Assembly (NCBI RefSeq): GCF_000829035.1
Contig: NZ_AP012541.1
Span: forward strand, 2,852,001 to 2,916,000
Length of the DNA: 64,000 nt
Reading direction: 5' to 3'
DNA from: Lacticaseibacillus paracasei subsp. paracasei
Lineage (GTDB): Bacteria; Bacillota; Bacilli; Lactobacillales; Lactobacillaceae
In this document: positions 1 through 64,000 of the stretch, piece after piece
Numbering within the stretch: the stretch's first letter is position 1
Layout of the letters: every line of letters starts with the position of its first letter
The notes under the pieces: generated by a model
What the model was told of the DNA's origin: nothing
The model's database searches: none
What the model saw: only the letters and a program-made list of their open reading frames with translations
Made by a program: the position numbers and the translations under genes

Positions 1-929
1 ATTTCAACCAGGGTAACTGCTCTGAGAGACTTCCCTTTCGGGAAGAATTCCCTAAGCAGTCCATTGGCGTTCTCGTTTGTGCCACGCTCCCAAGGCGAGT
101 ACGGATGTGCGAAGTAAATCTGGGTTCCAACAATCTCTGATAACTTGGCAAACTCGGAACCATTGTCAAAAGTGATACTCTCAAATTCCTTGGCCCCGTA
201 GTCGTCGATCGTGTCCTGCAAGGCTTTAAGGCAGGTGCCCGCATGATAGTCAGGAATCTTGACGATGATCTCAGTCCGGCTGTACCGTTCTGTGAGCGTC
301 ATTAATGCTGGCTCATCAGCTAAGCGAATACCCTTGACCAAGTCGCCTTCCCAATGTCCCACGCCTGTGCGGTCATTCACGGCCGCAGGACGCAACTCGA
401 TTGAGTCGCCGTATATCTTCTTATTCTTGCGCTTGTGGGCGTTCTTATAGCCTTTGATGCGGCGTCGGAGCTTCTTGGGAAGTGTCATGTTGTCTAGCTC
501 AAGCAGCCCGGCGTCGATGTAGCGATACACAGTTGTCGTTGAAGGGCAAGCCTTGCCCTGGTCGCGATAGAAGTGTACGAAGCTATCAACGCTGTGTACG
601 CGCGGCTTACGAGTAAGCTCCCTGGAGAGAGCCTTGAAGAACGCACGGCCGGTCTTAAGAAAGGCGTAGTGACCGGTTCTATCGCGTTTACGGTCGTGCA
701 TGGCTTGGGCAGTTTCCGCAAGATAGACTTGATGCGAGTGACGCTTCGAGTCGAGCTGAGTTACAGATCCACGCGTGATTTCTCGTGAGATTGTCGCTTT
801 ACTGCGATGAAGCTTCTGTGCAATCACGGTCGCGGTGTCACCAGCAGCCTGAAGGGCCTGAATTGTAGCACGGTCGCTAAAACTGAGTTGTTGGTAATGC
901 TTGTGAGTGTTAGTCTGAGAGTGGGTCAT
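1..929 (-). CDS. IS30-family transposase, C-terminus outside window
   Basis: Catalyses transposition of the IS30-type element. The frame runs unbroken from the ATG at 929 (MTHSQTNTHKHYQQLSFS) to base 1, giving about 309 visible residues. An N-terminal HTH region (DRATIQALQ...KLHRSKATISREI) is followed by a DDE integrase core: Asp in HWEGDLVKG, Asp in ITFDNGSEF, and the Glu segment in HPYSPWERGTNENANG, all typical of IS30 transposases. Only the last few residues are missing. The gene points away from the interrupted glycosidase. The element looks potentially active in the part that can be seen. Confidence 0.92.
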   Translation of the reverse strand, partial: MTHSQTNTHKHYQQLSFSDRATIQALQAAGDTATVIAQKLHRSKATISREITRGSVTQLDSKRHSHQVYLAETAQAMHDRKRDRTGHYAFLKTGRAFFKALSRELTRKPRVHSVDSFVHFYRDQGKACPSTTTVYRYIDAGLLELDNMTLPKKLRRRIKGYKNAHKRKNKKIYGDSIELRPAAVNDRTGVGHWEGDLVKGIRLADEPALMTLTERYSRTEIIVKIPDYHAGTCLKALQDTIDDYGAKEFESITFDNGSEFAKLSEIVGTQIYFAHPYSPWERGTNENANGLLREFFPKGKSLRAVTLVE

Positions 930-1026
930 GAAGATTCCTGCTTTCTTGTTTAGCTAGCACTAACAAGAATAGGTCTTCATGGCCTTTATGGTCTAGTCGT
1001 CAGGGTGTTGCACTTGAATTGTAAAC
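1..1026 (-). mobile_element. IS30-family insertion sequence, partial (cut by window start)
   Basis: The transposase reading frame is followed by about 95 bp of non-coding DNA ending in GTTGCACTTGAATTGTAAACT, which resembles IS30-type terminal repeats of lactobacilli. Directly after about position 1025 the open frame of a GH31 glycosidase begins with no start codon or RBS of its own, so this edge is taken as the insertion junction. The exact last base and any target duplication cannot be fixed, because the other end lies outside the window. Confidence 0.8.
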
Positions 1027-4000
1027 TGGGGAACTGAACAACTATCAATTCAGTGCCCGTGCGGTGATTGATCGTTACAAAAAAAACGATATGCCACTGG
1101 GATGGTTTCTTCCTAATGACGGTTACGGCGCCGGTTATGGTCAAACTAATACGCTGGCTGGCAACCTAAAAAACCTCAAAGATTTTGCGGATTATGCCGG
1201 TAAGGAAGGTGTCGAAGTCGGTTTATGGACACAGCAAAATCTGTCGCCAGTTGACCCAAATAAACCTAAGCCGGATGATCGCGATTTTTCAAAAGAAGTC
1301 GCTAATGGTGTTAAAGCTTTGAAGACCGATGTTGCTTGGGTCGGTGACGGTTATTCTTTTGGGCTGGATGGGCTTGAAAAAGCCGACAACATGATGAAAA
1401 AAGTCAAAGGCGATAACTTACGGCCTTTTGGCATCACATTAGACGGTTGGGCTGGCACACAGCGTTATGCTGGTATTTGGACTGGCGATCAAACTGGTGG
1501 CCAGTGGGAATACATTCGTTTCCACATTCCAACCTACATCGGCACCGGTTTGTCGGGCCAGCCATACGTTGGTTCCGATATGGACGGCATCTTTGGCGGC
1601 GGAAATTCAATTGTCAATGCTCGTGACTTTCAATGGAAGGCCTTCACGCCAATTCAACTCAACATGGATGGCTGGGGCAGTAATCCAAAAACCCCATTTT
1701 CTTTTGATCAACATACGACTGATATCAACCGAGCCTATACCAAGCAAAAGACGATGCTCATGCCATATAACTATACCGCCTCTGCCCAAAGCGTTTTTGA
1801 TGGCAAGCCGATGGTTCGCGGTTTATTCCTTGACTACCCAAATATGCCTGAAGCTTACACGGACTTGGTTAAGTACGAATACTTATGGGGTGACAACTTC
1901 TTGGTTGCACCAATTTACCAAAATACCGCTTCAGACGATCAAGGCAATGATGTCCGCAATGGCATCTATTTACCGGACAAGGATCAGGTATGGATCGACT
2001 ATTACACTGGTAAGGAATACCGCGGCGGTCAGGTTTTGAACAATTTTGAAGCTCCCTTGTGGAAACTGCCTGTTTTCGTAAAAAAAGGTGCTATCATTCC
2101 GACTACACCGGCACATAACACGCCTAAGGAAATGGATCAAACCAAGCGACAATTCCAAATTTTCCCAATGGCTGGCAAGCAAGACTTTACCGTCTATGAA
2201 GATGACGGTATCTCTCGAAAATATCTAAAGGGTGCCTACGCGGAAACCAAAGTGACAAGCAACCTGCAAGAGGGTCAGCTTGAGGTCAATGTGGCACCCC
2301 TGTCAGGTGATTACACAGGTTTGAAATCCGAACGAACAACCGAATTTGCTATTCGCACGAGTGGCAATCCCAGCAATGTCATTGCAACTGTTGGCAGTCA
2401 GCAAGTCGCTTTAAAAGCAGTCACCAATCAGAAAGACTATGATGCCGGCGAAAATGTTTACTTTGTGAATAGCGAGTACCACACCAATCAGTATCTCGAA
2501 AAGTTGACCGACAAGAAGGCTATTGACCAACCCTTCCTCCAAGTCAAACTTGCCAAAACAAACGCGGCAACCAATGGGATCAAGTTAACTGTCTCTGGTA
2601 TTGATGCTAAAGATGATCCGTCAACCGACGATCTGCCAGTGAATGACGAATTGGCGATCCCAAGCACAATCAAACAAGATGAAAAGACGACAACAGACAC
2701 CGCGGTTGGCATCAACTGGTCGCCTGTAACAGACGCATTAAGTTACGACGTCAAAGCTGACGGCGTGGTTTATCGCAGTCTCAAAAAACCAGCATTCGTT
2801 TTGTCACCGGTTAAAGAACAAACTAAGCACTCGTTCCAAGTACGAACGGTCACAAAGGATGCCGTGTCGAAATGGAGTGATAAACAAACCTTTAGCTCTG
2901 ATGAAAATCCGTTGCGCTTAGCTCTGAAAATGACCAACTTGAAAGTCGATTCAACCATTAAGGATGTCCCAGTATGGCAAGGCAAACAAACGGTCGATAA
3001 ACTTTTTGATCAAGACTTAACCACCGAAGCCCACACCAACTGGTTTACCAGCGGCGAGAAGCAGTCGGCAACGCCGATGACGATTACCGCTGACCTAGAC
3101 GGTGTCTATGATCTCGATCATCTCACCTACGTACCGCGAGAAAATGGCGGCAATGGTAATCTATCAGCATTGAAAGTTGAAACCAGTCTCGATGGTATTC
3201 ATTAGCATGAAGCTGGTGAAGGCAAAGGGTGGACATTTGATGCTCAAGAAAAAACAATTTCTTTTGGCCAAAAGGAAAAAGCCCAGCACATTCGGCTCAC
3301 CATCCCTAAGGCATCAACGCTAGGCGACTTTGTTTCAGGCAAAGAATTTCTGCTATTTAAGCGTGACGGTACCAACAAACAAGTATTAGGCGATATTACC
3401 AACGATGGCGCGATTACTGGTGATGATCAGATGTCGCTCGTGAACTATGCTGGTTTGACAGCTAATATCGACAGTGACTTCAATGGTTACGTTCAAAATG
3501 GCGATTTAAACCAAAACGGTGTGATTGATGCATTTGATATCAACTATGTGATGACCAAACTCGGCAAAACACCAGTATCCAAACCAGATGAGAAGATTCC
3601 AAGCGGCACCCTAGCCTTGCAGTCTGATAAAACCACTTATGCCCCTGGCGAAACCATCACGCTCAATTTGATTGGCAAGGATCTGACAAACGTTAATAGC
3701 TTATTCGCCCGGTTGCCATTAACCAACCCAAATGTTGATTTAATTCAGGTCGAACCCACTGCTGCAACCGCAGGTATGGTCAACTTCAGCAAAGTCCGCA
3801 CGCATTCGAATAGCAGTCGCGACCTATATCTCATTTTCGCAAATGAAGGGGAACAAAAGCGGCTCACTGGCAATGAAAAACTGGCAACGATCACACTTAA
3901 AGCAAAAACACAGTTAACGAAAGCCGATCTAAGCTTTGCTTTGACTGATCCAATGCTTACCAACCAGTGGGGACCAGAGGCTTTGCCGGAAGCCCCAGCG

Positions 4001-5293
4001 CCAATTGTGCTGCGTCCTGAAGACAATTCAGAGCATAATCATGCTAAAGAGCAGCTAGCGGCATTGATTGATGCTGTGCATGCCCTCGATCCGAAGCTAT
4101 TCACCGCCACCAGTTGGCAACCTGTCCTTGCAGCCAGTGAAAAAGCCAGCCAGTTGCTCAAAGATGACGCTGTGTCCCCATCTGATCTCACAGCTGCCTA
4201 CATTGATCTCAAAACCGCATTGGGCAAACTGGAAGCAGATCGCGGTGTCAATCAAGACCAACTGAAAGCACTGATCACAGCAGCTGCAACACTAAAGGCA
4301 GACCGTTACACGCCCGAAAGTTATGCCAACTTGCAAACCGAAATAACCGCTGCAAAGACCGTTAGCACTGATGCCGGTGCCTCACAGAAACAGATTCAGG
4401 AGGCCATTCAATCACTTAGTCGTGCTTGGTTTGCATTAGTCCTCACGCAGACACAGCCGCAATCCGACTTAGCACAGTGGGTAAGAGTTGCAGAAGCCTT
4501 AAATCCTGACCAATACACGCCTGCCAGCTTTGACAAGTTGACCGCAGCTCTAGCAGAAGCAAAAAAGGCGCTTGCTGATACAGCAACGTCTGCTGATACA
4601 GCTCAAACCTTGTCAACTCAACTACAAGCCGCCATCGATGCTCTTGTGCCGCGCGGAAATAAACAACAACTGGCCGATTTGCTAAACACCGCCGAGAAAC
4701 TAAAGGCAAATGATTATACCCCTGGCTCCTTTGCAAAATTGACGGAGGTTTTACAGCCAACCCGCAACGTTTTGAACGATGTCGATGCAACTCAAGATGC
4801 AGTGACGAAGGCAACAGATGCCTTGAGCAAAGCGCTTCAGCAACTTATCAAGCAGCCGAACAAGGCTGAACTCGTCAACGTGATCACCAAAGCAGCAGAA
4901 CTAAAGGAGACAGACTATACACCTGCCAGTTTTGCTGATCTAAAAAAGGCATTGACGTATGCCCGAGAAGTGAACAAAGATCCAGAGACTTCTGGGGAAA
5001 CAGTTGCAAAGGCAGTAACTGACTTAAAGACTGCGCTCGACAAACTGGTCAAACAAACACCGGCTCCCACTCCTGATAAAGAAAAGCCAAGCAATAACCC
5101 GCCTAAATCAGGCGGCTTCCAAGGTGACACCACGATTAAAAAGGGCCAGACAAAAGATCCAACCAAGACCGATCATGCCAGCAACATCCCCGATACTGGC
5201 GAACATACCCAATCAACCCTGGCACTACTGGGCGCGACCATCATCGGCGTACTGGGTTACTTGAAGCTACGACAACCTAAAAAAGACAAATAG
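1027..5293 (+). pseudogene. Wall-anchored multidomain GH31 glycosidase, 5'-truncated by IS30 and with internal stop
   Basis: One reading frame continues from the IS junction to 5293, broken only by TAG at 3203-3205. The first part (from about 1064) is a GH31 catalytic domain (KTDVAWVGDGYSFG, WTGDQTGGQWEY, GSDMDGIFGGG) and C-terminal beta domains. A fibronectin III-like segment and an F5/8 type C (CBM32-like) domain follow; the stop lies inside the latter. After the stop come a dockerin-like calcium repeat pair (GDITNDGAITGDD, GDLNQNGVIDAFD), a cohesin-like domain (about 3600-4020), five FIVAR-type three-helix repeats (about 4040-5060), and a sorting signal IPDTG with a hydrophobic segment and KKDK tail. 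The signal peptide and N-terminal mutarotase-like domain are missing. The architecture suggests action on host glycans; GH31 alpha-N-acetylgalactosaminidases have similar modules, but substrate is an inference. Confidence 0.85.
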
Positions 5294-5357
5294 CTACTCC
5301 ATGACTCATCTCAGAAAGTGAAACAGCTTCATGAGATTGGGATAGTCTTCATAGCCA

Positions 5358-5406
5358 CAAAAAGAACGAATGAGTTTTCTCAAATAGGGGAAACTTATTC
5401 GTTCTT
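5358..5406 (+). terminator. Intrinsic terminator after the GH31 pseudogene
   Basis: Inverted repeat AAAGAACGAATGAGTTT / AAACTTATTCGTTCTTTC with a short loop, about 70 bp after the stop codon. The right arm ends in a T-rich run. Confidence 0.7.
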
Positions 5407-5432
5407 TCTTATATATAAATGAATAGGATTTA

Positions 5433-5628
5433 AAGATTCCAGTACCAAGGCGGAGCAATCGTAGGCCAGATGGGGCTCAGCCGTGCAAACAACACAGCGA
5501 CGGGCCTTGGAACTGATGTTGTTAGGCGACTTCGAGACCGTTTTTTGGGCTCGAAGCGCCGTCTCCGCTCTAGCTTCGCGTCGCCACCCCAGCTGGCCGG
5601 AGATTGCGGAGTTTGGCACGGCAAAGAA
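5433..5628. repeat. 196-bp folded dispersed repeat, copy A
   Basis: About 85 percent or more identical by eye to 49141-49337. It is internally symmetric: GGCCAGATGGGG near the left end pairs with CCCCAGCTGGCC near the right. Two inner hairpins are formed by AACAACACAGCGAC with its partner and by CTTCGAGACC with GGGCTCGAAG. It sits in the gap between two convergent genes and has no credible coding content. Confidence 0.85.
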
Positions 5629-5706
5629 AATCCTGTCTAACATCTTTTGTATCCCGCGTAAAATTGTCCTTCCAAAATCATTAACACCTTTATAAATCAC
5701 TCAACC

Positions 5707-6492
5707 TCACAAAAACCGATCCCGTTTCTCCTGAAAAGCTTGCACAATAAGGTGCCCAACCTGTTGACTAAATTGCATAGCCGTCTGCCGATCATAATCA
5801 AATTGTGTCAGCACCACCGCATACAAGCGCTCACCTTCAGCGGCAAAACAGGCCGCATCATGTTCGCAATGAGGCAACTCGCCAGTTTTACCGGCTAGCC
5901 AACCGACGAAGTTTTCCATGGTCGGCGCTAACAGCAGCTTGGTGCGGTTTTGCTGATGCCGCAGGGCTTGGGCACAGATATCCGCTGCCGGTTCGTTGCC
6001 GTCCGACGTTAACAAAGCGCGCAATAGTTGCCAGGCAGCGCTTGCGGTGATCATATTATCGCCATCAAAGGTTGATTGCATCAAGGGTCGCCGTAGTTGG
6101 ACGCCAGAATAATGCCGAGTTAGCCATGCTGCAATGGTCGGCAGCCCATACGTGGTTAATAGCGCATTGGTAGCCAGATTATCCGATACCGTGAGCATCA
6201 ACGTCAGCAAATCACGCACGCGCCAAGCTTGTGGTGACATGAAACGTAAAACACCTGCCCCACCGACCGATTCCGGAAGCGTCACTTGCCGCTCGAGTTG
6301 GCTGGGATCATCTGCCGCTTTTTCCTTTACAAAGGCGGCAATGCCCAGTTTGATCAAACTAGCAGCGGGAAATGGTTGATCAACCTGCGCGCCAAACAGC
6401 ACATGCCGGGTATCAGCAACCAGCAAGGCGTGTTTTTCGTCAAATTTCTGATTCACTTGATCAAGCCGTGTCACGATTTTATCAGGCGTCAT
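5707..6492 (-). CDS. Class A beta-lactamase-fold serine hydrolase, cytoplasmic
   Basis: A 261-aa protein (MTPDKIVTRLDQ) with the three active-site motifs of class A penicillin-interacting enzymes: SLIK at 45-48, SDN at 103-105 and KTG at 202-204. It has no signal peptide, so it should work in the cytosol. The omega-loop Glu needed for beta-lactam deacylation (Glu166 in TEM numbering) is not evident; the segment reads LMQSTFDGDN. It is the last gene of the MurNAc-peptide operon and overlaps the epimerase stop by 11 bp, which fixes the start at 6492. The likely role is an amidase or peptidase acting on muropeptides rather than antibiotic resistance; this is inference. Confidence 0.8.
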   Translation of the reverse strand: MTPDKIVTRLDQVNQKFDEKHALLVADTRHVLFGAQVDQPFPAASLIKLGIAAFVKEKAADDPSQLERQVTLPESVGGAGVLRFMSPQAWRVRDLLTLMLTVSDNLATNALLTTYGLPTIAAWLTRHYSGVQLRRPLMQSTFDGDNMITASAAWQLLRALLTSDGNEPAADICAQALRHQQNRTKLLLAPTMENFVGWLAGKTGELPHCEHDAACFAAEGERLYAVVLTQFDYDRQTAMQFSQQVGHLIVQAFQEKRDRFL

Positions 6493-7549
6493 GCATAGGA
6501 TCTCCAATTGTAAGCTGTGGCCCGTTCGTTTGAATGCCTGCTTGCTGCTTTTTGACCATGTAGACCGCGTCCAAATCTGTGAACGTAACATTATCATGAA
6601 CCGCGGCAAACGCGATCGCCGGCACCAGACTCAGGTTACTTTCGATCATACACCCAACCATGGTCGTCACGCCAAAAGACGCGCAAGCTGCATCGATCTT
6701 CGCAGCCTCCGCCAAACCGCCTGTTTTCATTAGTTTGATATTGATGTGATTGACTGCGTGGCGACTGAGTAATGCCAGCGCATCTTGAAACCCAAAGACA
6801 CTCTCATCCGCCATGATTGGTAACTGTCGCATAGCAGTCAACGTTGCCAAGCCTTCGTGATTGCGCGCAGCAACTGGCTGTTCAATAAAATCTATCGGTA
6901 ACTGCAAAGCCGCCAGTTCGGTCACCGCAACCTTGGCTTGATCAGTTGTCCATGCTTGATTGGCATCGAGACGCAGGCGAATATCAGGGCCTGCAGCTTT
7001 GGCAATCGTTTTGACGCGCTCCAAATCATCTGCCAATCGACCACCACCGACTTTGATTTTTAAAGCCTTAAAGCCTCGGGAAACAAATGCCTTCGCTTCG
7101 CTTACCATATCGGGCAGCACTTGAATCCCAATCGTCATGTCAGTCGTGACCGTTCGCTGTTGACCACCGAGTAACGCTGTCAGCGGGATGCTAACCTGCT
7201 TTGCACGCAAATCATAAAGTGCCAATTCAACCGCTGCAATGGCGGGTTGCTCCGATGTGCTGGCATGAAGCCGCGTCAGCAAACTATTCCAGTCTCGGAT
7301 GTCACGGCCAATGAGTGCCGGTATCACCTGTGTCTGCAAGTTTTCCTGCAAGGTCGACATCGTATCACCTGTCACCACCGCGTTGGGGGTGCCGGCGCCA
7401 TGACCAACTGTGCCATTTGTCAGCAAAACGTCAACTTGAACAGCATCCGCAGCCGTCACGGTATGCATCGCTGTTGTGAAAGGCCGCACCAGCGGTAAAC
7501 TGATCGGCCGTAACTGTATTTTTTGAATAATTGGTTCTAATCCGGCCAT
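6482..7549 (-). CDS. L-Ala-D/L-Glu dipeptide epimerase, enolase superfamily
   Basis: A 355-aa member of the muconate-lactonizing subgroup of the enolase superfamily. The catalytic KxK lies in KALKIKVGGG (Lys164, Lys166). Metal ligands fall in DANQAW (Asp195), FIEQP (Glu223) and MADES (Asp248), and a further Lys is in NIKLMKTGG (Lys272). This set matches Ala-Glu epimerases (YkfB/YcjG), which convert L-Ala-D-Glu from peptidoglycan into L-Ala-L-Glu for normal dipeptidases. It overlaps the upstream hydrolase by 13 bp and the downstream one by 11 bp, so it is translationally coupled. Substrate assignment rests on motifs and on murQ in the same operon. Confidence 0.85.
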   Translation of the reverse strand: MAGLEPIIQKIQLRPISLPLVRPFTTAMHTVTAADAVQVDVLLTNGTVGHGAGTPNAVVTGDTMSTLQENLQTQVIPALIGRDIRDWNSLLTRLHASTSEQPAIAAVELALYDLRAKQVSIPLTALLGGQQRTVTTDMTIGIQVLPDMVSEAKAFVSRGFKALKIKVGGGRLADDLERVKTIAKAAGPDIRLRLDANQAWTTDQAKVAVTELAALQLPIDFIEQPVAARNHEGLATLTAMRQLPIMADESVFGFQDALALLSRHAVNHINIKLMKTGGLAEAAKIDAACASFGVTTMVGCMIESNLSLVPAIAFAAVHDNVTFTDLDAVYMVKKQQAGIQTNGPQLTIGDPMHDA

Positions 7550-8559
7550 GAAGTCGCCACCTCGAAAAATTGGGTTAATAACTGGCGCCTAACCGCCAAC
7601 CATGCACGATTGGCGCGGCTAGGATAGATTCGATTGGTCAAACAGACAAATCCGCGCTGGGTATCACGATCAAATGCTATTGATGTCCCTGTAAACCCAG
7701 TGTGCCAGTATTGATGACGTCCTTGCGCCCAACAGCGCCAGCCGAGTGTCCGACCGCCTTTACAAAAGCGGTCAAGCAGCACAAACGCCGCTGGTGGCAG
7801 AACTTGATCGCCATTTGTCACGGGCAGACCAGCCAACAACCGTGTGAAAATAGTCAGATCCGCAAGCGTGGCGAACAACCCTGCATGACCACTAACCCCA
7901 TCCAGTAAAAAGGCTTTATGGTCGTGAACTGTCCCACGAATGATGCCACCGCGAGCAGGCACGTTTTCGGTTGGCACAAAATCGGCTGCAGCCACGTGTT
8001 GCGGTCGATAACCGGTCGCATGCATGCCCAGTGGTGCAAAAATATGTTGCGTCAGGCTTGTTGCCAAATCACCATCGAGTGCAGCAATCGCCCAACCGAG
8101 TATGATGTAGTTCAAATCCGAATAAATCGTCTCAGTGTCTGGTGCAGCGACAGCAGCCATTGTTTTGACGGCATGAATCAGCCCCGCTTGATCGAGCGCA
8201 TGGGCATCAGGGACATCTGCTGGCAAGCCACTGCGATGCAGCATGAGTTGTTCAATCGTCAGTTGTGGGTAGCGCAAACCGCTGACCAACGAGCCAATGG
8301 GTTGGGTTAATTCTAACTTGCCGGCTATAAGCAACTGCAGCAGTCGGGTGGTCGTGCCGACAACTTTCGTCAACGACGCCAGATCATACCGCGCTTGCGG
8401 CAACAACGGCAGCCGGTCATCCCCGGCACCTTGGTAGCCGATCACATGCAAGGCATTTTCTTGCGGGCCAAGCAGACTATACGACACGCCGAAAACCGCG
8501 CCATCAGTTATCGCTTGGTTAACCGTTGGCAGCAAAGCTGTTTGCTTATTTGTGCCCAT
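7537..8559 (-). CDS. Beta-lactamase-family serine hydrolase, AmiE-like muropeptide amidase candidate
   Basis: A 340-aa protein of the serine beta-lactamase (class C/esterase) family: SLTK at 62-65, Tyr-Ser-Asp at 146-148 and His-Thr-Gly at 286-288. It starts at MGTNKQ, overlapping the murQ stop by 14 bp; a longer upstream frame has no support. In Bacillus subtilis the murQ-murR cluster carries amiE, a beta-lactamase-family N-acetylmuramoyl-L-Ala amidase. The same fold in the same gene context suggests this protein releases the peptide from MurNAc(-6P)-peptides. Unlike secreted AmiE it has no signal peptide, so it would act after PTS import. A D-aminopeptidase or esterase function cannot be excluded. 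Confidence 0.75.
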   Translation of the reverse strand: MGTNKQTALLPTVNQAITDGAVFGVSYSLLGPQENALHVIGYQGAGDDRLPLLPQARYDLASLTKVVGTTTRLLQLLIAGKLELTQPIGSLVSGLRYPQLTIEQLMLHRSGLPADVPDAHALDQAGLIHAVKTMAAVAAPDTETIYSDLNYIILGWAIAALDGDLATSLTQHIFAPLGMHATGYRPQHVAAADFVPTENVPARGGIIRGTVHDHKAFLLDGVSGHAGLFATLADLTIFTRLLAGLPVTNGDQVLPPAAFVLLDRFCKGGRTLGWRCWAQGRHQYWHTGFTGTSIAFDRDTQRGFVCLTNRIYPSRANRAWLAVRRQLLTQFFEVATSWPD

Positions 8560-9463
8560 GCTTGGCCTCCCAAGCCGCCAAAACTGCACTGATAACACCA
8601 TCATGATCCGCCAAGACCTGCGTTGCATCGGCGGCATCCAGCTCGGTTTTAGCCATCACAATTGCGACTGGGACCTTATATCCCGCTGTTTTCAGCAAGG
8701 TTGCAGCTTGGATTTGATCAACGCCGGTTGTGGCCGCAATAATGCGTTCTGCGCGATCAACCAACTTGGCATTGGTTGGCAAAACATCAACCATTAAGTT
8801 TTCAAAAACCTTCCCGGCGCGAATCATGACCCCTGTCGACAACATATTCAGAACCATCTTTTGCGCAGTCCCAGCTTTCATGCGTGTTGATCCGGTAATC
8901 ACTTCCGGGCCAACAACTGGGGCAATGGCGATATCCGCATGTTGTGCCAAGACACTGTCAGGGACACAGGCCACCGAAATCGCAAGCGCTTTGGTTTGTT
9001 GCGCAAATGCTAAAGCTCCGATCGCATACGGCGTCCGGCCAGATGCGGCAATCCCGATAACCGTGTCATTGGCGTTCAAATTCAGTCTTTTGAGATCATG
9101 CTCGGCTAGCTCCGCAGAATCTTCCGCGCCTTCAACCGACTTGAACATGGCCGACATGCCGCCAGCAATTAGCCCGACTGCCCGCTCTGGCGGAATACCA
9201 TAAGTTGGTACGAGTTCAGCTGCATCCAAAACTCCCAAACGGCCAGAAGTGCCCGCCCCGGCATAAATCAACCGGCCGCCACGATTATATCGTTGCCCGG
9301 CAGCATCGATTGCCGCGGCAATGTGGCTATTTTCTTTGGCGATTGCTGGTGCAATTTTTGCATCTTCAGCATTAATCAACGCCACCAAATCAGGCGTTGT
9401 CATTGTGTCGATGTGTGTGCTGGCCGGATTTCTTTGCTCGGTCATTAAGTCTGCGATTGACAT
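8546..9463 (-). CDS. murQ: N-acetylmuramic acid 6-phosphate etherase
   Basis: A 305-aa SIS-domain protein. It carries the MurQ signature GAGTSGRLGVLDAAE (residues 69-83, with the catalytic Glu83) and PEVITGSTRMKAGTAQK. MurQ removes the D-lactyl ether from MurNAc-6-phosphate to give GlcNAc-6-phosphate, the committing step of MurNAc catabolism. The start at 9463 has a good RBS (GAGGGG, 6 nt upstream). The 5' end overlaps the rpiR-type gene by 74 bp. It lies between the regulator and the AmiE-like hydrolase in the PTS operon and is the strongest pointer to the operon's substrate. Confidence 0.95.
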   Translation of the reverse strand: MSIADLMTEQRNPASTHIDTMTTPDLVALINAEDAKIAPAIAKENSHIAAAIDAAGQRYNRGGRLIYAGAGTSGRLGVLDAAELVPTYGIPPERAVGLIAGGMSAMFKSVEGAEDSAELAEHDLKRLNLNANDTVIGIAASGRTPYAIGALAFAQQTKALAISVACVPDSVLAQHADIAIAPVVGPEVITGSTRMKAGTAQKMVLNMLSTGVMIRAGKVFENLMVDVLPTNAKLVDRAERIIAATTGVDQIQAATLLKTAGYKVPVAIVMAKTELDAADATQVLADHDGVISAVLAAWEAKHGHK

Positions 9464-10322
9464 ATTTTTCCCCTCGAATCTTTAACTCACTTGTCAATTG
9501 TGACGTTGCGCGATAATTCTGCTCAGTTTTTTTGATCTCACCTTGAACGACCCCCAGAAAAAGAATGTTCGCGACATAAGTCTCCGTGAACATTGAGGTC
9601 ACCGCACCGATTCGCAACAACGGTTCTGTCGGCGGCAAGGCAATCACGCAACTTGCCGCTTCACGCAACGGACTCGGCTCGTGCCGTGTCACTGCAATTA
9701 CAGGCGTTTGGTTTCGCCGCGCTTGCTGAGCCGCCAATACGACCTCTTTAGTCAAACCGCTGTATGAAAAAACGACCATGGCATCGGCCGGTGTCGTATA
9801 ATAAGCGCGCTCCACTGCCGTGTGGGTGTCGTGGTCAAAAATGGCCACGTACCCAGCGCGAATCAATTTCAAATAAAGATCCTGAGCAACTAGGGCGGAA
9901 GCACTGACTCCCACCAAATAAATATGACGTGCCTGTCGCAGCGTTGTAATGGCTGACTGCACGGCAGATTGATCCAACTCATCAGGCAAATCACGCACTG
10001 CGGCAATCGCAGTCTGGCTTAATTTATGCATCATGGTCGACAAGTCGTCGTCATCCTGAACCAGCGGATCAAGTGGCATCACCTCTGCAGGTAACGTCTT
10101 TTCCCGTGCGAGAGCTAGTTTAAACGACTGCAGGTCGGCAAACTCAAATTGACGAACAAACCGAATGACAGATGCGGCCGATACCCCGCTTGCGTGGGCA
10201 ATCTGCGCTGTTGTCTGTGCGATAAAAGTCTCAGGATCGGTTATAACATGACGAGCCAAAGCTTGATTCACCGGACTTAATTGCGACAGACGCGACTGCA
10301 ACGTCTCTAAGATTGTCTTCAT
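9390..10322 (-). CDS. RpiR/MurR-family transcriptional regulator
   Basis: A 310-aa protein with an N-terminal RpiR helix-turn-helix (about residues 1-75; AHASGVSAASVIRFVRQF) and a C-terminal SIS sugar-phosphate-binding domain (about 125-255). Family members sense phosphosugars; MurR proteins respond to MurNAc-6P. Its start overlaps the EIIB stop by 4 bp (10319-10322). The C-terminal tail is basic and runs 74 bp into murQ, which is unusually long and could be a late frameshift extension. Two TGAAA-N5-TTTCA palindromes upstream of the operon (12591-12646) are the likely operators, implying autoregulation. Confidence 0.88.
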   Translation of the reverse strand: MKTILETLQSRLSQLSPVNQALARHVITDPETFIAQTTAQIAHASGVSAASVIRFVRQFEFADLQSFKLALAREKTLPAEVMPLDPLVQDDDDLSTMMHKLSQTAIAAVRDLPDELDQSAVQSAITTLRQARHIYLVGVSASALVAQDLYLKLIRAGYVAIFDHDTHTAVERAYYTTPADAMVVFSYSGLTKEVVLAAQQARRNQTPVIAVTRHEPSPLREAASCVIALPPTEPLLRIGAVTSMFTETYVANILFLGVVQGEIKKTEQNYRATSQLTSELKIRGEKYVNRRLNDRAKKSGQHTHRHNDNA

Positions 10323-10804
10323 TCGGCCTTATCAATAAAAGTTGCGATGGACGTTGCACTTTCGTTGGGAACCATTTGCGCAGTGATGGTGACTCCCTGT
10401 TTCAATAAGCGCCGAATAATCGCAATATCGTCTGGTGATACGGCAACGGAAGGCTTGATTTTCTTAGTGCCTGGTTTTTCCGACAAGTTGCCAACGTTAA
10501 AGGCCTTGATTGGTACGCCGCCATCAATCAACTTCGCCATATCGGGAATATTTCGAGTAATGACAAAGACTTGATCATCTGCAAATTTGCCATTCTGCAA
10601 ATTCTCGATGGCTTTGGCAACGGAGCTAATTGCTAGTTTTTTCCCTGCTGGTCGGGCGATTTTCAAACCTTGAATCGCCATCTCATCGCGTACCACCTCA
10701 TCGTTAACCACCATTAAGCGGTTAGCGCCGACTGTGTTCGTCCAGACCATCGCTACTTGGCCGTGAATCATCCGTTCGTCAACACGTGCTGCCACAATTG
10801 TCAT
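10319..10804 (-). CDS. PTS mannose-class EIIB component
   Basis: A 161-aa PTS EIIB of the mannose/sorbose/N-acetylgalactosamine class (PF03830 type). The phosphorylated His is His14 in VDERMIHGQVA. The start MTIVAARVDERM is chosen because AAGGAAG lies 6 nt upstream; an earlier in-frame ATG has no RBS. It receives phosphate from an EIIA and passes it to the sugar moving through EIIC/EIID. No EIIA gene is present in this operon, so it must be supplied elsewhere. Confidence 0.92.
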   Translation of the reverse strand: MTIVAARVDERMIHGQVAMVWTNTVGANRLMVVNDEVVRDEMAIQGLKIARPAGKKLAISSVAKAIENLQNGKFADDQVFVITRNIPDMAKLIDGGVPIKAFNVGNLSEKPGTKKIKPSVAVSPDDIAIIRRLLKQGVTITAQMVPNESATSIATFIDKAE

Positions 10805-10870
10805 TAGAATCTTCCTTTCAAACAACACGGGCCGATATCATCGCGCCCGTGTTTTTCGCCTATCATGATT

Positions 10871-11707
10871 TTAAACTAAACTACCGATCCAGCCGAAGAT
10901 GGCGCCCAGATTGCCCAACACCATCCCGATCAGAATCAGGACAAAAATTAGTCGCGTTGAGTTCATATGCTTGCGACCCAGAATCCAGTATGAGAACAAG
11001 GCAATTGCTAGTGGAATCAGTGCTGGCATAATTTTATCAAGCATGTCTTGCACATTCATCGTGACCTTGCCGACTTTATAGGTCAGGTCAAGCTTGTAGT
11101 TGATAACCGCCGGAATCATCGCGCCAACAACCGTTAACCCAAGGATAGAAGCACCTTCCGTGAAAGTCGCCATGCTATCCGCAAAGGTTGTTGCCAGCCG
11201 GGTCCCTTGTGACAAGCCAACTTGGAACAATTTCCAGCGAACCCATAAAATGACCAAGCAACCAATGACCGGAATGAGTAACCCGATTGGTTGATTCGAC
11301 AAAGCTAGATATGCGGTGATCGAATAGATAATCGCATTGTAAATTGCCACGAAAATCGTATCACCGACGCCAGCGAACGGACCCATCAAGCCAGTTTTCA
11401 GACCAGTGATCGCTTTTTCATTCTCATCGTTCATTCCCAACTGATCCTGCAAAGCAACATCCGCGCCGACAATTAAGTGTGCCATTTGCGGCGTGGTGTT
11501 GAAGAAGCCCATTTCCATGTTCAGGGCTTGTTTCATTTTCTTAGGATCGTCTTTATACAACCGTTTCAAAGCTGGCATGACAGAGTAGGCATAGCCAAGA
11601 CCTTGCATTTTTTCGTAGTTCCATCCCAATTGCAGACCCAACACGTTTTGAATGAAAATCTGCTTGAGATCTTTTTTAGTTATCTTATTTAATTTCAGTT
11701 CAGACAT
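10871..11707 (-). CDS. PTS mannose-class EIID component
   Basis: A 278-aa membrane component of a mannose-class PTS. Recognisable EIID features are FIQNVLGLQLGWNYEKMQGLGYAYSVMPALKRLY, the amphipathic GLMGPFAGVGDT motif, and hydrophobic C-terminal segments. The start at MSELKLNK (11707) overlaps the EIIC stop by 8 bp, which indicates translational coupling. It forms the translocation channel together with EIIC. Confidence 0.93.
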   Translation of the reverse strand: MSELKLNKITKKDLKQIFIQNVLGLQLGWNYEKMQGLGYAYSVMPALKRLYKDDPKKMKQALNMEMGFFNTTPQMAHLIVGADVALQDQLGMNDENEKAITGLKTGLMGPFAGVGDTIFVAIYNAIIYSITAYLALSNQPIGLLIPVIGCLVILWVRWKLFQVGLSQGTRLATTFADSMATFTEGASILGLTVVGAMIPAVINYKLDLTYKVGKVTMNVQDMLDKIMPALIPLAIALFSYWILGRKHMNSTRLIFVLILIGMVLGNLGAIFGWIGSLV

Positions 11708-12536
11708 CGATCTCGACCTCCTCATCGGAATCATCGCCGCCGTTGCTGCCGCCATTGTTATGGTTGCTTGGGCCGTGGTTATTCGATTCGTTGCGCTTGC
11801 GGTCGTTGGCATCTAAAACATGTAGTGCCGCGAAGACGAAGCCAACCAGCGCTGTGCCCAGCAAGGAGAATGTTTTCGTGAAATAAGCCATTAAAACAAA
11901 TCCGAGAATGAAATATGGAAAATAGCGTTTGAGTGGCAGATACCGCATCAGGATCGCGATCCCCATCGCTGGTAAGATAATCCCGGCTGTTTTCAAACCA
12001 ACCATCAACCATGCTGGGATCCAAGCGTTGATCGCTTTAACAACCGCGGAACCGAAGAACAAACCAACGAAAACCGGTAGCATTCGTGAAACTGTCCACG
12101 GAATAATCCCGTAAAGGTTATTGCGCTCAACCCCTTTATAGTCGCCTTTTTCAGCTAAGCGGTCAGCGTGATGTTGGAAAATTGTGTTCGTCATCCGCGC
12201 CAAAATATCCATTTGTGTCAGCAGTAAGCCGATTGGAATCGCCAAGCCAATTCCATAAGCCGCGCCCCGACCCGACATGATCGCAAAGGCACTGCCCATG
12301 ATGGATCCAGAAAGAAAGTCAGGAACGGTTGCACCGCCATACGTTGCAACCCCCAATGTGGCTAATTGCAGCGTTGCGCCGACAATCAAGCCGGTTTTGA
12401 GATCACCCATAACTAGACCAGTTACCGCCCCGCCAAACACTGGCGAGAATAATCCGATCTTAACAGACAATGCATCAAGTTGTGCAATGCCCACATAGAT
12501 CGTCAAGAAAATAAGTGCAAAAGCAGATATTGACAT
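11700..12536 (-). CDS. PTS mannose-class EIIC component
   Basis: A 278-aa polytopic membrane protein, first gene of the operon. N-terminal hydrophobic helices (MSISAFALIFLTIYVG), KIGLFSPVFGGAVTGLVMGDL and GATLQLATLGVATYGGATVPD are typical of mannose-class EIIC. The C-terminus is a hydrophilic Asn/Ser/Gly/Asp-rich tail. The start at 12536 is set by GGAGGGG 9 nt upstream; an ATG 36 bp earlier has none. Substrate is inferred from murQ and the peptide-processing genes downstream: MurNAc or a MurNAc-peptide. Confidence 0.92.
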   Translation of the reverse strand: MSISAFALIFLTIYVGIAQLDALSVKIGLFSPVFGGAVTGLVMGDLKTGLIVGATLQLATLGVATYGGATVPDFLSGSIMGSAFAIMSGRGAAYGIGLAIPIGLLLTQMDILARMTNTIFQHHADRLAEKGDYKGVERNNLYGIIPWTVSRMLPVFVGLFFGSAVVKAINAWIPAWLMVGLKTAGIILPAMGIAILMRYLPLKRYFPYFILGFVLMAYFTKTFSLLGTALVGFVFAALHVLDANDRKRNESNNHGPSNHNNGGSNGGDDSDEEVEIDV

Positions 12537-12590
12537 GATCTTTCCCCTCCCTAATAGGATGTCATGAATCAAGTCAATTATGCCGCCATA

Positions 12591-12663
12591 TGAAACTGTA
12601 TTTCAAGTATTTGCGTAAGAATAATTGACATTGAAATTTAGTTTCTTAAAAAAACAGCGTCAA
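12591..12663 (-). promoter_or_regulatory. Promoter with two RpiR-type palindromic operators for the MurNAc-peptide operon
   Basis: Two matching inverted repeats lie upstream of the EIIC gene: TGAAACTGTATTTCA at 12591-12605 (perfect 5-bp arms) and TGAAATTTAGTTTCT at 12632-12646 (one arm mismatch). Their centres are 41 bp apart, close to four helical turns. On the minus strand TTGACG (12658-12663), a 17-bp spacer and TAAATT (12635-12640) make a plausible promoter whose -10 overlaps the second palindrome. RpiR proteins commonly bind repeats of this kind; binding by the operon's own RpiR is inference. Confidence 0.6.
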
Positions 12664-12863
12664 TACGGGTGTACCATTTTCTAAAAAAAGGCTTACTTCA
12701 TATGAGACACAGCAGCATTCTTCTGTACTACAACAGGTAGCGGGCGCATCTTATTTCTTAAAAAGAATTTTTTGAAATTAACCATCATGACGATGCTTTC
12801 TCAGTCCACTTTGTACAGTTTGCCGAAAAAAACGCCGCCTCATGGACGAGGTTAGTAAGCCTG

Positions 12864-13931
12864 TTATTGTAATTGGAACTTTAACACCACCGGATTGTGA
12901 TCGGAATACTGGAAACCTGTCGAAACGACATGCACACTTTCAGCTTTAATATTAGGCGAAAGAATATAGCCATCGATTAACGTCACAAAACTTTTACCCG
13001 GTTGATACGGTTGATCCAAGGCTCGAACTGACGGCACGGCAGCCTTGGCCAAGCCCATGGTCGGGATATGAAAACCTGCAGGGAGTTTGGACTTCGGGAA
13101 AAGATGGGTCCACGTTTCATCAAGATCTTTTGTGTGGAAGATTTCAGCGGTATTTTTTAACAAGCGATGATTGTAGTCGCCAGCAACCATCACATAATTA
13201 CCTTGCTGATACGCTTGTTCGATATATTTAAACAACTTGGTGAACTGTGCCTGCTGAATCTTGACGTTCGGTGTGAATGCTGACATATGAATGTTGACCA
13301 TGACGAATTGTTTACCATTCGCCACCGTGGTTTTGGTTGCCGTAAAAGCTCGGTCCAGATCAATGATTTTGTTAAAATCAGTGTCCACTGGCAAACTGTA
13401 GCGCCGGGAGCTATCGACCTTGGCTTTACTTAACGTTAGAATACCGGACTTCGCTTTGCCGATCGGTTGGGTGAACGGGTAGAACAAGTAAGCCGAATCA
13501 TAATTCTGACCGTATATATTGGCGTATTGTTGCTGCGCCCCAGTGACCATCTTCACTTCATTCACATGTTGTGATCGATCACCATCCGGATCAATTTCCT
13601 GATAGAAAGCAACATCAGGATTTTGCGCCTGCGTGGTTTTGATCACACCATTAATGCTGGTACGCACGGACTTTTTACTGTAGGCTCGCGAATATTTGCC
13701 GCCATCCATGAAAAAACTATAACTTGGCGGGTAGGAACCATACCCGATATTGTAAGTCATCGCCGTATAAGTCTGGCCCGGTTTAAACTGCGTACTTTGT
13801 TGGTTCTTCACTTTTAGCGCCTGATCATCAGGCACGCGATAATAAGTGGTGAATAAATAAATCAAATATCCGCCGGCGGCCAACAACAAGACACCGAGAA
13901 TGCCGCCAACCCATTTCAAAATTCGTTTCAC
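12864..13931 (-). CDS. Membrane-anchored endonuclease/exonuclease/phosphatase-family protein
   Basis: A 355-aa protein with one N-terminal membrane helix (ILGVLLLAAGGYLIYLF) and an extracytoplasmic EEP-fold hydrolase domain. Metal and active-site motifs include MTYNIGYG, FYQEID, VNIHM, VAGDYNH and SDHNPVVL. EEP proteins are metal-dependent phosphodiesterases or phosphatases acting on nucleic acids or phospholipids; the substrate here is unknown. The start is taken as GTG at 13931, which has GGGAGG 6 nt upstream. It is transcribed alone, divergent from the NrnA-like gene. Confidence 0.82.
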   Translation of the reverse strand: MKRILKWVGGILGVLLLAAGGYLIYLFTTYYRVPDDQALKVKNQQSTQFKPGQTYTAMTYNIGYGSYPPSYSFFMDGGKYSRAYSKKSVRTSINGVIKTTQAQNPDVAFYQEIDPDGDRSQHVNEVKMVTGAQQQYANIYGQNYDSAYLFYPFTQPIGKAKSGILTLSKAKVDSSRRYSLPVDTDFNKIIDLDRAFTATKTTVANGKQFVMVNIHMSAFTPNVKIQQAQFTKLFKYIEQAYQQGNYVMVAGDYNHRLLKNTAEIFHTKDLDETWTHLFPKSKLPAGFHIPTMGLAKAAVPSVRALDQPYQPGKSFVTLIDGYILSPNIKAESVHVVSTGFQYSDHNPVVLKFQLQ

Positions 13932-14033
13932 CGTCGTTCCTCCCAAAATAGTTGTTTTGCTTATTATAGCAGTTGTCTTTTCCTCTGAGACCAGTACTAT
14001 GAGGATAGACTTTTTTATAAAAAGGGGATCGCC

Positions 14034-14966
14034 ATGTCGACTGAAACTGACAGCATTTTAGCTGCTTTCGAAAAATTCAACACCATTATTATCCATCGTC
14101 ATATTAATCCTGACCCTGATGCGATTGGCTCACAAACCGGATTAGCCTTGCTGCTGCGTGCCGCTTATCCTGCCAAAACCATCTACACAGCGGGACCGGC
14201 CGCCCCCGATTTAGCTTGGATCGGACCACAACAACAAGTGTCCGCTGAAGCTTACACTGGTGCGCTCGTCGTTGTGATTGATACTTCTAATCGCGAACGC
14301 ATTGCCGGTGATCATTTTGATCAAGGAGCGATGCTGATCAAAATTGACCATCATCTGGATGAAGATCAGCTTGGCACCATCAACTGGGTTGACACCCATG
14401 CTTCCAGTGCATCAGAGATGGTGTGGGACTTAGTACGTCACAGCCCACAGCTGCAACTCACCAAAGCAGCCGCCACAGCACTCTACGCAGGCATTATTGG
14501 TGACACTGGCCGTTTTCTGTATGATTTAACAACCGCCCGCACCCACCAAGCTGCTGCTGACCTACTTGCAACCGGCATCGATGCCGCCGCAATTGGCCGT
14601 CAAGAAGACCAGTTCCCGGAAAATGTTGGCCGCTTGATTGGTTGGGCCTTAGAAAATGTCAAAATCACTGACACTGGCGCCGGATCGCTCCTCATCACAA
14701 AGGCCCTGCTCGCCCAATTTGGCCTTGCGTATGGCGAAGAACAGCGCGCAGTCGGCAATATCGGCAAGCTAGCCAGCATTGATCGCTGGGTGGTCTTCAC
14801 CGAACGAACTGATGGCAGCTATCGGGTTGAACTCCGCGGCAAAACCAAAGAAATCAATACGCTGGCCGTTCAACACGGTGGTGGCGGCCATCCGCTGGCA
14901 AGCGGCGCCGTGGCAGATAATGCTGCTGAACTTCATGCTATTGAAGAGGAACTTGCATCGTTATAA
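14034..14966 (+). CDS. DHH/DHHA1 phosphoesterase, NrnA-like oligoribonuclease/pAp phosphatase
   Basis: A 310-aa two-domain protein. The DHH domain shows HRHINPDPDAIGSQ, VVIDTSN and IDHHLDED (Mn-binding); the C-terminal DHHA1 domain ends with HGGGGHPLASGA. NrnA proteins degrade short oligoribonucleotides and dephosphorylate 3'-phosphoadenosine 5'-phosphate; related proteins cleave cyclic dinucleotide products. Length fits NrnA. RBS AAGGGGATCGCC precedes the ATG. It appears monocistronic. Confidence 0.88.
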   Translation: MSTETDSILAAFEKFNTIIIHRHINPDPDAIGSQTGLALLLRAAYPAKTIYTAGPAAPDLAWIGPQQQVSAEAYTGALVVVIDTSNRERIAGDHFDQGAMLIKIDHHLDEDQLGTINWVDTHASSASEMVWDLVRHSPQLQLTKAAATALYAGIIGDTGRFLYDLTTARTHQAAADLLATGIDAAAIGRQEDQFPENVGRLIGWALENVKITDTGAGSLLITKALLAQFGLAYGEEQRAVGNIGKLASIDRWVVFTERTDGSYRVELRGKTKEINTLAVQHGGGGHPLASGAVADNAAELHAIEEELASL

Positions 14967-15141
14967 GGTGTCCTGAAGAATGGTAATGGCCCAGACGAAT
15001 GATCTAAACCCCAAAGCCAGAGCGTTGCCTCATTTCTAATGGATAGCTGTTGTGATAACGACTGGTAGACTTGGTTTTCAAAAAATACGGTAAAATATTA
15101 GAATCGAGGAAAAGTTGACACGTACTAGTGTGTTTTCTACC

Positions 15142-15243
15142 TTGTCAGTCAACAAATCCATGATATAATGACTTTGGTTTAGAAAAACTTTTACGGTCAC
15201 ATCACAATAGCCGTTTCCCCTGTACGGGAAACGGCTATTTTTT
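15142..15243 (+). ncRNA. Antisense RNA antitoxin of a type I toxin-antitoxin locus, with promoter and terminator
   Basis: Promoter TTGTCA (15142-15147), 16-bp spacer and TATAAT (15164-15169) predict a start near 15176. An RNA of about 65 nt would end at the hairpin 15206-15239 plus T-run. The RNA begins with TTTAGAAAA-N6-ACGGTCACA (15178-15201). The same pattern with the same spacing occurs at 15375-15398 across the start of the convergent toxin gene. The RNA is therefore complementary to the toxin mRNA at its start codon as well as at the shared terminator, the layout of Fst/par-type antitoxins. Confidence 0.78.
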
Positions 15244-15301
15244 TCACCCGCTGCGATAAATCGTGGACGACGGGCGTGTGGGTTGAAGGCAACTGCAAAG
15301 A

Positions 15302-15397
15302 CTATCGCCGATCATTCAACCTATGTTCGAGCAGCAGGAGTACCACTCCCACAATGAGCGGGGCGATAATCTGATTTAGAAAATCAATCACGGTCAC
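15302..15397 (-). CDS. Type I toxin, Fst/Lpt-like 31-aa membrane peptide
   Basis: The peptide is (M)TVIDFLNQIIAPLIVGV followed by VLLLLEH and a charged RLNDRR tail: one membrane helix with the conserved Pro, as in Fst/Ldr-type toxins. The start is GTG at 15397, preceded by a strong GGGAGGGGGG. A minus-strand extended -10 (TGCTATAAT, 15428-15433) would give a short leader of about 25 nt. Convergent transcription with the antisense RNA at 15142-15243 shares the terminator hairpin. Expected action is membrane damage when unpaired with antitoxin. Confidence 0.82.
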   Translation of the reverse strand: MTVIDFLNQIIAPLIVGVVLLLLEHRLNDRR

Positions 15398-15545
15398 ACC
15401 CCCCTCCCAGGGCAGTTGCCATGTTTGATTATAGCAAAGGTTGTGGGACAGACATAGATAAAGAGAAACTATAACGAACGTTTTTTATCCATTTAGTTTA
15501 AAAACGTTGCTAATATGTTCCTATTCCTATCTAATTTTATCCCTA

Positions 15546-16295
15546 TTAATTCTTTTTTGCTAAAACAATAAATCGGTCTTCAAACGTTGTCACGCTACCT
15601 TGGCTATCGATGATCTTCTGAAGTTGATGCAACTGCGGCATTACTTTTTTTACATCAAAATCCGGAAACTCCCATGGAATAACCGTGGCATAATAAACAA
15701 TTGCGCCAACATCAGTGAAATTCATTTTCACAAAGGCCGCGTCTGATTTCAGAATCTCGAAGCCCGCTTCCCGCAACTCGGTCATAACTTGCGGTAAATT
15801 ATTATCTGGAAAAGCTGGTACATAGTTGGCATTCAAAAACCGTGACAGACTGTAATTATTAGTTGCGCCGACTTGTTGTGAGATAAAGAGACCATGCGGC
15901 CGCAACACACGGGCAATGTCGCGTATCGGCAAACCGCCGTGACTGTTGGTGACAATGTCAAAATGCTCATCAGGAACCTGCGCCAATCGTTCTTCTGGAT
16001 CCGGATATAGCGTAACGCCTTGCGGTACCAACGTGCGTTTTAACAGATCAATATTAGGTTGCCAACCTTCTGTGACGGTTGTTTTTTCGACAGGATGCTG
16101 AAAAGTCTGCATTAATTCACCACCGCCTGTGTCCATATCGAGCCACTCATCACTTGGCTTCAAATGTCGACGAACCCAGGCCGAATAATTCCACGGCAGT
16201 TCTTCGGTTTGGCAACGTCCCTTTAAATGGCTAAAGTCCCAGCCACGCATGGCCTGTTGACTTTCAGCAAGCCACTCTGATTCGATTGTCTGCAT
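15546..16295 (-). CDS. Class I SAM-dependent methyltransferase
   Basis: A 249-aa protein with a Rossmann methyltransferase layout: EWLDMDTGGGELM (motif I, SAM binding), DIVTNSHGGLP (motif IV region) and ARVLRPHGLFISQQVG. The target is unknown; the family includes small-molecule and rRNA or protein methyltransferases. Start chosen at MQTIESEW, with AGAGGG upstream. It stands alone on the minus strand after the SMR gene. Confidence 0.75.
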   Translation of the reverse strand: MQTIESEWLAESQQAMRGWDFSHLKGRCQTEELPWNYSAWVRRHLKPSDEWLDMDTGGGELMQTFQHPVEKTTVTEGWQPNIDLLKRTLVPQGVTLYPDPEERLAQVPDEHFDIVTNSHGGLPIRDIARVLRPHGLFISQQVGATNNYSLSRFLNANYVPAFPDNNLPQVMTELREAGFEILKSDAAFVKMNFTDVGAIVYYATVIPWEFPDFDVKKVMPQLHQLQKIIDSQGSVTTFEDRFIVLAKKN

Positions 16296-16374
16296 TGTGT
16301 CATCCCTCTTCATCACGTCGTTACACCAGCGTTTTCATGAGGTCAGTTTACCACTATACCCAACCATCTTCGCC

Positions 16375-16695
16375 TTAATCGCCGCTCGTCACTTTAATCC
16401 CAATGATCCCAATCACAAGCAGTGCGATGAAGAACCAAGTCGCTGGTTGCAGTTGATCTTTAAGCAGGACCACACCAACAATAATCGATCCGACAGCGCC
16501 GATCCCGGTCCAAACCGGGTACGCCAGACTTAATGGCAGATGTTTAACGGCAAGGGCCAAGAACCAAAAACTTAAAACCATCCCGGCCAAAGTCGCTAAC
16601 GTAAATCCCAAACGACTAAAACCATGCGACATTTTCATAAAAGTTGCCCAAACGACTTCAAAACCACCTGCTAAAACTAAATAGAACCACTGCAT
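16375..16695 (-). CDS. Small multidrug resistance (SMR) family exporter, SugE/Gdx-like
   Basis: A 106-aa protein with four predicted membrane helices. It has the essential membrane-embedded Glu13 (GGFEVVWATFMK) and the SMR signature LSLAYPVWTGIGAVGS. SugE/Gdx members export guanidinium or quaternary ammonium compounds as dimers driven by proton exchange. RBS GAGGAGG precedes the ATG. A strong hairpin lies 43 bp upstream and may insulate or attenuate expression. Confidence 0.9.
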   Translation of the reverse strand: MQWFYLVLAGGFEVVWATFMKMSHGFSRLGFTLATLAGMVLSFWFLALAVKHLPLSLAYPVWTGIGAVGSIIVGVVLLKDQLQPATWFFIALLVIGIIGIKVTSGD

Positions 16696-16738
16696 GAATG
16701 TGTCCTCCTCGTATCATTTTGCAGCCTCAAAACAAAAA

Positions 16739-16793
16739 GGCGACAGTATACGCAACCGCTGCATTGACCTAATGCGGTTGCGATACTGTCACC
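16739..16793 (-). terminator. Long hairpin upstream of the SMR gene
   Basis: Near-perfect inverted repeat of about 25 bp per arm (GGCGACAGTAT...ATACTGTCACC, inner arms CGCAACCGC/GCGGTTGCG). On the minus strand it is followed by CTTTTTGTTTT, so it should terminate transcription of the gene at 16866-17120. Only 43 bp separate it from the SMR start codon, so it may also act as an attenuator. Confidence 0.7.
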
Positions 16794-16865
16794 CGGTAGT
16801 GACTGCTATTTAAATAAATGTTGATGTTATTTTTTCACATATTGACAACTGCGTCAAGGAAATTG

Positions 16866-17120
16866 CTAAAAGTTCCGCGCAATGACCCACAAAATGATGA
16901 GTTGCGCAAATGCAAACGACCAAGTAAAAGCCAGCGCCCATTTGCTATGTTCAACAACCATGAGATGCCCAGCAAGATTGCCAATCACCACCAATGCCAT
17001 TACAAGCCACAACAACGCTCTTGTACGATGGTCGATTGGTCCCTTTGAAGTGCGCATGATCCAGAAAATAATCATTGATGTGATTGAAACACCCAAAAGA
17101 ACCCCGATGATGTGTACCAT
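16866..17120 (-). CDS. Small integral membrane protein of unknown function
   Basis: An 84-aa hydrophobic protein with three predicted membrane helices (MVHIIGVLLGVSITSMIIFWI, ALLWLVMALVVIGNLAGHL, WALAFTWSFAFAQLIILWVI). No family is recognised. The start at 17120 has GGGG 7 nt upstream; an ATG 24 bp earlier has AAGG too close to be used. It is on the same strand as the SMR gene, but the strong hairpin between them suggests separate transcripts. Confidence 0.55.
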   Translation of the reverse strand: MVHIIGVLLGVSITSMIIFWIMRTSKGPIDHRTRALLWLVMALVVIGNLAGHLMVVEHSKWALAFTWSFAFAQLIILWVIARNF

Positions 17121-17292
17121 AACGCTACCCCATTTCGAGCGCATACCTTAGTTATTTTGCAAAACATTCTATCCGTACTTCTTAACCATATTATGTCTTC
17201 ACTTGATCCAAGGCACCATTTTAAACAGCTTTGCCAATCAGCAGCTCTGTCCATCCCAGCACAAAACCCGCTCTAATCGCAACATTCATTGA

Positions 17293-17952
17293 TTACACAT
17301 GGGAGAATTGGGTCCCATAAAGTGGCAAGACATCTTGGCGTCGATGCTGGATTTCAGCGGTTAGTTGCTGTACTAACCGGCTGGCAATGCCTTGGTGACG
17401 GAAGGCAGGGTCAAGCAGCTCAACGCCGATCTCCCAACAGTACCTGCCATTTTGACTGGCGCCTGCTACGGCCACGAGGTCTCCGTCTAGTTCGTAGCCA
17501 ATCCCAAGGCGATCCGGTGCCGCTGGATCATAACCAAACGCCATTTTGATCGCATGATTGGCTTGGTATTTCGGAATCGCATCCGCTTCAATTAAATGCA
17601 TGCCCGCGGTTAATTGGCGACTTAGCTGGCTACTCGGCACGAAGAAAGGTGCCATATTGGTCACTTTTAACCCAAAATTCCGAAGCAATTCGGTGAGTTG
17701 CTCTACGGTTTTCATTTCAAGGAACCACGCCCCGTCTGCCTGTCCAAAAGCATCTGCTAAGGCAGCTGTGACCTCTGGCTTCGTTGTGCGCACCCATAGT
17801 CGTCCTTTGCGAATGACAATGTCACCAACATCACGCGCCCAACTGCGGGCAGTCGGCACAGGCGGTCTAGTCACGAAAAGATTTCCTGTATTTTGCAGCC
17901 GCGATGCTGGCACTTGCAAATCCAGTGCTAATTGTTTCGTGATAAGTGACAT
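17293..17952 (-). CDS. GNAT-family N-acetyltransferase
   Basis: A 219-aa protein whose C-terminal half is a GNAT domain: ELLDPAFRHQGIASRLVQQL carries the acetyl-CoA motif A (Q-x-x-G-x-A). The N-terminal half (about 120 residues) is not recognised in detail and resembles the two-domain GNATs. Start ATG has GGAGG 5 nt upstream. Substrate unknown. First of several acetyltransferases in this part of the window. Confidence 0.75.
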   Translation of the reverse strand: MSLITKQLALDLQVPASRLQNTGNLFVTRPPVPTARSWARDVGDIVIRKGRLWVRTTKPEVTAALADAFGQADGAWFLEMKTVEQLTELLRNFGLKVTNMAPFFVPSSQLSRQLTAGMHLIEADAIPKYQANHAIKMAFGYDPAAPDRLGIGYELDGDLVAVAGASQNGRYCWEIGVELLDPAFRHQGIASRLVQQLTAEIQHRRQDVLPLYGTQFSHV

Positions 17953-17988
17953 CTCATCCTCCAGATTTAAAATGTTGGGCGTTACTTT

Positions 17989-18489
17989 TCAAGGGTCTTG
18001 CTTAACCATGACACGTTCGCGAATCGTCCCAAACTTGGTCGTATCTTCCATAATCTGATCTGTCACGCTAAAGCCAAAATGCTGATAGAATTTCTGCGCA
18101 GATACATTATTATCCAAAACACGAATATAAAACTGGTCAAATTTCTCATGCAGGCGTTGTAATGCCCGCGTCATCATGACAGCACCGACACCTGTGTGTT
18201 GAAACTGCGGCAGCACATAAATTGAATAAAGCTCACCCCAGCCGTTAAAATCCGGCAACCGCGCTGGACCAAAGCTGCAAACACCAACAATTTTATCTTT
18301 GTCATCAACTGCTAACAGCGTGTCTTGCCAGCGCCGTTCCGGGTGCCAACTGGCCGGTGAGAGGTGCGCCAAAAAGTCATCTGATATGAGTCCGTGGTAT
18401 GCGTCCTGCCACGTCACGTAGTAAACCTGCCGAATAGCATCAAAATCAGAGCTAGCTGTGGCTTCAATAACCTTCACTTTAGCAGTCAT
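17989..18489 (-). CDS. GNAT-family N-acetyltransferase
   Basis: A 166-aa acetyltransferase. Motif A is VLPQFQHTGVGAVMMTRAL, and the C-terminal FYIRVLDNNVSAQKFYQHFGF is typical of YkkB/Mnat-like GNATs. The start at 18489 (MTAKVKVIEA) is preferred over a longer frame that would run through the end of the disrupted HAD gene; the two genes are 10 bp apart. Substrate unknown. Confidence 0.85.
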   Translation of the reverse strand: MTAKVKVIEATASSDFDAIRQVYYVTWQDAYHGLISDDFLAHLSPASWHPERRWQDTLLAVDDKDKIVGVCSFGPARLPDFNGWGELYSIYVLPQFQHTGVGAVMMTRALQRLHEKFDQFYIRVLDNNVSAQKFYQHFGFSVTDQIMEDTTKFGTIRERVMVKQDP

Positions 18490-18743
18490 TCTCTTCGCCT
18501 CATTTACCGTTACCTTGCTGAGCCAAAATCCAAGTCGCAGCATCCGCCAAACTGGCACATTCAACAAACGAACCCGCCACCTCTTGATAACCTGCATCTC
18601 CACGCCCTGTTGCGACATGAATCCCCAAGATGCCAGCATTAATGGCACATTGCATATCAGCCAGATAACTATCACCAACGATCACAGCATCACGATTCGC
18701 AAAACGATAGCGAAGATGTGCTTGTGCAATCAGACCGGTCTTA

Positions 18744-19620
18744 GAGCCTGTTTAGTGTCTTTACGGAATAGCTAAATTTCAGGTATGCTTTGCACAAAAA
18801 CTGGAGCTAACTATGCGAACTTTTACCCATCGATATGGTAGCGATATTACGCGTGACCAATTTAACCTCATTCGAGCTGATCTTGAAGATGCACGGAAAC
18901 ATACTGCACCAAGACAAATTGATTTGTACGATGTCTTTTGTGCAATGCTGTATACCATGAAAAATGGGTGTACTTGGCGTGATCTCCCGAGTGATTTTCC
19001 AAAGTGGCAAACTGTTTATTATTACTGGGTGCTTTGGACAAAACAAGAGAACCCAATCGAGATGGCCCTATTAACCAGGGTTTTAAAAAAACTGTCGCTT
19101 TCCTACGATTTAGCCAAGGCCGGTCAACTAGAACTTCGTTCCTGATACTGGATGCTCAAAGTGTTAAAAACACGGACACAGCAGAGAATTCAGGTTATGA
19201 TGGCGGCAAAAAGATTAAAGGTATCAAACGGACATTAGCTGTTGATAATCAAGGATTGCCCCAAGGAATTCACGTCACCACTGGTGACGTATCTGATCGT
19301 GACGCTGCTAGTTCGCTATTGATGTTACATGCAGATCAATTTGACCTTGTCCAGCGAATCATGGTTGACGGCGGCTATACGGGAGATAAGTTTGCCAGCT
19401 TAGTTGGCAATAGCATCGGTGCAGATGTCATCATTGCCAAGCAAAGTGATTTAAAGCATGGCCATGTAACCCCACAACGTTGGGTGATTGAGCGAAGCTT
19501 TGGCTGGCTAGAAAAATGCCGTCGCCTCTGGAAAAACTGCGAACGCAAGCTTCACACTAGTACAATGATGATAACGTTAGCCTTTCTTCGCTTCATGCTC
19601 AAAAGACACTAAACAGGCTC
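18744..19620 (+). mobile_element. 877-bp IS5-family (IS427-group-like) insertion sequence, complete
   Basis: Terminal inverted repeats GAGCCTGTTTAGTGTCTTT (left) and AAAGACACTAAACAGGCTC (right) bound an element flanked by direct TTA triplets (18741-18743 and 19621-19623). It contains two overlapping transposase frames. It is inserted in a HAD phosphatase gene in the opposite orientation. Confidence 0.92.
18813..19612 (+). CDS. IS5-family transposase, two frames joined by -1 frameshift
   Basis: OrfA (18813-19145, MRTFTHRYGSDI) carries the N-terminal DUF4096-like region (CAMLYTMKNGCTWRDLP). OrfB ends at 19612 in the -1 frame and holds the DDE core: LDAQSVKNT, VDGGYTGD and RWVIERSFGWLEKCRRL. 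Seven A residues at 19085-19091, read as A AAA AAA in the OrfA frame, make a slippery heptamer where -1 slippage would fuse the frames into a product of about 266 aa. The joined frame looks intact. Confidence 0.85.
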
Positions 19621-20132
19621 TTAGGTTTTCGACATGGACATCCAGCGTTCTCAGCATGTGGACAAATAAAGGCATCAGAACATCCCATTTCAAGTAACGA
19701 GATGCGCAGCGCGGCTTCGTCCAACTGACCAGCAGCAATTTTTGTCTGATTCGTCAGCGCAAAAACTTGCAACCCAGCCATTCGCAAAGATCGGATGGCC
19801 GCCACACTGCCGGGATAAGGTTCGAATTGATGAATCGCCATAAAATGACCGTCCCCGCCTATGGTGCCATCGCGATCAATGAAAACTGTCTTGATGACCA
19901 AGTGTGAGGCTCCTTTCAGTCGTATCAAACAACTAATTCCATTGAATTGCTTTCATTATATGTCAGTGATGCGTTTCCAACCATCCGAACATTTCCGTAG
20001 ATCAATATCATCCCCACATGGTTCATGGCGTGTTTTTTTAAGCGACACCTTGATAATTGACTTTAAAATGCAAGTGCTCTATATTCCTTGTTATTAGTTC
20101 AAAAAAATAAACCATTAGTCGAGGAATATGTC

Positions 20133-21168
20133 ATGACCAAAACCATGGAGGCCGCGCTTATCACGCATTATAAACAGGCTATGCCTGAAATTCAAAATGT
20201 CCCTTTACCCACTGTGCGACCAAATGATGTTTTGGTGCGCATTGTGGCAGCAAGCATTAATCCAATTGATCTCAAAACGAAAGACGGCAAGCTGCGACTA
20301 TTATTAAAATACCAGATGCCATTGATTCTTGGCAGCGATTTTTCAGGTATCGTCACAAAAGTCGGAACCAACGTGACTCGTTTTAAAGTCGGCGACGCCG
20401 TTTTTGGCCGACCACAAAAAGACCGGATCGGAACATTTGCAGATTTTCTTGCGATTGATCAACACGATATTGCTTTGAAACCCAGTCGGCTGACATTTGA
20501 AGAAGCTGCCGCCTTACCCCTTGTCAGTCTCACCAGTTATCAAGCGCTACACGACTTGATGCACTTAACGCCTGGTCAAAAAGTTCTGATTCAAGCCGGA
20601 GCCGGTGGTGTCGGTACCGTCGCGATTCAAATTGCCAAAGCCCTTGGTGCAGAGGTCGCCACCACCACGAGTAGTCAGAATATCGCTTTTGTTAAATCAC
20701 TAGGCGCCGATCACGTCATTGATTATCACCGTGTGCCATTTCAGGATGTTCTGTCGGACTATGACGGCGTTTTTGACACACTCGGCGGCACCAGTCTTGC
20801 GAATGCGTTCCAAATCGTCAAACCCGGCGGCATGATTGTCAGCGTCTGGCATCCCTGATGAAAAGTTTAGCGATGCTTATAACGTCCCTATTCGGAAAAA
20901 AGTAGCCTTTCGCTTGGCAAATCACCATATCAGCAAGATCGCTCGAAAAACCGGTGTCTCCTACCGTTTTCTATTTATGCATCCCAGCGGATCAGAACTT
21001 AAAAAAATAAGCGAGTTTGTCGGAAGTGACAAGCTACGCCCCATTATTGATCGGATTTTCCCTTTTGCTGAATTACCAAAGGCATTTGCCTATTCACAGG
21101 CTGGTCACGCCAAAGGAAAAATCATTTTAAAGCTGGTCGATAACCCTAACTCACTTTTGCAGGTATAA
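20133..21168 (+). pseudogene. Zinc-independent quinone oxidoreductase / MDR alcohol dehydrogenase, frameshifted
   Basis: The first 241 codons (start ATG 20133, RBS GAGG) give the GroES-like domain (NDVLVRIVAASINPIDLK, GSDFSGIVTKVG) and the Rossmann motif GAGGVGTVAIQIAK. The frame then hits TGA at 20856-20858. From about 20845 the homologous C-terminus continues one base further along (SGIPDEKFSDAYN to 21168). The expected join is ...GGMIVSVSGIPDE, so a 2-nt deletion or 1-nt insertion near 20842-20850 broke the gene. A sequencing error is possible. The intact enzyme would reduce quinones or enals with NAD(P)H. Confidence 0.8.
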
Positions 21169-21906
21169 ATCGCGAAATTGTGCAATCTCACCTGCCGATA
21201 GCTTGAGTCCTTCGCGCAAGTATTGCTGAAATGACCCAAATTGCTGATCAATTACTTGAAAATAACGCCTCAGATAATCCGCATCAACTTTCAGGGCTTC
21301 TCCGATTGATTTTAACTGTTGATCAGTAAAACCCCGTTCTTTGAGTCCAGCAAGAATCTCTTCATTGGCGACTGTGCGCTCAGCATTGGTCTGAAGATAA
21401 TCGGCCATGATGTCTTGCTCGCTCACGTCCAGTATTTTCAAAATCAATGCGGCGCCAACGCCAGTGCGGTCTTTGCCTGCAAAACAATGGAAAATGGTGG
21501 GTTCGTTTGGGCGCAACAAACCTTGAATAAACTGGCGATACCCAGTCTTGGCCGAATCACTCAGCGCTAACTGCTCATAAGTCGCCAGCATATTTTCATG
21601 AACATTGCCCTTCTCTGTAATCATGCGCCCAAGGCTAGCATTATTGGCGGTCGCATCCTTGAGAATGTCCAACACGGCATAGTCCGCCCCTTCCCACACT
21701 GTGTCCGGAAATTCCGTCCGCTCGTCGTCACTGCGCATATCCACAATGTGCTTAATTCCTAGCGTCTGACCAAGGTAGTGACTTTGATCATCCTCTAATT
21801 CAAAAAGCTGCCCAGAACGGAAAATCAACCCATCCTTCACCATTTGACCGTGGGCGTTCTGGTACCCGCCTAGTGACCGGAAATTTGTAATCTTTTTCAA
21901 CGTCAC
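21151..21906 (-). CDS. Tyrosine/serine protein phosphatase
   Basis: A 251-aa low-complexity-free protein of the LipA/Y_phosphatase3 type. It has the P-loop HCFAGKDRTG with nucleophile Cys141 and Arg147, and an N-terminal NFRSLGGY motif. Such enzymes dephosphorylate phosphotyrosine or phosphoinositides. It is convergent with the oxidoreductase pseudogene, overlapping its end by 18 bp. Its start overlaps the upstream GNAT stop by 4 bp, so the two are co-translated. Confidence 0.9.
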   Translation of the reverse strand: MTLKKITNFRSLGGYQNAHGQMVKDGLIFRSGQLFELEDDQSHYLGQTLGIKHIVDMRSDDERTEFPDTVWEGADYAVLDILKDATANNASLGRMITEKGNVHENMLATYEQLALSDSAKTGYRQFIQGLLRPNEPTIFHCFAGKDRTGVGAALILKILDVSEQDIMADYLQTNAERTVANEEILAGLKERGFTDQQLKSIGEALKVDADYLRRYFQVIDQQFGSFQQYLREGLKLSAGEIAQFRDLYLQK

Positions 21907-22424
21907 GATGCCCCTTCCTGTTGCTGCGACGAAGACGATGATGCCGTTTGCTGATGTGGAAATTTTTCTAGCCGATAAAGCTGTTCTTCGTCCACCGTTT
22001 CGTGACCTTTTTTAAAGGTATAACCCATGTGTCGGTAAAAATTTACAGCAGTGATTGACGCCGGAATCTCAACACGCTCCGCCTGTCGAAAATAGACATC
22101 ATGCTCCAACGTGTGAATGATAAGCTCTCCTATTCCGCGTTTTTGATACGTTGGCAACACAAAAATATCAAAAAGACTATATTCAGTTGTACTGCCCCAG
22201 TACGACCCAATCGCACCAGTACCAACGATGCGATTACCGTCATGAACAATATAAAAATGAGTCTGCTCGGCTTTGTCTAAGAAAAATTGCGGCGACATTC
22301 GCTTAATCGTAGCTTCAAGATAAGCTGATGAATAATCTTGGCTATTGGAAATGTTTAATGTGGTGGCAACAACTTGTGCGACTTCTGCTGCATCTGCTGG
22401 TCGAAATCGGCGAATTTGAATCAT
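21903..22424 (-). CDS. GNAT-family N-acetyltransferase
   Basis: A 173-aa GNAT with motif A in FVLPTYQKRGIGELIIHTLEH and a terminal AVNFYRHMGYTFKK motif. The C-terminus carries a Ser/Gln-rich tail (SSSSSQQQ). RBS GAGGTGATC precedes ATG. Co-transcribed with the tyrosine phosphatase (4-bp overlap). Substrate unknown. Confidence 0.85.
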   Translation of the reverse strand: MIQIRRFRPADAAEVAQVVATTLNISNSQDYSSAYLEATIKRMSPQFFLDKAEQTHFYIVHDGNRIVGTGAIGSYWGSTTEYSLFDIFVLPTYQKRGIGELIIHTLEHDVYFRQAERVEIPASITAVNFYRHMGYTFKKGHETVDEEQLYRLEKFPHQQTASSSSSQQQEGAS

Positions 22425-22514
22425 AACTGATCACCTCACGAAACAATTTTGGCTTTATCAAGTTGTGACTAATTTATCACACTTATTCATCCATTAGGGA
22501 AATATCGTTATGTT

Positions 22515-22970
22515 TCACCGTGGTTGTTGCCAGACCAGGACGTCTTCTAATTGTCCAGTTGTCTCATCCCGATCTTGCTTTAAAAGCGTAAAGCCATGTC
22601 GACGGTAGAAACGAGCTGCGCCTATGTTCTTCTGATAAACCGCTAACGTCAGCTTAGGATAGGTCTGTTGCAGTTTGGCCATCAACGCTGCCCCCACGCC
22701 TCTTCCGCGGGCCTGCTCATCAACAAAGAAACCAGCAATGTAGTTATCTTGCAGGCCACAAAAAGCAATGATGTCATGATCACGCTGATCCTGAACAAGC
22801 CAAAGTGTTGCCTTGCTAATCTGATCACGCACCAGCGGCACATTTCCAGTCCAATAGTCCGCTGGGATAAAATCATGGGCCTGCAAATTACCTTGTAGCC
22901 AGATCGCCATAATTCGATCAAGTTGCGGGGGTGTTGGCTGGGTTACTAGTTGAATCGTATAAGTTGTCAT
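22515..22970 (-). CDS. GNAT-family N-acetyltransferase
   Basis: A 151-aa GNAT resembling YjaB/PhnO-type proteins: YIAGFFVDEQARGRGVGAALM (motif A) and KNIGAARFYRRHGF (motif B). Start MTTYTIQL is set by GAGG 5 nt upstream. Probably an independent transcript, 90 bp from the next GNAT gene. Confidence 0.85.
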   Translation of the reverse strand: MTTYTIQLVTQPTPPQLDRIMAIWLQGNLQAHDFIPADYWTGNVPLVRDQISKATLWLVQDQRDHDIIAFCGLQDNYIAGFFVDEQARGRGVGAALMAKLQQTYPKLTLAVYQKNIGAARFYRRHGFTLLKQDRDETTGQLEDVLVWQQPR

Positions 22971-23056
22971 CTTAACCTCTGAATTCACTGTTTTCATGTG
23001 AAACTTTAGCTGCATCGTAACTTCAAGCCATCAGTGCCGCTTTTAACCAATTGCTG

Positions 23057-23521
23057 TCACATTCGCACCTTTTTTCCCATTAAGCAGTTGCGAAAAGATG
23101 TCGTACCGATGAAGGCGCGGTGTTCTCGAATCGTACTGTAGCCCATCGCCTTAAAAAACGGCTGAGCGGTGATCGAAACATAAGCTGTATACTGCGATGA
23201 CCCGACTCGTTGCTCAAGTGCCGCCACTAGTCGTTTGCCGACCCCTTCACGCTGATGCGCCGCACTGACGTAAAGCCGATCCAAGTAGCCATCAGACGCC
23301 ATGTCAGCAAACCCAATGATTGTCTCGGCTTCATCCAATGCTACCAGCGCCACGTGTTTCATGAAGCTGGCATGCCACGCCGCAAGCGATCGCTCATGGC
23401 CAGCCCAAACGGCAATCTGATCAGCGGTATAGTCTTTCGCGTTGATTTTTTGAACGGTGTCTCTAAAAAGCGCCAAGGTAGGTGCAGCGTCACTTGGCTG
23501 GTAGGATCTGATTATCAACAA
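23057..23521 (-). CDS. GNAT-family N-acetyltransferase
   Basis: A 154-aa GNAT with LDRLYVSAAHQREGVGKRLVAALE (motif A) and AQPFFKAMGYSTIREH (motif B). The start is one of two consecutive TTG codons (23521 or 23518) with AAGGAG upstream. A 32-codon gene fragment overlaps this RBS. Substrate unknown. Confidence 0.85.
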   Translation of the reverse strand: MLIIRSYQPSDAAPTLALFRDTVQKINAKDYTADQIAVWAGHERSLAAWHASFMKHVALVALDEAETIIGFADMASDGYLDRLYVSAAHQREGVGKRLVAALEQRVGSSQYTAYVSITAQPFFKAMGYSTIREHRAFIGTTSFRNCLMGKKVRM

Positions 23522-23613
23522 ACGACTCCTTTTTGATAGGCACTTTGGAGCGGTGTGGCGGCTGGCAAGCCGATTGCCTGCTTAGCTTGGGCGAAAAATG
23601 TTTCTGGTGTCAT
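23515..23613 (-). pseudogene. 32-codon gene remnant, possibly ASCH-domain N-terminus
   Basis: The frame MTPETFFAQAKQAIGLPAAT followed by PLQSAYQKGVVC ends in TGA inside the start region of the GNAT gene. The first residues resemble the N-terminus of lactobacillar ASCH-domain proteins (from memory, not searched), with the rest missing. It could instead be a short coupling ORF for the GNAT gene. Below the usual gene-calling limit. Confidence 0.35.
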
Positions 23614-23708
23614 GCTCAAAACCCCGTTTCTTCTTGTCAATATCAAATCCAGCTGATTGGCTTACTCGGCTGTCAACTAAAAACCAGTCGGCGATCCTCA
23701 CGTTGTCC

Positions 23709-24188
23709 CTATTTATGATAGGGACTGCCAATATTAATCATAAAGGCTCGATAAATCTGTTCCATCAAGACTAAGCGCATCAATTGGTGCGGCATGGTCA
23801 ACTTGCCAAAACTCAAAGTATCATTGGAACGTTTCATGACTGCAGGCGACAAGCCCAGCGACCCACCGATCACGAAAGTAATGTCGGAATGCCCATAGGT
23901 TCCAAGATCGGCGATTTCTTTCGCGAAAACTTCGGATGGCCGCTGCTTGCCTTCAATCGCCAAAGCAATAACCCATTCCTTATCCTTAATTTTGCCTAAG
24001 ATACGGTCGCCTTCTTTAACTTTCACATCAGCCATCTCAGCCTCGGAGAGATTCTCTGGGGCTTTTTCATCGGCAACTTCAACGATCTTAACCTTAGCGA
24101 ATTTATCCATGCGCTTTAAGTATTCAGCAATGCCGTCGCGAAAATACTTTTCCTTTAATTTACCTACGCCAATGATCTTAATGTTCAT
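23709..24188 (-). CDS. rlmH: 23S rRNA pseudouridine-1915 N3-methyltransferase
   Basis: A 159-aa SPOUT methyltransferase with the full-length RlmH pattern: [35 protein letters not shown] and the C-terminal [19 protein letters not shown]...YHK. It methylates pseudouridine 1915 in helix 69 of 23S rRNA. The start at 24188 follows GGGAG; longer frames into the upstream repeat are not credible. rlmH commonly lies close to htrA and the wal operon, as here. Confidence 0.97.
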
Positions 24189-24367
24189 GTTGGTATGATC
24201 TCCCATAGTCTCGTTGTTTGACCGATTTTTTTCTGTTTCAAGTATACCAGACGTTCTGGGTCGACCAGCAATGCATCCAACAACAAACTGGTTGGGATCG
24301 TTGAGAGCTGATGTAGGGACGCCCAACAAAAACAAAACGGCTAAGCCGCTCGCGTGTAGTCGCTTCA

Positions 24368-24476
24368 AAACGCGTTCGCAGGCCCAGAAACCTGCACATA
24401 AGGACCTCCCAAAGCCCAGCCATTTAGGCTTGAGGCCGCTTATGCTCCGGTTTCTAACCGGGCCTGTTCACGCTCT
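24368..24476 (+). repeat. Near-palindromic dispersed repeat family 1, copy at 24.4 kb
   Basis: Begins AAACGCGTTCGCAGGCCCAG and ends CTAACCGGGCCTGTTCACG. Outer arms (CAGGCCCAGAAACC / GGTTTCTAACCGGGCCTG) and inner arms (AAGGACCTC / GAGGCCGCTT) pair to make a long hairpin. It lies between divergent rlmH and the transporter gene; the rest of this 364-bp gap shows nothing recognisable. Confidence 0.85.
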
Positions 24477-24552
24477 GCCTGTTTGCCTATTGTCAATGTT
24501 CGGATTATGGCGCAAAATAGTCTGGTTGAGGTTTTTTTAATGAGGTAAATTG

Positions 24553-25653
24553 ATGATTGTTATTCAGCGTCTGATCAAAGATCGGGTCCTGCAGATCACC
24601 GCCTTGTTGGTCGTCATAAGTCTGTTCATTGGCCGGCCAAAAGCAAGCGACATAAGTTTTGCCACATTATGGTCAATTCTCGCCATGATGACGGTGATTC
24701 AAATCTTCGAGCACCTACATATTCTTGATTACTGGGCCTATCGACTGACTTCCCGGGCGAAAAACACGCGACAGTTAACGTGGTGGTTTCTTTTTCTTGC
24801 GATTTTTGCCAGCATGTTTCTTTCAAATGACGTGACCGTCTTGACCTTGGTGCCGCTCTATCTGCGGGTTGCCAAGAAGTATCAGTTACCCGAGATTCTC
24901 CCGGTAACCTTGATTGGCATGGCCGCCAACTTTGGAAGCGCCTTCACACCATTTGGCAATACCCACAATATCTTTCTGATGCACCAATTTCAAATTGACT
25001 TGCGCCAGTTCTTCGGCTGGTCAATTCCGTTACTTGCCGTTAGCTTTTTAGTGTTAGTATTGCTAAGCCTTTTCTTGCGTAATGTGCCTGTCCCGAATGT
25101 CCCAGCTGAGCACATCCATATTCAAATGCGGCCGACCATGTTTGCCATTGCCGTTGCGTGTGTCGTCTTCGCTGGGGTCATTGGTCTTGTTCCTGCTTGG
25201 TTAGGGGCTGTTTTGGCGATTGCCTTATCCTTAGCACTGGACCCTAAAGATATGCGAGACGTTGATTACGCGGTGGTCTTAACGTTTGCTGGCTTTTTCA
25301 TTATTGTCAGCGTCGTTGGCCAGATTCCATGGGTAATACACTTCCTTGCTGGTTTAGAAAACTCAGAGGAATCTGTTTATCTTAGTGGTGTTTTCACCAG
25401 TCAGGTTATTTCCAACGTCCCGTCTACAGTGCTGCTGGCACGCTTTACAGGTTATGTCGAGGCTTTATTCTATGGATCGAACATCGGCGGTGTTGGGACA
25501 CTCGTTGGTTCAATGGCTAACTTGCTTGTCTTCAAGCAATACATGATTTATGGTAACCTGCCCCATACTCGTTTTTTTGTCGGCTTTACGATTTTTAACT
25601 TAATTGGTTTGATTTTGTTGGGTTGTGCCGGTTACTGGTTGACGGTTCGTTAA
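24553..25653 (+). CDS. ArsB/NhaD (SLC13-like) ion transporter
   Basis: A 366-aa polytopic membrane protein with about ten helices. FLSNDVTVLTLVPLYL and AANFGSAFTPFGNTHN are the paired hairpin/unwound-helix motifs of the ion transporter superfamily (ArsB, NhaD, citrate/anion carriers). SNVPSTVLLARFTG repeats the same pattern in the C-terminal half. The transported ion cannot be told from sequence. RBS GAGG precedes the ATG at 24553. Confidence 0.8.
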   Translation: MIVIQRLIKDRVLQITALLVVISLFIGRPKASDISFATLWSILAMMTVIQIFEHLHILDYWAYRLTSRAKNTRQLTWWFLFLAIFASMFLSNDVTVLTLVPLYLRVAKKYQLPEILPVTLIGMAANFGSAFTPFGNTHNIFLMHQFQIDLRQFFGWSIPLLAVSFLVLVLLSLFLRNVPVPNVPAEHIHIQMRPTMFAIAVACVVFAGVIGLVPAWLGAVLAIALSLALDPKDMRDVDYAVVLTFAGFFIIVSVVGQIPWVIHFLAGLENSEESVYLSGVFTSQVISNVPSTVLLARFTGYVEALFYGSNIGGVGTLVGSMANLLVFKQYMIYGNLPHTRFFVGFTIFNLIGLILLGCAGYWLTVR

Positions 25654-25762
25654 GCAGCAATAACCTACCTCGAAAAAGTCAGCCAATTCGACATGCTTCG
25701 TTAAAAATCAGGTCATGACAGTAGTCAAATATTACATAACACCGGTAATGTATGCGTTTTCA

Positions 25763-25868
25763 TTGCTTTTCTCCGGCAACGTGCTAGAATTAGGATTTGC
25801 TAAAAGGAACAGCGACATTCGAAGCGAACCACCGCGACAGGTTATTTATGGACCTGTCGCACTTTGTT
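25763..25868 (+). ncRNA. Candidate small RNA with promoter and hairpin
   Basis: TTGCTT (25763-25768), a 16-bp spacer and an extended -10 TGCTAGAAT (to 25790) predict a start near 25797. A GCGACAGGT/ACCTGTCGC hairpin (25834-25860) followed by a weak T-rich run would end a transcript of about 70 nt. No known family is recognised. It may instead be the leader of the secreted protein gene at 26029. Confidence 0.35.
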
Positions 25869-25926
25869 TGTACATCAGTTGAGCCGTTCTATAATGCGTC
25901 TGCCAATGAAGCAAGCTGTCTATCTG

Positions 25927-26016
25927 CCTCCTGATGTGATGATCAAATTTTAATCATCACATCAGGAGGTGTTGGCACCTTGTCCGCTAAAGATATTGGT
26001 TGACGCTCGCTCTTAG
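25927..26016 (+). promoter_or_regulatory. 17-bp perfect palindrome hiding a Shine-Dalgarno, with possible 14-codon leader ORF
   Basis: Arms 25927-25943 and 25953-25969 are perfectly complementary with a 9-nt loop. The right arm ends in AGGAGG. Three nt later TTG (25972) opens MAPCPLKILVDARS, whose TAG (26014-26016) touches the AGGAGG of the gene at 26029. There is no T-run, so it is not a standard terminator. RNA-level control or a protein operator are both possible. Confidence 0.4.
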
Positions 26017-26028
26017 GAGGATGTATTT

Positions 26029-26859
26029 ATGAAGCGCAGGACGTTGTTTTCGATCATCGTCATCACGCTGACCGCAGGATTTTTTACCTTATTTTACGGT
26101 ATGCATAGTACTTGGACAGATACCCGGTCAGCGCAGGCCGTTCAAGCCGCTACCGACCAAGTCAATGATTTGTTCAAGGATCAATCGCATCAATTACCTT
26201 CAGACCAGCTAAATAAGCAGGCTATAGCAGCTGCCGAGACCAAATTACAACAGGCTCGTCAGAAGGCCAATGATGCAGACCACGCTGCCGCACTTGCCAG
26301 CGCTCAAGCCGATGTTGATGCCGCTAAACATATGCTGATTGTTAAAGATGCTGTCACTCAAAATTCAACAAAACTGGATGAGCTAAAAACGTTGTCAGAT
26401 GAGTCGCAGCAAGCATTAACCGAGCTTGCCAAACAGAAACCGACATTTGTCCAAACCTATCAGGAACGGGTGGCACAACTGTCTGATCAAGAAGCGGCTG
26501 TCGCGAAAATCGCCAGTCTTTTTAGTGACACTGATTTCAAGACTCCTAAGCCAAATCTGAGCTCGGCACAAGTACAGGCTGCATTGGCTGCCGTTGAAAA
26601 ATTGGACAATAAACAATTCGCCGACCAAGTTATGCCGCTAATCAGTACCGCTCAAGATGCCACTGCCGGAGAAGACAGTCGTGACACCGAACCGTCAGCA
26701 TCGTCAGTACTGCCTAGCTCCGCCGATAGTAGTCAGCCATCTGTTGCAGACAGCAGTAGTCAGGCTAGCTCATCTACCGCTAGCAGCAGTGAATCGGAGC
26801 AAAGTCAGGCATCTAGCTCAACCTCGACAGCAACTTCTTCATCTAGCCAGAATCCGTAA
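26029..26859 (+). CDS. Secreted/membrane-anchored Ser-rich protein of unknown function, paralogue 1
   Basis: A 276-aa protein with an N-terminal hydrophobic signal-anchor (FSIIVITLTAGFFTLFYGM). A helical, Ala/Gln-rich domain of about 185 residues (coiled-coil like) follows, then a Ser/Thr-rich tail of about 55 residues with no LPXTG. The gene at 30757 encodes a clear paralogue: the N-terminus and the segment PKPNLSSAQVQAAL...PLI are shared. RBS AGGAGG precedes the ATG. The family is not recognised; the layout suggests a surface-exposed helical domain on a flexible Ser-rich tail. Confidence 0.8.
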   Translation: MKRRTLFSIIVITLTAGFFTLFYGMHSTWTDTRSAQAVQAATDQVNDLFKDQSHQLPSDQLNKQAIAAAETKLQQARQKANDADHAAALASAQADVDAAKHMLIVKDAVTQNSTKLDELKTLSDESQQALTELAKQKPTFVQTYQERVAQLSDQEAAVAKIASLFSDTDFKTPKPNLSSAQVQAALAAVEKLDNKQFADQVMPLISTAQDATAGEDSRDTEPSASSVLPSSADSSQPSVADSSSQASSSTASSSESEQSQASSSTSTATSSSSQNP

Positions 26860-26902
26860 TTTTTTGGATCACTAACCGATACTCAGGCACGCGTTGTCTG
26901 TC

Positions 26903-26954
26903 AAAAAAATGACGATACCGCACACATGCAGACTTGTGCGGATCGTCATTTTTT
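26903..26954. terminator. Bidirectional intrinsic terminator
   Basis: AAAAAAATGACGAT and CCGCACA pair with TGTGCGG and ATCGTCATTTTTT between two convergent genes. A and T runs on both sides let it work in both directions. Confidence 0.85.
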
Positions 26955-26982
26955 ATTGGCCACCGCTAAAAGTCAGTGCCAA

Positions 26983-28326
26983 TTAATTTGCTGTTTTCGT
27001 CTTGGCCAATTGCGGCACTAACTGGGTCAAATAGTCGATAAAGCTCAAGTAATCAGCAATGACCACATTTTCGTTGGGACCATGGGCGGCAGAATGGGCA
27101 TTGCCAATGCCGCATGAAATAATCGGTGCGTGATTGATATCATAAAAGTACTTCATCGGTCCGCTGCCTGGAGAGTTCAGCTCAACTTGAACATCATCAT
27201 CCCCATAAGTCGTACGCGCCAGTTGCAAAGCCGTCTGAACACGTGGATCGTCAGGATCGGTTCTAAATGGCGGCTCGCCTAGGAAGTCAGACACCATCAC
27301 ATCGTCATAACCGCCAGCCATCAACGCTTCTTTGACTAGCCGGACGGTCTCTGCCGGTGTCTGATCTGGCACCAAGCGCAGATCAAGCTTCGCCAGCGCG
27401 GTGTGCGGCAAAATGGTCTTGCCAATGCCGGGACCCTCATAGCCGCTGGATAACCCGTTGATGGTCATACTTGGCCGATTATAAAGGGCCGCCTTAATGT
27501 CATCAGCTGGCCCCGTTGCCGGGCGGGTAATGCCGTAGTTCTTAGCAAACGCTGCATAGTCAAAGGCGGCGTCTTGAATTAACAGCTTTTGAGTAGCTGT
27601 CAGCGGCTTGACGACATCAAGAAAATGCGGAATCGTAATCTCATCCTTTGCATTTTTCAATGTTGCTAGAGCCTGAACCAACCGCCATGCCGGATTTTCT
27701 GTGATCGCCCCTAAACTAGAATGAAGATCAAAATCTGCCGTTTTAACGCTCAGCTGAAACGCGACGCCACCTTTCACGCCAAGCGATATTTGAAACTTGC
27801 CTTGCTCATTTCGACCGCCAGATTCCCATAGGCAGAAGTCAGCGGCTAACAGATCAGCATATTGCGCTAACAGGTGATCTAGATTTGGACTGCCTTGTTC
27901 TTCTGCCCCTTCAACCAAGAACTTAATGGTACAAGGAAGACTGCCTTGCGCTTGCAGGCGCTGAAGTGCTGCCAAGCGTGCCGCCAGTTCACCTTTATCG
28001 TCATTTATCCCCCGAGCGTACAGATGGGTGTCGGTCATTTTCAACTGAAAGGGATCACTTTGCCATAAGGCTAGTGGTTCAACTGGTTGAACATCGTAAT
28101 GATTGTAGAACAAGATTGTGGGGGCATCTGCTGTCTGCGCCGGAAAAACCGCGTACACAGCTGGGTTGGTGCGGTCTGTGTGCAAGATGCGGCTTGTTGT
28201 TGCGCCCAGCTTGGTAAACTGGGTTCGTAGAAATTCGGCGGTTTCTGGAATTTCATTTTCCTCTGCTAAAGAGACGGAATGAAACTGTAAATACTTCGTT
28301 AGAAAATCCTGCATGGGTATTGTCAT
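26983..28326 (-). CDS. M20-family dipeptidase/metallopeptidase
   Basis: A 447-aa zinc peptidase of the M20 family (carnosinase/CNDP-like or PepV-type). Metal-binding and catalytic motifs: FYNHYDVQP (His, catalytic Asp), RGINDDKGE (bridging Asp) and LVEGAEEQGSPN (catalytic and metal Glu), plus HGPNE near the C-terminus (His ligand). The dimerisation domain lies at about 185-305. It follows the peptide-binding lipoprotein gene by 24 bp and should share the T-box leader, so it probably hydrolyses the imported peptides. Confidence 0.9.
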   Translation of the reverse strand: MTIPMQDFLTKYLQFHSVSLAEENEIPETAEFLRTQFTKLGATTSRILHTDRTNPAVYAVFPAQTADAPTILFYNHYDVQPVEPLALWQSDPFQLKMTDTHLYARGINDDKGELAARLAALQRLQAQGSLPCTIKFLVEGAEEQGSPNLDHLLAQYADLLAADFCLWESGGRNEQGKFQISLGVKGGVAFQLSVKTADFDLHSSLGAITENPAWRLVQALATLKNAKDEITIPHFLDVVKPLTATQKLLIQDAAFDYAAFAKNYGITRPATGPADDIKAALYNRPSMTINGLSSGYEGPGIGKTILPHTALAKLDLRLVPDQTPAETVRLVKEALMAGGYDDVMVSDFLGEPPFRTDPDDPRVQTALQLARTTYGDDDVQVELNSPGSGPMKYFYDINHAPIISCGIGNAHSAAHGPNENVVIADYLSFIDYLTQLVPQLAKTKTAN

Positions 28327-28350
28327 TTTTCGACCTGCTTTCTTTTGTCA

Positions 28351-29961
28351 CTATTTGAAGTAAGCGTGCCGGTATTCCGCCGGTTGTAACATGCTGTAGT
28401 GAAGCCCGCCAACCTTAGTATTGATCAGCCGACTATTAGCACTTTGGAAAACGGGAATGTATCCCGCAACATCAATAACCCGCGCATTAGCGGCCAATTC
28501 TTCCTGATAACGTGCCTTCGCGCTTTGGCCATTGGTGTTATTTACTTTAGCCATCAAGGCAGTGAACTGGATATCACTGAACTTAGAAAAGTTTGAAATG
28601 TTAGTGGCTGTGGCGGTATTGAGATAGTCGGATGGGTCTTGAATCGTTGAGTTCCAGCTCATCAGTACGGCATCAAACTTACCATCAAGTGAGCGTTGAA
28701 TTCGGGTCATTTTTGGCAAGCTGCTGACGGTAACTTTTAACTGCGGTAGAACCTTGGTGAGCTGACTTTGGATGTACTCGCCAACTTGTTTATCGGTGTC
28801 AACATCTGAGGTCAGAATCGCAAAACTGATGCTGTCGGTATGCAATTCTTTCAAGGCCGCTTTGAGATAAGCCTTGGCTTTAGTTGGTGAATAAGTCAGT
28901 GGTGTGTCAGCATCTGCGGTGAAATCTTTGCCAGTTGATGGATTCGTGGCTAAGCCTTGCGGAACAAAGGCTTTAGCAGGCTTGGAGCCGTCCTGCAACA
29001 CTTTAGTTGTCATGGCTTGACGATCTAACGCCGCAGAGACAGCTCGCCGCAAATTAACATTGTTGAGCTGTGGGTTCTTGGTATTGAATTGCAGATAATT
29101 CATGTTGGCCGCCACTGTTTTGGTCAACGCAGGATTTTTGGCTTCTTTTTGGATTAAGTTGCCCGACAACGGTGCATCATCGAGCTTGCCCGTTGCAAAA
29201 AGGTTATCGATCGTGCTGGAATCCTTCAAAACCGTCACATGAACTTTAGCGATTTTGACAGCCTTTTTGGCAAAATATTCGGGATCTTTCACATAGTCCC
29301 AGCTATCACTCGTGGTATTAAAGTTTTTAATTTTATATGCGCCATTGGTCACGATTTTATCCGCGCTCGTTCCGAATTGCTTGCCATACCGTTTCACAGC
29401 GGCTTCATTAGTCGGATAATAGCCAGTCATCTGACTAGCAAAATAGGGGGTTGGCTGGCTGAGCTGAATTTTGAGTACATATTTGCTTGGTGCCGAAACA
29501 CCTAATGTATCAGGGGATTTCTTGCCAGCAACAATGTCCTGATAGTTAGCAATCGCATCGTATTGATATGCAAATTCGGTTTTCGTCTTAGGATCAACGA
29601 TGCGCCTCAAGGAGTAAACAAAATCTTTGGCTGTTACCGGGGTACCATCACTCCACTTCACATCTTTGCGCAGCGTCAACGTATATGTTTTCCCGCCATC
29701 AGTTGGTTTGACAACCTTTGTCGCCATCGCCGGAATGATCTTCCCGTCCTTATCATGGTCGTAAAGCGGCGTCATAATTTGTTCCAAAATACCGCCGCTG
29801 GTTGCATCAACGGCATGCGCCGGATCAAGTGAACTGGCCTCTGTGCTGACGGCAACGTTTAGCGTACGCTGGGTCGTTGCAGCCTTGGTTTGCTGTCCGC
29901 ATGCAGCAAGTAGTGCGGTGATCCCGAATAAGCCTAAACCCAAGAAAACATGCTTTTTCAT
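28351..29961 (-). CDS. Oligopeptide ABC transporter substrate-binding lipoprotein, OppA-like
   Basis: A 536-aa SBP_bac_5 family protein. The lipobox is LLAACG after a 20-residue signal peptide, and the family signature SLDPAHAVDATSG and YTLTLRKDVKWSDGTPVTAKDFVYSLRR are clear. It captures oligopeptides at the membrane surface for an Opp-type permease. No permease or ATPase genes are adjacent, so it must plug into a transporter encoded elsewhere. A T-box leader (30080-30350) lies upstream, implying induction when a particular tRNA is uncharged. Confidence 0.92.
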   Translation of the reverse strand: MKKHVFLGLGLFGITALLAACGQQTKAATTQRTLNVAVSTEASSLDPAHAVDATSGGILEQIMTPLYDHDKDGKIIPAMATKVVKPTDGGKTYTLTLRKDVKWSDGTPVTAKDFVYSLRRIVDPKTKTEFAYQYDAIANYQDIVAGKKSPDTLGVSAPSKYVLKIQLSQPTPYFASQMTGYYPTNEAAVKRYGKQFGTSADKIVTNGAYKIKNFNTTSDSWDYVKDPEYFAKKAVKIAKVHVTVLKDSSTIDNLFATGKLDDAPLSGNLIQKEAKNPALTKTVAANMNYLQFNTKNPQLNNVNLRRAVSAALDRQAMTTKVLQDGSKPAKAFVPQGLATNPSTGKDFTADADTPLTYSPTKAKAYLKAALKELHTDSISFAILTSDVDTDKQVGEYIQSQLTKVLPQLKVTVSSLPKMTRIQRSLDGKFDAVLMSWNSTIQDPSDYLNTATATNISNFSKFSDIQFTALMAKVNNTNGQSAKARYQEELAANARVIDVAGYIPVFQSANSRLINTKVGGLHYSMLQPAEYRHAYFK

Positions 29962-30036
29962 TTTTGTGCACCTCGTTTGGTTGATTTGTGTCGCGTGCTG
30001 CCATCAAGCATGTTTTGCTTGATGGACTAGCTTCCA

Positions 30037-30078
30037 TAACGCGCTCGCCAGCCCAGAAACCGGGCTGACTCGCGCTCA
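30037..30078 (-). repeat. Short deletion form of repeat family 1
   Basis: AACGCGCTCGCCAGCCCAG joined directly to GGGCTGACTCGCGCTCA: only the outer arms of the family 1 palindrome remain, with the central 60-70 bp missing. It lies between the T-box terminator and the lipoprotein gene. Confidence 0.7.
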
Positions 30079-30079
30079 C

Positions 30080-30350
30080 AAAAAAAGCCGTCCATAACAA
30101 ACATCTTGTTAAGGACGGTTTCCCGCGGTGCCACCTTAGTTTGATCAAAGAGACTGCGCCTGTGTGCCTGTGTGATGGTAGCATCTGGCAGTGTTTGATC
30201 ACGCTTAGCCCGAGGCCAACACCCCGGCGACAACTGACGTATGTCAACACGTTTCCCCGTACTCGAAAAACTTTCGGGGGAACCCTCAGTGGTCCATTTA
30301 CTGACCTGCGTTCGGCCGGACTCGCAGCATCGCCGGCTCTCTGTACGTGC
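30080..30350 (-). promoter_or_regulatory. T-box riboswitch leader of the peptide uptake/dipeptidase operon
   Basis: On the minus strand AAGGTGGCACCGCGG (30137-30123) is the conserved T-box sequence that binds the tRNA NCCA end. It is followed by a terminator (CCGTCCTTAAC...GTTATGGACGG plus T-run, 30118-30080). Stem I is recognisable by AGAGAGCCGGCGATGCTG. The best specifier candidate is TGG (Trp) at 30296-30294, followed by A, but ACC (Thr) two bases on is not excluded. T-boxes make expression depend on uncharged tRNA. Confidence 0.88.
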
Positions 30351-30588
30351 ACAATCAGCTTGATCTCCACTTCAAAGGTTTGCATGAACGGTTATTTGAT
30401 TGACTCAAACACTAACCGAATACCTGCATGGTTGTCAAGCATCCACCGATTAAATAACGGGAAACGCTTCGCGAGGCTTATAAAATAACGGCTTTTCATT
30501 TCCTCAAAAAGTGTAGTCATGCTGATCCAGCAAATTTTGGCATCAAGAGCATTCAGTTCGGATTATCAGGAAAAAACTAAAGAGCATG

Positions 30589-30637
30589 AAAAAAGGTGCA
30601 AGTTCATTCTCATTTTTGAATGAACTTGCACCTTTTT
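30589..30637. terminator. Strong bidirectional hairpin upstream of paralogue 2
   Basis: AAAAAGGTGCAAGTTCATTC and GAATGAACTTGCACCTTTTT form 20-bp perfect arms with an 8-nt loop and A/T runs on both sides. It separates the T-box transcription unit from the gene at 30757. No plus-strand gene lies upstream, so it may protect against, or attenuate, leader transcription. The rest of 30351-30756 shows nothing else recognisable. Confidence 0.75.
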
Positions 30638-30756
30638 AGTAAACCCCTTATATTACAAATACATTAATGTGTAACAAAAAGAAGTTGTTTCGTGACCTGT
30701 TTGCAATGGTCTTGTTAAGTCCGGCCCGTATCATTAGGATATTGGAGGTGCCATCA

Positions 30757-31929
30757 ATGAAGCGAAAACATATTTTCCAAATCTTGATCGTAACCCTGCT
30801 TGCAGGTTACTTAACCGTTTTTTACGGGATGCGGAATACGATCGATACCTCATTTGAACAACACGCCGTCCAAGCGGCAACGCAACAAATCAGCCAACTA
30901 TACTCGTCATCCAAGCGAACTTTCCCTGCGAAACACTTATCACGATCCATGGTGACCGCAGCTCAGGCCAAGGTCAACCAATTAGTTCATAACGTGGAAA
31001 ATCGCGATCAAAAGAAAATTGTCGCCAAGGACAAACGGGATGCTGACGCTGCCAGTAAAATGCTAACGATTCAAGAGGCAACTAACGCCCAGAGTAGTAA
31101 TCTGGCGCAGATCGAATCGGAAGGTACCCGAGCCAGTGCAGCCTATAAGGCCATTGTCGCAATCAAACCGGCATTTGCAGCTGACTATCAGCAAGCTGTC
31201 ACACAACTTTACAAGAAATCTTTAGCGATTGCGCAGATCAAAAAACTTTATAACGACCAGAATTTACAGCACCCAAAGGCCGATCTGAGCAGCAGTAACA
31301 TTGACCTAGCCATCAACGCCATTGAAAATGTCGAAAATCAGGACTTTGCCAAAAACGTGTTGCCATTGGTCCAAGTAGCGAAGAAATCACAAGCTAACAA
31401 TGATACGACCGTGGCAATGGAATCGACAGACACATCTTCAACCAAGCAAACCGCAACTACTGGTCGGCAAAATCAGCAAGACACTGGTGAACCAGCTAAC
31501 GGCGTGTCTGGGAATCACGCGACAACTGCAGGTCAAGCTTCTGATCAAACAAGTCAACCGAGCCAGAAAGCTCCGAGTCAACCGACTACTTCACCGAGTG
31601 GGACAAGTTCAAGCACCGACAATAATGCTGGTGCAAGTGCTTCCTCGTCAATATCAGCATCAGCCAACAAAGCAGAGCCCATGACGGCCGTTTTGAGCGG
31701 CGGTTTGTATAAAACCTATGACGATGCAGTTGCATCCATCAAAATCCAAGGCAAAGCCGTTGATGACATGACGATCAGGTCTGTCACAATGAGCGACGGT
31801 TCCTTTCAGTGGACTTGGGGACCAAACGGCGACAGTGGTAGCAGTAGTTCAAAACCAAGTTCCTCTGCGCCATCTTCTTCCAATCCCACAGGGCAAGATG
31901 CAAACAAAAACAGTCAACCGCAGCATTAG
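30757..31929 (+). CDS. Secreted/membrane-anchored Ser-rich protein of unknown function, paralogue 2
   Basis: A 390-aa paralogue of the protein at 26029: the same signal-anchor (FQILIVTLLAGYLTVFYGM) and a helical domain to about residue 205 with PKADLSSSNIDLAI...FAKNVLPLV. It differs by a long Ser/Thr/Gln-rich linker and an extra C-terminal domain (MTAVLSGGLYKTYDDAVASIK...SFQWTWGP), followed by another Ser-rich tail. Start ATG 30757 has TTGGAGG upstream; an earlier ATG at 30667 lacks one. Function unknown; the extra domain might bind a surface ligand. Confidence 0.82.
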   Translation: MKRKHIFQILIVTLLAGYLTVFYGMRNTIDTSFEQHAVQAATQQISQLYSSSKRTFPAKHLSRSMVTAAQAKVNQLVHNVENRDQKKIVAKDKRDADAASKMLTIQEATNAQSSNLAQIESEGTRASAAYKAIVAIKPAFAADYQQAVTQLYKKSLAIAQIKKLYNDQNLQHPKADLSSSNIDLAINAIENVENQDFAKNVLPLVQVAKKSQANNDTTVAMESTDTSSTKQTATTGRQNQQDTGEPANGVSGNHATTAGQASDQTSQPSQKAPSQPTTSPSGTSSSTDNNAGASASSSISASANKAEPMTAVLSGGLYKTYDDAVASIKIQGKAVDDMTIRSVTMSDGSFQWTWGPNGDSGSSSSKPSSSAPSSSNPTGQDANKNSQPQH

Positions 31930-32031
31930 ACCTTTGCTACTTTCAAAAATCGCTGATAATGGCCTCTTCACCCACCATCATCGGCGTTTCGCTACGTTAT
32001 CATATGATTCAAACAACGTTTAAGTCTCACA

Positions 32032-32080
32032 AAAGACCCGCATCAGTTCGACAGCTACGTCGAATTGATGCGGGTCTTTG
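32032..32080. terminator. Bidirectional intrinsic terminator
   Basis: AAAGACCCGCATCA / TGATGCGGGTCTTT with inner TTCGAC/GTCGAA arms lies between convergent genes. Confidence 0.85.
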
Positions 32081-32089
32081 GGTTTTCTA

Positions 32090-33937
32090 CTAGTTGATCT
32101 GCTGAATCTGTTCACGTTCAGCAGTTGCCCGGACAGGATCCACAAGTGCCTGCCGATGCAAGCCATTGCGCGCTCGCAGAGCATAGAGAATCGTCACGGT
32201 ATCGACAACTTCTTGCAGCATTGCGCCAATAATTGTTGGAATGACACCGAAGCTGGCGATTAACATCAAACCTGTACAAATCGCAATGCCGATGAGGACC
32301 GCTTGCTTGGCAATGACCATGGTTTCCTTAGCAATTAAAGTGGCCGCAGCAACTTTCGCCAAATCGTCGCGCAGAACCACGGCATCAGCCGATTCGCTTG
32401 CCGCGGTTGCCCCATGTGCACCCATTGCAATGCCGACATCAGCAATCGCCAATGAAGGTGCATCATTGACACCATCACCAACCATCACAACTGGCCGGCC
32501 ATCCTTAGGGACGTTATCCAAAACTTCAATCTTCTGTTGTGGCAATTGTTCCGCATAGACTTGGTCAATGCCGACCTGTGCCGCCACTTTATCAGCGATT
32601 GACTGCTGATCGCCAGAAATCATAATCAGCTTAGCATCATTTAATTCGTGCAGTTTCGTCATCGTTTCTTTTGCTTCTGGACGAATCTGATCGGAAAATG
32701 TGATCGCACCTGCGTACTGGCCATCAACATTCACATACACGGCAGTCGTATCAACCGTAGCCTTCGTCCCAGCAAACTCGGCTTTACCGACCTTGACTTT
32801 GCGGCCATCCACCGTGGCATTAACGCCAAAGCTAGTTGTTTCCGACACATCTGTCGCTGGCAGCCGATCAGCTGTCGGCACAGCATCTGTCAGTGAACGC
32901 GCCAAAATATGAGTCGATTGACCTTCCGCACTTGCGGCTAGCTTCAAAAGCTGATCCTGTGAGAAACCGGCTTGTGGCAAAATCGTCGCAACTTTTAAAA
33001 TACCGCGTGTCACGGTGCCGGTTTTATCAAAGGCAAAGGTTTTAGCATCACTTAACTTTTCTAGCGTAGTCCCTGACTTGACAATGATCCCGTTGCGGCT
33101 ATTACGACTCATGCCGGAGACCATCGCAATTGGCGCGGCCAGAATCAGCGGACAAGGCGAGGCCACAACCAATACCTGTGCAAAACGAACTGGGTCGCCA
33201 GAGAAGAACCAGCCAAGACCCGCAATCACATAAGCAATCAACGTAAACGGTACCGCATAACGATCAGCCATCCGAACAAAATGTGCTGGTCGCGCTTCGG
33301 ATTCCTTAACCAGTTTAATAATCCCTTGATACTGACTATCTTCAGCCCGTTGCGTGACCTTAACAGTTAGGGCAGCGTCACCATTGACGGTCCCAGACAT
33401 AATGTCACTACCTGCGTTTTTGGCAACCGGTTTAGATTCACCCGTCAAACTGGCTTCATCCACCAAACTCTCACCTGCCAAAACCGTACCATCAACTGGC
33501 ACGACTTCCTGCGGCTTAACCAAAATCGTTTCGCCAACTTGGACGGCCTCAACTTCAACATCTTCAACGTGTCCATCAACCATACGATGCGCGGTTGTCG
33601 GTGCATTTTCGAGTAATTGCTTTAATTCACTGCTTGCTTTTGTTGCTGCGTAGCTTTCAAGCGCATCGCCACCAGTCAGCATCAATAACACGATCATCGC
33701 AGCCCAATACTGGCCAACCGCCAAGGTGGCAACAACCGCCGTAATGGCAAGCAAGTCAACACCGAAGTTACCAGAACGAATTGTCTTCACCATGCCCCAG
33801 AACATAATTAAAGCAATGATTGACCCCATCACCGTGATCAGCCCTTGCGCGATCAATGGTTGCTTTAAACCGAAAGCAAAGACTAGCGCAATGGCACTTA
33901 CAGCAAGCACCATCATTAATTGCCAGTTCTTTTTCAT
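32090..33937 (-). CDS. Heavy-metal translocating P1B-type ATPase
   Basis: A 615-aa P-type ATPase. Actuator motif ASLTGESKPV, phosphorylation site FAFDKTGTVTRG, hinge VMVGDGVNDAPSLAIADVGIAMG and the membrane motif VVASPCPLILAAP are all present. Six to eight helices are predicted. There is no N-terminal metal-binding (HMA) domain, which together with SPCPL fits the Zn/Cd/Co-type or ZosA-like exporters; the metal is not certain. The start at 33937 has GGGAG 8 nt upstream. It appears monocistronic with its own promoter. Confidence 0.92.
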   Translation of the reverse strand: MKKNWQLMMVLAVSAIALVFAFGLKQPLIAQGLITVMGSIIALIMFWGMVKTIRSGNFGVDLLAITAVVATLAVGQYWAAMIVLLMLTGGDALESYAATKASSELKQLLENAPTTAHRMVDGHVEDVEVEAVQVGETILVKPQEVVPVDGTVLAGESLVDEASLTGESKPVAKNAGSDIMSGTVNGDAALTVKVTQRAEDSQYQGIIKLVKESEARPAHFVRMADRYAVPFTLIAYVIAGLGWFFSGDPVRFAQVLVVASPCPLILAAPIAMVSGMSRNSRNGIIVKSGTTLEKLSDAKTFAFDKTGTVTRGILKVATILPQAGFSQDQLLKLAASAEGQSTHILARSLTDAVPTADRLPATDVSETTSFGVNATVDGRKVKVGKAEFAGTKATVDTTAVYVNVDGQYAGAITFSDQIRPEAKETMTKLHELNDAKLIMISGDQQSIADKVAAQVGIDQVYAEQLPQQKIEVLDNVPKDGRPVVMVGDGVNDAPSLAIADVGIAMGAHGATAASESADAVVLRDDLAKVAAATLIAKETMVIAKQAVLIGIAICTGLMLIASFGVIPTIIGAMLQEVVDTVTILYALRARNGLHRQALVDPVRATAEREQIQQIN

Positions 33938-33967
33938 CACTGCCACTCCCTTTTTCTAAGTACCCCA

Positions 33968-33996
33968 ATTATAACCATTACAATCTGAAAGCACAA
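33968..33996 (-). promoter_or_regulatory. Promoter of the P-type ATPase gene
   Basis: Minus strand TTGTGC (33996-33991), 17-bp spacer, TATAAT (33973-33968), about 30 bp before the start codon. No metal-regulator operator was recognised. The remaining 34000-34228 gap holds nothing recognisable. Confidence 0.65.
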
Positions 33997-34228
33997 CCTT
34001 TTTTAGAACGAATATAATCTGTCCCACTTAGATGCTCGACATTCATGGTTTCTATTAATTGAGCCATGGCTAAACTCTTCTACCGAAAATTAACTCAAGT
34101 GTCCATCATCCCCAACCAGAATCTTAAACCGGCAATGATTGACCCCGTTAATTTTATGGCTTCCCTAATATTCACTTCATATTATACGCTTCTCATATGA
34201 TAAGGCTCACATAACTTGCTTTTTTAAC

Positions 34229-34268
34229 AAAATAAAAGACCGCACCATTAAAATCGGTACGGTCTCTC
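34229..34268 (-). terminator. Intrinsic terminator after hsp20
   Basis: GACCGCACC / GGTACGGTC inverted repeat, followed on the minus strand by TTTTATTTTG, 35 bp past the hsp20 stop. Confidence 0.75.
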
Positions 34269-34302
34269 GTATATAAATGAAGCTAGGCAAATAATTCGTA
34301 GA

Positions 34303-34740
34303 TCAATCAATGTTGATCTGATGATTGCCCTTTTGGTCGCTTGTCATTTTTGGCAGATCGATCGTCAGGACACCATCATTGACCTTGGCGCTGATCTGAC
34401 CTTCATTGACATTTGGCAGCCGATAACTACGACTCATGCGGCCATAGCTACGTTCTGACATTAACATGTTACCGTCGTTGTCAGCATGATCAGCCTGCTC
34501 CTCATGTTTAACGGCAATGCTGAGCACATCACGATCGTAACTCAGACTGATATTTTGCTTCTCAATGCCAGGCACATCAACTTTCACAACATACGCCTGA
34601 TCGTTTTCCTGAATATCAGTCTTTAGAACCCGACTGCGATCAACATTTGCTGGTGTCAAGCTGTCAAAAAGATGACGACCCAAATCGTTAAAGAAAGGAT
34701 CGCTCAGCCAATCATTACGACGCATCAAATCATTAGCCAT
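34303..34740 (-). CDS. Small heat shock protein, Hsp20/alpha-crystallin family
   Basis: A 145-aa chaperone. The alpha-crystallin domain spans about residues 35-140: LKTDIQENDQAYVVKVDVPGIEKQNISLSYD and NVNEGQISAKVNDGVLTIDLPK, with the conserved GVLTI(D)LPK motif. It binds unfolding proteins under heat stress and hands them to other chaperones. The start at 34740 has AAAGGAAG upstream. A CIRCE operator and a matching promoter lie 70-100 bp upstream. Confidence 0.95.
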   Translation of the reverse strand: MANDLMRRNDWLSDPFFNDLGRHLFDSLTPANVDRSRVLKTDIQENDQAYVVKVDVPGIEKQNISLSYDRDVLSIAVKHEEQADHADNDGNMLMSERSYGRMSRSYRLPNVNEGQISAKVNDGVLTIDLPKMTSDQKGNHQINID

Positions 34741-34811
34741 ATTCGAATACTTCCTTTCATATCGAAGGCGTTTCATGTCTTCCCTACAACACCTTTAGTA
34801 TACCACAAAAA

Positions 34812-34838
34812 TTAGCACTCGCAAACGTCGAGTCCTAA
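34812..34838 (-). promoter_or_regulatory. CIRCE operator (HrcA-binding) for hsp20
   Basis: TTAGCACTC-N9-GAGTCCTAA, which differs from the consensus CIRCE (TTAGCACTC-N9-GAGTGCTAA) at one base. On the minus strand it overlaps a TTGCGA-N16-TATACT promoter, so HrcA binding would block hsp20 transcription until heat shock. The palindrome is extended by ACCACAAAA/TTTTGTGGT flanks. Confidence 0.88.
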
Positions 34839-34899
34839 TTTTGTGGTCCTATTCAATGACTGGTTGATGCAAAAAGTGACTTAATAGCCCAGAGCTACC

Positions 34900-35304
34900 T
34901 TAGCAAATTTTGCTGCCCAGTTTTGTCATGTCATCCCGACGTTGTGCATCATTTTGTGGTAAGGCAGCGTCCTTATTCAAGGTCACAGCCCCATCAAGAA
35001 TGCCGCTGTCATCACGCAGAGCCAACGATGCGTTTTTGAAATCAAGTGTCAGACCACTGCCGAAATAATCCGTTTCTGGGTCACCCGTTGTCAGTTTGAA
35101 ACCAGCTTCGTTGTCCAGTGGCAGCGCATAATCTTGATCATCCTCATCGGCAACCACTAACTGATATTTATTTCCAATGGCACAAGAACCGCCAAGTTTG
35201 GAATATTTGCTTGAGCCGTCATCCAGTGCCAAGAATAACCGTTGATCCTGATTGACATGATCCTTCAAGTAAGTGACTGCTGCTGGTTTGATTGAGATTT
35301 GCAT
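34900..35304 (-). CDS. HesB/IscA-like iron-sulfur biogenesis family protein (YqkB type)
   Basis: A 134-aa protein. The N-terminal part MQISIKPAAVTYLKDHV and GGSCAIGNKYQLVV resemble the HesB/IscA-like fold of B. subtilis YqkB. Only one of the three family cysteines is conserved in the core (Cys in GGSCAIG), with another at the very C-terminus, so cluster binding is doubtful. The start at 35304 has GAGAGGATGG upstream. It is the gene next to the DnaA-box cluster. Confidence 0.75.
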   Translation of the reverse strand: MQISIKPAAVTYLKDHVNQDQRLFLALDDGSSKYSKLGGSCAIGNKYQLVVADEDDQDYALPLDNEAGFKLTTGDPETDYFGSGLTLDFKNASLALRDDSGILDGAVTLNKDAALPQNDAQRRDDMTKLGSKIC

Positions 35305-35409
35305 CCGAACCATCCTCTCTATTGAGTTGTGCACAACCTTTTACCTTCTTTATCGTACTCACATTTCCAAATGAAGTCAAATTCCGAGTTTTTCGCAACG
35401 ACCAACAGG

Positions 35410-35780
35410 TTATCCACACGTCTTATCCACATGTTCATAACTTCATACGCCAAATATAGTATTAAGTATTCGAATTGACACCAAATAGGCGATTTAAAAA
35501 ATTCAAGCAAAAAATTTTTTAAAAAGAAGTCATCCACAGTTTTTGATCGTTCGATTTCACAAACTTCAGCTCACGCATCCCGTTCCAGCCGCTGGGAACA
35601 AACGTTTTGTCACAAGTTAAAAAAGTTTATCCACAGGTTATCCCCAAGTCAGTGAATAACTTAGTCACACCCCAGAATCTTAGTTATGAACAGTATCCAC
35701 AGAGTTATCCACAGGTAAAGCATCAACTTTAGGTAAAAGTTACCCACTCTTGACAAATCTTTTTCTTGAACTTTTCCACA
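35410..35780 (+). other. Cluster of eight DnaA boxes outside a dnaA context
   Basis: Perfect TTATCCACA occurs at 35410, 35423, 35627 and 35705. One-mismatch boxes are at 35530 (TCATCCACA), 35638 (TTATCCCCA), 35693 (GTATCCACA) and 35772 (TTTTCCACA). All lie on the plus strand. A very AT-rich stretch (35482-35528) lies among them. The 612-bp gap has no gene and no other recognised element apart from the htrA terminator. It resembles DnaA-titrating or DnaA-reactivating clusters. Confidence 0.82.
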
Positions 35781-35855
35781 GGTTGGCCCCTTGAATTTTC
35801 GGATAAAAGCTCAAAACTGCAGAGAAACCGCTTGCCACTAACTTCGCAAGTGCAT

Positions 35856-35900
35856 CAAAAAATCCTCGAGCCAGAAACGAACATTTTCTGACTCAAGGAT
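35856..35900 (-). terminator. Intrinsic terminator after htrA
   Basis: ATCCTCGAGCCAGAAA / TTTCTGACTCAAGGAT, followed by a T-run on the minus strand, 17 bp after the htrA stop. Confidence 0.8.
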
Positions 35901-35916
35901 TATCTATTTGTGTGAT

Positions 35917-37245
35917 TTAGTTCTTAAGGTCGCTTGTCGTTTGCGACAGCTTCACAGAGACTGTCTGCTGTTCTCCGGCACGATACAAAGTTAATTTAAT
36001 CGTGTCGCCAACCTTGTGCTTGTATAGCTGTGTATGCAAGGCTGCTGTGTTTGAGGTGCTTACCCCATCAAGGGCCGTGATCACATCATACTGCTTCAAA
36101 CCAGCAGATTTAGCACTGCTGCCGCTGGTAAAGCCAGCAACCACAACACCATCCGTCACACTAGCAGGCAACTTCAGAACCGATTTCTGCTGTGTTGCAG
36201 AAACAGTGGATAAGTCACGAACTTCGATGCCAAGCGCTGGTCGAACCACTTTCCCGTTAGCAACGAGTTGATTGATGATTGAAACGACTTCATCACTTGG
36301 AATTGCGAAGCCCATGCCTTCAATGGTGGCATTACTGCCAGTGTTGCCGGATAATTTCATAGAGTTAATACCGACGACTTGCCCTGAAAGATTAATCAGC
36401 GGACCACCGGAATTCCCAGAATTAATCGCTGCATCCGTTTGAATAACCGTTGCCTGGCCTGTTGTGTTACCACTGTCATCAGTGACATCCACTGTCCGAC
36501 TCTTTGCGCTGACAATCCCTTTCGTCACACTTGTCGCGTATTGGGAACCGAGCGGAGAACCAATCGCTAAGACAGTTTGACCGGTAGCAATCTTGCTAGA
36601 ATCTCCGAAGCTGGCTACTGTATTGACCTTGCTACCATCAATTGTCAGCACTGCCAAGTCAGACGTCGAGTCCGTGCCAACAAGACTGGCCGTTAGTTTC
36701 GTACCATCGCTCAAAATGACTTCCAACTTATCTGAACCACTAACAACATGGTTATTCGTCACGATATAAGCTTTGCCATCTTTCTTTTGATAAATGACAC
36801 CCGATCCTTCACTGGCCTCTTGAAGACTGGACGAACTGCTCTGCGAACTACTACTGCTTTGACTGTCTTGTCCAAAAATACCTTCGAGACCGCCAAATGT
36901 GTCTAGACCATCACTGTTGCTCTCGGCTTTTTGCATATTCACAACGGAAACGACAGCGCCTTTAACCTTCGCAAAGGCTTGTTCCGATGCACTGTTTTCA
37001 TTAACAGAAACGTTGGAAATCTTGGTCGTACCGGCTTTCCCTGACGTATCGGTTACACCGAGACTTTGACTGTGGTTGATTGCCAAATAGGCAGTCCCGC
37101 CGCCAACACCGCCACCTATCAAGGCTGCCACAACAGCAACAATCGCAATCTGCCTCCAGCCACTATTCTTAGGCTTTTTTGGTGCCCGCTGTGGCTGTTG
37201 CTCGTTTTGTGGTGTCTCTTGAAAGTTATGACTTCCATTATCCAT
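35917..37245 (-). CDS. htrA: HtrA/DegP-like membrane-anchored serine protease
   Basis: A 442-aa surface protease. A cytoplasmic Gln/Pro/Lys-rich N-terminus is followed by one membrane helix (about 32-55). A trypsin-like domain holds the catalytic triad His166 (TNNHVVSG), Asp196 (STSDLAVL) and Ser279 (NSGNSGGPL), and one PDZ domain (about 345-435) follows. A Ser-rich linker (SSSSSQSSSSS) sits before the protease domain. It degrades misfolded exported proteins. RBS AAAGGAGGAATTC precedes the ATG. The gene follows walJ but is separated by two repeats and a terminator, so it has its own transcript. Confidence 0.96.
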   Translation of the reverse strand: MDNGSHNFQETPQNEQQPQRAPKKPKNSGWRQIAIVAVVAALIGGGVGGGTAYLAINHSQSLGVTDTSGKAGTTKISNVSVNENSASEQAFAKVKGAVVSVVNMQKAESNSDGLDTFGGLEGIFGQDSQSSSSSQSSSSSLQEASEGSGVIYQKKDGKAYIVTNNHVVSGSDKLEVILSDGTKLTASLVGTDSTSDLAVLTIDGSKVNTVASFGDSSKIATGQTVLAIGSPLGSQYATSVTKGIVSAKSRTVDVTDDSGNTTGQATVIQTDAAINSGNSGGPLINLSGQVVGINSMKLSGNTGSNATIEGMGFAIPSDEVVSIINQLVANGKVVRPALGIEVRDLSTVSATQQKSVLKLPASVTDGVVVAGFTSGSSAKSAGLKQYDVITALDGVSTSNTAALHTQLYKHKVGDTIKLTLYRAGEQQTVSVKLSQTTSDLKN

Positions 37246-37262
37246 AACGGAATTCCTCCTTT

Positions 37263-37358
37263 AAACGCGCTCGTTTGCCCAGAAACTGACTCATAAGACC
37301 TAGCCGTTTGGCTGAGGCCGCTGATACATTGGTTTTTACCTGGACTAGTTCGCGCTCT
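37263..37358 (+). repeat. Repeat family 1, divergent copy
   Basis: Starts AAACGCGCTCGTTTGCCCAG and ends ACTAGTTCGCGCTCT, with GCTGAGGCCGCTGATACATT in the middle. The inner loop is shorter than in the best copies. It lies just upstream of the htrA RBS. Confidence 0.65.
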
Positions 37359-37519
37359 ATGGGCAGTTCTAACTCGCCCTGATTACATTTATAATTGTAA
37401 GGGGCAATTTTGACGAAATTATGAACAATCTCGGGATTTTTTAATACAGTCTCAGACCCGCGGTATCGCGATATTAGTTCGTGGGGTTGCTTATTTTTTG
37501 CACCATCAATAAAAAATGA

Positions 37520-37569
37520 AAGGCAGTGAATATGCGACCGGATTTTTGGGTCGGGATATTCACTGCCTT
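37520..37569 (-). terminator. Intrinsic terminator of the wal operon
   Basis: AAGGCAGTGAATAT and CGACC pair with GGTCG and ATATTCACTGCCTT; on the minus strand it is followed by TCATTTTTT. It would end the walRK-yycHI-walJ transcript before htrA. Confidence 0.75.
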
Positions 37570-37631
37570 GGGTAGCGTGTGGTAGCGTTGGATGACGGAA
37601 AATGCTTAAGACGCCACCGCTGCTGCTGCGG

Positions 37632-37750
37632 AAACGCGCTCGCAGTCGCAGAAACCTCCATGTAAGGACCTCAGGCGCAATGGCCAAAGCCCAGCCATCA
37701 CGCCTGAGGCCACTTACATTCCGGTTTCTAAGCGCTCCTGCTCGCGCTTT
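37632..37750 (+). repeat. Repeat family 1, full copy
   Basis: AAACGCGCTCGCAGTCGCAG ... AAGGACCTCAGGCGCAATGG ... CGCCTGAGGCCACTTACATT ... CGCTCCTGCTCGCGC. The central arms CCTCAGGCG/CGCCTGAGG are perfect. It lies directly after the walJ stop. Confidence 0.88.
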
Positions 37751-37753
37751 GCT

Positions 37754-38545
37754 TTATACCACAAACAGCGGATCTGCAACTGCAGGATCGGTGTCGTAGA
37801 TACGAAAGTCGTGATCGACGGCTAGGCCTTGTTGAGCTAATAGTGAAGCGACGGTTAGGTGTGCGAGTGGTTTATTATTGTTGTGCGGAGAAAGGTGTCC
37901 TAAATAAATGCGCTTGGTTCGCAGCCCGATAACATCCATCAAGGCATCAGCGCCGTCCTCATTGGAAAGATGGCCTTGGTCGCCTAAAATACGCTGTTTT
38001 AGTGGCCATGGATAAGGCCCCGTTCGTAACATCTCAAGATCATGGTTACATTCCATGACATAGGCATCTGCATCACGAATGGTACCTGCAACACGGTCAG
38101 AAACATACCCTGTATCCGTTAGAATCGTGAAGGTTTTCCCGTCATGATGGAACTGATAGAACTGCGGCGCCGCAGCATCGTGTGAAACGCCGAAACTCTC
38201 AACATCCAAATCACCTAATGTCAACGTTGCGCCCATGTCAAAAAGCCGCAATTGGTCTTCTGGAATTTTGCCAACACTTTTGGGCAGTGCCGCAAAGGTT
38301 TTTGCATTCGCATACACACTCAGTTTCGGATAACGTCGTGCTAAAACACCGACACCACGGACATGATCACTGTGTTCATGGGTGATGAAGACACTATCGA
38401 CATCTGTCAGGTCGCGCCCGATGCTTTGCATCAGCGTCTCGATCTTTTTGCCGGACAAGCCGGCGTCGACCAGCACCTTATGACCCGGCGTTTCAATATA
38501 GGTTGCGTTGCCTGAACTGCTGCTAGCAAGGACACTGACACGCAT
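37754..38545 (-). CDS. walJ: MBL-fold metallohydrolase WalJ/YycJ
   Basis: A protein of about 263 aa in the metallo-beta-lactamase superfamily (YycJ type, a 5'-3' exonuclease-like protein of the wal operon). Metal motif THEHSDHVRGV is clear, with further ligands in LTDTGYVS, MECNHD and LGHLSPHNN. The domain begins MRVSVLASSSSGNATYIE at 38545; a GTG at 38563 with GGGAG 9 nt upstream is an equally possible start. It is linked to the wal operon and implicated in coordinating cell division and DNA replication. Confidence 0.92.
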   Translation of the reverse strand: MRVSVLASSSSGNATYIETPGHKVLVDAGLSGKKIETLMQSIGRDLTDVDSVFITHEHSDHVRGVGVLARRYPKLSVYANAKTFAALPKSVGKIPEDQLRLFDMGATLTLGDLDVESFGVSHDAAAPQFYQFHHDGKTFTILTDTGYVSDRVAGTIRDADAYVMECNHDLEMLRTGPYPWPLKQRILGDQGHLSNEDGADALMDVIGLRTKRIYLGHLSPHNNNKPLAHLTVASLLAQQGLAVDHDFRIYDTDPAVADPLFVV

Positions 38546-38641
38546 CCCAAAATCTTCGCCCACGATCAACATCTCCCATCTTCTACCATTTAACTGATGA
38601 ACAAATTGATCATCCAGTTGTTATTTCATTACATTCTAACA

Positions 38642-39439
38642 CTAATTGTCATTACGATTCTTCATAACGGTTCGGGTAATGGCATTCACGCGTTTAACCG
38701 TCACATTGCCGGTTGCACGGTTTTTAACACCGATATACCACGCTGGCACGTAAACCGTGCTCCCCTTTGCATCTAACAAGTAACTATAGGCCAATTTAGT
38801 AGATACAATCGCGGAATTGTTCGGAATATCGTTATCTCGATACAACGTAATCACCGCATCCTGTTCACTCATTAAATTTAAGCGGTCGCGCAAAACACTT
38901 AACTTTGCAAGGTAAGTTTGGCTATAACTGACCAACCGATCGTCAACTACATGCAAGGTCACTGCAGCCCGCCGATCATAGATCAAGCCAGCCTTGGGGT
39001 GCTGAGCAAAGACAACACGTTCATCACTGGAAAGCGCCGCCGCATATTCGTATTCGCTGCCATGGTAAATACTGTCTTTCACAAATGTCGTCAGTTGGCG
39101 TATTTGCTGACTCTTTTTCAAAGTGATCGGCGTGTCTAAGCTTGCCTGCAACTCTTGGTAATCGCCTTCACTGATGCTGACCCGTTGCTTCACCAACTTG
39201 CTGTGCGCAGCACTTAACGCTGTGTTCGCCTGACTTGCAAGATAATCGCCTTCTGGTGTTTGCTTGCTCAAATGCGGCAGCTTAATCTGGTCACGCGTAA
39301 TGTCGGTGATCGTGGCGGCATCTCCACTTTTGGTTGTTGCCAAATCGACCTGCTGCGCCTGAAAAAAGCTAATGCCTAAGAAAATATTCAGACCAACAAA
39401 CACGACTAGAAAAATCCATTCAATGCGTCGAAAATCCAC
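38642..39439 (-). CDS. yycI: WalRK regulator YycI
   Basis: A 265-aa protein with a single N-terminal membrane helix (IEWIFLVVFVGLNIFLGISFF) and an extracytoplasmic YycI domain (PF09648 type; C-terminal half QTYLAKLS...AYSYLLDAKGSTVYVPAWYIG). With YycH it forms a membrane complex controlling the WalK sensor kinase. It is 54 bp downstream of yycH. Confidence 0.93.
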   Translation of the reverse strand: MDFRRIEWIFLVVFVGLNIFLGISFFQAQQVDLATTKSGDAATITDITRDQIKLPHLSKQTPEGDYLASQANTALSAAHSKLVKQRVSISEGDYQELQASLDTPITLKKSQQIRQLTTFVKDSIYHGSEYEYAAALSSDERVVFAQHPKAGLIYDRRAAVTLHVVDDRLVSYSQTYLAKLSVLRDRLNLMSEQDAVITLYRDNDIPNNSAIVSTKLAYSYLLDAKGSTVYVPAWYIGVKNRATGNVTVKRVNAITRTVMKNRNDN

Positions 39440-39493
39440 AAGATCGCCTCCCTCAGCGTGCCCGAAGCTGCGTTGTTACGCTGTTAACATGAC

Positions 39494-40921
39494 TTATTGC
39501 GACTGACTTGAACCTGATGTGCTGACACTCGCGCTTGCTGCATCATTACTCGGTGTAGCCGTGCTGGCAGCTGTTTGTTCACTAGCAGCATTAGCCTGCT
39601 GATCTGTTTGGTGATTGATCCAACTCTGATAATCGCGGTATTCGCCTTTCATCTCAATATAATACGTCGGCTGCAAATCGACCACTTGTTGATCATTGCT
39701 GCTGCCCGTCCATTGATAGCCAATCAAAATATCCGTAATTTGATTAGCGCGATAGCCAGCGGCTTCTAATTGACTCAGGATCGTCGCAGTTGCTGGCAAG
39801 GTCTGGGCAGCTTGATCGGTTGGGATCGGGACGGTCAAATTGGTGTTTGAGAAATTAATCTCTTCAGATGTCTGGGTATAGCGCACCGTAACATCCCCTT
39901 TTTGATAGCCATTAAAAATCGGAAAGCCCTGAACAAAGGTCTTATAGATAACAGCACTGCGACTTGCGTCATATTGAAAATAACGCATGCTGGCCAGATT
40001 GGTCATCTGCAAATCACTAAGCCCTTCAAACGTCGCATGGAAGAAATTAGCTAACCCAGTACTAGGAAAATTGGCCGCATAATTTTCAAACTCGATTGCC
40101 CCAGTGGATGAATCAGCTGTCATCCGCCGAGTTGATCCGGCGGTGTATAACGTACTATCGCCAATTTCTCGTGAATCCACGTTGCTGGCGGTTTTCGATG
40201 GCATTAACAGCGAAACATAGTAATTAGCACTCTGTTGATCCATCAGATAGGCATATGGCTGCAACTTAATTGGACGGGTGAAGAAAGCGACTTCGCTATT
40301 GCCCAAGCGTCTCTCCTCGACCGGAAAGGCCCCTGTAGCCTGTTTAGCCACCGCATCGCGTAACTTGTTGGTTGTAACGTTAGCCATTTTGGCCTCGTAA
40401 ACCGTTCTTGTCGCGTCATTGATAAAAATCAGTTTATTGCCTGATCCATCTAAATCAAACAGGATCCGGTTAAAATGAAAATCAGCTGATTTTAGATTAG
40501 GCTGCTTGTTAAAGAACCATCGCTCAAAATGATTAAAACTCATCACGTCTTGGTAAACTAATTGCAGACTGCCATTTTGAGTCAAAAAGTTCTCATAGTT
40601 ATTCTGCGAAACTTTTCCAATGGTTTTGATCTGTTGCATATGCCAACTTGCCATCTCTTGATGGACACGTGATCCCATACTGGCATTTGCCTGAAAGAGC
40701 ATTTGCTTCTGGTCGCCATGCGTGTAGTACACGCGACTAGGAAGATAAACCGTTGCTTCCATCTTTTTAACATTGGGATCATTTTCAGTTGTGACCTGCA
40801 TGCTTGAAGTGCTGCGCCGTTCCTGACGCGATGGATTACGCCAAATTAAGGATGTGAAAATAAAACTCAAGATCACCATGGCGATCAGGCTGATTCTTAA
40901 GATCCAATTACTAAGCTTCAT
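39494..40921 (-). CDS. yycH: WalRK regulator YycH
   Basis: A 475-aa protein with an N-terminal membrane helix (ISLIAMVILSFIFTSLIW) and a large extracytoplasmic domain of the YycH family. Its C-terminal tail is Ala/Ser/Thr-rich. The start at 40921 (MKLSNWILR) overlaps the walK stop by 11 bp. YycH and YycI modulate WalK; the direction of control differs between species. Confidence 0.93.
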   Translation of the reverse strand: MKLSNWILRISLIAMVILSFIFTSLIWRNPSRQERRSTSSMQVTTENDPNVKKMEATVYLPSRVYYTHGDQKQMLFQANASMGSRVHQEMASWHMQQIKTIGKVSQNNYENFLTQNGSLQLVYQDVMSFNHFERWFFNKQPNLKSADFHFNRILFDLDGSGNKLIFINDATRTVYEAKMANVTTNKLRDAVAKQATGAFPVEERRLGNSEVAFFTRPIKLQPYAYLMDQQSANYYVSLLMPSKTASNVDSREIGDSTLYTAGSTRRMTADSSTGAIEFENYAANFPSTGLANFFHATFEGLSDLQMTNLASMRYFQYDASRSAVIYKTFVQGFPIFNGYQKGDVTVRYTQTSEEINFSNTNLTVPIPTDQAAQTLPATATILSQLEAAGYRANQITDILIGYQWTGSSNDQQVVDLQPTYYIEMKGEYRDYQSWINHQTDQQANAASEQTAASTATPSNDAASASVSTSGSSQSQ

Positions 40922-42821
40922 CCCAATCATCACCTCCGTCTGTGATCGGTTCATACGGCAGTGAGATATAGAAGGTGCTGCCGCGGCCTTCTTGCGAATC
41001 GACCCAAATTCGGCCATGCAAGGCTTCAACAACTTCCTTCGAGATTGCCAATCCTAAACCGGTACCGCCTTGCTTGCGTGATCGTGCCTTGTCGACCCGA
41101 TAGAAGCGATCGAAGATTTTGCTCAGATCTTGACGTGGAATGCCAAGTCCTTGATCACTAATCGATAGGATCACGTGGTCATGCGTCTGGAACAGCCGCG
41201 CCGTGATGGTCCCGCCATCCGGACTGTATTTAATTGCGTTGTTCATAATATTATCAATCACTTGCATAAACTTATCGGTATCAATTTCGACCCATAAGTC
41301 CTGATCAGTAATCTCGCGCTTAATCGAGTACCGTTTCTTTTGACCATCTGGCTGTGGCAGCGGTTGGGCCGTTTTGGCTTCACCCGTGTGTTCATTATCG
41401 GTTTTTAACATCATGTCAAAACGATCAAGCACATAATTGAAGAATTCGTTGAGATTAACGGTTTCCAAATTGAACTTGCTGGTGCCAGAATCAAGCCGTG
41501 ACAAGCTCAAGAGATCATTAATCATCCGAATCATCCGATCCGTTTCTTCTTGGGTCACGTTGAGAAAACGTGGCGCCAGCTTTGGATCTTTCCACGCACC
41601 ATCACTCAAAGCTTCAATGTAACTGCGAACTGATGTGAGGGGCGTCCGCAATTCATGTGACACATTGGAAACAAATTCCTTGCGATCACGATCAATCTTT
41701 TGTTGTTCGGTAACATCGTGCAAAACAGCGACCAAACCGGAAATAAACCCGGTTTCCCGCTGGATCAGACTAAAATCGACACGTAGAATCAATTCATGAT
41801 CCAGTTGCTCCGAAAAGTCCAACAACAGTTCTGTTTGATGTTCCAGCAGATCGCGCAACGTGTAATCCTTAGCGATGTTCAACAGCTTTAGAATTGAAAC
41901 ACCGATGACATCTTCATTCCTGGTGTTCAGGAAATTCAGTGCCGTCTGGTTGATGATGATAACATTCCCACGCCGATCAGTCGCGATAACACCGTCCGTC
42001 ATGTGAGCCAGCACACTATCCAACCGCCGACGTTCCGCTTCAGACGCCTCTTGTGCTTCTTCAACGCGAACACTGAGGTTGTTAACGGCAACTGCCAACT
42101 GACCCAGCTCGTCTTGTCCATAAATCCGAACCTGTCCAGAATAATCGCCGCGGGCCATGCGAATCGCTTGCTTCTTCATTTCATCAATTGGACGAGTAAT
42201 AGCCCGGCTGATGACAATCGATAGTAACGTGCCCAGTAAGCCAGCTACTAAACTTGAGATTAGGAAAATGCCCACGATTTTATTGATGCTATCGTAGGCC
42301 TGTTCCATAGATGCCGAAATGGCAATGGCGCCGATCACTGAATTGTTGTCGCCTGTCGCATTCGGGTTTTTGATCGGGATCACTTTATAATAAGTTGATC
42401 CCGTTCGATCACGGTATTCATAACCTTCGTATTGCTGGCCAGAATACAATGTGTTTTTAATGCTGGAGTTAGCTGACTTTTGCCCCACATTAGTTTGCGC
42501 ATTAATATCACTGTCGCCGCGAATAGTGCCCTTCGCATCAACCACTTGTAAATCCGCCGAGTTGGCAATATCTGCCTGGCTCAACGTGCTTTTAATATCA
42601 TCATTGGCGCCTTCTGTATCAGTCCGCAACAAATCCGCGGCCAGCTTATCTTGAATATAGCTGTCCACGTTCACACTGGTCTTAAACTGCTCAATGTTTT
42701 GCTGCTCAAGGGTCTTAACAAAGTAAGCCCCAATTAACTCCAACGTCACGACTAGCAAGAGAATAAAGACGATCGCAATTTTGAAGTGGATTGACTGAAA
42801 GAAGCGAATCTTTTTATTCAA
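40911..42821 (-). CDS. walK: Essential cell-wall sensor histidine kinase WalK
   Basis: A 636-aa kinase: membrane helix (about 13-35), extracytoplasmic Cache/PAS-like domain, second helix (about 184-206), HAMP, PAS (about 265-365), HisKA with phosphorylated His in SNVSHELRTPLT (near residue 390), and HATPase_c with NAIKYSPDGG, SDQGLGI and GGTGLGLAISKE. It controls wall hydrolase expression in response to wall status. It follows walR by 15 bp. Confidence 0.97.
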   Translation of the reverse strand: MNKKIRFFQSIHFKIAIVFILLLVVTLELIGAYFVKTLEQQNIEQFKTSVNVDSYIQDKLAADLLRTDTEGANDDIKSTLSQADIANSADLQVVDAKGTIRGDSDINAQTNVGQKSANSSIKNTLYSGQQYEGYEYRDRTGSTYYKVIPIKNPNATGDNNSVIGAIAISASMEQAYDSINKIVGIFLISSLVAGLLGTLLSIVISRAITRPIDEMKKQAIRMARGDYSGQVRIYGQDELGQLAVAVNNLSVRVEEAQEASEAERRRLDSVLAHMTDGVIATDRRGNVIIINQTALNFLNTRNEDVIGVSILKLLNIAKDYTLRDLLEHQTELLLDFSEQLDHELILRVDFSLIQRETGFISGLVAVLHDVTEQQKIDRDRKEFVSNVSHELRTPLTSVRSYIEALSDGAWKDPKLAPRFLNVTQEETDRMIRMINDLLSLSRLDSGTSKFNLETVNLNEFFNYVLDRFDMMLKTDNEHTGEAKTAQPLPQPDGQKKRYSIKREITDQDLWVEIDTDKFMQVIDNIMNNAIKYSPDGGTITARLFQTHDHVILSISDQGLGIPRQDLSKIFDRFYRVDKARSRKQGGTGLGLAISKEVVEALHGRIWVDSQEGRGSTFYISLPYEPITDGGDDWDEA

Positions 42822-42836
42822 CAGTGGTGCTCCTAA

Positions 42837-43550
42837 TTATTCAGCATCGGGATTCCGCAGATAGTAACCGACACCGCGTCGAGTCACCAGCCATTCAGGG
42901 TGAGACGGGTTGTCTTCGATTTTTTCACGCAGACGGCGGACGGTCACATCGACGGTGCGGACATCGCCAAAGTAATCGTAGCCCCAAACGGTTTGCAGCA
43001 GATGCTCACGGGTCATGACCTGCCCAAGGTGTCGAGCAAGGTAGTGCAGCAGCTCAAATTCACGGTGGGTTAATTCGATGTTTTCACCGCGTTTAGAGAC
43101 TGTATAGGCATCGGGGTGAATCGTTAGATCTCCGACTTCTAATTCCTTGTTTGCTTCGTCTTCTTCATTGCTGGCTGCGTTGGATGATGCGGTTCGGCGC
43201 AAGTTAGCTTTGACACGTGCCACCAGTTCACGATTGGAAAATGGTTTGGTGACGTAATCGTCAGCACCGAGTTCCAACCCGAGCACTTTATCAATTTCTG
43301 AGTCCTTAGCTGTCAGCATAATAATTGGGGTGTCATGTTCTTTACGAATTTGTCGGGCGACTTCAAGCCCATCAATTTTTGGTAACATCAGATCAAGTAA
43401 AATTAAGTCGGGTGACTCTGCTTCGACTTTTTTCAAGGCTTCTTCGCCATCATAAGCGGTTACGACATCGTAACCTTCTTTATCCAAATTAAACTTGACG
43501 ATATCAGAGATAGGCTTCTCATCGTCAACGACCAGGATTTTTTTCGCCAT
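42837..43550 (-). CDS. walR: Response regulator WalR (YycF)
   Basis: A 237-aa OmpR/PhoB-type regulator. The receiver domain has [10 protein letters not shown], phospho-acceptor Asp in LILLDLMLP and Lys in [10 protein letters not shown]; the winged-helix DNA-binding domain ends [40 protein letters not shown] precedes two adjacent ATGs; the second (43550) is chosen. First gene of the wal operon; it controls autolysin and wall metabolism genes and is usually essential. Confidence 0.97.
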
Positions 43551-43605
43551 CATTGGCCCTCCTTGGTTTAAGATACACTACTGTAGTATAACGGTTTTAG
43601 GGAAA

Positions 43606-43720
43606 GAGCGCGAGGGGCCTAGTTTGAAACCGAAGCATAAGCGGCCTTAAGCCTAAATGGCAGGACTTAGTTCCTTTAAGCTTGAGGTTCTTATATGCAG
43701 GTTTCTGGGACCGCGAGCGC
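43606..43720 (-). repeat. Repeat family 1, inverted copy near walR
   Basis: GAGCGCGAGGGGCCTAGTTT ... AAGCGGCCTTAAGCC ... CTTGAGGTTCTTATATGCAG ... GGACCGCGAGCGC. Central arms pair imperfectly. It lies just upstream of the walR leader. Confidence 0.8.
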
Positions 43721-43780
43721 ATTTTCTACAAGCACGTTAGGTCGCACTTCGATAGATTCCGGCTTGCATTAAATGCTGCT

Positions 43781-43945
43781 GCAAGCTGGCTCCGCGGCGA
43801 TTGGGCTGGAACGCACTGGGCACGACTTTTAGCCAACGCGCAAGCCCGGCGCGCTGTCTAAAAGCTCGGCCTTTTCCTAAAGCGGGAAAACCACCCGCTT
43901 AAGGAAAATTTCAGTGCTGAGCCCATCGCCGCTCCGCCAGCTTGC
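43781..43945. repeat. 165-bp branched palindromic element
   Basis: Outer arms GCAAGCTGGC...GCGGCGATTGGGCT and AGCCCATCGCCGC...GCCAGCTTGC pair over about 33 bp. Between them are two further hairpins (GACTTTTAG/CTAAAAGCTC with GCGC arms; TTTTCCTAAAGCGGG/CCCGCTTAAGGAAAA). The fold resembles the 196-bp repeat at 5433 and 49141, although the sequence differs. The flanking 43721-43780 and 43946-44128 show nothing recognisable. Confidence 0.75.
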
Positions 43946-44128
43946 CTTTCTATCCAATGTCTCAATATCACATCATTTCAAATCAGTGCTGTTAATTCAT
44001 AAGCAAGCTTGAAAGGGTCAGTTAATAAACACTTCGCCATTCACCTCGTCTTCACACTAAACGCGCATCGCTATTCCGGTGCTTGCCGTCATTTAATCAC
44101 CCAATTATGAACTTTGGAGGTTGCTAAT

Positions 44129-44803
44129 ATGTTCTTTTATCATGATCAGCTCAGGCTTTACTATCAACGGTGCGGTTCGGGACCAGTGATCGTGTTGTTG
44201 CATGGGAATGGTGAGGACCATACGATTTTTGCTAACCTGATTGAGCAATTGGCACCGCTGTATACGGTGATTGCAGTGGATAGTCGCGATCATGGTCAGA
44301 GTTCGCGGACGAATCGCTTGAGTTATGATGCGATGACGGCAGATTTAGCGGCCCTGATCACTGGCTTGGAGCTTGAGCAGCCGATTTTACTTGGCTTTTC
44401 TGATGGCGCGATTGTGGCATTGCAGTTGGCGATTCGTCAACCCCAGTTAGCCGGCGCTTTAATTCTTGCTGGGGCGAATCTGACCCCGCAAGGCTTACGC
44501 TGGTATTCGCGAGTTGCTTTTCGGGTTGCTGCTGGTTACCATCCATCACCTAAAATGGCGATGATGCTCCATGAACCGCAAATCACACCGGCCATGTTGC
44601 ATCGGGTAGCCATACCAACATTGGTCCTTGCAGGCAGTCGTGACTTGATTGCACGAAAAGAAACGCTCACCATTGCGACTAATATTCAAAACGCCGAGCT
44701 GCATATTCTTCCCGGTGAAAATCACAATTCGTACATCAAAGACAACGCGAAACTCTGGCAATTGATTCGGCCTTTTCTTGCTGGTTTAAACAGAACAGAC
44801 TAA
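44129..44803 (+). CDS. Alpha/beta hydrolase
   Basis: A 224-aa alpha/beta-hydrolase fold protein. Oxyanion motif LLHGNGEDH, nucleophile elbow GFSDGA (Ser), Asp in LAGSRDLI and His in PGENHNSYI complete the triad. It has no signal peptide. Similar small hydrolases are esterases or C-C hydrolases; substrate unknown. Start ATG 44129 has GGAGG upstream. Single gene with its own terminator. Confidence 0.87.
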   Translation: MFFYHDQLRLYYQRCGSGPVIVLLHGNGEDHTIFANLIEQLAPLYTVIAVDSRDHGQSSRTNRLSYDAMTADLAALITGLELEQPILLGFSDGAIVALQLAIRQPQLAGALILAGANLTPQGLRWYSRVAFRVAAGYHPSPKMAMMLHEPQITPAMLHRVAIPTLVLAGSRDLIARKETLTIATNIQNAELHILPGENHNSYIKDNAKLWQLIRPFLAGLNRTD

Positions 44804-44822
44804 AGTTTAGTCTGTATTTTTT
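44796..44822 (+). terminator. Intrinsic terminator
   Basis: ACAGACTAAA/TTTAGTCTGT stem plus T8; the left arm overlaps the hydrolase stop codon. Confidence 0.85.
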
Positions 44823-44842
44823 TTGCATATTTAACATTTTCA

Positions 44843-44873
44843 TTGCATATTCATATAAATGAGTATATATTCA
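44843..44873 (+). promoter_or_regulatory. Promoter with ArgR-like operator for the transporter-argGH cluster
   Basis: TTGCAT (44843-44848), 17-bp spacer, TATATT (44866-44871). TGAGTATATATTCA (44860-44873) is a near-palindrome one base from the ARG-box core TGAAT-N4-ATTCA when read on the minus strand, and covers the -10. ArgR control would fit the downstream arginine genes. Inference from sequence pattern and gene content. Confidence 0.55.
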
Positions 44874-44903
44874 ATCCATAATCAAAAATGAGGAGTGAAA
44901 CAT

Positions 44904-46352
44904 ATGCGGGGAATCAAACATTGGGCCATGGCCTTCATTGCGCTGGTGGCTATGCTCGTCGGCTTCGCTGCAAATCAGCCGGTACCAACGGCGGCAGCAA
45001 GCGAGGATCTGGCGGCAATTCAAAAACGTGGTTACTTGGTTGTTGGTCTGTCAGCCGATTACGCACCACTTGAGTTCCATGCCACCCTCAATGGGGCCGA
45101 TACCATTGTTGGTGCAGATATCTCCATGTCAAAACAGATCGCCAAAGACATGGGCGTGAAACTGCAGATCAAGGAAATGAACTTCACCGCCTTAATTGGT
45201 GCCTTGAAAACCGGCAAAATTGATTTGATCGTCTCCGGTATGTCAAAAACCCCTGAACGTGAAAAAGAAGTCAATTTTTCAACGCCTTACCTATATGAGA
45301 CACAGGTTATGGTGATTCGGAAGGCTGATAAAGCCAAGTATAAATCGATCGCTGATTTTTCCGGCAAAAAGGTCGGGGCTCAAAAGCAAACGACGCAGGA
45401 GCAGCTTGCTAAAACGCAACTCCCAGGTGCCAAAATTTCAAGTCTCGACAAGGCCAATGATGTCATTGCTCAAGTCTCCTATAACAAGCTGGATGGTGCC
45501 GTTTTAGCCAGCACCATCGCTGATTCTTATGTGGCGCGGACACCAAGCTTAATGGTACTCAATCCGCATTTTGCTACCCCCAAAGCACCAACGGCCATTG
45601 CCGTTAGCAAACAAAATTCAGCCCTGCTCGCTCAGGTCAACAAGACAATCAGTAAGGTCAAAGGCGCCAAATACAAGACCTATCTGCAAGCCGCTTATAA
45701 ACTACAGGATCAAAACCAAAGTTTCTGGGCTAAATATGGCAACTACTTCCTTCGCGGCACACTCTACACTCTGATCTTTGCGGTTTTGACTGTTTTCTTC
45801 GGGACTGTGATTGGCACGCTGCTCGCCTTGATGAAACTAAGCCACAGTTGGTTTGCCAAGGCAATCGCGAACGTCTACATCGAATTCATTCGCGGTACCC
45901 CATTACTGGTGCAGGCTTTCATCGTCTTCTTCGGAACGCAAATTCTCGGTCTCGATCTTAGCGCATTCGTTGCCGGTGCCATCGCCATGGCCATCAACTC
46001 AGGTGCCTATGTTGCCGAAATCATTCGTGGTGGGATCAACTCCGTCCCGATCGGTCAAACCGAGGCCGCCCGTTCACTCGGACTCCATCAAGGTCAGGCC
46101 ATGCGTTATGTCATCCTGCCGCAAGCAACAAAGAATATTTGGCCAGCGTTGGGTAATGAATTCGTCACCGATATCAAGGAAAGTTCCGTCTTGTCCGTGA
46201 TCGGTGCCACTGAATTGATGTTTGAAGGAACCGTCGTTCAAGGTGCTTCATTCAAACCATTCTTACCGCTAGTCGTTGTGGCAATTCTCTACTTCATCAT
46301 GACCTTCACCCTTTCACGCCTGCTGCGACTGATTGAAAAACGCTTTAATTAA
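44904..46352 (+). CDS. Amino-acid ABC transporter, substrate-binding/permease fusion
   Basis: A 482-aa fusion. Signal peptide/anchor 1-33; SBP_bac_3 domain about 38-268 (GYLVVGLSADYAPLEFH, GKIDLIVSGMSKTPER); permease domain about 280-480 with five membrane helices and the EAA loop EAARSLGLHQGQAMRYVILPQA. Such fusions take up Gln/Glu, His or basic amino acids. No ATPase gene is adjacent. Position ahead of argG and behind an ArgR-like box suggests arginine or a precursor such as glutamine, but specificity is inference. Start ATG 44904 follows GAGGAG. Confidence 0.9.
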   Translation: MRGIKHWAMAFIALVAMLVGFAANQPVPTAAASEDLAAIQKRGYLVVGLSADYAPLEFHATLNGADTIVGADISMSKQIAKDMGVKLQIKEMNFTALIGALKTGKIDLIVSGMSKTPEREKEVNFSTPYLYETQVMVIRKADKAKYKSIADFSGKKVGAQKQTTQEQLAKTQLPGAKISSLDKANDVIAQVSYNKLDGAVLASTIADSYVARTPSLMVLNPHFATPKAPTAIAVSKQNSALLAQVNKTISKVKGAKYKTYLQAAYKLQDQNQSFWAKYGNYFLRGTLYTLIFAVLTVFFGTVIGTLLALMKLSHSWFAKAIANVYIEFIRGTPLLVQAFIVFFGTQILGLDLSAFVAGAIAMAINSGAYVAEIIRGGINSVPIGQTEAARSLGLHQGQAMRYVILPQATKNIWPALGNEFVTDIKESSVLSVIGATELMFEGTVVQGASFKPFLPLVVVAILYFIMTFTLSRLLRLIEKRFN

Positions 46353-46404
46353 GATCAAAGTAACGCTCAAATAGCACCTCAAAACTAAGGAGGATTTTTA
46401 ACTC

Positions 46405-47625
46405 ATGACAGAAAAAATCGTACTGGCATATTCAGGCGGCTTGGACACTTCGGTTGCCATCCCGTGGTTAAAAGACAAAGGCTATGAAGTGATTGCGGTG
46501 GTATTAAATGTCGGCCAGCCAAAAGCCGACTTTGACGCCATTCAGCAAAAAGCACTCAACGTCGGTGCACTCGATTCGATTGTGGTTGACGCCCAAGATG
46601 AATTTGCCGATCACTATGTTGCCCCGGTCATTAAAGCTAATGCCTTGTACGAAGGCGACTATCCGCTGGTTTCCGCCTTATCTCGGCCATTGATCATTGA
46701 ACATCTGGTGAAAATTGCCCACGCGCAAAATGCCACAGCGATTGCCCATGGTTCAACCGGTAAAGGCAATGACCAAGTTCGCTTTGAAGCCGCGATCCAC
46801 GCCTTGGACCCGGAAATGAAAATCGAAGCCCCGATCCGTGATTTTCACTGGTCCCGTGAGGAAGAAATTGATTACGCCAAGGAGCATAACGTCCCGGTAC
46901 CAATTGGTAAAAAATCTCCTTATTCCATTGATGCCAACCTCTGGGGCCGTGCAAATGAAGCCGGCATTCTTGAAAATCCTTGGAACCAGGCACCAGATGA
47001 TGCTTGGGGAATGACCGTTTCGCCTGAAGCCGCTCCTGATGACCCAACTTTCATTGATCTCACCTTCAAGCAAGGCGTTCCGGTGGCGTTAAATGATGAA
47101 CCCATGGCGCTGGCAACGATGATCAAGGAGCTAAACAAGCTGGCTGGCGACAATGGCATTGGCCGGATTGATAAAATCGAAAATCGGCTAGTTGGCATCA
47201 AGTCGCGTGAAGTCTATGAAGCACCAGCCGCTGCTGTCATTATGGCAGCCCACCACGATCTAGAAAACCTGACGCTTGAACGTGACGTTCAGCATTTTAA
47301 ACCAACCATCGAAGATAAAATCACCAACATGATCTATGAAGCGCAGTGGATCTCACCGTTGTTTGATGCCTTGATGGCGTTCATCGACAAGACTCAGGCT
47401 GTCGTTAATGGCACAGTGAAAATGAAGCTTTACAAAGGCAACGCCACAGCCGTTGCTCGCAAATCCGCCCACAACTCGCTTTACGATGAAGATCTCGCGA
47501 CTTACACAAGCGCTGATTCCTTCGATCAAGAAGCAGCAGCTGGCTTTATCAAACTCTGGACCTTGCCGACAACCGTTTTCGAGCAAGTCAACCATGTGCA
47601 CTCCGAGGAAAAACAACATGACTGA
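46405..47625 (+). CDS. argG: Argininosuccinate synthase
   Basis: A 406-aa enzyme that joins citrulline and aspartate with ATP to form argininosuccinate. PP-loop ATP motif [16 protein letters not shown] at the N-terminus, [14 protein letters not shown], and [15 protein letters not shown] are diagnostic. RBS AAGGAGG precedes the ATG. It overlaps argH by 8 bp. Confidence 0.97.
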
Positions 47626-49000
47626 TAAGTTATGGGGCGGTCGGTTTACCGAAAAAGCGGCACACTGGGTTGATGCTTTTGGAGCCTCCATCGGTTTTGA
47701 TCAGCAAATGGCCCAAGAAGATTTGGAGGGGTCGCTTGCACATGTCAAGATGCTGGGCAAAACCGGCATCATCCCCCAAGCCGATGCCGACACGATCACG
47801 GCGGGTTTGCAGCATCTGCAGAAGGAATTGGCTGCTGGCAAACTGCACTTCACGGTTGAAAATGAGGATATTCATCTTAATATGGAAGCCCTGTTGACCG
47901 CTGAAATCGGCCCCGTTGCTGGCAAACTGCACACTGCCCGCTCGCGCAATGATCAAGTCGCAACCGATCTGCACCTCTGGCTGAAACATCGCCTACCAAC
48001 AATCAAAGAAGCTTTGACCAACCTGCAAACCGTGTTGGTTGGTCAAGCCAAGGTCCACGCAGCAACAATCATGCCCGGTTATACCCATATGCAACACGCC
48101 CAGCCGATCACTTATGGTCATTATTTGTTGGCGTATTTCGAAATGTTCCAGCGCGATTGGGAACGTTTCGACTTTACCCAAAAGCACACCGACATTTTGC
48201 CATTAGGGGCAGCCGCCCTCGCTGGTACGACCTTCCCGATTGACCGGACGCTGGTTGCTCAAGAGCTGGGATTTGACCAAATTTATCACAACAGCCTCGA
48301 TGCTGTTTCAGACCGCGACTTTGCGCTTGAGTTTCTCAGCAATAGTGCCATTTTGATGCAGCACTTGAGTCGCATGGCAGAAGAGCTCATTCTTTGGTCC
48401 ACTTACGAGTTTAATTACATTGAACTCGGCGATGATTTTTCAACCGGTAGCTCAATTATGCCGCAAAAAAAGAATCCTGATTTTGCGGAACTTATTCGTG
48501 GCAAAACTGGCCGTGTTTATGGCGCCTTAATGGGCTTGTTGACAACGATGAAGGCAATCCCGTTGGCTTACAACAAAGATATGCAAGAAGATAAAGAACC
48601 CATTTTCGATGCTTATAACACTATTCTTGGCTCTTTGCACATTTTCACTGGCATGTTAAGCGACCTGACCGTTCACGAAAAACGGATGGCAGAGGCAACC
48701 ACGCATGACTTCAGCAATGCAACGGAGTTAGCGGATTACCTCGCGACAAAGGGTGTGCCATTCCGGCAGGCACATGCCATTGTTGGTGAGTTGGTACTCA
48801 AGGGGATCAAAACCAACACTGCCTTGCAGGAAATGCCGTTAAGCGAGTTGCAAGCAGCCGCACCGCAAATTCAGCAGGATGTTTACGCTGAATTAACGTC
48901 AAAGGCCGCCGTAGATCGACGGACTTCGTTAGGTGGTACTGCGGTTAGCAATGTGTTGAAAGAAGTTGCTCGCGATGAGGAAATGATTGCTTCTCACTAG
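47618..49000 (+). CDS. argH: Argininosuccinate lyase
   Basis: A 460-aa fumarase/aspartase superfamily enzyme that splits argininosuccinate into arginine and fumarate. It starts [12 protein letters not shown] inside the end of argG (8-bp overlap, RBS GAGG). Signature [12 protein letters not shown] with the catalytic Ser loop, [12 protein letters not shown] and [12 protein letters not shown] are all present. No carbamoyl-phosphate or ornithine genes lie nearby, so the pair converts imported or separately made citrulline. Confidence 0.97.
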
Positions 49001-49064
49001 CGGTACGTGATCACCTTGGCATTCACGAAATAATTGAGGTTGGAATATCGTTTTACAGGCACTA

Positions 49065-49117
49065 AAAGACGACTGGTTTCCCTACTACGTGGAGAAATCA
49101 GTCGTCTTTAGTTTTTT
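49065..49117 (+). terminator. Intrinsic terminator after argH
   Basis: AAAGACGACTG / CAGTCGTCTTT with inner TTTCC/GGAGAAA, followed by TAGTTTTTT. Confidence 0.85.
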
Positions 49118-49140
49118 GATAAATAGCTCGTAGGAAGTCA

Positions 49141-49337
49141 AAGATCCCAGTGCCAAGGCGGCGCAATCGTAGGCCAGATGGGGCTCAGTTGCGCAAACAA
49201 CACAGCGACCGGGCTTTGTCGCTGATGTTGTTAGGCGACTTCGAGACCGGTCTTTGGGCTCGAAGTGCCATCACCGCTCTAGCTATGCGTCGCCACCCCA
49301 TCTGGCCGGAGATTGCGGAGTTTGGCACGGCAAAGAA
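49141..49337. repeat. 196-bp folded dispersed repeat, copy B
   Basis: Second copy of the element at 5433-5628, same orientation. GGCCAGATGGGG and CCCCATCTGGCC pair perfectly here. AACAACACAGCGAC/GTCGCTGATGTTGTT and CTTCGAG/CTCGAAG form inner hairpins. Where this copy differs from copy A, some of the changes keep or improve pairing. Confidence 0.88.
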
Positions 49338-49353
49338 TCTTTAGCCTAACCTA

Positions 49354-50454
49354 TTAAGCATTCGTTTTTTCAAGAACAAATGTTGACCACGGGCGAATAA
49401 GATCCAGAAAGCCTAGATCATCAGCACTGACTTGGCCAATTTTATTGCGCTGACCGTCATCGGCAAATGGCGTTAGCACAATTTGAAGCTCGCCTTTGTA
49501 ACGGCCATAAGCATCATTCACAACAAGGATATCGCCGCGTTCAAAGGACTGGTGATTGTCATGCGGCGCAATGCTTTCTTTGCCATACTTCACCCGCGGT
49601 TGTGTATCGCGCAGTAAGTAGGCTGAGGCATCGCCACGGTAGAGATGCGGCGCTTCAAAGGCAATCTTCGCCTCAATTGGCAACATCCCCGGCAGCATAT
49701 CAGCATGCAAAATCGGATATGGTGCCACGAAGTTAGCAGCCACCTGTTGCAACTCAGCTTCACTAGCAAAGGCATTGCCGATGATGACATCATCAATCAA
49801 ACCGGTCATGACTAAGTGGCTGGTTTGGCTGGCGATGCTTCGATGGCGATCGCTTTCCATTGTTGGCAGACCATCATTGACCGCCCATGGACCGATCTTG
49901 CCGGTTGGCGAAGAGACAAACGCCGCTGTGTGCAGTCCATAATCACGATATTGCTGAGAGTACTCAGCAAAAATCTGATCACTTAATCCCGTAAAGGCTT
50001 GTGGATAAAAGTTATGACAGCCCAGCAGGTTGTCACGGTCCGGTTCATAGGCCATGATACTAGCCAAATAATTGGTTCCGCGACTCATATTCAGCTCAAT
50101 CTTCAGCCCGTATGGATTACGCGTCATGCGCGCTTCTTCAGCACCGGTGAAACCTTCATCTAGTCGCAGTCCCCAAACATTGAGCTTTTTGAAAAAGCTC
50201 AGATCGTCATAGCTGATCTTTAGCTCTTTGAACAAGGCCGGATTGATGTCGACAATCGTTTGGAAGCCCAGTCGATTAGCATAATCAATGGTTTGGCCGA
50301 AAACAGCGAACAGATCCTCTCCGTCATCCCCATACATCTGCAATAACGAGGTGAAGATGCGGGTATAACCATATTTATGCGCCATTTCGAGATAGGCCTT
50401 GTTCTGATCAAAACTGCTTTGATCCGGATAGAGCGATATTCCTAGTCGTTTCAT
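49354..50454 (-). CDS. DUF871/MupG-family protein, putative 6-phospho-N-acetylmuramidase
   Basis: A 366-aa TIM-barrel plus C-terminal beta domain protein of the DUF871 family: LGISLYPDQSSFDQNKAYLEMA at the start, VWGLRLDEGFTG, LGCHNFYPQAFTGLS, and HADMLPGMLPIEAK. The founding characterised member, Staphylococcus aureus MupG, cleaves MurNAc-6P-GlcNAc. Here it ends an operon with a lactose-class EIIC and a DUF3284 protein. By analogy it hydrolyses a PTS-phosphorylated disaccharide; whether that is a wall disaccharide is inference. Confidence 0.82.
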   Translation of the reverse strand: MKRLGISLYPDQSSFDQNKAYLEMAHKYGYTRIFTSLLQMYGDDGEDLFAVFGQTIDYANRLGFQTIVDINPALFKELKISYDDLSFFKKLNVWGLRLDEGFTGAEEARMTRNPYGLKIELNMSRGTNYLASIMAYEPDRDNLLGCHNFYPQAFTGLSDQIFAEYSQQYRDYGLHTAAFVSSPTGKIGPWAVNDGLPTMESDRHRSIASQTSHLVMTGLIDDVIIGNAFASEAELQQVAANFVAPYPILHADMLPGMLPIEAKIAFEAPHLYRGDASAYLLRDTQPRVKYGKESIAPHDNHQSFERGDILVVNDAYGRYKGELQIVLTPFADDGQRNKIGQVSADDLGFLDLIRPWSTFVLEKTNA

Positions 50455-50466
50455 TGAAAATCCTTT

Positions 50467-50886
50467 CTAAGCCGTGTATTGTGCCGCCATCTGGCGAGAC
50501 ATCTTTTTGAACCGGTGCTTACGCTGCCAGTTGAGTAAAAAGCCGGCTGTGCGATTGTTAGCTTTGCCTTTCGCGGTTTTGCCTTCAATCGTTTCCGTGT
50601 AATGTAAAGCCGTTTTGTTGTCACCAGCGTCGCTTAGCTGATAGTCAACCGTATAGTGATCACGATCAGTATCCAGTTCGTAAGCATAACGTTGGTTGGC
50701 AATGGCATGGGTTATCGTGAGTGTCCCAGTCATGCCATTAGCCCATTTCTTCTTGTAAGAGAAACCATTGAGACTGCCAGTTAACACCTCGCGGCCGGTA
50801 TGGGCCTTGATGTCTTCCTGCGCGGATCGAATGAGTTGGCCATACATAAATGCTGCTGGCACCTTAAATGTCATTTGGATTTCCAA
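50467..50886 (-). CDS. DUF3284 domain protein
   Basis: A 139-aa soluble protein (MEIQMTFKVPAAFMYGQLI...WQRKHRFKKMSRQM) of the DUF3284 family, which recurs beside lactose/cellobiose-class PTS genes in Firmicutes and has a START-like fold pattern. Function unknown. It lies 12 bp before the MupG-like gene and 55 bp after EIIC, in one operon. Confidence 0.75.
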   Translation of the reverse strand: MEIQMTFKVPAAFMYGQLIRSAQEDIKAHTGREVLTGSLNGFSYKKKWANGMTGTLTITHAIANQRYAYELDTDRDHYTVDYQLSDAGDNKTALHYTETIEGKTAKGKANNRTAGFLLNWQRKHRFKKMSRQMAAQYTA

Positions 50887-50941
50887 GTGAAAGCCACCTT
50901 TCTAAAAACGTTGTTCAGCCCAAAACCAGCGTGATGGGATG

Positions 50942-52300
50942 TTAGTCGAGTTCAGTCGGTTTGATCTTATTGGCTGCCTTAACAAATGGCACATAGATCA
51001 GGAAACCGATCACCATGTTGATTAATTGTAGCACGGCAGCACGCCAGTCCATCGTTGCAACTAAGGCATTCAGGAACGGTGGCATTGACCAAACAATCTG
51101 AGCCTTAATCGGTGAAACCAAACCGTTAACTACGGCGCCATAGGCAATTGAAACCATCACTACCGGTGCCAAAACAAACGGAATGAAGTAAATCGGATCA
51201 AGCACAATTGGCATCCCGAACATGACTGGTTCGTTGACGTTGAAGAAGCCTGGTGCAATCGATAATTTAGCAACCGCCCGCTGATCATCACGTTTTGAGA
51301 AGATCAGAATCGCAATCAGAAGTAGTAGAGTTGAACCAGCCCCGCCGATCCAAGCATACAGATCAAAGGAGTTCCGGGTCCACAAATATGGTAAGGCTTC
51401 ACCTTTTGAAAAGGCGTTAGTGTTAGCAATCTGAGCCGTCAGCCAGATTCCATCAAGGATTGGTGCCAAGACGTTCGTACCGTGAATTCCGAAGAACCAG
51501 AAAACCTGAACCAAGATCGTCATTATCAACACGGATCCGTAACCTTGACTCAGATTCAACAGCGGTTCCTGCAAGACTTTAGCAATGAATTCAATTACTG
51601 TAGTGCCATATTGAGTGAAGATATAGTTGATAATACCGACAGCATACATAGCAACAGCAGCAGGGACAATCCCAGTAAACGCATTAGCAACTGCTGGCGG
51701 TACGGAATCAGGCATTTTGATGGTTATGTGTTTCTTCATCAGCCAGATATAGATGGTAGCAGCAATGGCCCCCATCAGCATCACCGTGAAGAAACCATAT
51801 GCCCCAAAGAACTTACCAAAATTGAAGAAGCCCCACATGCTGACATCCTTGCCGGTAACTGCTGCCCCAGCATCGGTCAGTGACTTGATCGCTGCTTTAC
51901 CCAAGCCGGTTTTAACCGTCATGGTGAAGTTTTGCGGCAAGCTCATGATGAAGGTACCAAGCGTCACGATCCCCGCCGTGACTGGTTCGACCTTATACTG
52001 AACTGCCAGTTGGTACCCAAAAGTGAACGAGAAGATCAGGCCTAAAATTGCCAGTGTCCCTGTCCAGACAACGGCGTTAATACCGATCAGCCATTGCATG
52101 GAATTAACAAAGCCCGTCCAGCCAAACTGGTTCGGGATATCACGAATCAAAGCGTTCAGCACCGTCGATACAGCACCAGCCATCATGGCCGGCATGATGG
52201 CAATAAAAGCATCACGCAACGCAACCAGCCAACGAATTGAGCCGATTCTGGCAGCGATTGGGACAACATGTTTATTGAGCCAATTAATAAGTCCGTTCAT
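50942..52300 (-). CDS. PTS lactose/cellobiose-class EIIC permease
   Basis: A 452-aa membrane protein with about ten helices of the CelB/LicC type: N-terminal RWLVALRDAFIAIMPAMMAGA, WFFGIHGTNVLAPILDGIW (sugar-binding region) and PGFFNVNEPVMFGMPIVLDPIYFIPF. It transports a beta-glycoside disaccharide with the EIIB and EIIA encoded divergently at 53296-53957. RBS AAGGAG precedes the ATG at 52300; the ORF's earlier starts lie in a repeat. Confidence 0.95.
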   Translation of the reverse strand: MNGLINWLNKHVVPIAARIGSIRWLVALRDAFIAIMPAMMAGAVSTVLNALIRDIPNQFGWTGFVNSMQWLIGINAVVWTGTLAILGLIFSFTFGYQLAVQYKVEPVTAGIVTLGTFIMSLPQNFTMTVKTGLGKAAIKSLTDAGAAVTGKDVSMWGFFNFGKFFGAYGFFTVMLMGAIAATIYIWLMKKHITIKMPDSVPPAVANAFTGIVPAAVAMYAVGIINYIFTQYGTTVIEFIAKVLQEPLLNLSQGYGSVLIMTILVQVFWFFGIHGTNVLAPILDGIWLTAQIANTNAFSKGEALPYLWTRNSFDLYAWIGGAGSTLLLLIAILIFSKRDDQRAVAKLSIAPGFFNVNEPVMFGMPIVLDPIYFIPFVLAPVVMVSIAYGAVVNGLVSPIKAQIVWSMPPFLNALVATMDWRAAVLQLINMVIGFLIYVPFVKAANKIKPTELD

Positions 52301-52324
52301 TTTTATAACACTCCTTTTTAAGTG

Positions 52325-52442
52325 GGCGCGAGCAGGCACGGCGTGAAATCAAGACGTAGCCAGCTTTGACGGTCATGATCTGCTTTTGATCATTGTTTTT
52401 AAGCTGACAGCGTCAGATTCCGGCAACTGCAAACGCGCGAGC
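52325..52442 (-). repeat. Repeat family 1, strongly diverged copy
   Basis: The outer edges GCGCGAGCAGGCACGG and CTGCAAACGCGCGAGC match family 1 ends; the centre differs and forms its own TTTGAC/TGATCA arms. It lies between gntR and the EIIC gene. Confidence 0.4.
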
Positions 52443-52468
52443 TATTAATTTGAACTGAGGTCCCCGCC

Positions 52469-53179
52469 TCATTGGTCCAAATCAATGTTGGTCGTGTGGT
52501 AATACAGTGTGAGACCTGGATAAACAAAATAAGTTCGAGAAAAGTTGAAGACTTTGCCGCTGGCTAGATAGTTAATCCCATCCAGACATAAAAGATCGCC
52601 TTTTCCGGATGTGGTCATCAGGTCAGCATATTCAGCCGGCAGCGGCCGAGACTGAATATAATTTTCGGTTGTGCTTCCAACCATGTCATAGGTGTTGCGC
52701 AAATAGGTAAAGATTGACCCCGCAGCAATTTCTTCCGAGAGATGCGGCACAATGATTTGTGGAAAGTATGATTCTTCCAAGTCGTACAACTGCCCTTTTA
52801 AATAGCGCAGACGCACAACCTGATAAACCGGATCGCCAACTGCTACGTTGCCGCGGCGGGCCAATGCCGCAGTTGCTGGTATCAAAGCAAATTTGACGAC
52901 TTTCGATTTAAGCGGACCGCCTTTGACCATCGCGGTTTGATCAAACCCGATTGACATATTCAAGACGGCACTTGATTGCTCCGAATGATCAATGACGTAG
53001 TAGCCACTGCCCTGCACTCTGCGCACGAGTCCATGGGCAAAAATGACATCCAGCGCCTTACGAATAGTGTTGCGGCTGGCTTGATAGCGATTCATCAACA
53101 CTTGCTCGGTCGGCAACTTCACTGGATACTTACCAGCCAGAATATCTTGAATCAATTGCTCTGCAATATCGTGATACAT
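52469..53179 (-). CDS. GntR/HutC-family transcriptional regulator with UTRA domain
   Basis: A 236-aa regulator. N-terminal winged helix (AEQLIQDILAGKY...RYQASRNTIRKALDVIFAHGLVRRVQGSGYYV), C-terminal UTRA ligand domain (about 95-232). It probably senses the phosphorylated sugar imported by the flanking PTS. It is divergent from the EIIB-EIIA pair, and both promoters share 53180-53295. Confidence 0.92.
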   Translation of the reverse strand: MYHDIAEQLIQDILAGKYPVKLPTEQVLMNRYQASRNTIRKALDVIFAHGLVRRVQGSGYYVIDHSEQSSAVLNMSIGFDQTAMVKGGPLKSKVVKFALIPATAALARRGNVAVGDPVYQVVRLRYLKGQLYDLEESYFPQIIVPHLSEEIAAGSIFTYLRNTYDMVGSTTENYIQSRPLPAEYADLMTTSGKGDLLCLDGINYLASGKVFNFSRTYFVYPGLTLYYHTTNIDLDQ

Positions 53180-53206
53180 TTATGACCCCCTCCAAAGGTG
53201 TGGTTT

Positions 53207-53270
53207 TGAAAACGCTTGTAAAATTTGTACCTACGAATTATAATAGCACAAGAAACAGAAAACGATTACA
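53207..53270 (+). promoter_or_regulatory. EIIB-EIIA promoter with two cre (CcpA) sites
   Basis: Promoter TTGTAA (53216-53221), 17-bp spacer, TATAAT (53239-53244). TGAAAACGCTTGTA (53207-53220) overlaps the -35 and AGAAAACGATTACA (53257-53270) lies just after the start site; both fit the cre pattern WTGNAANCGNWWNCAW closely, the first with one end mismatch. Catabolite repression of this PTS is expected. Confidence 0.75.
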
Positions 53271-53295
53271 TTTTTTTAAAAAGGAGCCGAAAAAA

Positions 53296-53628
53296 ATGGC
53301 AGAGAAAAAGATTATGTTGGTCTGCGCCGCTGGTATGTCAACAAGTATGCTGGTTGCACGCATGCAAAAAGCCGCCGAAAAAGATGGCGTTGAGGTCAAT
53401 ATTTTTGCAACCGCCGCTTCCGATGCAGACAACAAATTAGCTGAGGAAAAACCAGATGTTCTGATGTTAGGACCTCAAGTCCGCTATCTTGAAGGTCAAT
53501 TCAAAAAGGATCTCGATATTCCGGTTGATGTGATTAACATGCAGGATTACGGCTTGATGAACGGCGAAAAAGTCCTCAAGGCGTCCTTGAAGGCAATTGC
53601 AGATGGTAAACAAGGAGAAGAAGCATAA
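53296..53628 (+). CDS. PTS lactose/cellobiose-class EIIB
   Basis: A 110-aa EIIB. The phospho-Cys is Cys10 in MLVCAAGMSTSML, and LMLGPQVRY is conserved. The start is MAEKKIM at 53296 with AAGGAG 8 nt upstream; a longer frame runs through the promoter. It is phosphorylated by the EIIA encoded next (1-bp overlap) and serves the EIIC at 50942. Confidence 0.95.
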   Translation: MAEKKIMLVCAAGMSTSMLVARMQKAAEKDGVEVNIFATAASDADNKLAEEKPDVLMLGPQVRYLEGQFKKDLDIPVDVINMQDYGLMNGEKVLKASLKAIADGKQGEEA

Positions 53629-53957
53629 TGAGTGAAGAAGATCAGAACCTCGAAACTGTCATGGGCTTGATCATGAATGGTGGCAACGCCAAGAGTTCTG
53701 CCTTTGAAGCTATTCACGCAGCCAAAGCAGGCGATTTTGAAAAGGCCGACGAAAAGCTTAAAGAGTCCGACCACTTTCTGACTGAAGCCCACAACGTTCA
53801 AACAGGCATGTTAACCGCTGAAGCCCAAGGCGATCATGCCGAGGTTACCTTGTTAATGGTTCACAGTCAGGATCATCTGATGAATGCCATCACCTTCCGC
53901 GATTTAGCTGGTGAAATGGTTGATTTGTACAAACGATTAAGCGAGAAAGAAGCCTAG
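53628..53957 (+). CDS. PTS lactose/cellobiose-class EIIA
   Basis: A 109-aa three-helix EIIA. Phospho-His is His79 in LLMVHSQDHLMNA, and GNAKSSAFEAI near the N-terminus is typical. The ATG overlaps the EIIB stop (TAATG). Together with EIIB and EIIC it makes a complete PTS. Confidence 0.95.
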   Translation: MSEEDQNLETVMGLIMNGGNAKSSAFEAIHAAKAGDFEKADEKLKESDHFLTEAHNVQTGMLTAEAQGDHAEVTLLMVHSQDHLMNAITFRDLAGEMVDLYKRLSEKEA

Positions 53958-53963
53958 GAAAAC

Positions 53964-54004
53964 AAATAAGCCTTCGCCACGCGATGACGCATGAAGGCTT
54001 ATTT
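53964..54004. terminator. Intrinsic terminator
   Basis: AAATAAGCCTTC / GAAGGCTTATTT just after the EIIA stop. Confidence 0.8.
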
Positions 54005-54056
54005 GCAGTGGCCATTGTGAATAAACGGCTGTTATGAAATCCCAAATAATCGCACC

Positions 54057-54090
54057 AAAAAGGCGACTCAGCAAATGAGCCGCCTTTTTA
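54057..54090. terminator. Intrinsic terminator, mainly for the minus-strand GNAT gene
   Basis: AAAAAGGCG-ACTC / GAGC-CGCCTTTTT, bidirectional, between convergent genes. Confidence 0.8.
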
Positions 54091-54130
54091 ATACTATATG
54101 TTATTTTTGCTGGCGACCTGCCTGCCATTC

Positions 54131-54652
54131 TTACCGCAGAATGCCATACTTAACAGAGTCCCAGTAACGATCCTGATAATAACGAACTTGTCGGACACGC
54201 GCTTCCTCCTGCATGCCAACTGCTTTAGCCAAACCGATCATCCGATCATTGCCTGACCAGGTGGTGATACCTAAATGCGGCAGGTTGACGAGTCCGAAGA
54301 TGCGATCAATCCACTGATCCAGCGCATCTTGCCCATAACCTTTTCCCCAATCAGCCGAGTCATAGATAACGATGCCAAGATCCAGCCACCGCTGCAGATC
54401 GCCATCTTCATAATGGGCAGAGACGAGCCCAATCAAAACGCCGTTTGACCAAATGCCGTTGACAAATGGATTGGCAACCCAGTGAAAGCCAGTTTGATTG
54501 GCCTGATTTTCCTGCAGTTCTTGTAGTGTCGGTACTTCTTGGTTAAAATACGGTCCGTCCCACTGATGCCATTCAGCCTTTGGATCAGAAAAAGCCACCT
54601 TCCACAGTGTTTCTAGATCTTCAGATTGAAAATGTTTTAGCGTCACTGTCAT
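54131..54652 (-). CDS. GNAT-family acetyltransferase, RimJ/RimL-like
   Basis: A 173-aa protein (MTVTLKHFQSEDLETLWK). DLGIVIYDSADWGKGYGQDALDQWIDRIF is motif A of RimL-type acetyltransferases, and ITTWSGNDRMIGLAKAVGMQEEARVR is the C-terminal motif. The start has AAGGAG 11 nt upstream. Substrate may be a protein N-terminus or a small molecule. Confidence 0.85.
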   Translation of the reverse strand: MTVTLKHFQSEDLETLWKVAFSDPKAEWHQWDGPYFNQEVPTLQELQENQANQTGFHWVANPFVNGIWSNGVLIGLVSAHYEDGDLQRWLDLGIVIYDSADWGKGYGQDALDQWIDRIFGLVNLPHLGITTWSGNDRMIGLAKAVGMQEEARVRQVRYYQDRYWDSVKYGILR

Positions 54653-54789
54653 GCGTTCACCGCTCCTTTGATGTTTGTTAACAACATACCACAATTATTG
54701 CCCAGGAAATAATGCAATCGTCAACTATGTTAATGTCAGTATAGCGGTAAACGATTCGAGTTAATCTTAGATAAGGAGTGAATCTCATA

Positions 54790-55254
54790 GTGGCAGATTA
54801 TATTAAAGATATCCGGACAAAGGTTGGTCATGCGCCCTTGATTATGGCTGGCGTGATTGGCATCCTGACCGATCAGGCTGGGCGCGTTCTACTCCAACAA
54901 CGCAGCGATTTTACCGGTGAATGGGGCTTGATTAGCGGGACGATCGAATACGGCGAAACCCCTGCCCAGACGATGGTGCGTGAATTCAAAGAAGAAACCA
55001 ATCTGGAGGTTGAAGTTGTCCGGTTGCTTGGCGTTAATGGCAATCTCACCCTCACCTATCCAAATGGCGATGTTGCCCAATGGCTGTGCCCGGTGTTTCT
55101 TGTGAAACAATTAAGTGGTGTGTTAAATAGTGACAACAGTGAGACTGAAGCCTTAAAATTTTGGGATCCAGCAGCCGCTCCTGACCTGTTTAATCAACAA
55201 CATCGGGAAGTCTTGGCGCACTTTATCGCAAATGAAACGGGGTATTTTGATTGA
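54790..55254 (+). CDS. NUDIX hydrolase
   Basis: A 154-aa NUDIX protein. The box GTIEYGETPAQTMVREFKEE matches GX5EX7REUXEEXGU. GTG at 54790 is chosen because AAGGAG lies 11 nt upstream; a GTG at 54778 overlaps the RBS. Substrates are nucleoside diphosphate derivatives. It overlaps the next gene by 4 bp. Confidence 0.88.
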   Translation: MADYIKDIRTKVGHAPLIMAGVIGILTDQAGRVLLQQRSDFTGEWGLISGTIEYGETPAQTMVREFKEETNLEVEVVRLLGVNGNLTLTYPNGDVAQWLCPVFLVKQLSGVLNSDNSETEALKFWDPAAAPDLFNQQHREVLAHFIANETGYFD

Positions 55255-55772
55255 ATCGATTGATCATTCTGCGTGGCAATTCAGGCAGTGATAAAACCAC
55301 CACCGCAACCGCCTTGCGTACCCAACTGGCCAATACGCTGCTAGTATCTCAAGACGTCGTGCGCCGTGACATGCTCGCCGAAAAAGACAAACCGGGCAAT
55401 CCCACAATTGAACTAATTGAAACGATTGCTCGCTTTGGATTGCAGCATCAGCGAACTGTCATCCTTGAGGGGATTCTGTCGGCAGCACGCTATGGCGACA
55501 TGTTGAAAACACTCATTGCAGAAGCTGATCAAAGTCTGGTTTACTACTATGACCTCTCGTTTGATGAGACTTTGCGCCGCCATGCCCATCGCGCAAAAGC
55601 CAAGGAATTCGGAGCCGACGTCATGCGTGACTGGTATTTGCCCCATGATCGTTTAAATGTGCCGACTGAGCAGCTCATTTCTGCCGATTGGTCGCAAACC
55701 ATGGTCGTCAACCACATCTTGACCGATCTGGCTGGATTGAACAATACAGAATCTGTTAAACCTATTCACTGA
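55251..55772 (+). CDS. P-loop kinase-like protein with altered Walker A
   Basis: A 173-aa P-loop protein (AAA_33/zeta-toxin-like small kinase). Walker A reads GNSGSDKTTTA, where the usual third Gly is Asp. SQDVVRRDML and VILEGIL follow as in related phosphotransferases. It starts with TTG, overlapping the NUDIX stop by 4 bp. Gly to Asp in the P-loop may abolish ATP binding. Confidence 0.75.
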   Translation: MNRLIILRGNSGSDKTTTATALRTQLANTLLVSQDVVRRDMLAEKDKPGNPTIELIETIARFGLQHQRTVILEGILSAARYGDMLKTLIAEADQSLVYYYDLSFDETLRRHAHRAKAKEFGADVMRDWYLPHDRLNVPTEQLISADWSQTMVVNHILTDLAGLNNTESVKPIH

Positions 55773-55940
55773 CAAAAGACACCAACTCGCGGGCTCTTTT
55801 CCAAACTGATTTGATAGCGTCTTCTTGTCCTTAACGGCGGGCAAAATCAGCATTGGCATAATCGGGCAAAATATTATTGTTTTCATGGGTTTCAGACTAG
55901 AATGGGTTCGTAAAGGTTAGTTCATTATTAGTAATGGCTA

Positions 55941-56048
55941 TAACGCGCTCGTCAGCACAGCAGCTTGCATGTAAGGACCCTGCTCGCAATGGTCAAACTA
56001 CGACCATCACGGACAGGCCCCGGTTGCTAACCGTGCTGACTCACGCTC
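55941..56048 (+). repeat. Repeat family 1, full copy
   Basis: AACGCGCTCGTCAGCACAGC ... TGTAAGGACCCTGCTCGCAA ... CGACCATCAC ... CGGTTGCTAACCGTGCTGAC. It lies directly before the RBS of the hydrolase gene at 56069, so it is probably transcribed in its leader. The rest of 55773-55940 shows nothing. Confidence 0.85.
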
Positions 56049-56068
56049 ACTAAAAGGAGTGATTTTTG

Positions 56069-56692
56069 ATGACAAGTTATCCACGCCGTGACCCGGTTAC
56101 TGACCGGCTGCTCACCCCGGAAAATTCTGCTTTGATTCTGATTAACTACCAACCGACACAAATTGAATCCATCGGTTCCATGAACCATCACGCTTTGATC
56201 CAAAATGTTGTGATGACGGCCAAGTTGGCTAAAACGTACAATGTGCCAATTGTTCTCTCTACCGTTAACGTTAAAAGCGGACGCAATAAAGACACCATCC
56301 CCGATTTGAAAAAAGCCCTCGGCGATATACCAAGTATTGATCGCTCTTCGATTAATGCTTGGCAAGACAAAGAGTTTGTCGAAGCAGTCAAGGCAACTGG
56401 CCGTAAGAACTTGGTTATTGCGGCCTTATGGACAGAAGCCTGCCTAACCTTCCCAACAATTGATGCCTTGGCTGAAGGCTATCATGTTTATCCTGTCGTG
56501 GATGCTGTTGGCGGCACCTCACAAATTGCTCATGAAACTGCTTTACGCCGCGTTGAACAAGCAGGTGCACAATTGACCACAAATGCCCAACTGGCTTGCG
56601 AATGGCAGCGCGACTGGAACCGAACCGACACTGTACCGGATTTTGTTAAACTGCTGCTGGGTGCAGGCGACTTTATCAATTTAGGCGACTAG
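56069..56692 (+). CDS. Isochorismatase-family cysteine hydrolase (YcaC-like)
   Basis: A 207-aa protein of the isochorismatase-like superfamily: SALILINYQPTQIESIGSM, LWTEACLTFPTIDAL with the nucleophile Cys in the EACL segment, and DAVGGTS. The first catalytic position, usually Asp (LLVIDxQ), is Asn here (ILINYQ), as in some YcaC-like groups. Reaction unknown. RBS AAAAGGAG precedes the ATG. Confidence 0.85.
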   Translation: MTSYPRRDPVTDRLLTPENSALILINYQPTQIESIGSMNHHALIQNVVMTAKLAKTYNVPIVLSTVNVKSGRNKDTIPDLKKALGDIPSIDRSSINAWQDKEFVEAVKATGRKNLVIAALWTEACLTFPTIDALAEGYHVYPVVDAVGGTSQIAHETALRRVEQAGAQLTTNAQLACEWQRDWNRTDTVPDFVKLLLGAGDFINLGD

Positions 56693-56713
56693 CTTTTTAA
56701 CAATATGACATGA

Positions 56714-56740
56714 ACGGGGCTGATTAAAGCAGCCCCGTTT
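56714..56740 (+). terminator. Intrinsic terminator
   Basis: ACGGGGCTG / CAGCCCCGT plus TTT. A second palindrome (GTACCTG...CAGGTAC, 56762-56800) follows directly. Confidence 0.8.
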
Positions 56741-56815
56741 CGTTTCTTATCGCTTATGATGTGTACCTGCCCATGACATCGCATGATGCCATGAACAGGT
56801 ACCTTATTTTATTGG

Positions 56816-56933
56816 TGAGCGTGAGCCAGAGCGGTTAGTCACCGGAGCGTAAGCGGCCTCTGGCGTGATGGCCGGTCTTTGGCCATTGCGACTGAGGTCC
56901 TTACACGCAGGTGACTGCTCTGGCAAACGCGTT
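56816..56933 (-). repeat. Repeat family 1, full inverted copy
   Basis: GTGAGCGTGAGCCAGAGCGG ... TAAGCGGCCTCTGGCGTGAT ... GGCCATTGCGACTGAGGTCC ... CTGCTCTGGCAAACGCG. Orientation is opposite to the copy at 55941, so the hydrolase gene is bracketed by inverted copies. Confidence 0.87.
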
Positions 56934-56952
56934 ATGGTTAGGGGGATTCAAC

Positions 56953-58374
56953 ATGCAACGTTCTGAAACGGCACCAAAACGTTGGTGGCTACTGGTCGCG
57001 CTGGGCTTTTTTGCCTTCATGACCAATCTCGACGGTTCAATTGTGAATATTGCCGTGCCAATTATGGCCAAGGATCTAAAAGTTCCGGCCAGTCAGATGG
57101 AATGGACGGTTTCGCTGTATTTAATCGTTTTAAGTGCGCTGCTATTGCCCTTTGGTAAACTTGGCGACCGCATCGGTAAGCAGCGGATTTTTAAATGGGG
57201 CACCGGTACATTTGTCTTAGGTTCCTTGATGGCTGGGATTAATCTCGGCTTTAATTTTTTGATGTTAGCCCGGATGATCCAGGCACTTGGCGGGGCGATG
57301 ACTTTGGCGAATACGTACGGGATCGTCACCTCGACTTTCGCACTTGCTGAACGTGGCCGGGCAATGGGGGTTGTGAGTACCTTCGTCGCATTGGGGGGTG
57401 TCGCTGGTCCAAGTCTAGGCGGTTTGATTTTGGCCCATTTCAGTTGGCCAATGATTTTTCTCATCAACGTTCCTATCGGTTTAATCGCATTGGGTGTCTC
57501 CTTGTGGTCTATGAACAATGGCATCCCACAACGCGGTACGTACGATGGTTGGGGGATGATTTTGCAGGCAACAGCGATTGCAAGCGGTTTTTGGGGACTG
57601 AATCTTGCTCAGCAAAGCGGTTTTGACGATCCAGTTGTCCTCAGCACCCTTGCATTGGCAGTCGTTGCTCTCATCGCCTTTATCGGCTTTGAGCAACGGC
57701 AACAAGCACCATTGCTTCCTTTGCGTATTTTCCGTGTCCGTATTTTCACACTCGGTGTGGTCACTGTCTTCTTCATCTTTATGGTGCAGTTTTTCAGCAC
57801 AGTGCTGATGCCGTTCTACCTTGAAGATGCTCGTGGCCTGACACCAGGTACGGCTGGCACGCTATTATCGCTTTATCCACTGATGATGGTCTTCTTCGCC
57901 CCGTTTGGCGGTTGGCTGGCCGATAAATGGAACGTCCCGGCAGTTGCTTTGCTCGGCAGCATTTTTATCGCTGTCGGCAGTCTTATCGGTGCCACGTTGA
58001 AATCAAACGCACCGTTGACCATTTACATCATCAGTACACTCCTTGTCGGCATCGGCAGCGGTCTTTTTCAATCCCCAATTGGCGATGTTGTCATGTCAGT
58101 TGTTCCGAAAAATCAGCTTGGCATCGCTGGCAGTTTCAATGCGCTCGCACGCAATCTTGGGATGGTCAGCGGCACGGCGGTTGCGACAACAGTGCTCTTT
58201 GGCACGATGAGTCAACTTGCTGGCAGCCGCGTAACGAACTATCCAACAGCACATCCCGAATTCTTTATCAGCGGTTTACAAGTTGCCATGATTGTCGCGG
58301 CTGTGCTCGCTATCCTCGGAGCCATCGCCATCGGCCTGACAATCAAACCGTGGCAGGCACACGAAAAAAACTAG
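56953..58374 (+). CDS. MFS drug transporter, DHA2 (EmrB/QacA) type
   Basis: A 473-aa membrane protein with about 14 helices. Motif FMTNLDGSIVNIAVPIMAKDL (helix 1, motif D1) and FGKLGDRIGKQRIF (motif A) place it in the 14-TMS drug:H+ antiporters. FGGWLADKW repeats motif A in the second half. The start at 56953 has GGGGG upstream. Export substrate unknown. Confidence 0.9.
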   Translation: MQRSETAPKRWWLLVALGFFAFMTNLDGSIVNIAVPIMAKDLKVPASQMEWTVSLYLIVLSALLLPFGKLGDRIGKQRIFKWGTGTFVLGSLMAGINLGFNFLMLARMIQALGGAMTLANTYGIVTSTFALAERGRAMGVVSTFVALGGVAGPSLGGLILAHFSWPMIFLINVPIGLIALGVSLWSMNNGIPQRGTYDGWGMILQATAIASGFWGLNLAQQSGFDDPVVLSTLALAVVALIAFIGFEQRQQAPLLPLRIFRVRIFTLGVVTVFFIFMVQFFSTVLMPFYLEDARGLTPGTAGTLLSLYPLMMVFFAPFGGWLADKWNVPAVALLGSIFIAVGSLIGATLKSNAPLTIYIISTLLVGIGSGLFQSPIGDVVMSVVPKNQLGIAGSFNALARNLGMVSGTAVATTVLFGTMSQLAGSRVTNYPTAHPEFFISGLQVAMIVAAVLAILGAIAIGLTIKPWQAHEKN

Positions 58375-58502
58375 TGTCAGTTTTTATGACAGTTCATCCG
58401 TCAGAACACCTCATCTTCCAATGAAAGCAGACGATTGTTTCGCCGGTAAATCAACGTTCGTGTAACAAGCCCACTTTTCCCTTCGGCTCAAAAAGTGCTA
58501 GC

Positions 58503-58620
58503 ATAAGAGTATTGTGTCCGCTTGCACAGCGTCAGCAGACGTGCTTAGGAAGCATAACCTGAATGGCCGAGTTTTGACTGGCATGCTTACATGTAGGTTG
58601 CTGCGACTGTGGGCGTATTC
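58503..58620 (-). repeat. Possible degenerate copy of repeat family 1
   Basis: GGCCGAGTTTTGACTGGCAT ... CTTACATGTAGGTTGCTGCG partly matches the right half of inverted family 1 copies; the left half is not recognisable. Nothing else is seen in 58375-58641. Confidence 0.35.
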
Positions 58621-58641
58621 TAATGACGGAGGAAAACAGCC

Positions 58642-59835
58642 ATGAAAAAGAACCACACCTCGACAGCCTGGTTGACTTGGGGCATCATGCTGGTCGGTGC
58701 CAATCTGCGGCTGCCCATCACGATGATCCCACCGTTGCTGCCGACAATTAAGCAAACACTCGGCCTGCCTGCATCCATGGCAGGTATGCTGACAACCATT
58801 CCATTGCTCATGTTCGCGCTGGCCTCACCGTTAATCGCCAAAATGGGTAATCGTTGTGGTAATGAGTGGAGCTTGCTGGTAGCGCTGGTTATCTTGTTGG
58901 CTGGTAGCCTGCTGCGAATCATTCCCAGCCTGACAGCTTTAATTGCTGGTACTTTGCTCATCGGATTTGGTATTTCTGGCGGTAACGTCCTTTTACCTGC
59001 AATCATCAAGGACCAATTTCCCCACGCTATCGGTGCTAAAACCAGTCTTTATACCGTGACGATGGGACTTATTGCGTCCCTCGGTACTGGACTCGCAGGA
59101 TTGCTAAATCAGCAATTCAACATGCAGATCACCCTGGCAGCTTTTTCGTTAGTCGGCGTCTTTGGATTACTCGTCTGGGCGTTGGCCTTTCGCACACTAC
59201 CAAAGAAAGCAGCCCGGCAAGACGTCCAGCGCAAAAATATCGCCGTTTCGCGATCTATGCTAGCGTGGTGGATCGCTTTATTCTTCGGCCTGCAAAGCTT
59301 TCTCTACTATTCTTTGCTGACTTGGCTGCCAAGTCTTTGGCAAGCGGCCGGTTTCTCCCAAATCGCGGCGGGTAATCTGGCTACCATTTTTCAGCTGAGC
59401 GGGATGCCGGCAACATTATCCATCCCATTCATTGCTGAAAAGCGCCATGGCCTCTTATATAGTGTCTGGGGCATCATGCTAGGCTTTGTACTAGGTGCTT
59501 TGGGTATTCTTATCCCTGCGGCGAACTTTGGCTTAAACGTTGTCTACGCGCTGCTCATGGGCGTTGCTTCTGGGGCCGCTTTTGCCATCTGCATTGTCTT
59601 TTTCCAGAAGAAAACCGCCGATGCTTATGAAACGGCTAGTCTCTCTGGCTTTGCTCAAAGTGTCGGCTACTTATTTGCGGCGGTTGGTCCAGTATTATAC
59701 GGCTTCATCCAAACGGCTACAGGTTCGTGGGATTTATTGTTGTGGCTGACAGTCGGGCTCACGCTGCTAATGTTTGTGGCAGGGCTGATCATCAATGCGA
59801 ACCATCGGATTTTTCCATCAAAGATGAATAGATAG
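58642..59835 (+). CDS. MFS transporter, CynX/NimT-like
   Basis: A 397-aa, 12-helix MFS protein: GANLRLPITMIPPLLPTIKQTL and GNVLLPAIIKDQFP are typical of the cyanate/nitroimidazole (CynX/YycB) family. GGAGG lies 9 nt before the ATG. Substrate unknown. Confidence 0.88.
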   Translation: MKKNHTSTAWLTWGIMLVGANLRLPITMIPPLLPTIKQTLGLPASMAGMLTTIPLLMFALASPLIAKMGNRCGNEWSLLVALVILLAGSLLRIIPSLTALIAGTLLIGFGISGGNVLLPAIIKDQFPHAIGAKTSLYTVTMGLIASLGTGLAGLLNQQFNMQITLAAFSLVGVFGLLVWALAFRTLPKKAARQDVQRKNIAVSRSMLAWWIALFFGLQSFLYYSLLTWLPSLWQAAGFSQIAAGNLATIFQLSGMPATLSIPFIAEKRHGLLYSVWGIMLGFVLGALGILIPAANFGLNVVYALLMGVASGAAFAICIVFFQKKTADAYETASLSGFAQSVGYLFAAVGPVLYGFIQTATGSWDLLLWLTVGLTLLMFVAGLIINANHRIFPSKMNR

Positions 59836-59895
59836 CGCTTGCAAGTTTCTATTACTTTTTTTACACTAAGCATGAATGGCTAAGGAGGTCACAAA

Positions 59896-60825
59896 ATGGC
59901 AATGACAACGACAATTGGTAAAAGTACGGTCACAACCGGGAAACTAGGTTTAGGCACCAATAAAGTCGGCGGCCACAACTTGTTCCCTAATCTGCATGAC
60001 GAAGATGGCATCGCCGTCGTGAAAGCTGCGCTTGACCACGGCATTGACATGCTTGATACCGCTTACATGTATGGTTTAGGGCAGTCGGAAAAATTAATCG
60101 GTGAAGCCACACAAGGCTATGATCGCAGCAAAATTATTCTGGCAACCAAGGCAGCACAGGATCCGCACAATGATCTCAAACCAAATAACGATCCCAAATT
60201 TTTAACGCAAGCAATTGATGATGCTTTGTTACGCCTTAAAACCGATTACCTTGATATTTTCTATATTCATTTTCCTGATGACAAAACTGACAAAGCGGAG
60301 GTGGTCAATGCCATTGCCAATGCCCGCAAGGCCGGCAAGGTTCGGGCGATCGGCGTTTCTAACTTCTCATTAGACCAAATCAAAGAGGCCAACCAAGACA
60401 ATCAGGTTGATGTCGTTGAAGACAATTACAGTTTGGTACATCGCGATGCTGAGCAAAACCTGTTCCCGTATTTGAATGAACACCAGATCAGTTTCGTCCC
60501 ATACTTTCCACTCGCATCCGGCTTGTTAACTGGTAAGTATGGCCTTGATGATGCTGACAAGTTTAGTCGACGTTTCTCGGCAGATCAGTTCAAGACCATT
60601 CTTGCCGCTTTGCGAGAAGTCGATGGCATCGCTGATGCCCATCAGGCAACCTTGGCTCAGGTTTTCTTGGCTTGGTACATGAAGAATCCGGCCATTGCGG
60701 TTGTGATTCCCGGTGCCCGCCTACCTGAACAAGCTACAAGCAATGCTAAAGCTTTAGACGTCAATTTACGCGATGCTGAATATGCATCTATTGACGAGTT
60801 GTTCAAAAAATTCCGTACTGAATAA
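59896..60825 (+). CDS. Aldo/keto reductase
   Basis: A 309-aa (beta/alpha)8 oxidoreductase. Catalytic tetrad: Asp and Tyr in DMLDTAYMYGLGQSE, Lys in IILATKAA, His in FYIHFPDD. The NADPH-binding end has AVVIPGARLPEQA. It reduces carbonyl compounds. RBS AAGGAGG precedes the ATG. Possibly co-transcribed with the MFS gene (60 bp gap). Confidence 0.93.
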   Translation: MAMTTTIGKSTVTTGKLGLGTNKVGGHNLFPNLHDEDGIAVVKAALDHGIDMLDTAYMYGLGQSEKLIGEATQGYDRSKIILATKAAQDPHNDLKPNNDPKFLTQAIDDALLRLKTDYLDIFYIHFPDDKTDKAEVVNAIANARKAGKVRAIGVSNFSLDQIKEANQDNQVDVVEDNYSLVHRDAEQNLFPYLNEHQISFVPYFPLASGLLTGKYGLDDADKFSRRFSADQFKTILAALREVDGIADAHQATLAQVFLAWYMKNPAIAVVIPGARLPEQATSNAKALDVNLRDAEYASIDELFKKFRTE

Positions 60826-60862
60826 TCGCGCATTGTTCTAGGCTACAGACTTCGCACAATCC

Positions 60863-60917
60863 AAAAAGCAGCCCGCTTCCAGCATGTCACACATGCGGAA
60901 ACGAGCTGCTTCTTTTT
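60863..60917. terminator. Bidirectional intrinsic terminator
   Basis: AAAAAGCAGC-CCGCTTCC / GGAAACG-AGCTGCTTCTTTTT with inner GCATGT/ACATGC arms, between convergent genes. Confidence 0.82.
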
Positions 60918-60950
60918 ATTATCGAAAAACGGATGGTGAGCAGGCATCAC

Positions 60951-61316
60951 TCACTTTTTGCGTCTAAATGCCCGTTTGATAACCTGCCAAAACGTCAGTG
61001 ATTGTACAATTTTATCTGCTGGGAAATGATTTCTGATGGCGCGCAAAACGCGTTTCGGATCTCTTGCCGCGAAGGTATATGTCCCATTTTTCTTCGTTTT
61101 GATTGCAAACCGTGGGATCCATTTGCCTTTGAAGATCACCGACGCAATGACCAAATCAATCTCATTCCACGGGATCTGATAGAAATCGCGCACGTTTTTT
61201 TCGTTGAAAAATTCAAACCCTTTATCGCCGATCATGATCTTGCCATATGTCGGCATCCCCATGAAGGCCGTGCCTTCGACCACTAATTCGGACTTCGTGT
61301 TGATCGATTGAACCAT
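60951..61316 (-). CDS. manO: DUF956 family protein (ManO-like)
   Basis: A 121-aa protein (MVQSINTKSELVVEGTAFMG) of the DUF956 family, which is almost always encoded just after manLMN PTS genes in lactic acid bacteria. It looks soluble with a basic C-terminal tail (RAFRRKK). Its role in mannose PTS function or regulation is unproven. Start ATG 61316 has AAGGATGG upstream. A terminator and repeats separate it from EIID, so expression may be partly independent. Confidence 0.82.
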   Translation of the reverse strand: MVQSINTKSELVVEGTAFMGMPTYGKIMIGDKGFEFFNEKNVRDFYQIPWNEIDLVIASVIFKGKWIPRFAIKTKKNGTYTFAARDPKRVLRAIRNHFPADKIVQSLTFWQVIKRAFRRKK

Positions 61317-61383
61317 TTTCCGCCATCCTTTTAAACTCATCTTGAACGATTTTTTACTGATGGAGACGACTCGGTCTGTTCTC

Positions 61384-61424
61384 CAAACGCAATTACAGTT
61401 GCAGAAATCTCCTGTTCACGCTCT
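61384..61424 (+). repeat. Partial repeat family 1 unit in tandem with a full copy
   Basis: AAACGCAATTACAGTTGCAG joined to AATCTCCTGTTCACGCTCT: outer arms only, directly abutting the full copy at 61425. Confidence 0.65.
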
Positions 61425-61543
61425 AAACGCGATCGCCAGCCCAGAAACCTGCGTGTAAGGACCTTGGGCGCAATGGCCAAAGCCCGGCCATCACACCCAA
61501 GGCCGCTTACACTACGATTTCTAACCGCTCCTGTTCACGCTCT
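61425..61543 (+). repeat. Repeat family 1, full copy
   Basis: AAACGCGATCGCCAGCCCAG ... TGTAAGGACCTTGGGCGCAA ... CACCCAAGGCCGCTTACACT ... ACCGCTCCTGTTCACGCTCT. Central arms CCTTGGG/CCCAAGG are perfect. It closely matches the copy at 37632. Confidence 0.9.
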
Positions 61544-61549
61544 CCATTA

Positions 61550-61582
61550 TAAAACAAAAGCCCAGACTTTGCGCCTGAGCTT
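61550..61582 (-). terminator. Intrinsic terminator of the man PTS operon
   Basis: Minus strand AAGCTCAG / CTGGGCTT followed by TTGTTTT, about 35 bp after the EIID stop. Confidence 0.7.
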
Positions 61583-61614
61583 CCGTGATTCTTTGTTCGT
61601 TTTAACGGTTGATA

Positions 61615-62526
61615 TTACATCAAGCCGACAACGTGGAAGACAACCCCGACAACGAACAGGCCAAGGATAATCACAATTGGAGAAACCTTCTTCTTCAGTA
61701 ACCACATGCAGAACAAGGTCAGCAGTAAGCCCATCAAACCAGGAATCAAGCTATCCAAGTTATCTTGCAGCGTTAAGACCTTATTCTTGGTCAGTGACAG
61801 ACCTTGAGATTGTAATTCCAAAGCCTTCTGAATACCCTTGGATCCACTTGGTAGTGAACTCCAGTCGATGTAAGCACCCTTTTGGTTAGGTACGTCTGAT
61901 ACGACTGGTGTGAATTTGACAGAAACCCAACGGTTAACCAGCGACCCTAAGATAAACATCCCAAGAATCGTGGCACCCTTCGTCACTTCTTGCAACAGAC
62001 CACCGGAAAGGTCTTCGGTAATCTTGCTCCCAGCTTTGTAGCCAAATTCCTGCGTGTACCACAGGAAAGCCATACGAATTGCATTCCAAAGCACGAAGTA
62101 CAAGATTGGTCCCATGATATTGCCGGCCATTGCCAAGGATGCAGCTAAGGCACCAATAATTGGCTTAACCGTGAACCAGAACACTGGATCGCCGACACCA
62201 GCCAGCGGACCCATCATCCCAACTTTGACACCCTGAATCGCCTTGTCATCAATTGGCGCCCCATTGGCACGTTCTTCTTCCAGTGCCATAGTAACACCAA
62301 TAATTGGTGATGCCAGATATGGATGCGTGTTAAAGAATTCTAGATGCCGTTTCAAAGCAGCGGAACGGTCTTCCTTGGTATGATACAAACGTTTCAGTGC
62401 CGGAATCAGGGTGTAAGCCCAGCCACCGTTCTGCATACGTTCGTAGTTCCAAGAACCTTGAATGAAGGTTGACCGCCACCAAACCTTGATTCGGTCGCTT
62501 TTAGTTAAATGAACTTCTTCAGCCAT
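61615..62526 (-). CDS. manN: PTS mannose-class EIID (ManN)
   Basis: A 303-aa EIID of the general mannose/glucose PTS. FIQGSWNYERMQNGGWAYTLIPALKRLY and VGMMGPLAGVGDPVFW are diagnostic; hydrophobic C-terminal helices follow. Start 62526 (MAEEVHLTK) has AAGGAGG upstream. ManM and ManN together are also the known receptor for class IIa bacteriocins. Confidence 0.95.
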   Translation of the reverse strand: MAEEVHLTKSDRIKVWWRSTFIQGSWNYERMQNGGWAYTLIPALKRLYHTKEDRSAALKRHLEFFNTHPYLASPIIGVTMALEEERANGAPIDDKAIQGVKVGMMGPLAGVGDPVFWFTVKPIIGALAASLAMAGNIMGPILYFVLWNAIRMAFLWYTQEFGYKAGSKITEDLSGGLLQEVTKGATILGMFILGSLVNRWVSVKFTPVVSDVPNQKGAYIDWSSLPSGSKGIQKALELQSQGLSLTKNKVLTLQDNLDSLIPGLMGLLLTLFCMWLLKKKVSPIVIILGLFVVGVVFHVVGLM

Positions 62527-62543
62527 GTTTGTCAACCTCCTTC

Positions 62544-63359
62544 TTAGTAGTTGTCAATGATGTCGCCGACAGGATCACCGGCACCACTATTCGAGCTGCC
62601 GCCTTTGCTTGAGCCGCCGCCCATTTTGGACAGAGCCAAGTAAATCAACGCCAGAGAGATCCCGATGGCACCAAGGCCGATCAGGGTAATCTCTTTAACT
62701 GTTGCCAAAACAAAACCAAGCGCAAAGAATGGCCATACTTCACGGGTCGCCATCATGTTAATAACCATGGCATACCCAACGGCAACAACCATGCCCCCGC
62801 CAATGCCAAGGCCAGCGGTCAACCAGTCAGGCATTCTTTCAAGCAATGCCCGAACAGGACCAGCACCAACGGCTAGAATCAAGCCAGCTGGAATGGCAAT
62901 ACGCAGGCCTTGCATGCAGATCGCAATCCATTGCCACATATCAATCTTCCGGAAACTGCCTTCTTCAGCAGCTGCATCCATAAAGTGAACAATCGCGGTT
63001 GCCAAGGTACGTACCAAAGTGGTCAGCAACAAACCGGCAACAGCCAGTGGAACCGCAATCGCGATCGCTGAACTGATACCTTTCGTGCCCTGACCGCCAA
63101 GAACCAGAATAATAGCAGATGCAACAGATGCCAAAGCGGCATCAGGTGCGACAGCAGCGCCAATGTTGGCCCAACCTAAGGCAATCATTTCCAATTGGCC
63201 GCCTAGAATCAAGCAAGGTGCCAAATTGCCGGTCACAAGTCCGATCAACGTGCACGCGATAACTGGCTGATGGAAATGAAATTCATCCAAAATACCTTCC
63301 ATACCAGCAAGGAATGACACGATGAGGACCAGAATGACTTGAATAAAGTTTAAAGTCAT
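62544..63359 (-). CDS. manM: PTS mannose-class EIIC (ManM)
   Basis: A 271-aa polytopic protein. IQVILVLIVSFLAGMEGILDEFHFHQPVIACTL and GGQLEMIALGWANIGAAVAPDAALASV are typical ManM sequence. It has a Gly/Ser-rich C-terminal tail (GGGSSKGGSSNSGAGD). Forms the sugar channel with ManN, 17 bp upstream of it. Confidence 0.95.
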   Translation of the reverse strand: MTLNFIQVILVLIVSFLAGMEGILDEFHFHQPVIACTLIGLVTGNLAPCLILGGQLEMIALGWANIGAAVAPDAALASVASAIILVLGGQGTKGISSAIAIAVPLAVAGLLLTTLVRTLATAIVHFMDAAAEEGSFRKIDMWQWIAICMQGLRIAIPAGLILAVGAGPVRALLERMPDWLTAGLGIGGGMVVAVGYAMVINMMATREVWPFFALGFVLATVKEITLIGLGAIGISLALIYLALSKMGGGSSKGGSSNSGAGDPVGDIIDNY

Positions 63360-63386
63360 AAGTCTTCTTCCTCCGTTTCAAAAAAA

Positions 63387-64000
63387 TTACTTCTGTGCAT
63401 TCAGTTCGTCTTGGGCTTTCTTCAAAATTGCATCCATGTTTTCGGCATGGTCTGCAGGCACCTTGCGAACATCAAATTTGACACCGTCTTTTTCCAATTG
63501 ATGGAAAGTGTCGATATCTTTTTGATCAAAGGCCAACACCTTGTTCGGCTGAACCTTACCAACTGAATGGGACATGGAACCAATGTTAAGTTCCTTGAGT
63601 GGAACGCCGCCTTCGATTGCTCGAAGTGCATCCTCAGGTGTTTCAAATAATAGCAATGCACGTTCCCCGCCGAAATGCTTATCGTCTTTAGCGATCTTAA
63701 TCATCTGATCGATAGGAATAACATGCGCCTTAACGCCCGCTGGTGCAGCTTCCTTAATCAGATTCTTTCGCAAGTCGTCTTTAGCAACTGAATCAGAGAC
63801 AACAATGATGCGTGTCGGGTTGGTTGTCTTGGTCCAGGTTGTGGCAACCTGACCATGTAGCAACCGAGAATCAACCCGCGCCAGAACATACTCAAGTGAG
63901 CCTGGCTGACCAGCATTCGAAGTAGTTGGTGCTGCTTGAGCAGCTGGCTTCGTCACTTTGTCCAGTGATTCTGGCTTGATCTTGATACCTTCACGTCCAG
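63387..64000 (-). CDS. manL: PTS mannose-class EIIAB (ManL), N-terminal part outside window
   Basis: The visible 204 residues are the linker (Ala/Pro/Gln-rich, TKPAAQAAPTTS) and the EIIB domain, with phospho-His in ARVDSRLLHGQVATTW. The frame stays open to the window edge (KIKPESLDKV), where the EIIA domain would lie. Together with ManM and ManN it forms the main mannose/glucose PTS; its EIIA domain might also feed other mannose-class EIIBs such as that at 10319. Confidence 0.95.
   Translation of the reverse strand, partial: GREGIKIKPESLDKVTKPAAQAAPTTSNAGQPGSLEYVLARVDSRLLHGQVATTWTKTTNPTRIIVVSDSVAKDDLRKNLIKEAAPAGVKAHVIPIDQMIKIAKDDKHFGGERALLLFETPEDALRAIEGGVPLKELNIGSMSHSVGKVQPNKVLAFDQKDIDTFHQLEKDGVKFDVRKVPADHAENMDAILKKAQDELNAQK

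Follow-up and report, generated by a model that had tools for sequence, protein, structure and literature searches.

The locus comprises eight genes, all confirmed by Pfam and NCBIfam profile searches, on the minus strand between positions 5707 and 12663 of the window (the whole 64,000-nucleotide stretch of Lacticaseibacillus paracasei subsp. paracasei DNA that was analysed). They are listed here with the palindromes that precede them.

12632..12646, minus strand: distal operator palindrome AGAAACTAAATTTCA, located 41 bp upstream of its proximal counterpart
12591..12605, minus strand: proximal operator palindrome TGAAATACAGTTTCA, covering the -35 element of the best promoter-like match
11700..12536, minus strand: EIIC, mannose/sorbose-class PTS membrane subunit (PF03609, EII-Sor, 1.6e-70)
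10871..11707, minus strand: EIID, mannose-class PTS membrane subunit (PF03613, EIID-AGA, 5.7e-84)
10319..10804, minus strand: EIIB, mannose class, with motif RVDERMIHGQ including its His (PF03830, PTSIIB_sorb, 9.6e-49)
9390..10322, minus strand: RpiR/MurR-family regulator with HTH_6 and SIS domains (PF01418, PF01380)
8546..9463, minus strand: MurQ, MurNAc-6-phosphate etherase (TIGR00274, 362.6 bits, cut-off 302)
7537..8559, minus strand: AmiE-like class C-fold serine hydrolase (PF00144, 7.6e-38; alignment; N-terminal hydropathy)
6482..7549, minus strand: L-Ala-D/L-Glu epimerase-like enzyme (AEE) of the enolase superfamily (MR_MLE N- and C-terminal domains; best solved relative 1JPM, 1.8e-69)
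5707..6492, minus strand: ClA, class A beta-lactamase-fold serine hydrolase (PF13354, 1.6e-34; alignment; hydropathy)

The initial annotation spoke of eight overlapping genes, which is nearly exact: six of the seven junctions overlap, by 4 to 74 bp, and EIID and EIIB are instead separated by a 66 bp gap. Neither an NlpC/P60 endopeptidase nor a peptide-binding protein is among the eight. The best promoter-like match, TTGAAA-18-CATAAT, lies at 12606-12577. The palindrome pair, 40-41 bp apart, is found upstream of EIIC in all six operons of the transporter clade that have both RpiR and AmiE; it arose in none of 5000 block shuffles of each upstream region, is unique within five whole loci and is absent from nine other loci. 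On sequence grounds RpiR may bind both palindromes at the promoter and would probably be relieved by a sugar phosphate, a direction of regulation that we infer.

Transporter class, EIIA and a second MurNAc locus

EIIC, EIID and EIIB all score far over their family cut-offs (PF03609, PF03613, PF03830), so that the PTS belongs to the mannose class and not to the glucose/beta-glucoside class of EIIBC proteins that defines MurP. The His of the EIIB motif is presumably the phosphorylated residue. EIIC is a 278 aa protein with a C-terminal tail rich in Asn and Asp, and its best NCBIfam score is to AgaW, the GalNAc EIIC model (173 bits, under the cut-off of 300). The EIIB, EIIC and EIID architecture is that of the Aga/Gam-type mannose-class amino sugar PTSs, from which the operon differs in having no EIIA gene and in being tied to MurQ and AmiE.

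A tblastn search with six EIIA-man queries (E 1e-3) gave no match at positions 4001-20000 of the window, bearing out the earlier claim that there is no local EIIA. EIIA is absent at nine of the ten loci of the transporter clade, the tenth (L106) carrying its own, and for this reason it is plausible that EIIA is borrowed from another mannose-class system; ManL is a possible lender. The host genome holds six EIIA-man matches elsewhere, one of which (L003) was rejected as donor since it sits in a cluster that we take to be DhaKLM.

The same genome also holds a MurR-MurQ-MurP-like locus (L039), which makes the mannose-class operon a second system. Like the eight-gene operon, L039 has MurQ, an RpiR-family regulator and a PTS, but its PTS is a single-chain EIIBCA that includes an EIIA domain, and no hydrolase or epimerase was seen in its gene run. 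Its MurP-like protein scores 327 bits against NF007152, under the cut-off of 516.

Conservation of the operon and exchange of its transporter

Two other loci have the same eight-gene order: L095, from genome G262 of the same genus (42-80% identity), and L104, from G027 of another genus (34-80% identity). This identical order in two other species rules out a chance assembly of genes. In a search of 30 genomes of the genus, eight have an EIIC of at least 63% identity, and at all eight loci EIIC, EIID, EIIB, RpiR and MurQ are encoded on the same strand in a stretch no longer than about 6 kb; no MurQ match was found in the four loci examined with EIIC of at most 50% identity. The EIIC clade comprises ten loci with support of 1.0, and murQ and/or amiE is linked in each. 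It is very improbable that the operon is devoted to another N-acetylated amino sugar, such as a GalNAc-like compound, and that the substrates of MurQ and the hydrolases are related sugars bearing lactyl or acyl groups: the AgaW score would suit such a function without reaching its cut-off, whereas MurQ exceeds its curated cut-off and is present at all eight clade loci of the genus.

The survey of gene neighbourhoods that had been proposed with the initial annotation found the PTS to co-occur with the epimerase and the hydrolases. The AEE search covered 80 of 110 murQ-positive genomes; 28 other genomes matched, and whole neighbourhoods were taken for the eight with identity of at least 38%. Among the remaining 21 AEE loci, seen with 1.5 kb flanks only, one has a weak AmiE match (27%) and three have a ClA match, and a scan of the genome contigs with AEE gave two distant loci. 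AmiE lies beside AEE at L103, L104, L105, L106, L108 and L109, all found through AEE and not through the PTS, and PTS genes are present in the run at all six (mannose class in four, lactose class in two). Thus in other lactobacilli the AmiE-AEE pair is constant, mostly with ClA, and the PTS class is exchanged. L106 keeps PTS, AmiE, AEE and ClA, and at L106, L108 and L109 the PTS is directly paired with AmiE-AEE with no local MurQ. Because AmiE-AEE couples to both mannose- and lactose-class PTSs, a peptide-bearing MurNAc compound is the most likely substrate.

A simpler arrangement is seen at L096, L097 and L098, where the same EIIC clade is accompanied by EIID, EIIB, RpiR and MurQ and where AmiE, AEE and ClA gave no match; the transporter may therefore carry plain MurNAc. 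This favours a reading in which the PTS is a transporter of plain MurNAc, or of a disaccharide containing MurNAc, and the peptide enzymes, merely co-regulated, serve dipeptides delivered by a permease, as does the presence of AEE and ClA in peptide-permease operons with SBP5 and NlpC/P60. We regard it as unlikely, since the host genome already has a MurP-like locus, the pairing of PTS with AmiE-AEE at the three loci with no local MurQ is left unexplained, and AmiE is left with no intracellular substrate.

Epimerase and hydrolases

Residues K164, K166, D195, E223, D248, K272, D325 and D327 of AEE are invariant in the alignment, and we take them to be the catalytic Lys residues, the Asp/Glu/Asp metal ligands and the C-terminal DxD of an epimerase. 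The position of B. subtilis AEE Arg24, which presumably binds the Glu side chain, is occupied in the operon AEE by His29; Arg is present there in the B. subtilis enzyme and in all 15 distinct AEEs adjoining an NlpC/P60 gene (the epimerase residue counts, 8/8 and 15/15, are of distinct genes, L210 and L232 being one gene). The score against the AEE equivalog NF041118 is 215 bits (cut-off 500). Five loci of the same genus have this PTS with AmiE and ClA, and in three of them AEE has been lost, leaving a DNA scar, and ClA kept; the dipeptide branch is therefore not indispensable. Given the His substitution and these deletions, the earlier statement that the epimerase fixes the substrate as L-Ala-D-Glu lacks support in that form.

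AEE and ClA also occur together in ykf-type murein peptide operons (L142, L149, L150, L154, L155, L159, L160, L232 and L233), which are made up of AEE, NlpC/P60, ClA, mostly a peptide-binding protein and in some cases S66. These differ from the operon in having a peptide permease and NlpC/P60 in place of PTS, AmiE and MurQ, and an AEE with Arg at position 24.

ClA carries SxxK, SDN and KTG motifs, and its best solved relative is Tll2115 (2J7V, 1.9e-9), which we take to be a PBP-A-type DD-peptidase. In 11 aligned sequences no omega-loop Glu is conserved between R135 and N146, and an Asp or Glu immediately precedes N146 in all of them. With no conserved omega-loop Glu and a score of 38.9 bits against NF033103 (class A beta-lactamase, cut-off 200), a beta-lactamase is ruled out, and a simple substitute for YkfA (S66 carboxypeptidase) is ruled out by the presence of both together in G684, G763 and G714. 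The structure predicted for the protein alone has a mean pLDDT of 45.8.

One role compatible with our preferred explanation, though a doubtful one, is that of a D-isoglutamine amidase converting L-Ala-D-iGln to L-Ala-D-Glu for AEE. MurT is present in 22 of 25 Lactobacillales genomes tested, and 2DNS, a D-amino acid amidase (carboxamide hydrolase), emerged among the relatives of AmiE; against this, ClA is about 1 kb or less from AEE in G404 and G350, both with no MurT match, and in a run with S66-AEE-NlpC in G684, G763 and G714, also MurT-negative. The deamidation attributed to this hydrolase in the initial annotation is thus unproven and weakened by genomes where ClA adjoins AEE without MurT. 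Rather improbable is a carboxypeptidase trimming D-Ala off longer stems, with import of MurNAc-tri- to pentapeptides: Tll2115 as closest solved relative and the presence of ClA in murein-peptide permease operons speak for it, but an S66 LD-carboxypeptidase already occurs together with ClA in the three genomes named above, and the operon has no NlpC/P60 to cut the Glu-Lys bond, as the dipeptide substrate of AEE would require.

The AmiE-like protein has the PF00144 fold and the motifs SLTK, YSD and HTGFTGTS, corresponding to SxxK, Y-x-N/D and HTG, which we take to be the motif set of B. subtilis AmiE. A simple hydropathy window showed no apparent signal peptide or hydrophobic N-terminus in it or in ClA (by this crude test 1.38 and 1.19, respectively, vs 2.32-2.81 in four lipoprotein controls). 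From its sequence the AmiE-like hydrolase is probably cytosolic, and the weak hydropathy of both proteins places cleavage inside the cell, after uptake. Counting against our preferred explanation are the identity of the AmiE-like enzyme to its relatives at 29 loci in the class search, only 27-37%, and the extracellular action reported for B. subtilis AmiE (PMC5061867).

A candidate route for peptide-bearing MurNAc

On balance we lean towards the operon being the cell's second MurNAc system, specialised for peptide-bearing MurNAc. The proposed route is built on gene content, conservation, operators, motifs and the MurP-like locus, and from these we infer the substrate, each reaction and their order, the EIIA donor, the ClA reaction and RpiR binding. 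Extracellular hydrolases would free muramyl dipeptide (MurNAc-L-Ala-D-iGln/Glu) or a MurNAc-peptide like it, which EIIB-EIIC-EIID, phosphorylated by the EIIA of another mannose-class system, would import in 6-phosphorylated form. Once inside, the bond between MurNAc and L-Ala would be cut by the cytosolic AmiE-like enzyme, and MurQ would convert MurNAc-6P to GlcNAc-6P and D-lactate. The released dipeptide would be handled by the epimerase, inverting its Glu residue, and by ClA, for which hydrolysis of the dipeptide, or of its amide, is the likeliest reaction, and the amino acids would pass to metabolism. A fuller version is a tentative proposal to which we give slightly less than even confidence. 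In it, intact muramyl dipeptide would be both imported and phosphorylated by the mannose-class PTS; all later steps would be cytosolic, carried out by AmiE, MurQ, a dipeptide epimerase of the His type and a dipeptide hydrolase with the class A fold; and other lactobacilli would have brought different PTS classes to this set of enzymes.

Of the PTS-driven MurNAc-peptide salvage first suggested for this locus, the mannose-class PTS with MurQ and fitting enzymes, the local absence of EIIA and the co-occurrence stand, and the claims on epimerase specificity and ClA deamidation lack support in the form given. We know of no PTS that carries a glycopeptide, and no description of a MurNAc-dipeptide PTS was found in the literature. 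If the route is correct, PTS transport would extend to a sugar bearing a peptide and MurNAc salvage to transporters other than the glucose-class MurP, and lactobacilli could consume muramyl dipeptide, which the host senses through its receptor NOD2. A class A-fold hydrolase, probably cytosolic and often found next to dipeptide epimerases in Bacilli, would also gain a candidate function.

A possible source of the imported compound is the product of L. casei p75, which according to the available part of the report is a disaccharide-dipeptide with L-Ala-D-iGln (PMC3288076). Release of MurNAc-dipeptide from this disaccharide needs an exo-N-acetylglucosaminidase, a step that is not established and counts against the route; the one GH3 gene found in the host genome is a putative candidate for it.

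As far as the available parts of the sources describe them, two known systems share elements of the operon. The B. subtilis operon murQ-murR-murP-amiE-nagZ-ybbC likewise combines MurQ and an AmiE-type hydrolase with a regulator of the RpiR family and a PTS that lacks EIIA (PMC5061867, PMC6148471). In contrast, its MurP is a glucose/beta-glucoside class EIIBC, NagZ as well as AmiE is reported to be extracellular, whereas our AmiE-like enzyme has no hydrophobic N-terminus by the hydropathy window, and the six genes include neither epimerase nor ClA. The S. aureus operon mupG-murQ-murP-murR, whose PTS takes up and phosphorylates MurNAc-GlcNAc and also has no assigned EIIA partner, resembles the proposed route in that a larger MurNAc compound is imported and split intracellularly before MurQ acts, but differs in its EIIBC MurP, its peptide-free disaccharide and a glycosidase in place of an amidase (PMC6262408).

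A putative salvage operon and a second MurNAc locus

The eight genes lie at 5707-12536 of the window, all on the minus strand, and Pfam and NCBIfam assign each product to a family: EIIC, EIID and EIIB of a mannose-class PTS, an RpiR regulator, MurQ, an AmiE-like hydrolase, an L-Ala-D/L-Glu-type epimerase (AEE) and a class A beta-lactamase-fold serine hydrolase (ClA). The initial annotation described all eight as overlapping, which holds for six of the seven junctions (4-74 bp), the exception being a 66 bp gap between EIID and EIIB. A convergent neighbour (window 3431-5293) encodes a 620 aa FIVAR-domain protein with an IPDTG anchor-like motif.

The genome (3.018 Mb, 3 contigs) is probably that of Lacticaseibacillus paracasei, an 8000 bp stretch of the second contig being 100% identical to plasmid NZ_CP017264.1. 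It has two copies of murQ, one in this operon and one at locus L039, where it accompanies an RpiR-family regulator and a single-chain EIIBCA scoring 327 bits against the NCBIfam MurNAc transporter model, under the cut-off of 516. A search of 251 genomes gave 110 that are murQ-positive, and a relative of the L039 EIIBCA lies beside or near murQ in 25 of the best 30 loci by score, inspected with 1.5 kb flanks. The mannose-class arrangement is therefore less common, and the window operon represents an additional system. It is a real and conserved second MurNAc system, most likely with peptide-bearing MurNAc as its substrate. A murQ promoter insertion in L. paracasei, LSEI_0120, is listed under heat stress in PMC5890138 and may concern the L039 locus.

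Conservation, transporter exchange and EIIA supply

Thirty genomes of the genus were searched for EIIC. Where identity is at least 63% (the window and L092-L098), EIID, EIIB, RpiR and MurQ are encoded with EIIC on one strand in 8/8 genomes, and no MurQ was found in the four examined loci with EIIC identity of 50% or less (L099-L102). One unrelated gene interrupts the run in L096 (L096:9432-11384, genome G248); its 651 aa product combines endonuclease/exonuclease/phosphatase, F5/8 and Big_2 domains. Co-occurrence of the PTS with epimerase and hydrolases, the subject of a neighbourhood survey proposed in the initial annotation, is borne out. The identical eight-gene order recurs in L095 (same genus) and L104 (another genus). 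Seven of the genes are present in L092, L093 and L094, from which AEE is missing, and L096-L098 lack all three of AmiE, AEE and ClA. A single clade with support of 1.0 unites the ten EIICs whose genes are linked to murQ and/or amiE (window, L092-L098, L104, L106).

The window AEE was also searched against 80 of the 110 murQ-positive genomes, 29 of which matched; because these were preselected, the presence of murQ in them is no test. Neighbourhoods were taken from eight other genomes with AEE identity of at least 38% (L103-L110), and AmiE adjoins AEE in six (L103-L106, L108, L109), the other two being L107, which stops at a contig edge, and L110, a ykf-type murein peptide operon. PTS genes are in the run in all six, of the mannose class in L104, L105, L106 and L108 and the lactose class in L103 and L109, and ClA then follows in all except L108. 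The EIICs of L105 and L108 fall outside the window EIIC clade, and each has its own EIIA. In L152, AEE, ClA and MurQ occur with a MupG protein, and AmiE and a lactose-class EIIC are adjacent on the opposite strand; this lactobacillus region (L152:4835-10343) encodes a BcrAD-type ATPase, MupG, an esterase, AEE, ClA and MurQ, a variant of the same catabolic set. Among the flanks of 21 lower-identity AEE loci there is a weak AmiE match in one.

The operon had been described as having no EIIA of its own, and tblastn with six EIIA-man queries agrees, finding none in the window operon, L092-L098 or L104; the same queries place an EIIA-man gene immediately upstream of EIIC in L106. EIIA-less PTSs are ordinary, since PMC6148471 describes B. 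subtilis MurP as lacking EIIA and glucose-family EIIAs as shown to serve four other EIIA-less B. subtilis transporters. The gene for a ManL-type EIIAB straddles the window end, with its EIIA part past 64000, and EIIC and EIID of that system lie inside at about 61615-63359; it is a possible EIIA donor for the operon. The C-terminus of the operon EIIC itself (window 11700-11800) forms an unusual tail with many Asn, Gly, Asp and Glu residues.

A putative operator upstream of EIIC

A pair of TGAAA-N5-TTTCA palindromes, each with at most one mismatch and spaced 40-41 bp apart, is found upstream of EIIC in 6/6 clade operons with RpiR and AmiE (window, L092, L093, L094, L095, L104). A fairer assessment comes from L095 and L104, because the motif was chosen after viewing the window and L092, L093 and L094 are closely related. 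Block shuffling produced such a pair in 0/5000 trials for each upstream region, and in scans of whole loci (L092-L095 and L104, 13.7-16 kb) the upstream pair is the sole one. It is absent from the whole of L096, L097, L098, L103, L105, L106, L108, L109 and L152; the regulators of L103 and L108 are of another type. The best of the region's 14 promoter-like matches (8.9 expected) lies at 12606-12577, and the proximal palindrome covers its -35, a position that would suit repression.

The epimerase and the two hydrolases

The nearest solved relative of the window AEE is the B. subtilis enzyme (1JPM, 1.8e-69), and alignment shows conserved catalytic and metal residues. Arg24 of B. subtilis AEE binds the Glu side chain of the substrate. 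At this position the PTS/AmiE-linked AEEs have His, together with GCM, in 8/8 cases (window, L095, L103, L104, L106, L108, L109, L152; L105 was omitted, its gene being broken), and NlpC/P60-adjacent AEEs have Arg in 15/15 distinct genes, with GSM or GTM. His and GCM also occur in L107 and in L157, and the latter, near a peptide-binding protein and an M20 peptidase, blurs the split by context. Distant AEEs outside both groups have Gly (L090, L244) or Tyr (L240-L242). His-type AEEs form a clade (support 0.96), so His may reflect a single event. In L240, L241 and L242 ClA accompanies the distant Tyr-type dipeptide epimerase, with an M20 peptidase in between in L240.

Three close kin have an AEE remnant in the AmiE-ClA spacer:

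L092:10149-10290, spacer with AEE remnant
L093:7531-7662, spacer with AEE remnant
L094:9581-9795, spacer with AEE remnant

The remnants are 26-50 bp from one part of the gene and score 49, 60 and 37, respectively, vs maxima of 28, 29 and 28 in 300 shuffles, which indicates that AEE was once present and then lost while ClA was kept.

ClA has SxxK, SDN and KTG/KSG motifs, and its nearest solved relative is Tll2115; in the alignment the omega loop lacks a conserved Glu, and an acidic residue directly before N146 is conserved. Its profile matches in 80/395 genomes of the order, in 21 of which ClA is within about 1.1 kb of AEE. ClA-NlpC-SBP5 runs without AEE occur in L141 and L143-L145, and S66-AEE-NlpC-ClA runs in L234 and, with one intervening gene, L232 and L233; the contexts of L153 and L156 are without AEE, NlpC, SBP5 or S66. 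ClAs of PTS/AmiE loci form a clade (support 1.0) that includes L153 and L156 and excludes L105. The L153 and L156 relatives (L153:8536-9297, L156:8356-9150) are near DUF4931 genes with no epimerase nearby, and the L153 region also has a glycerophosphodiesterase and an RpiR-type gene.

MurT was found in 22/25 Lactobacillales and 3/55 other Bacilli tested, and the occurrence of ClA beside AEE in MurT-negative genomes makes a dedicated isoglutamine amidase less likely, except if the PTS-linked clade is a special case. A role strictly downstream of AEE is disfavoured by the retention of ClA where AEE was lost. As the L-Ala-D-Glu(iGln) dipeptide is common to most ClA contexts, a dipeptide hydrolase or broad amidase is our first guess, offered tentatively.

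The AmiE-like enzyme has the expected fold and motifs by alignment and no hydrophobic N-terminus; it is thus predicted to be cytosolic, and import would precede cleavage. A possible substrate source is the disaccharide-dipeptide with L-Ala-D-iGln that L. casei p75 produces (PMC3288076). GlcNAc would have to be removed from it; one GH3 gene was found. Titles and abstract openings of the literature matches listed include no report of a mannose-class PTS with MurQ or of MurNAc-peptide uptake by a PTS; a MurR regulon of lactic acid bacteria is given in PMC3616900, where an earlier in-silico prediction may exist. One AmiE-like relative adjoins MurQ in L225 and others adjoin RpiR-type genes, and a paralog lies beside murT in the window's genome (L228:4870-5934; G000:C1:1144935-1145915), as in several other Lactobacillales genomes.
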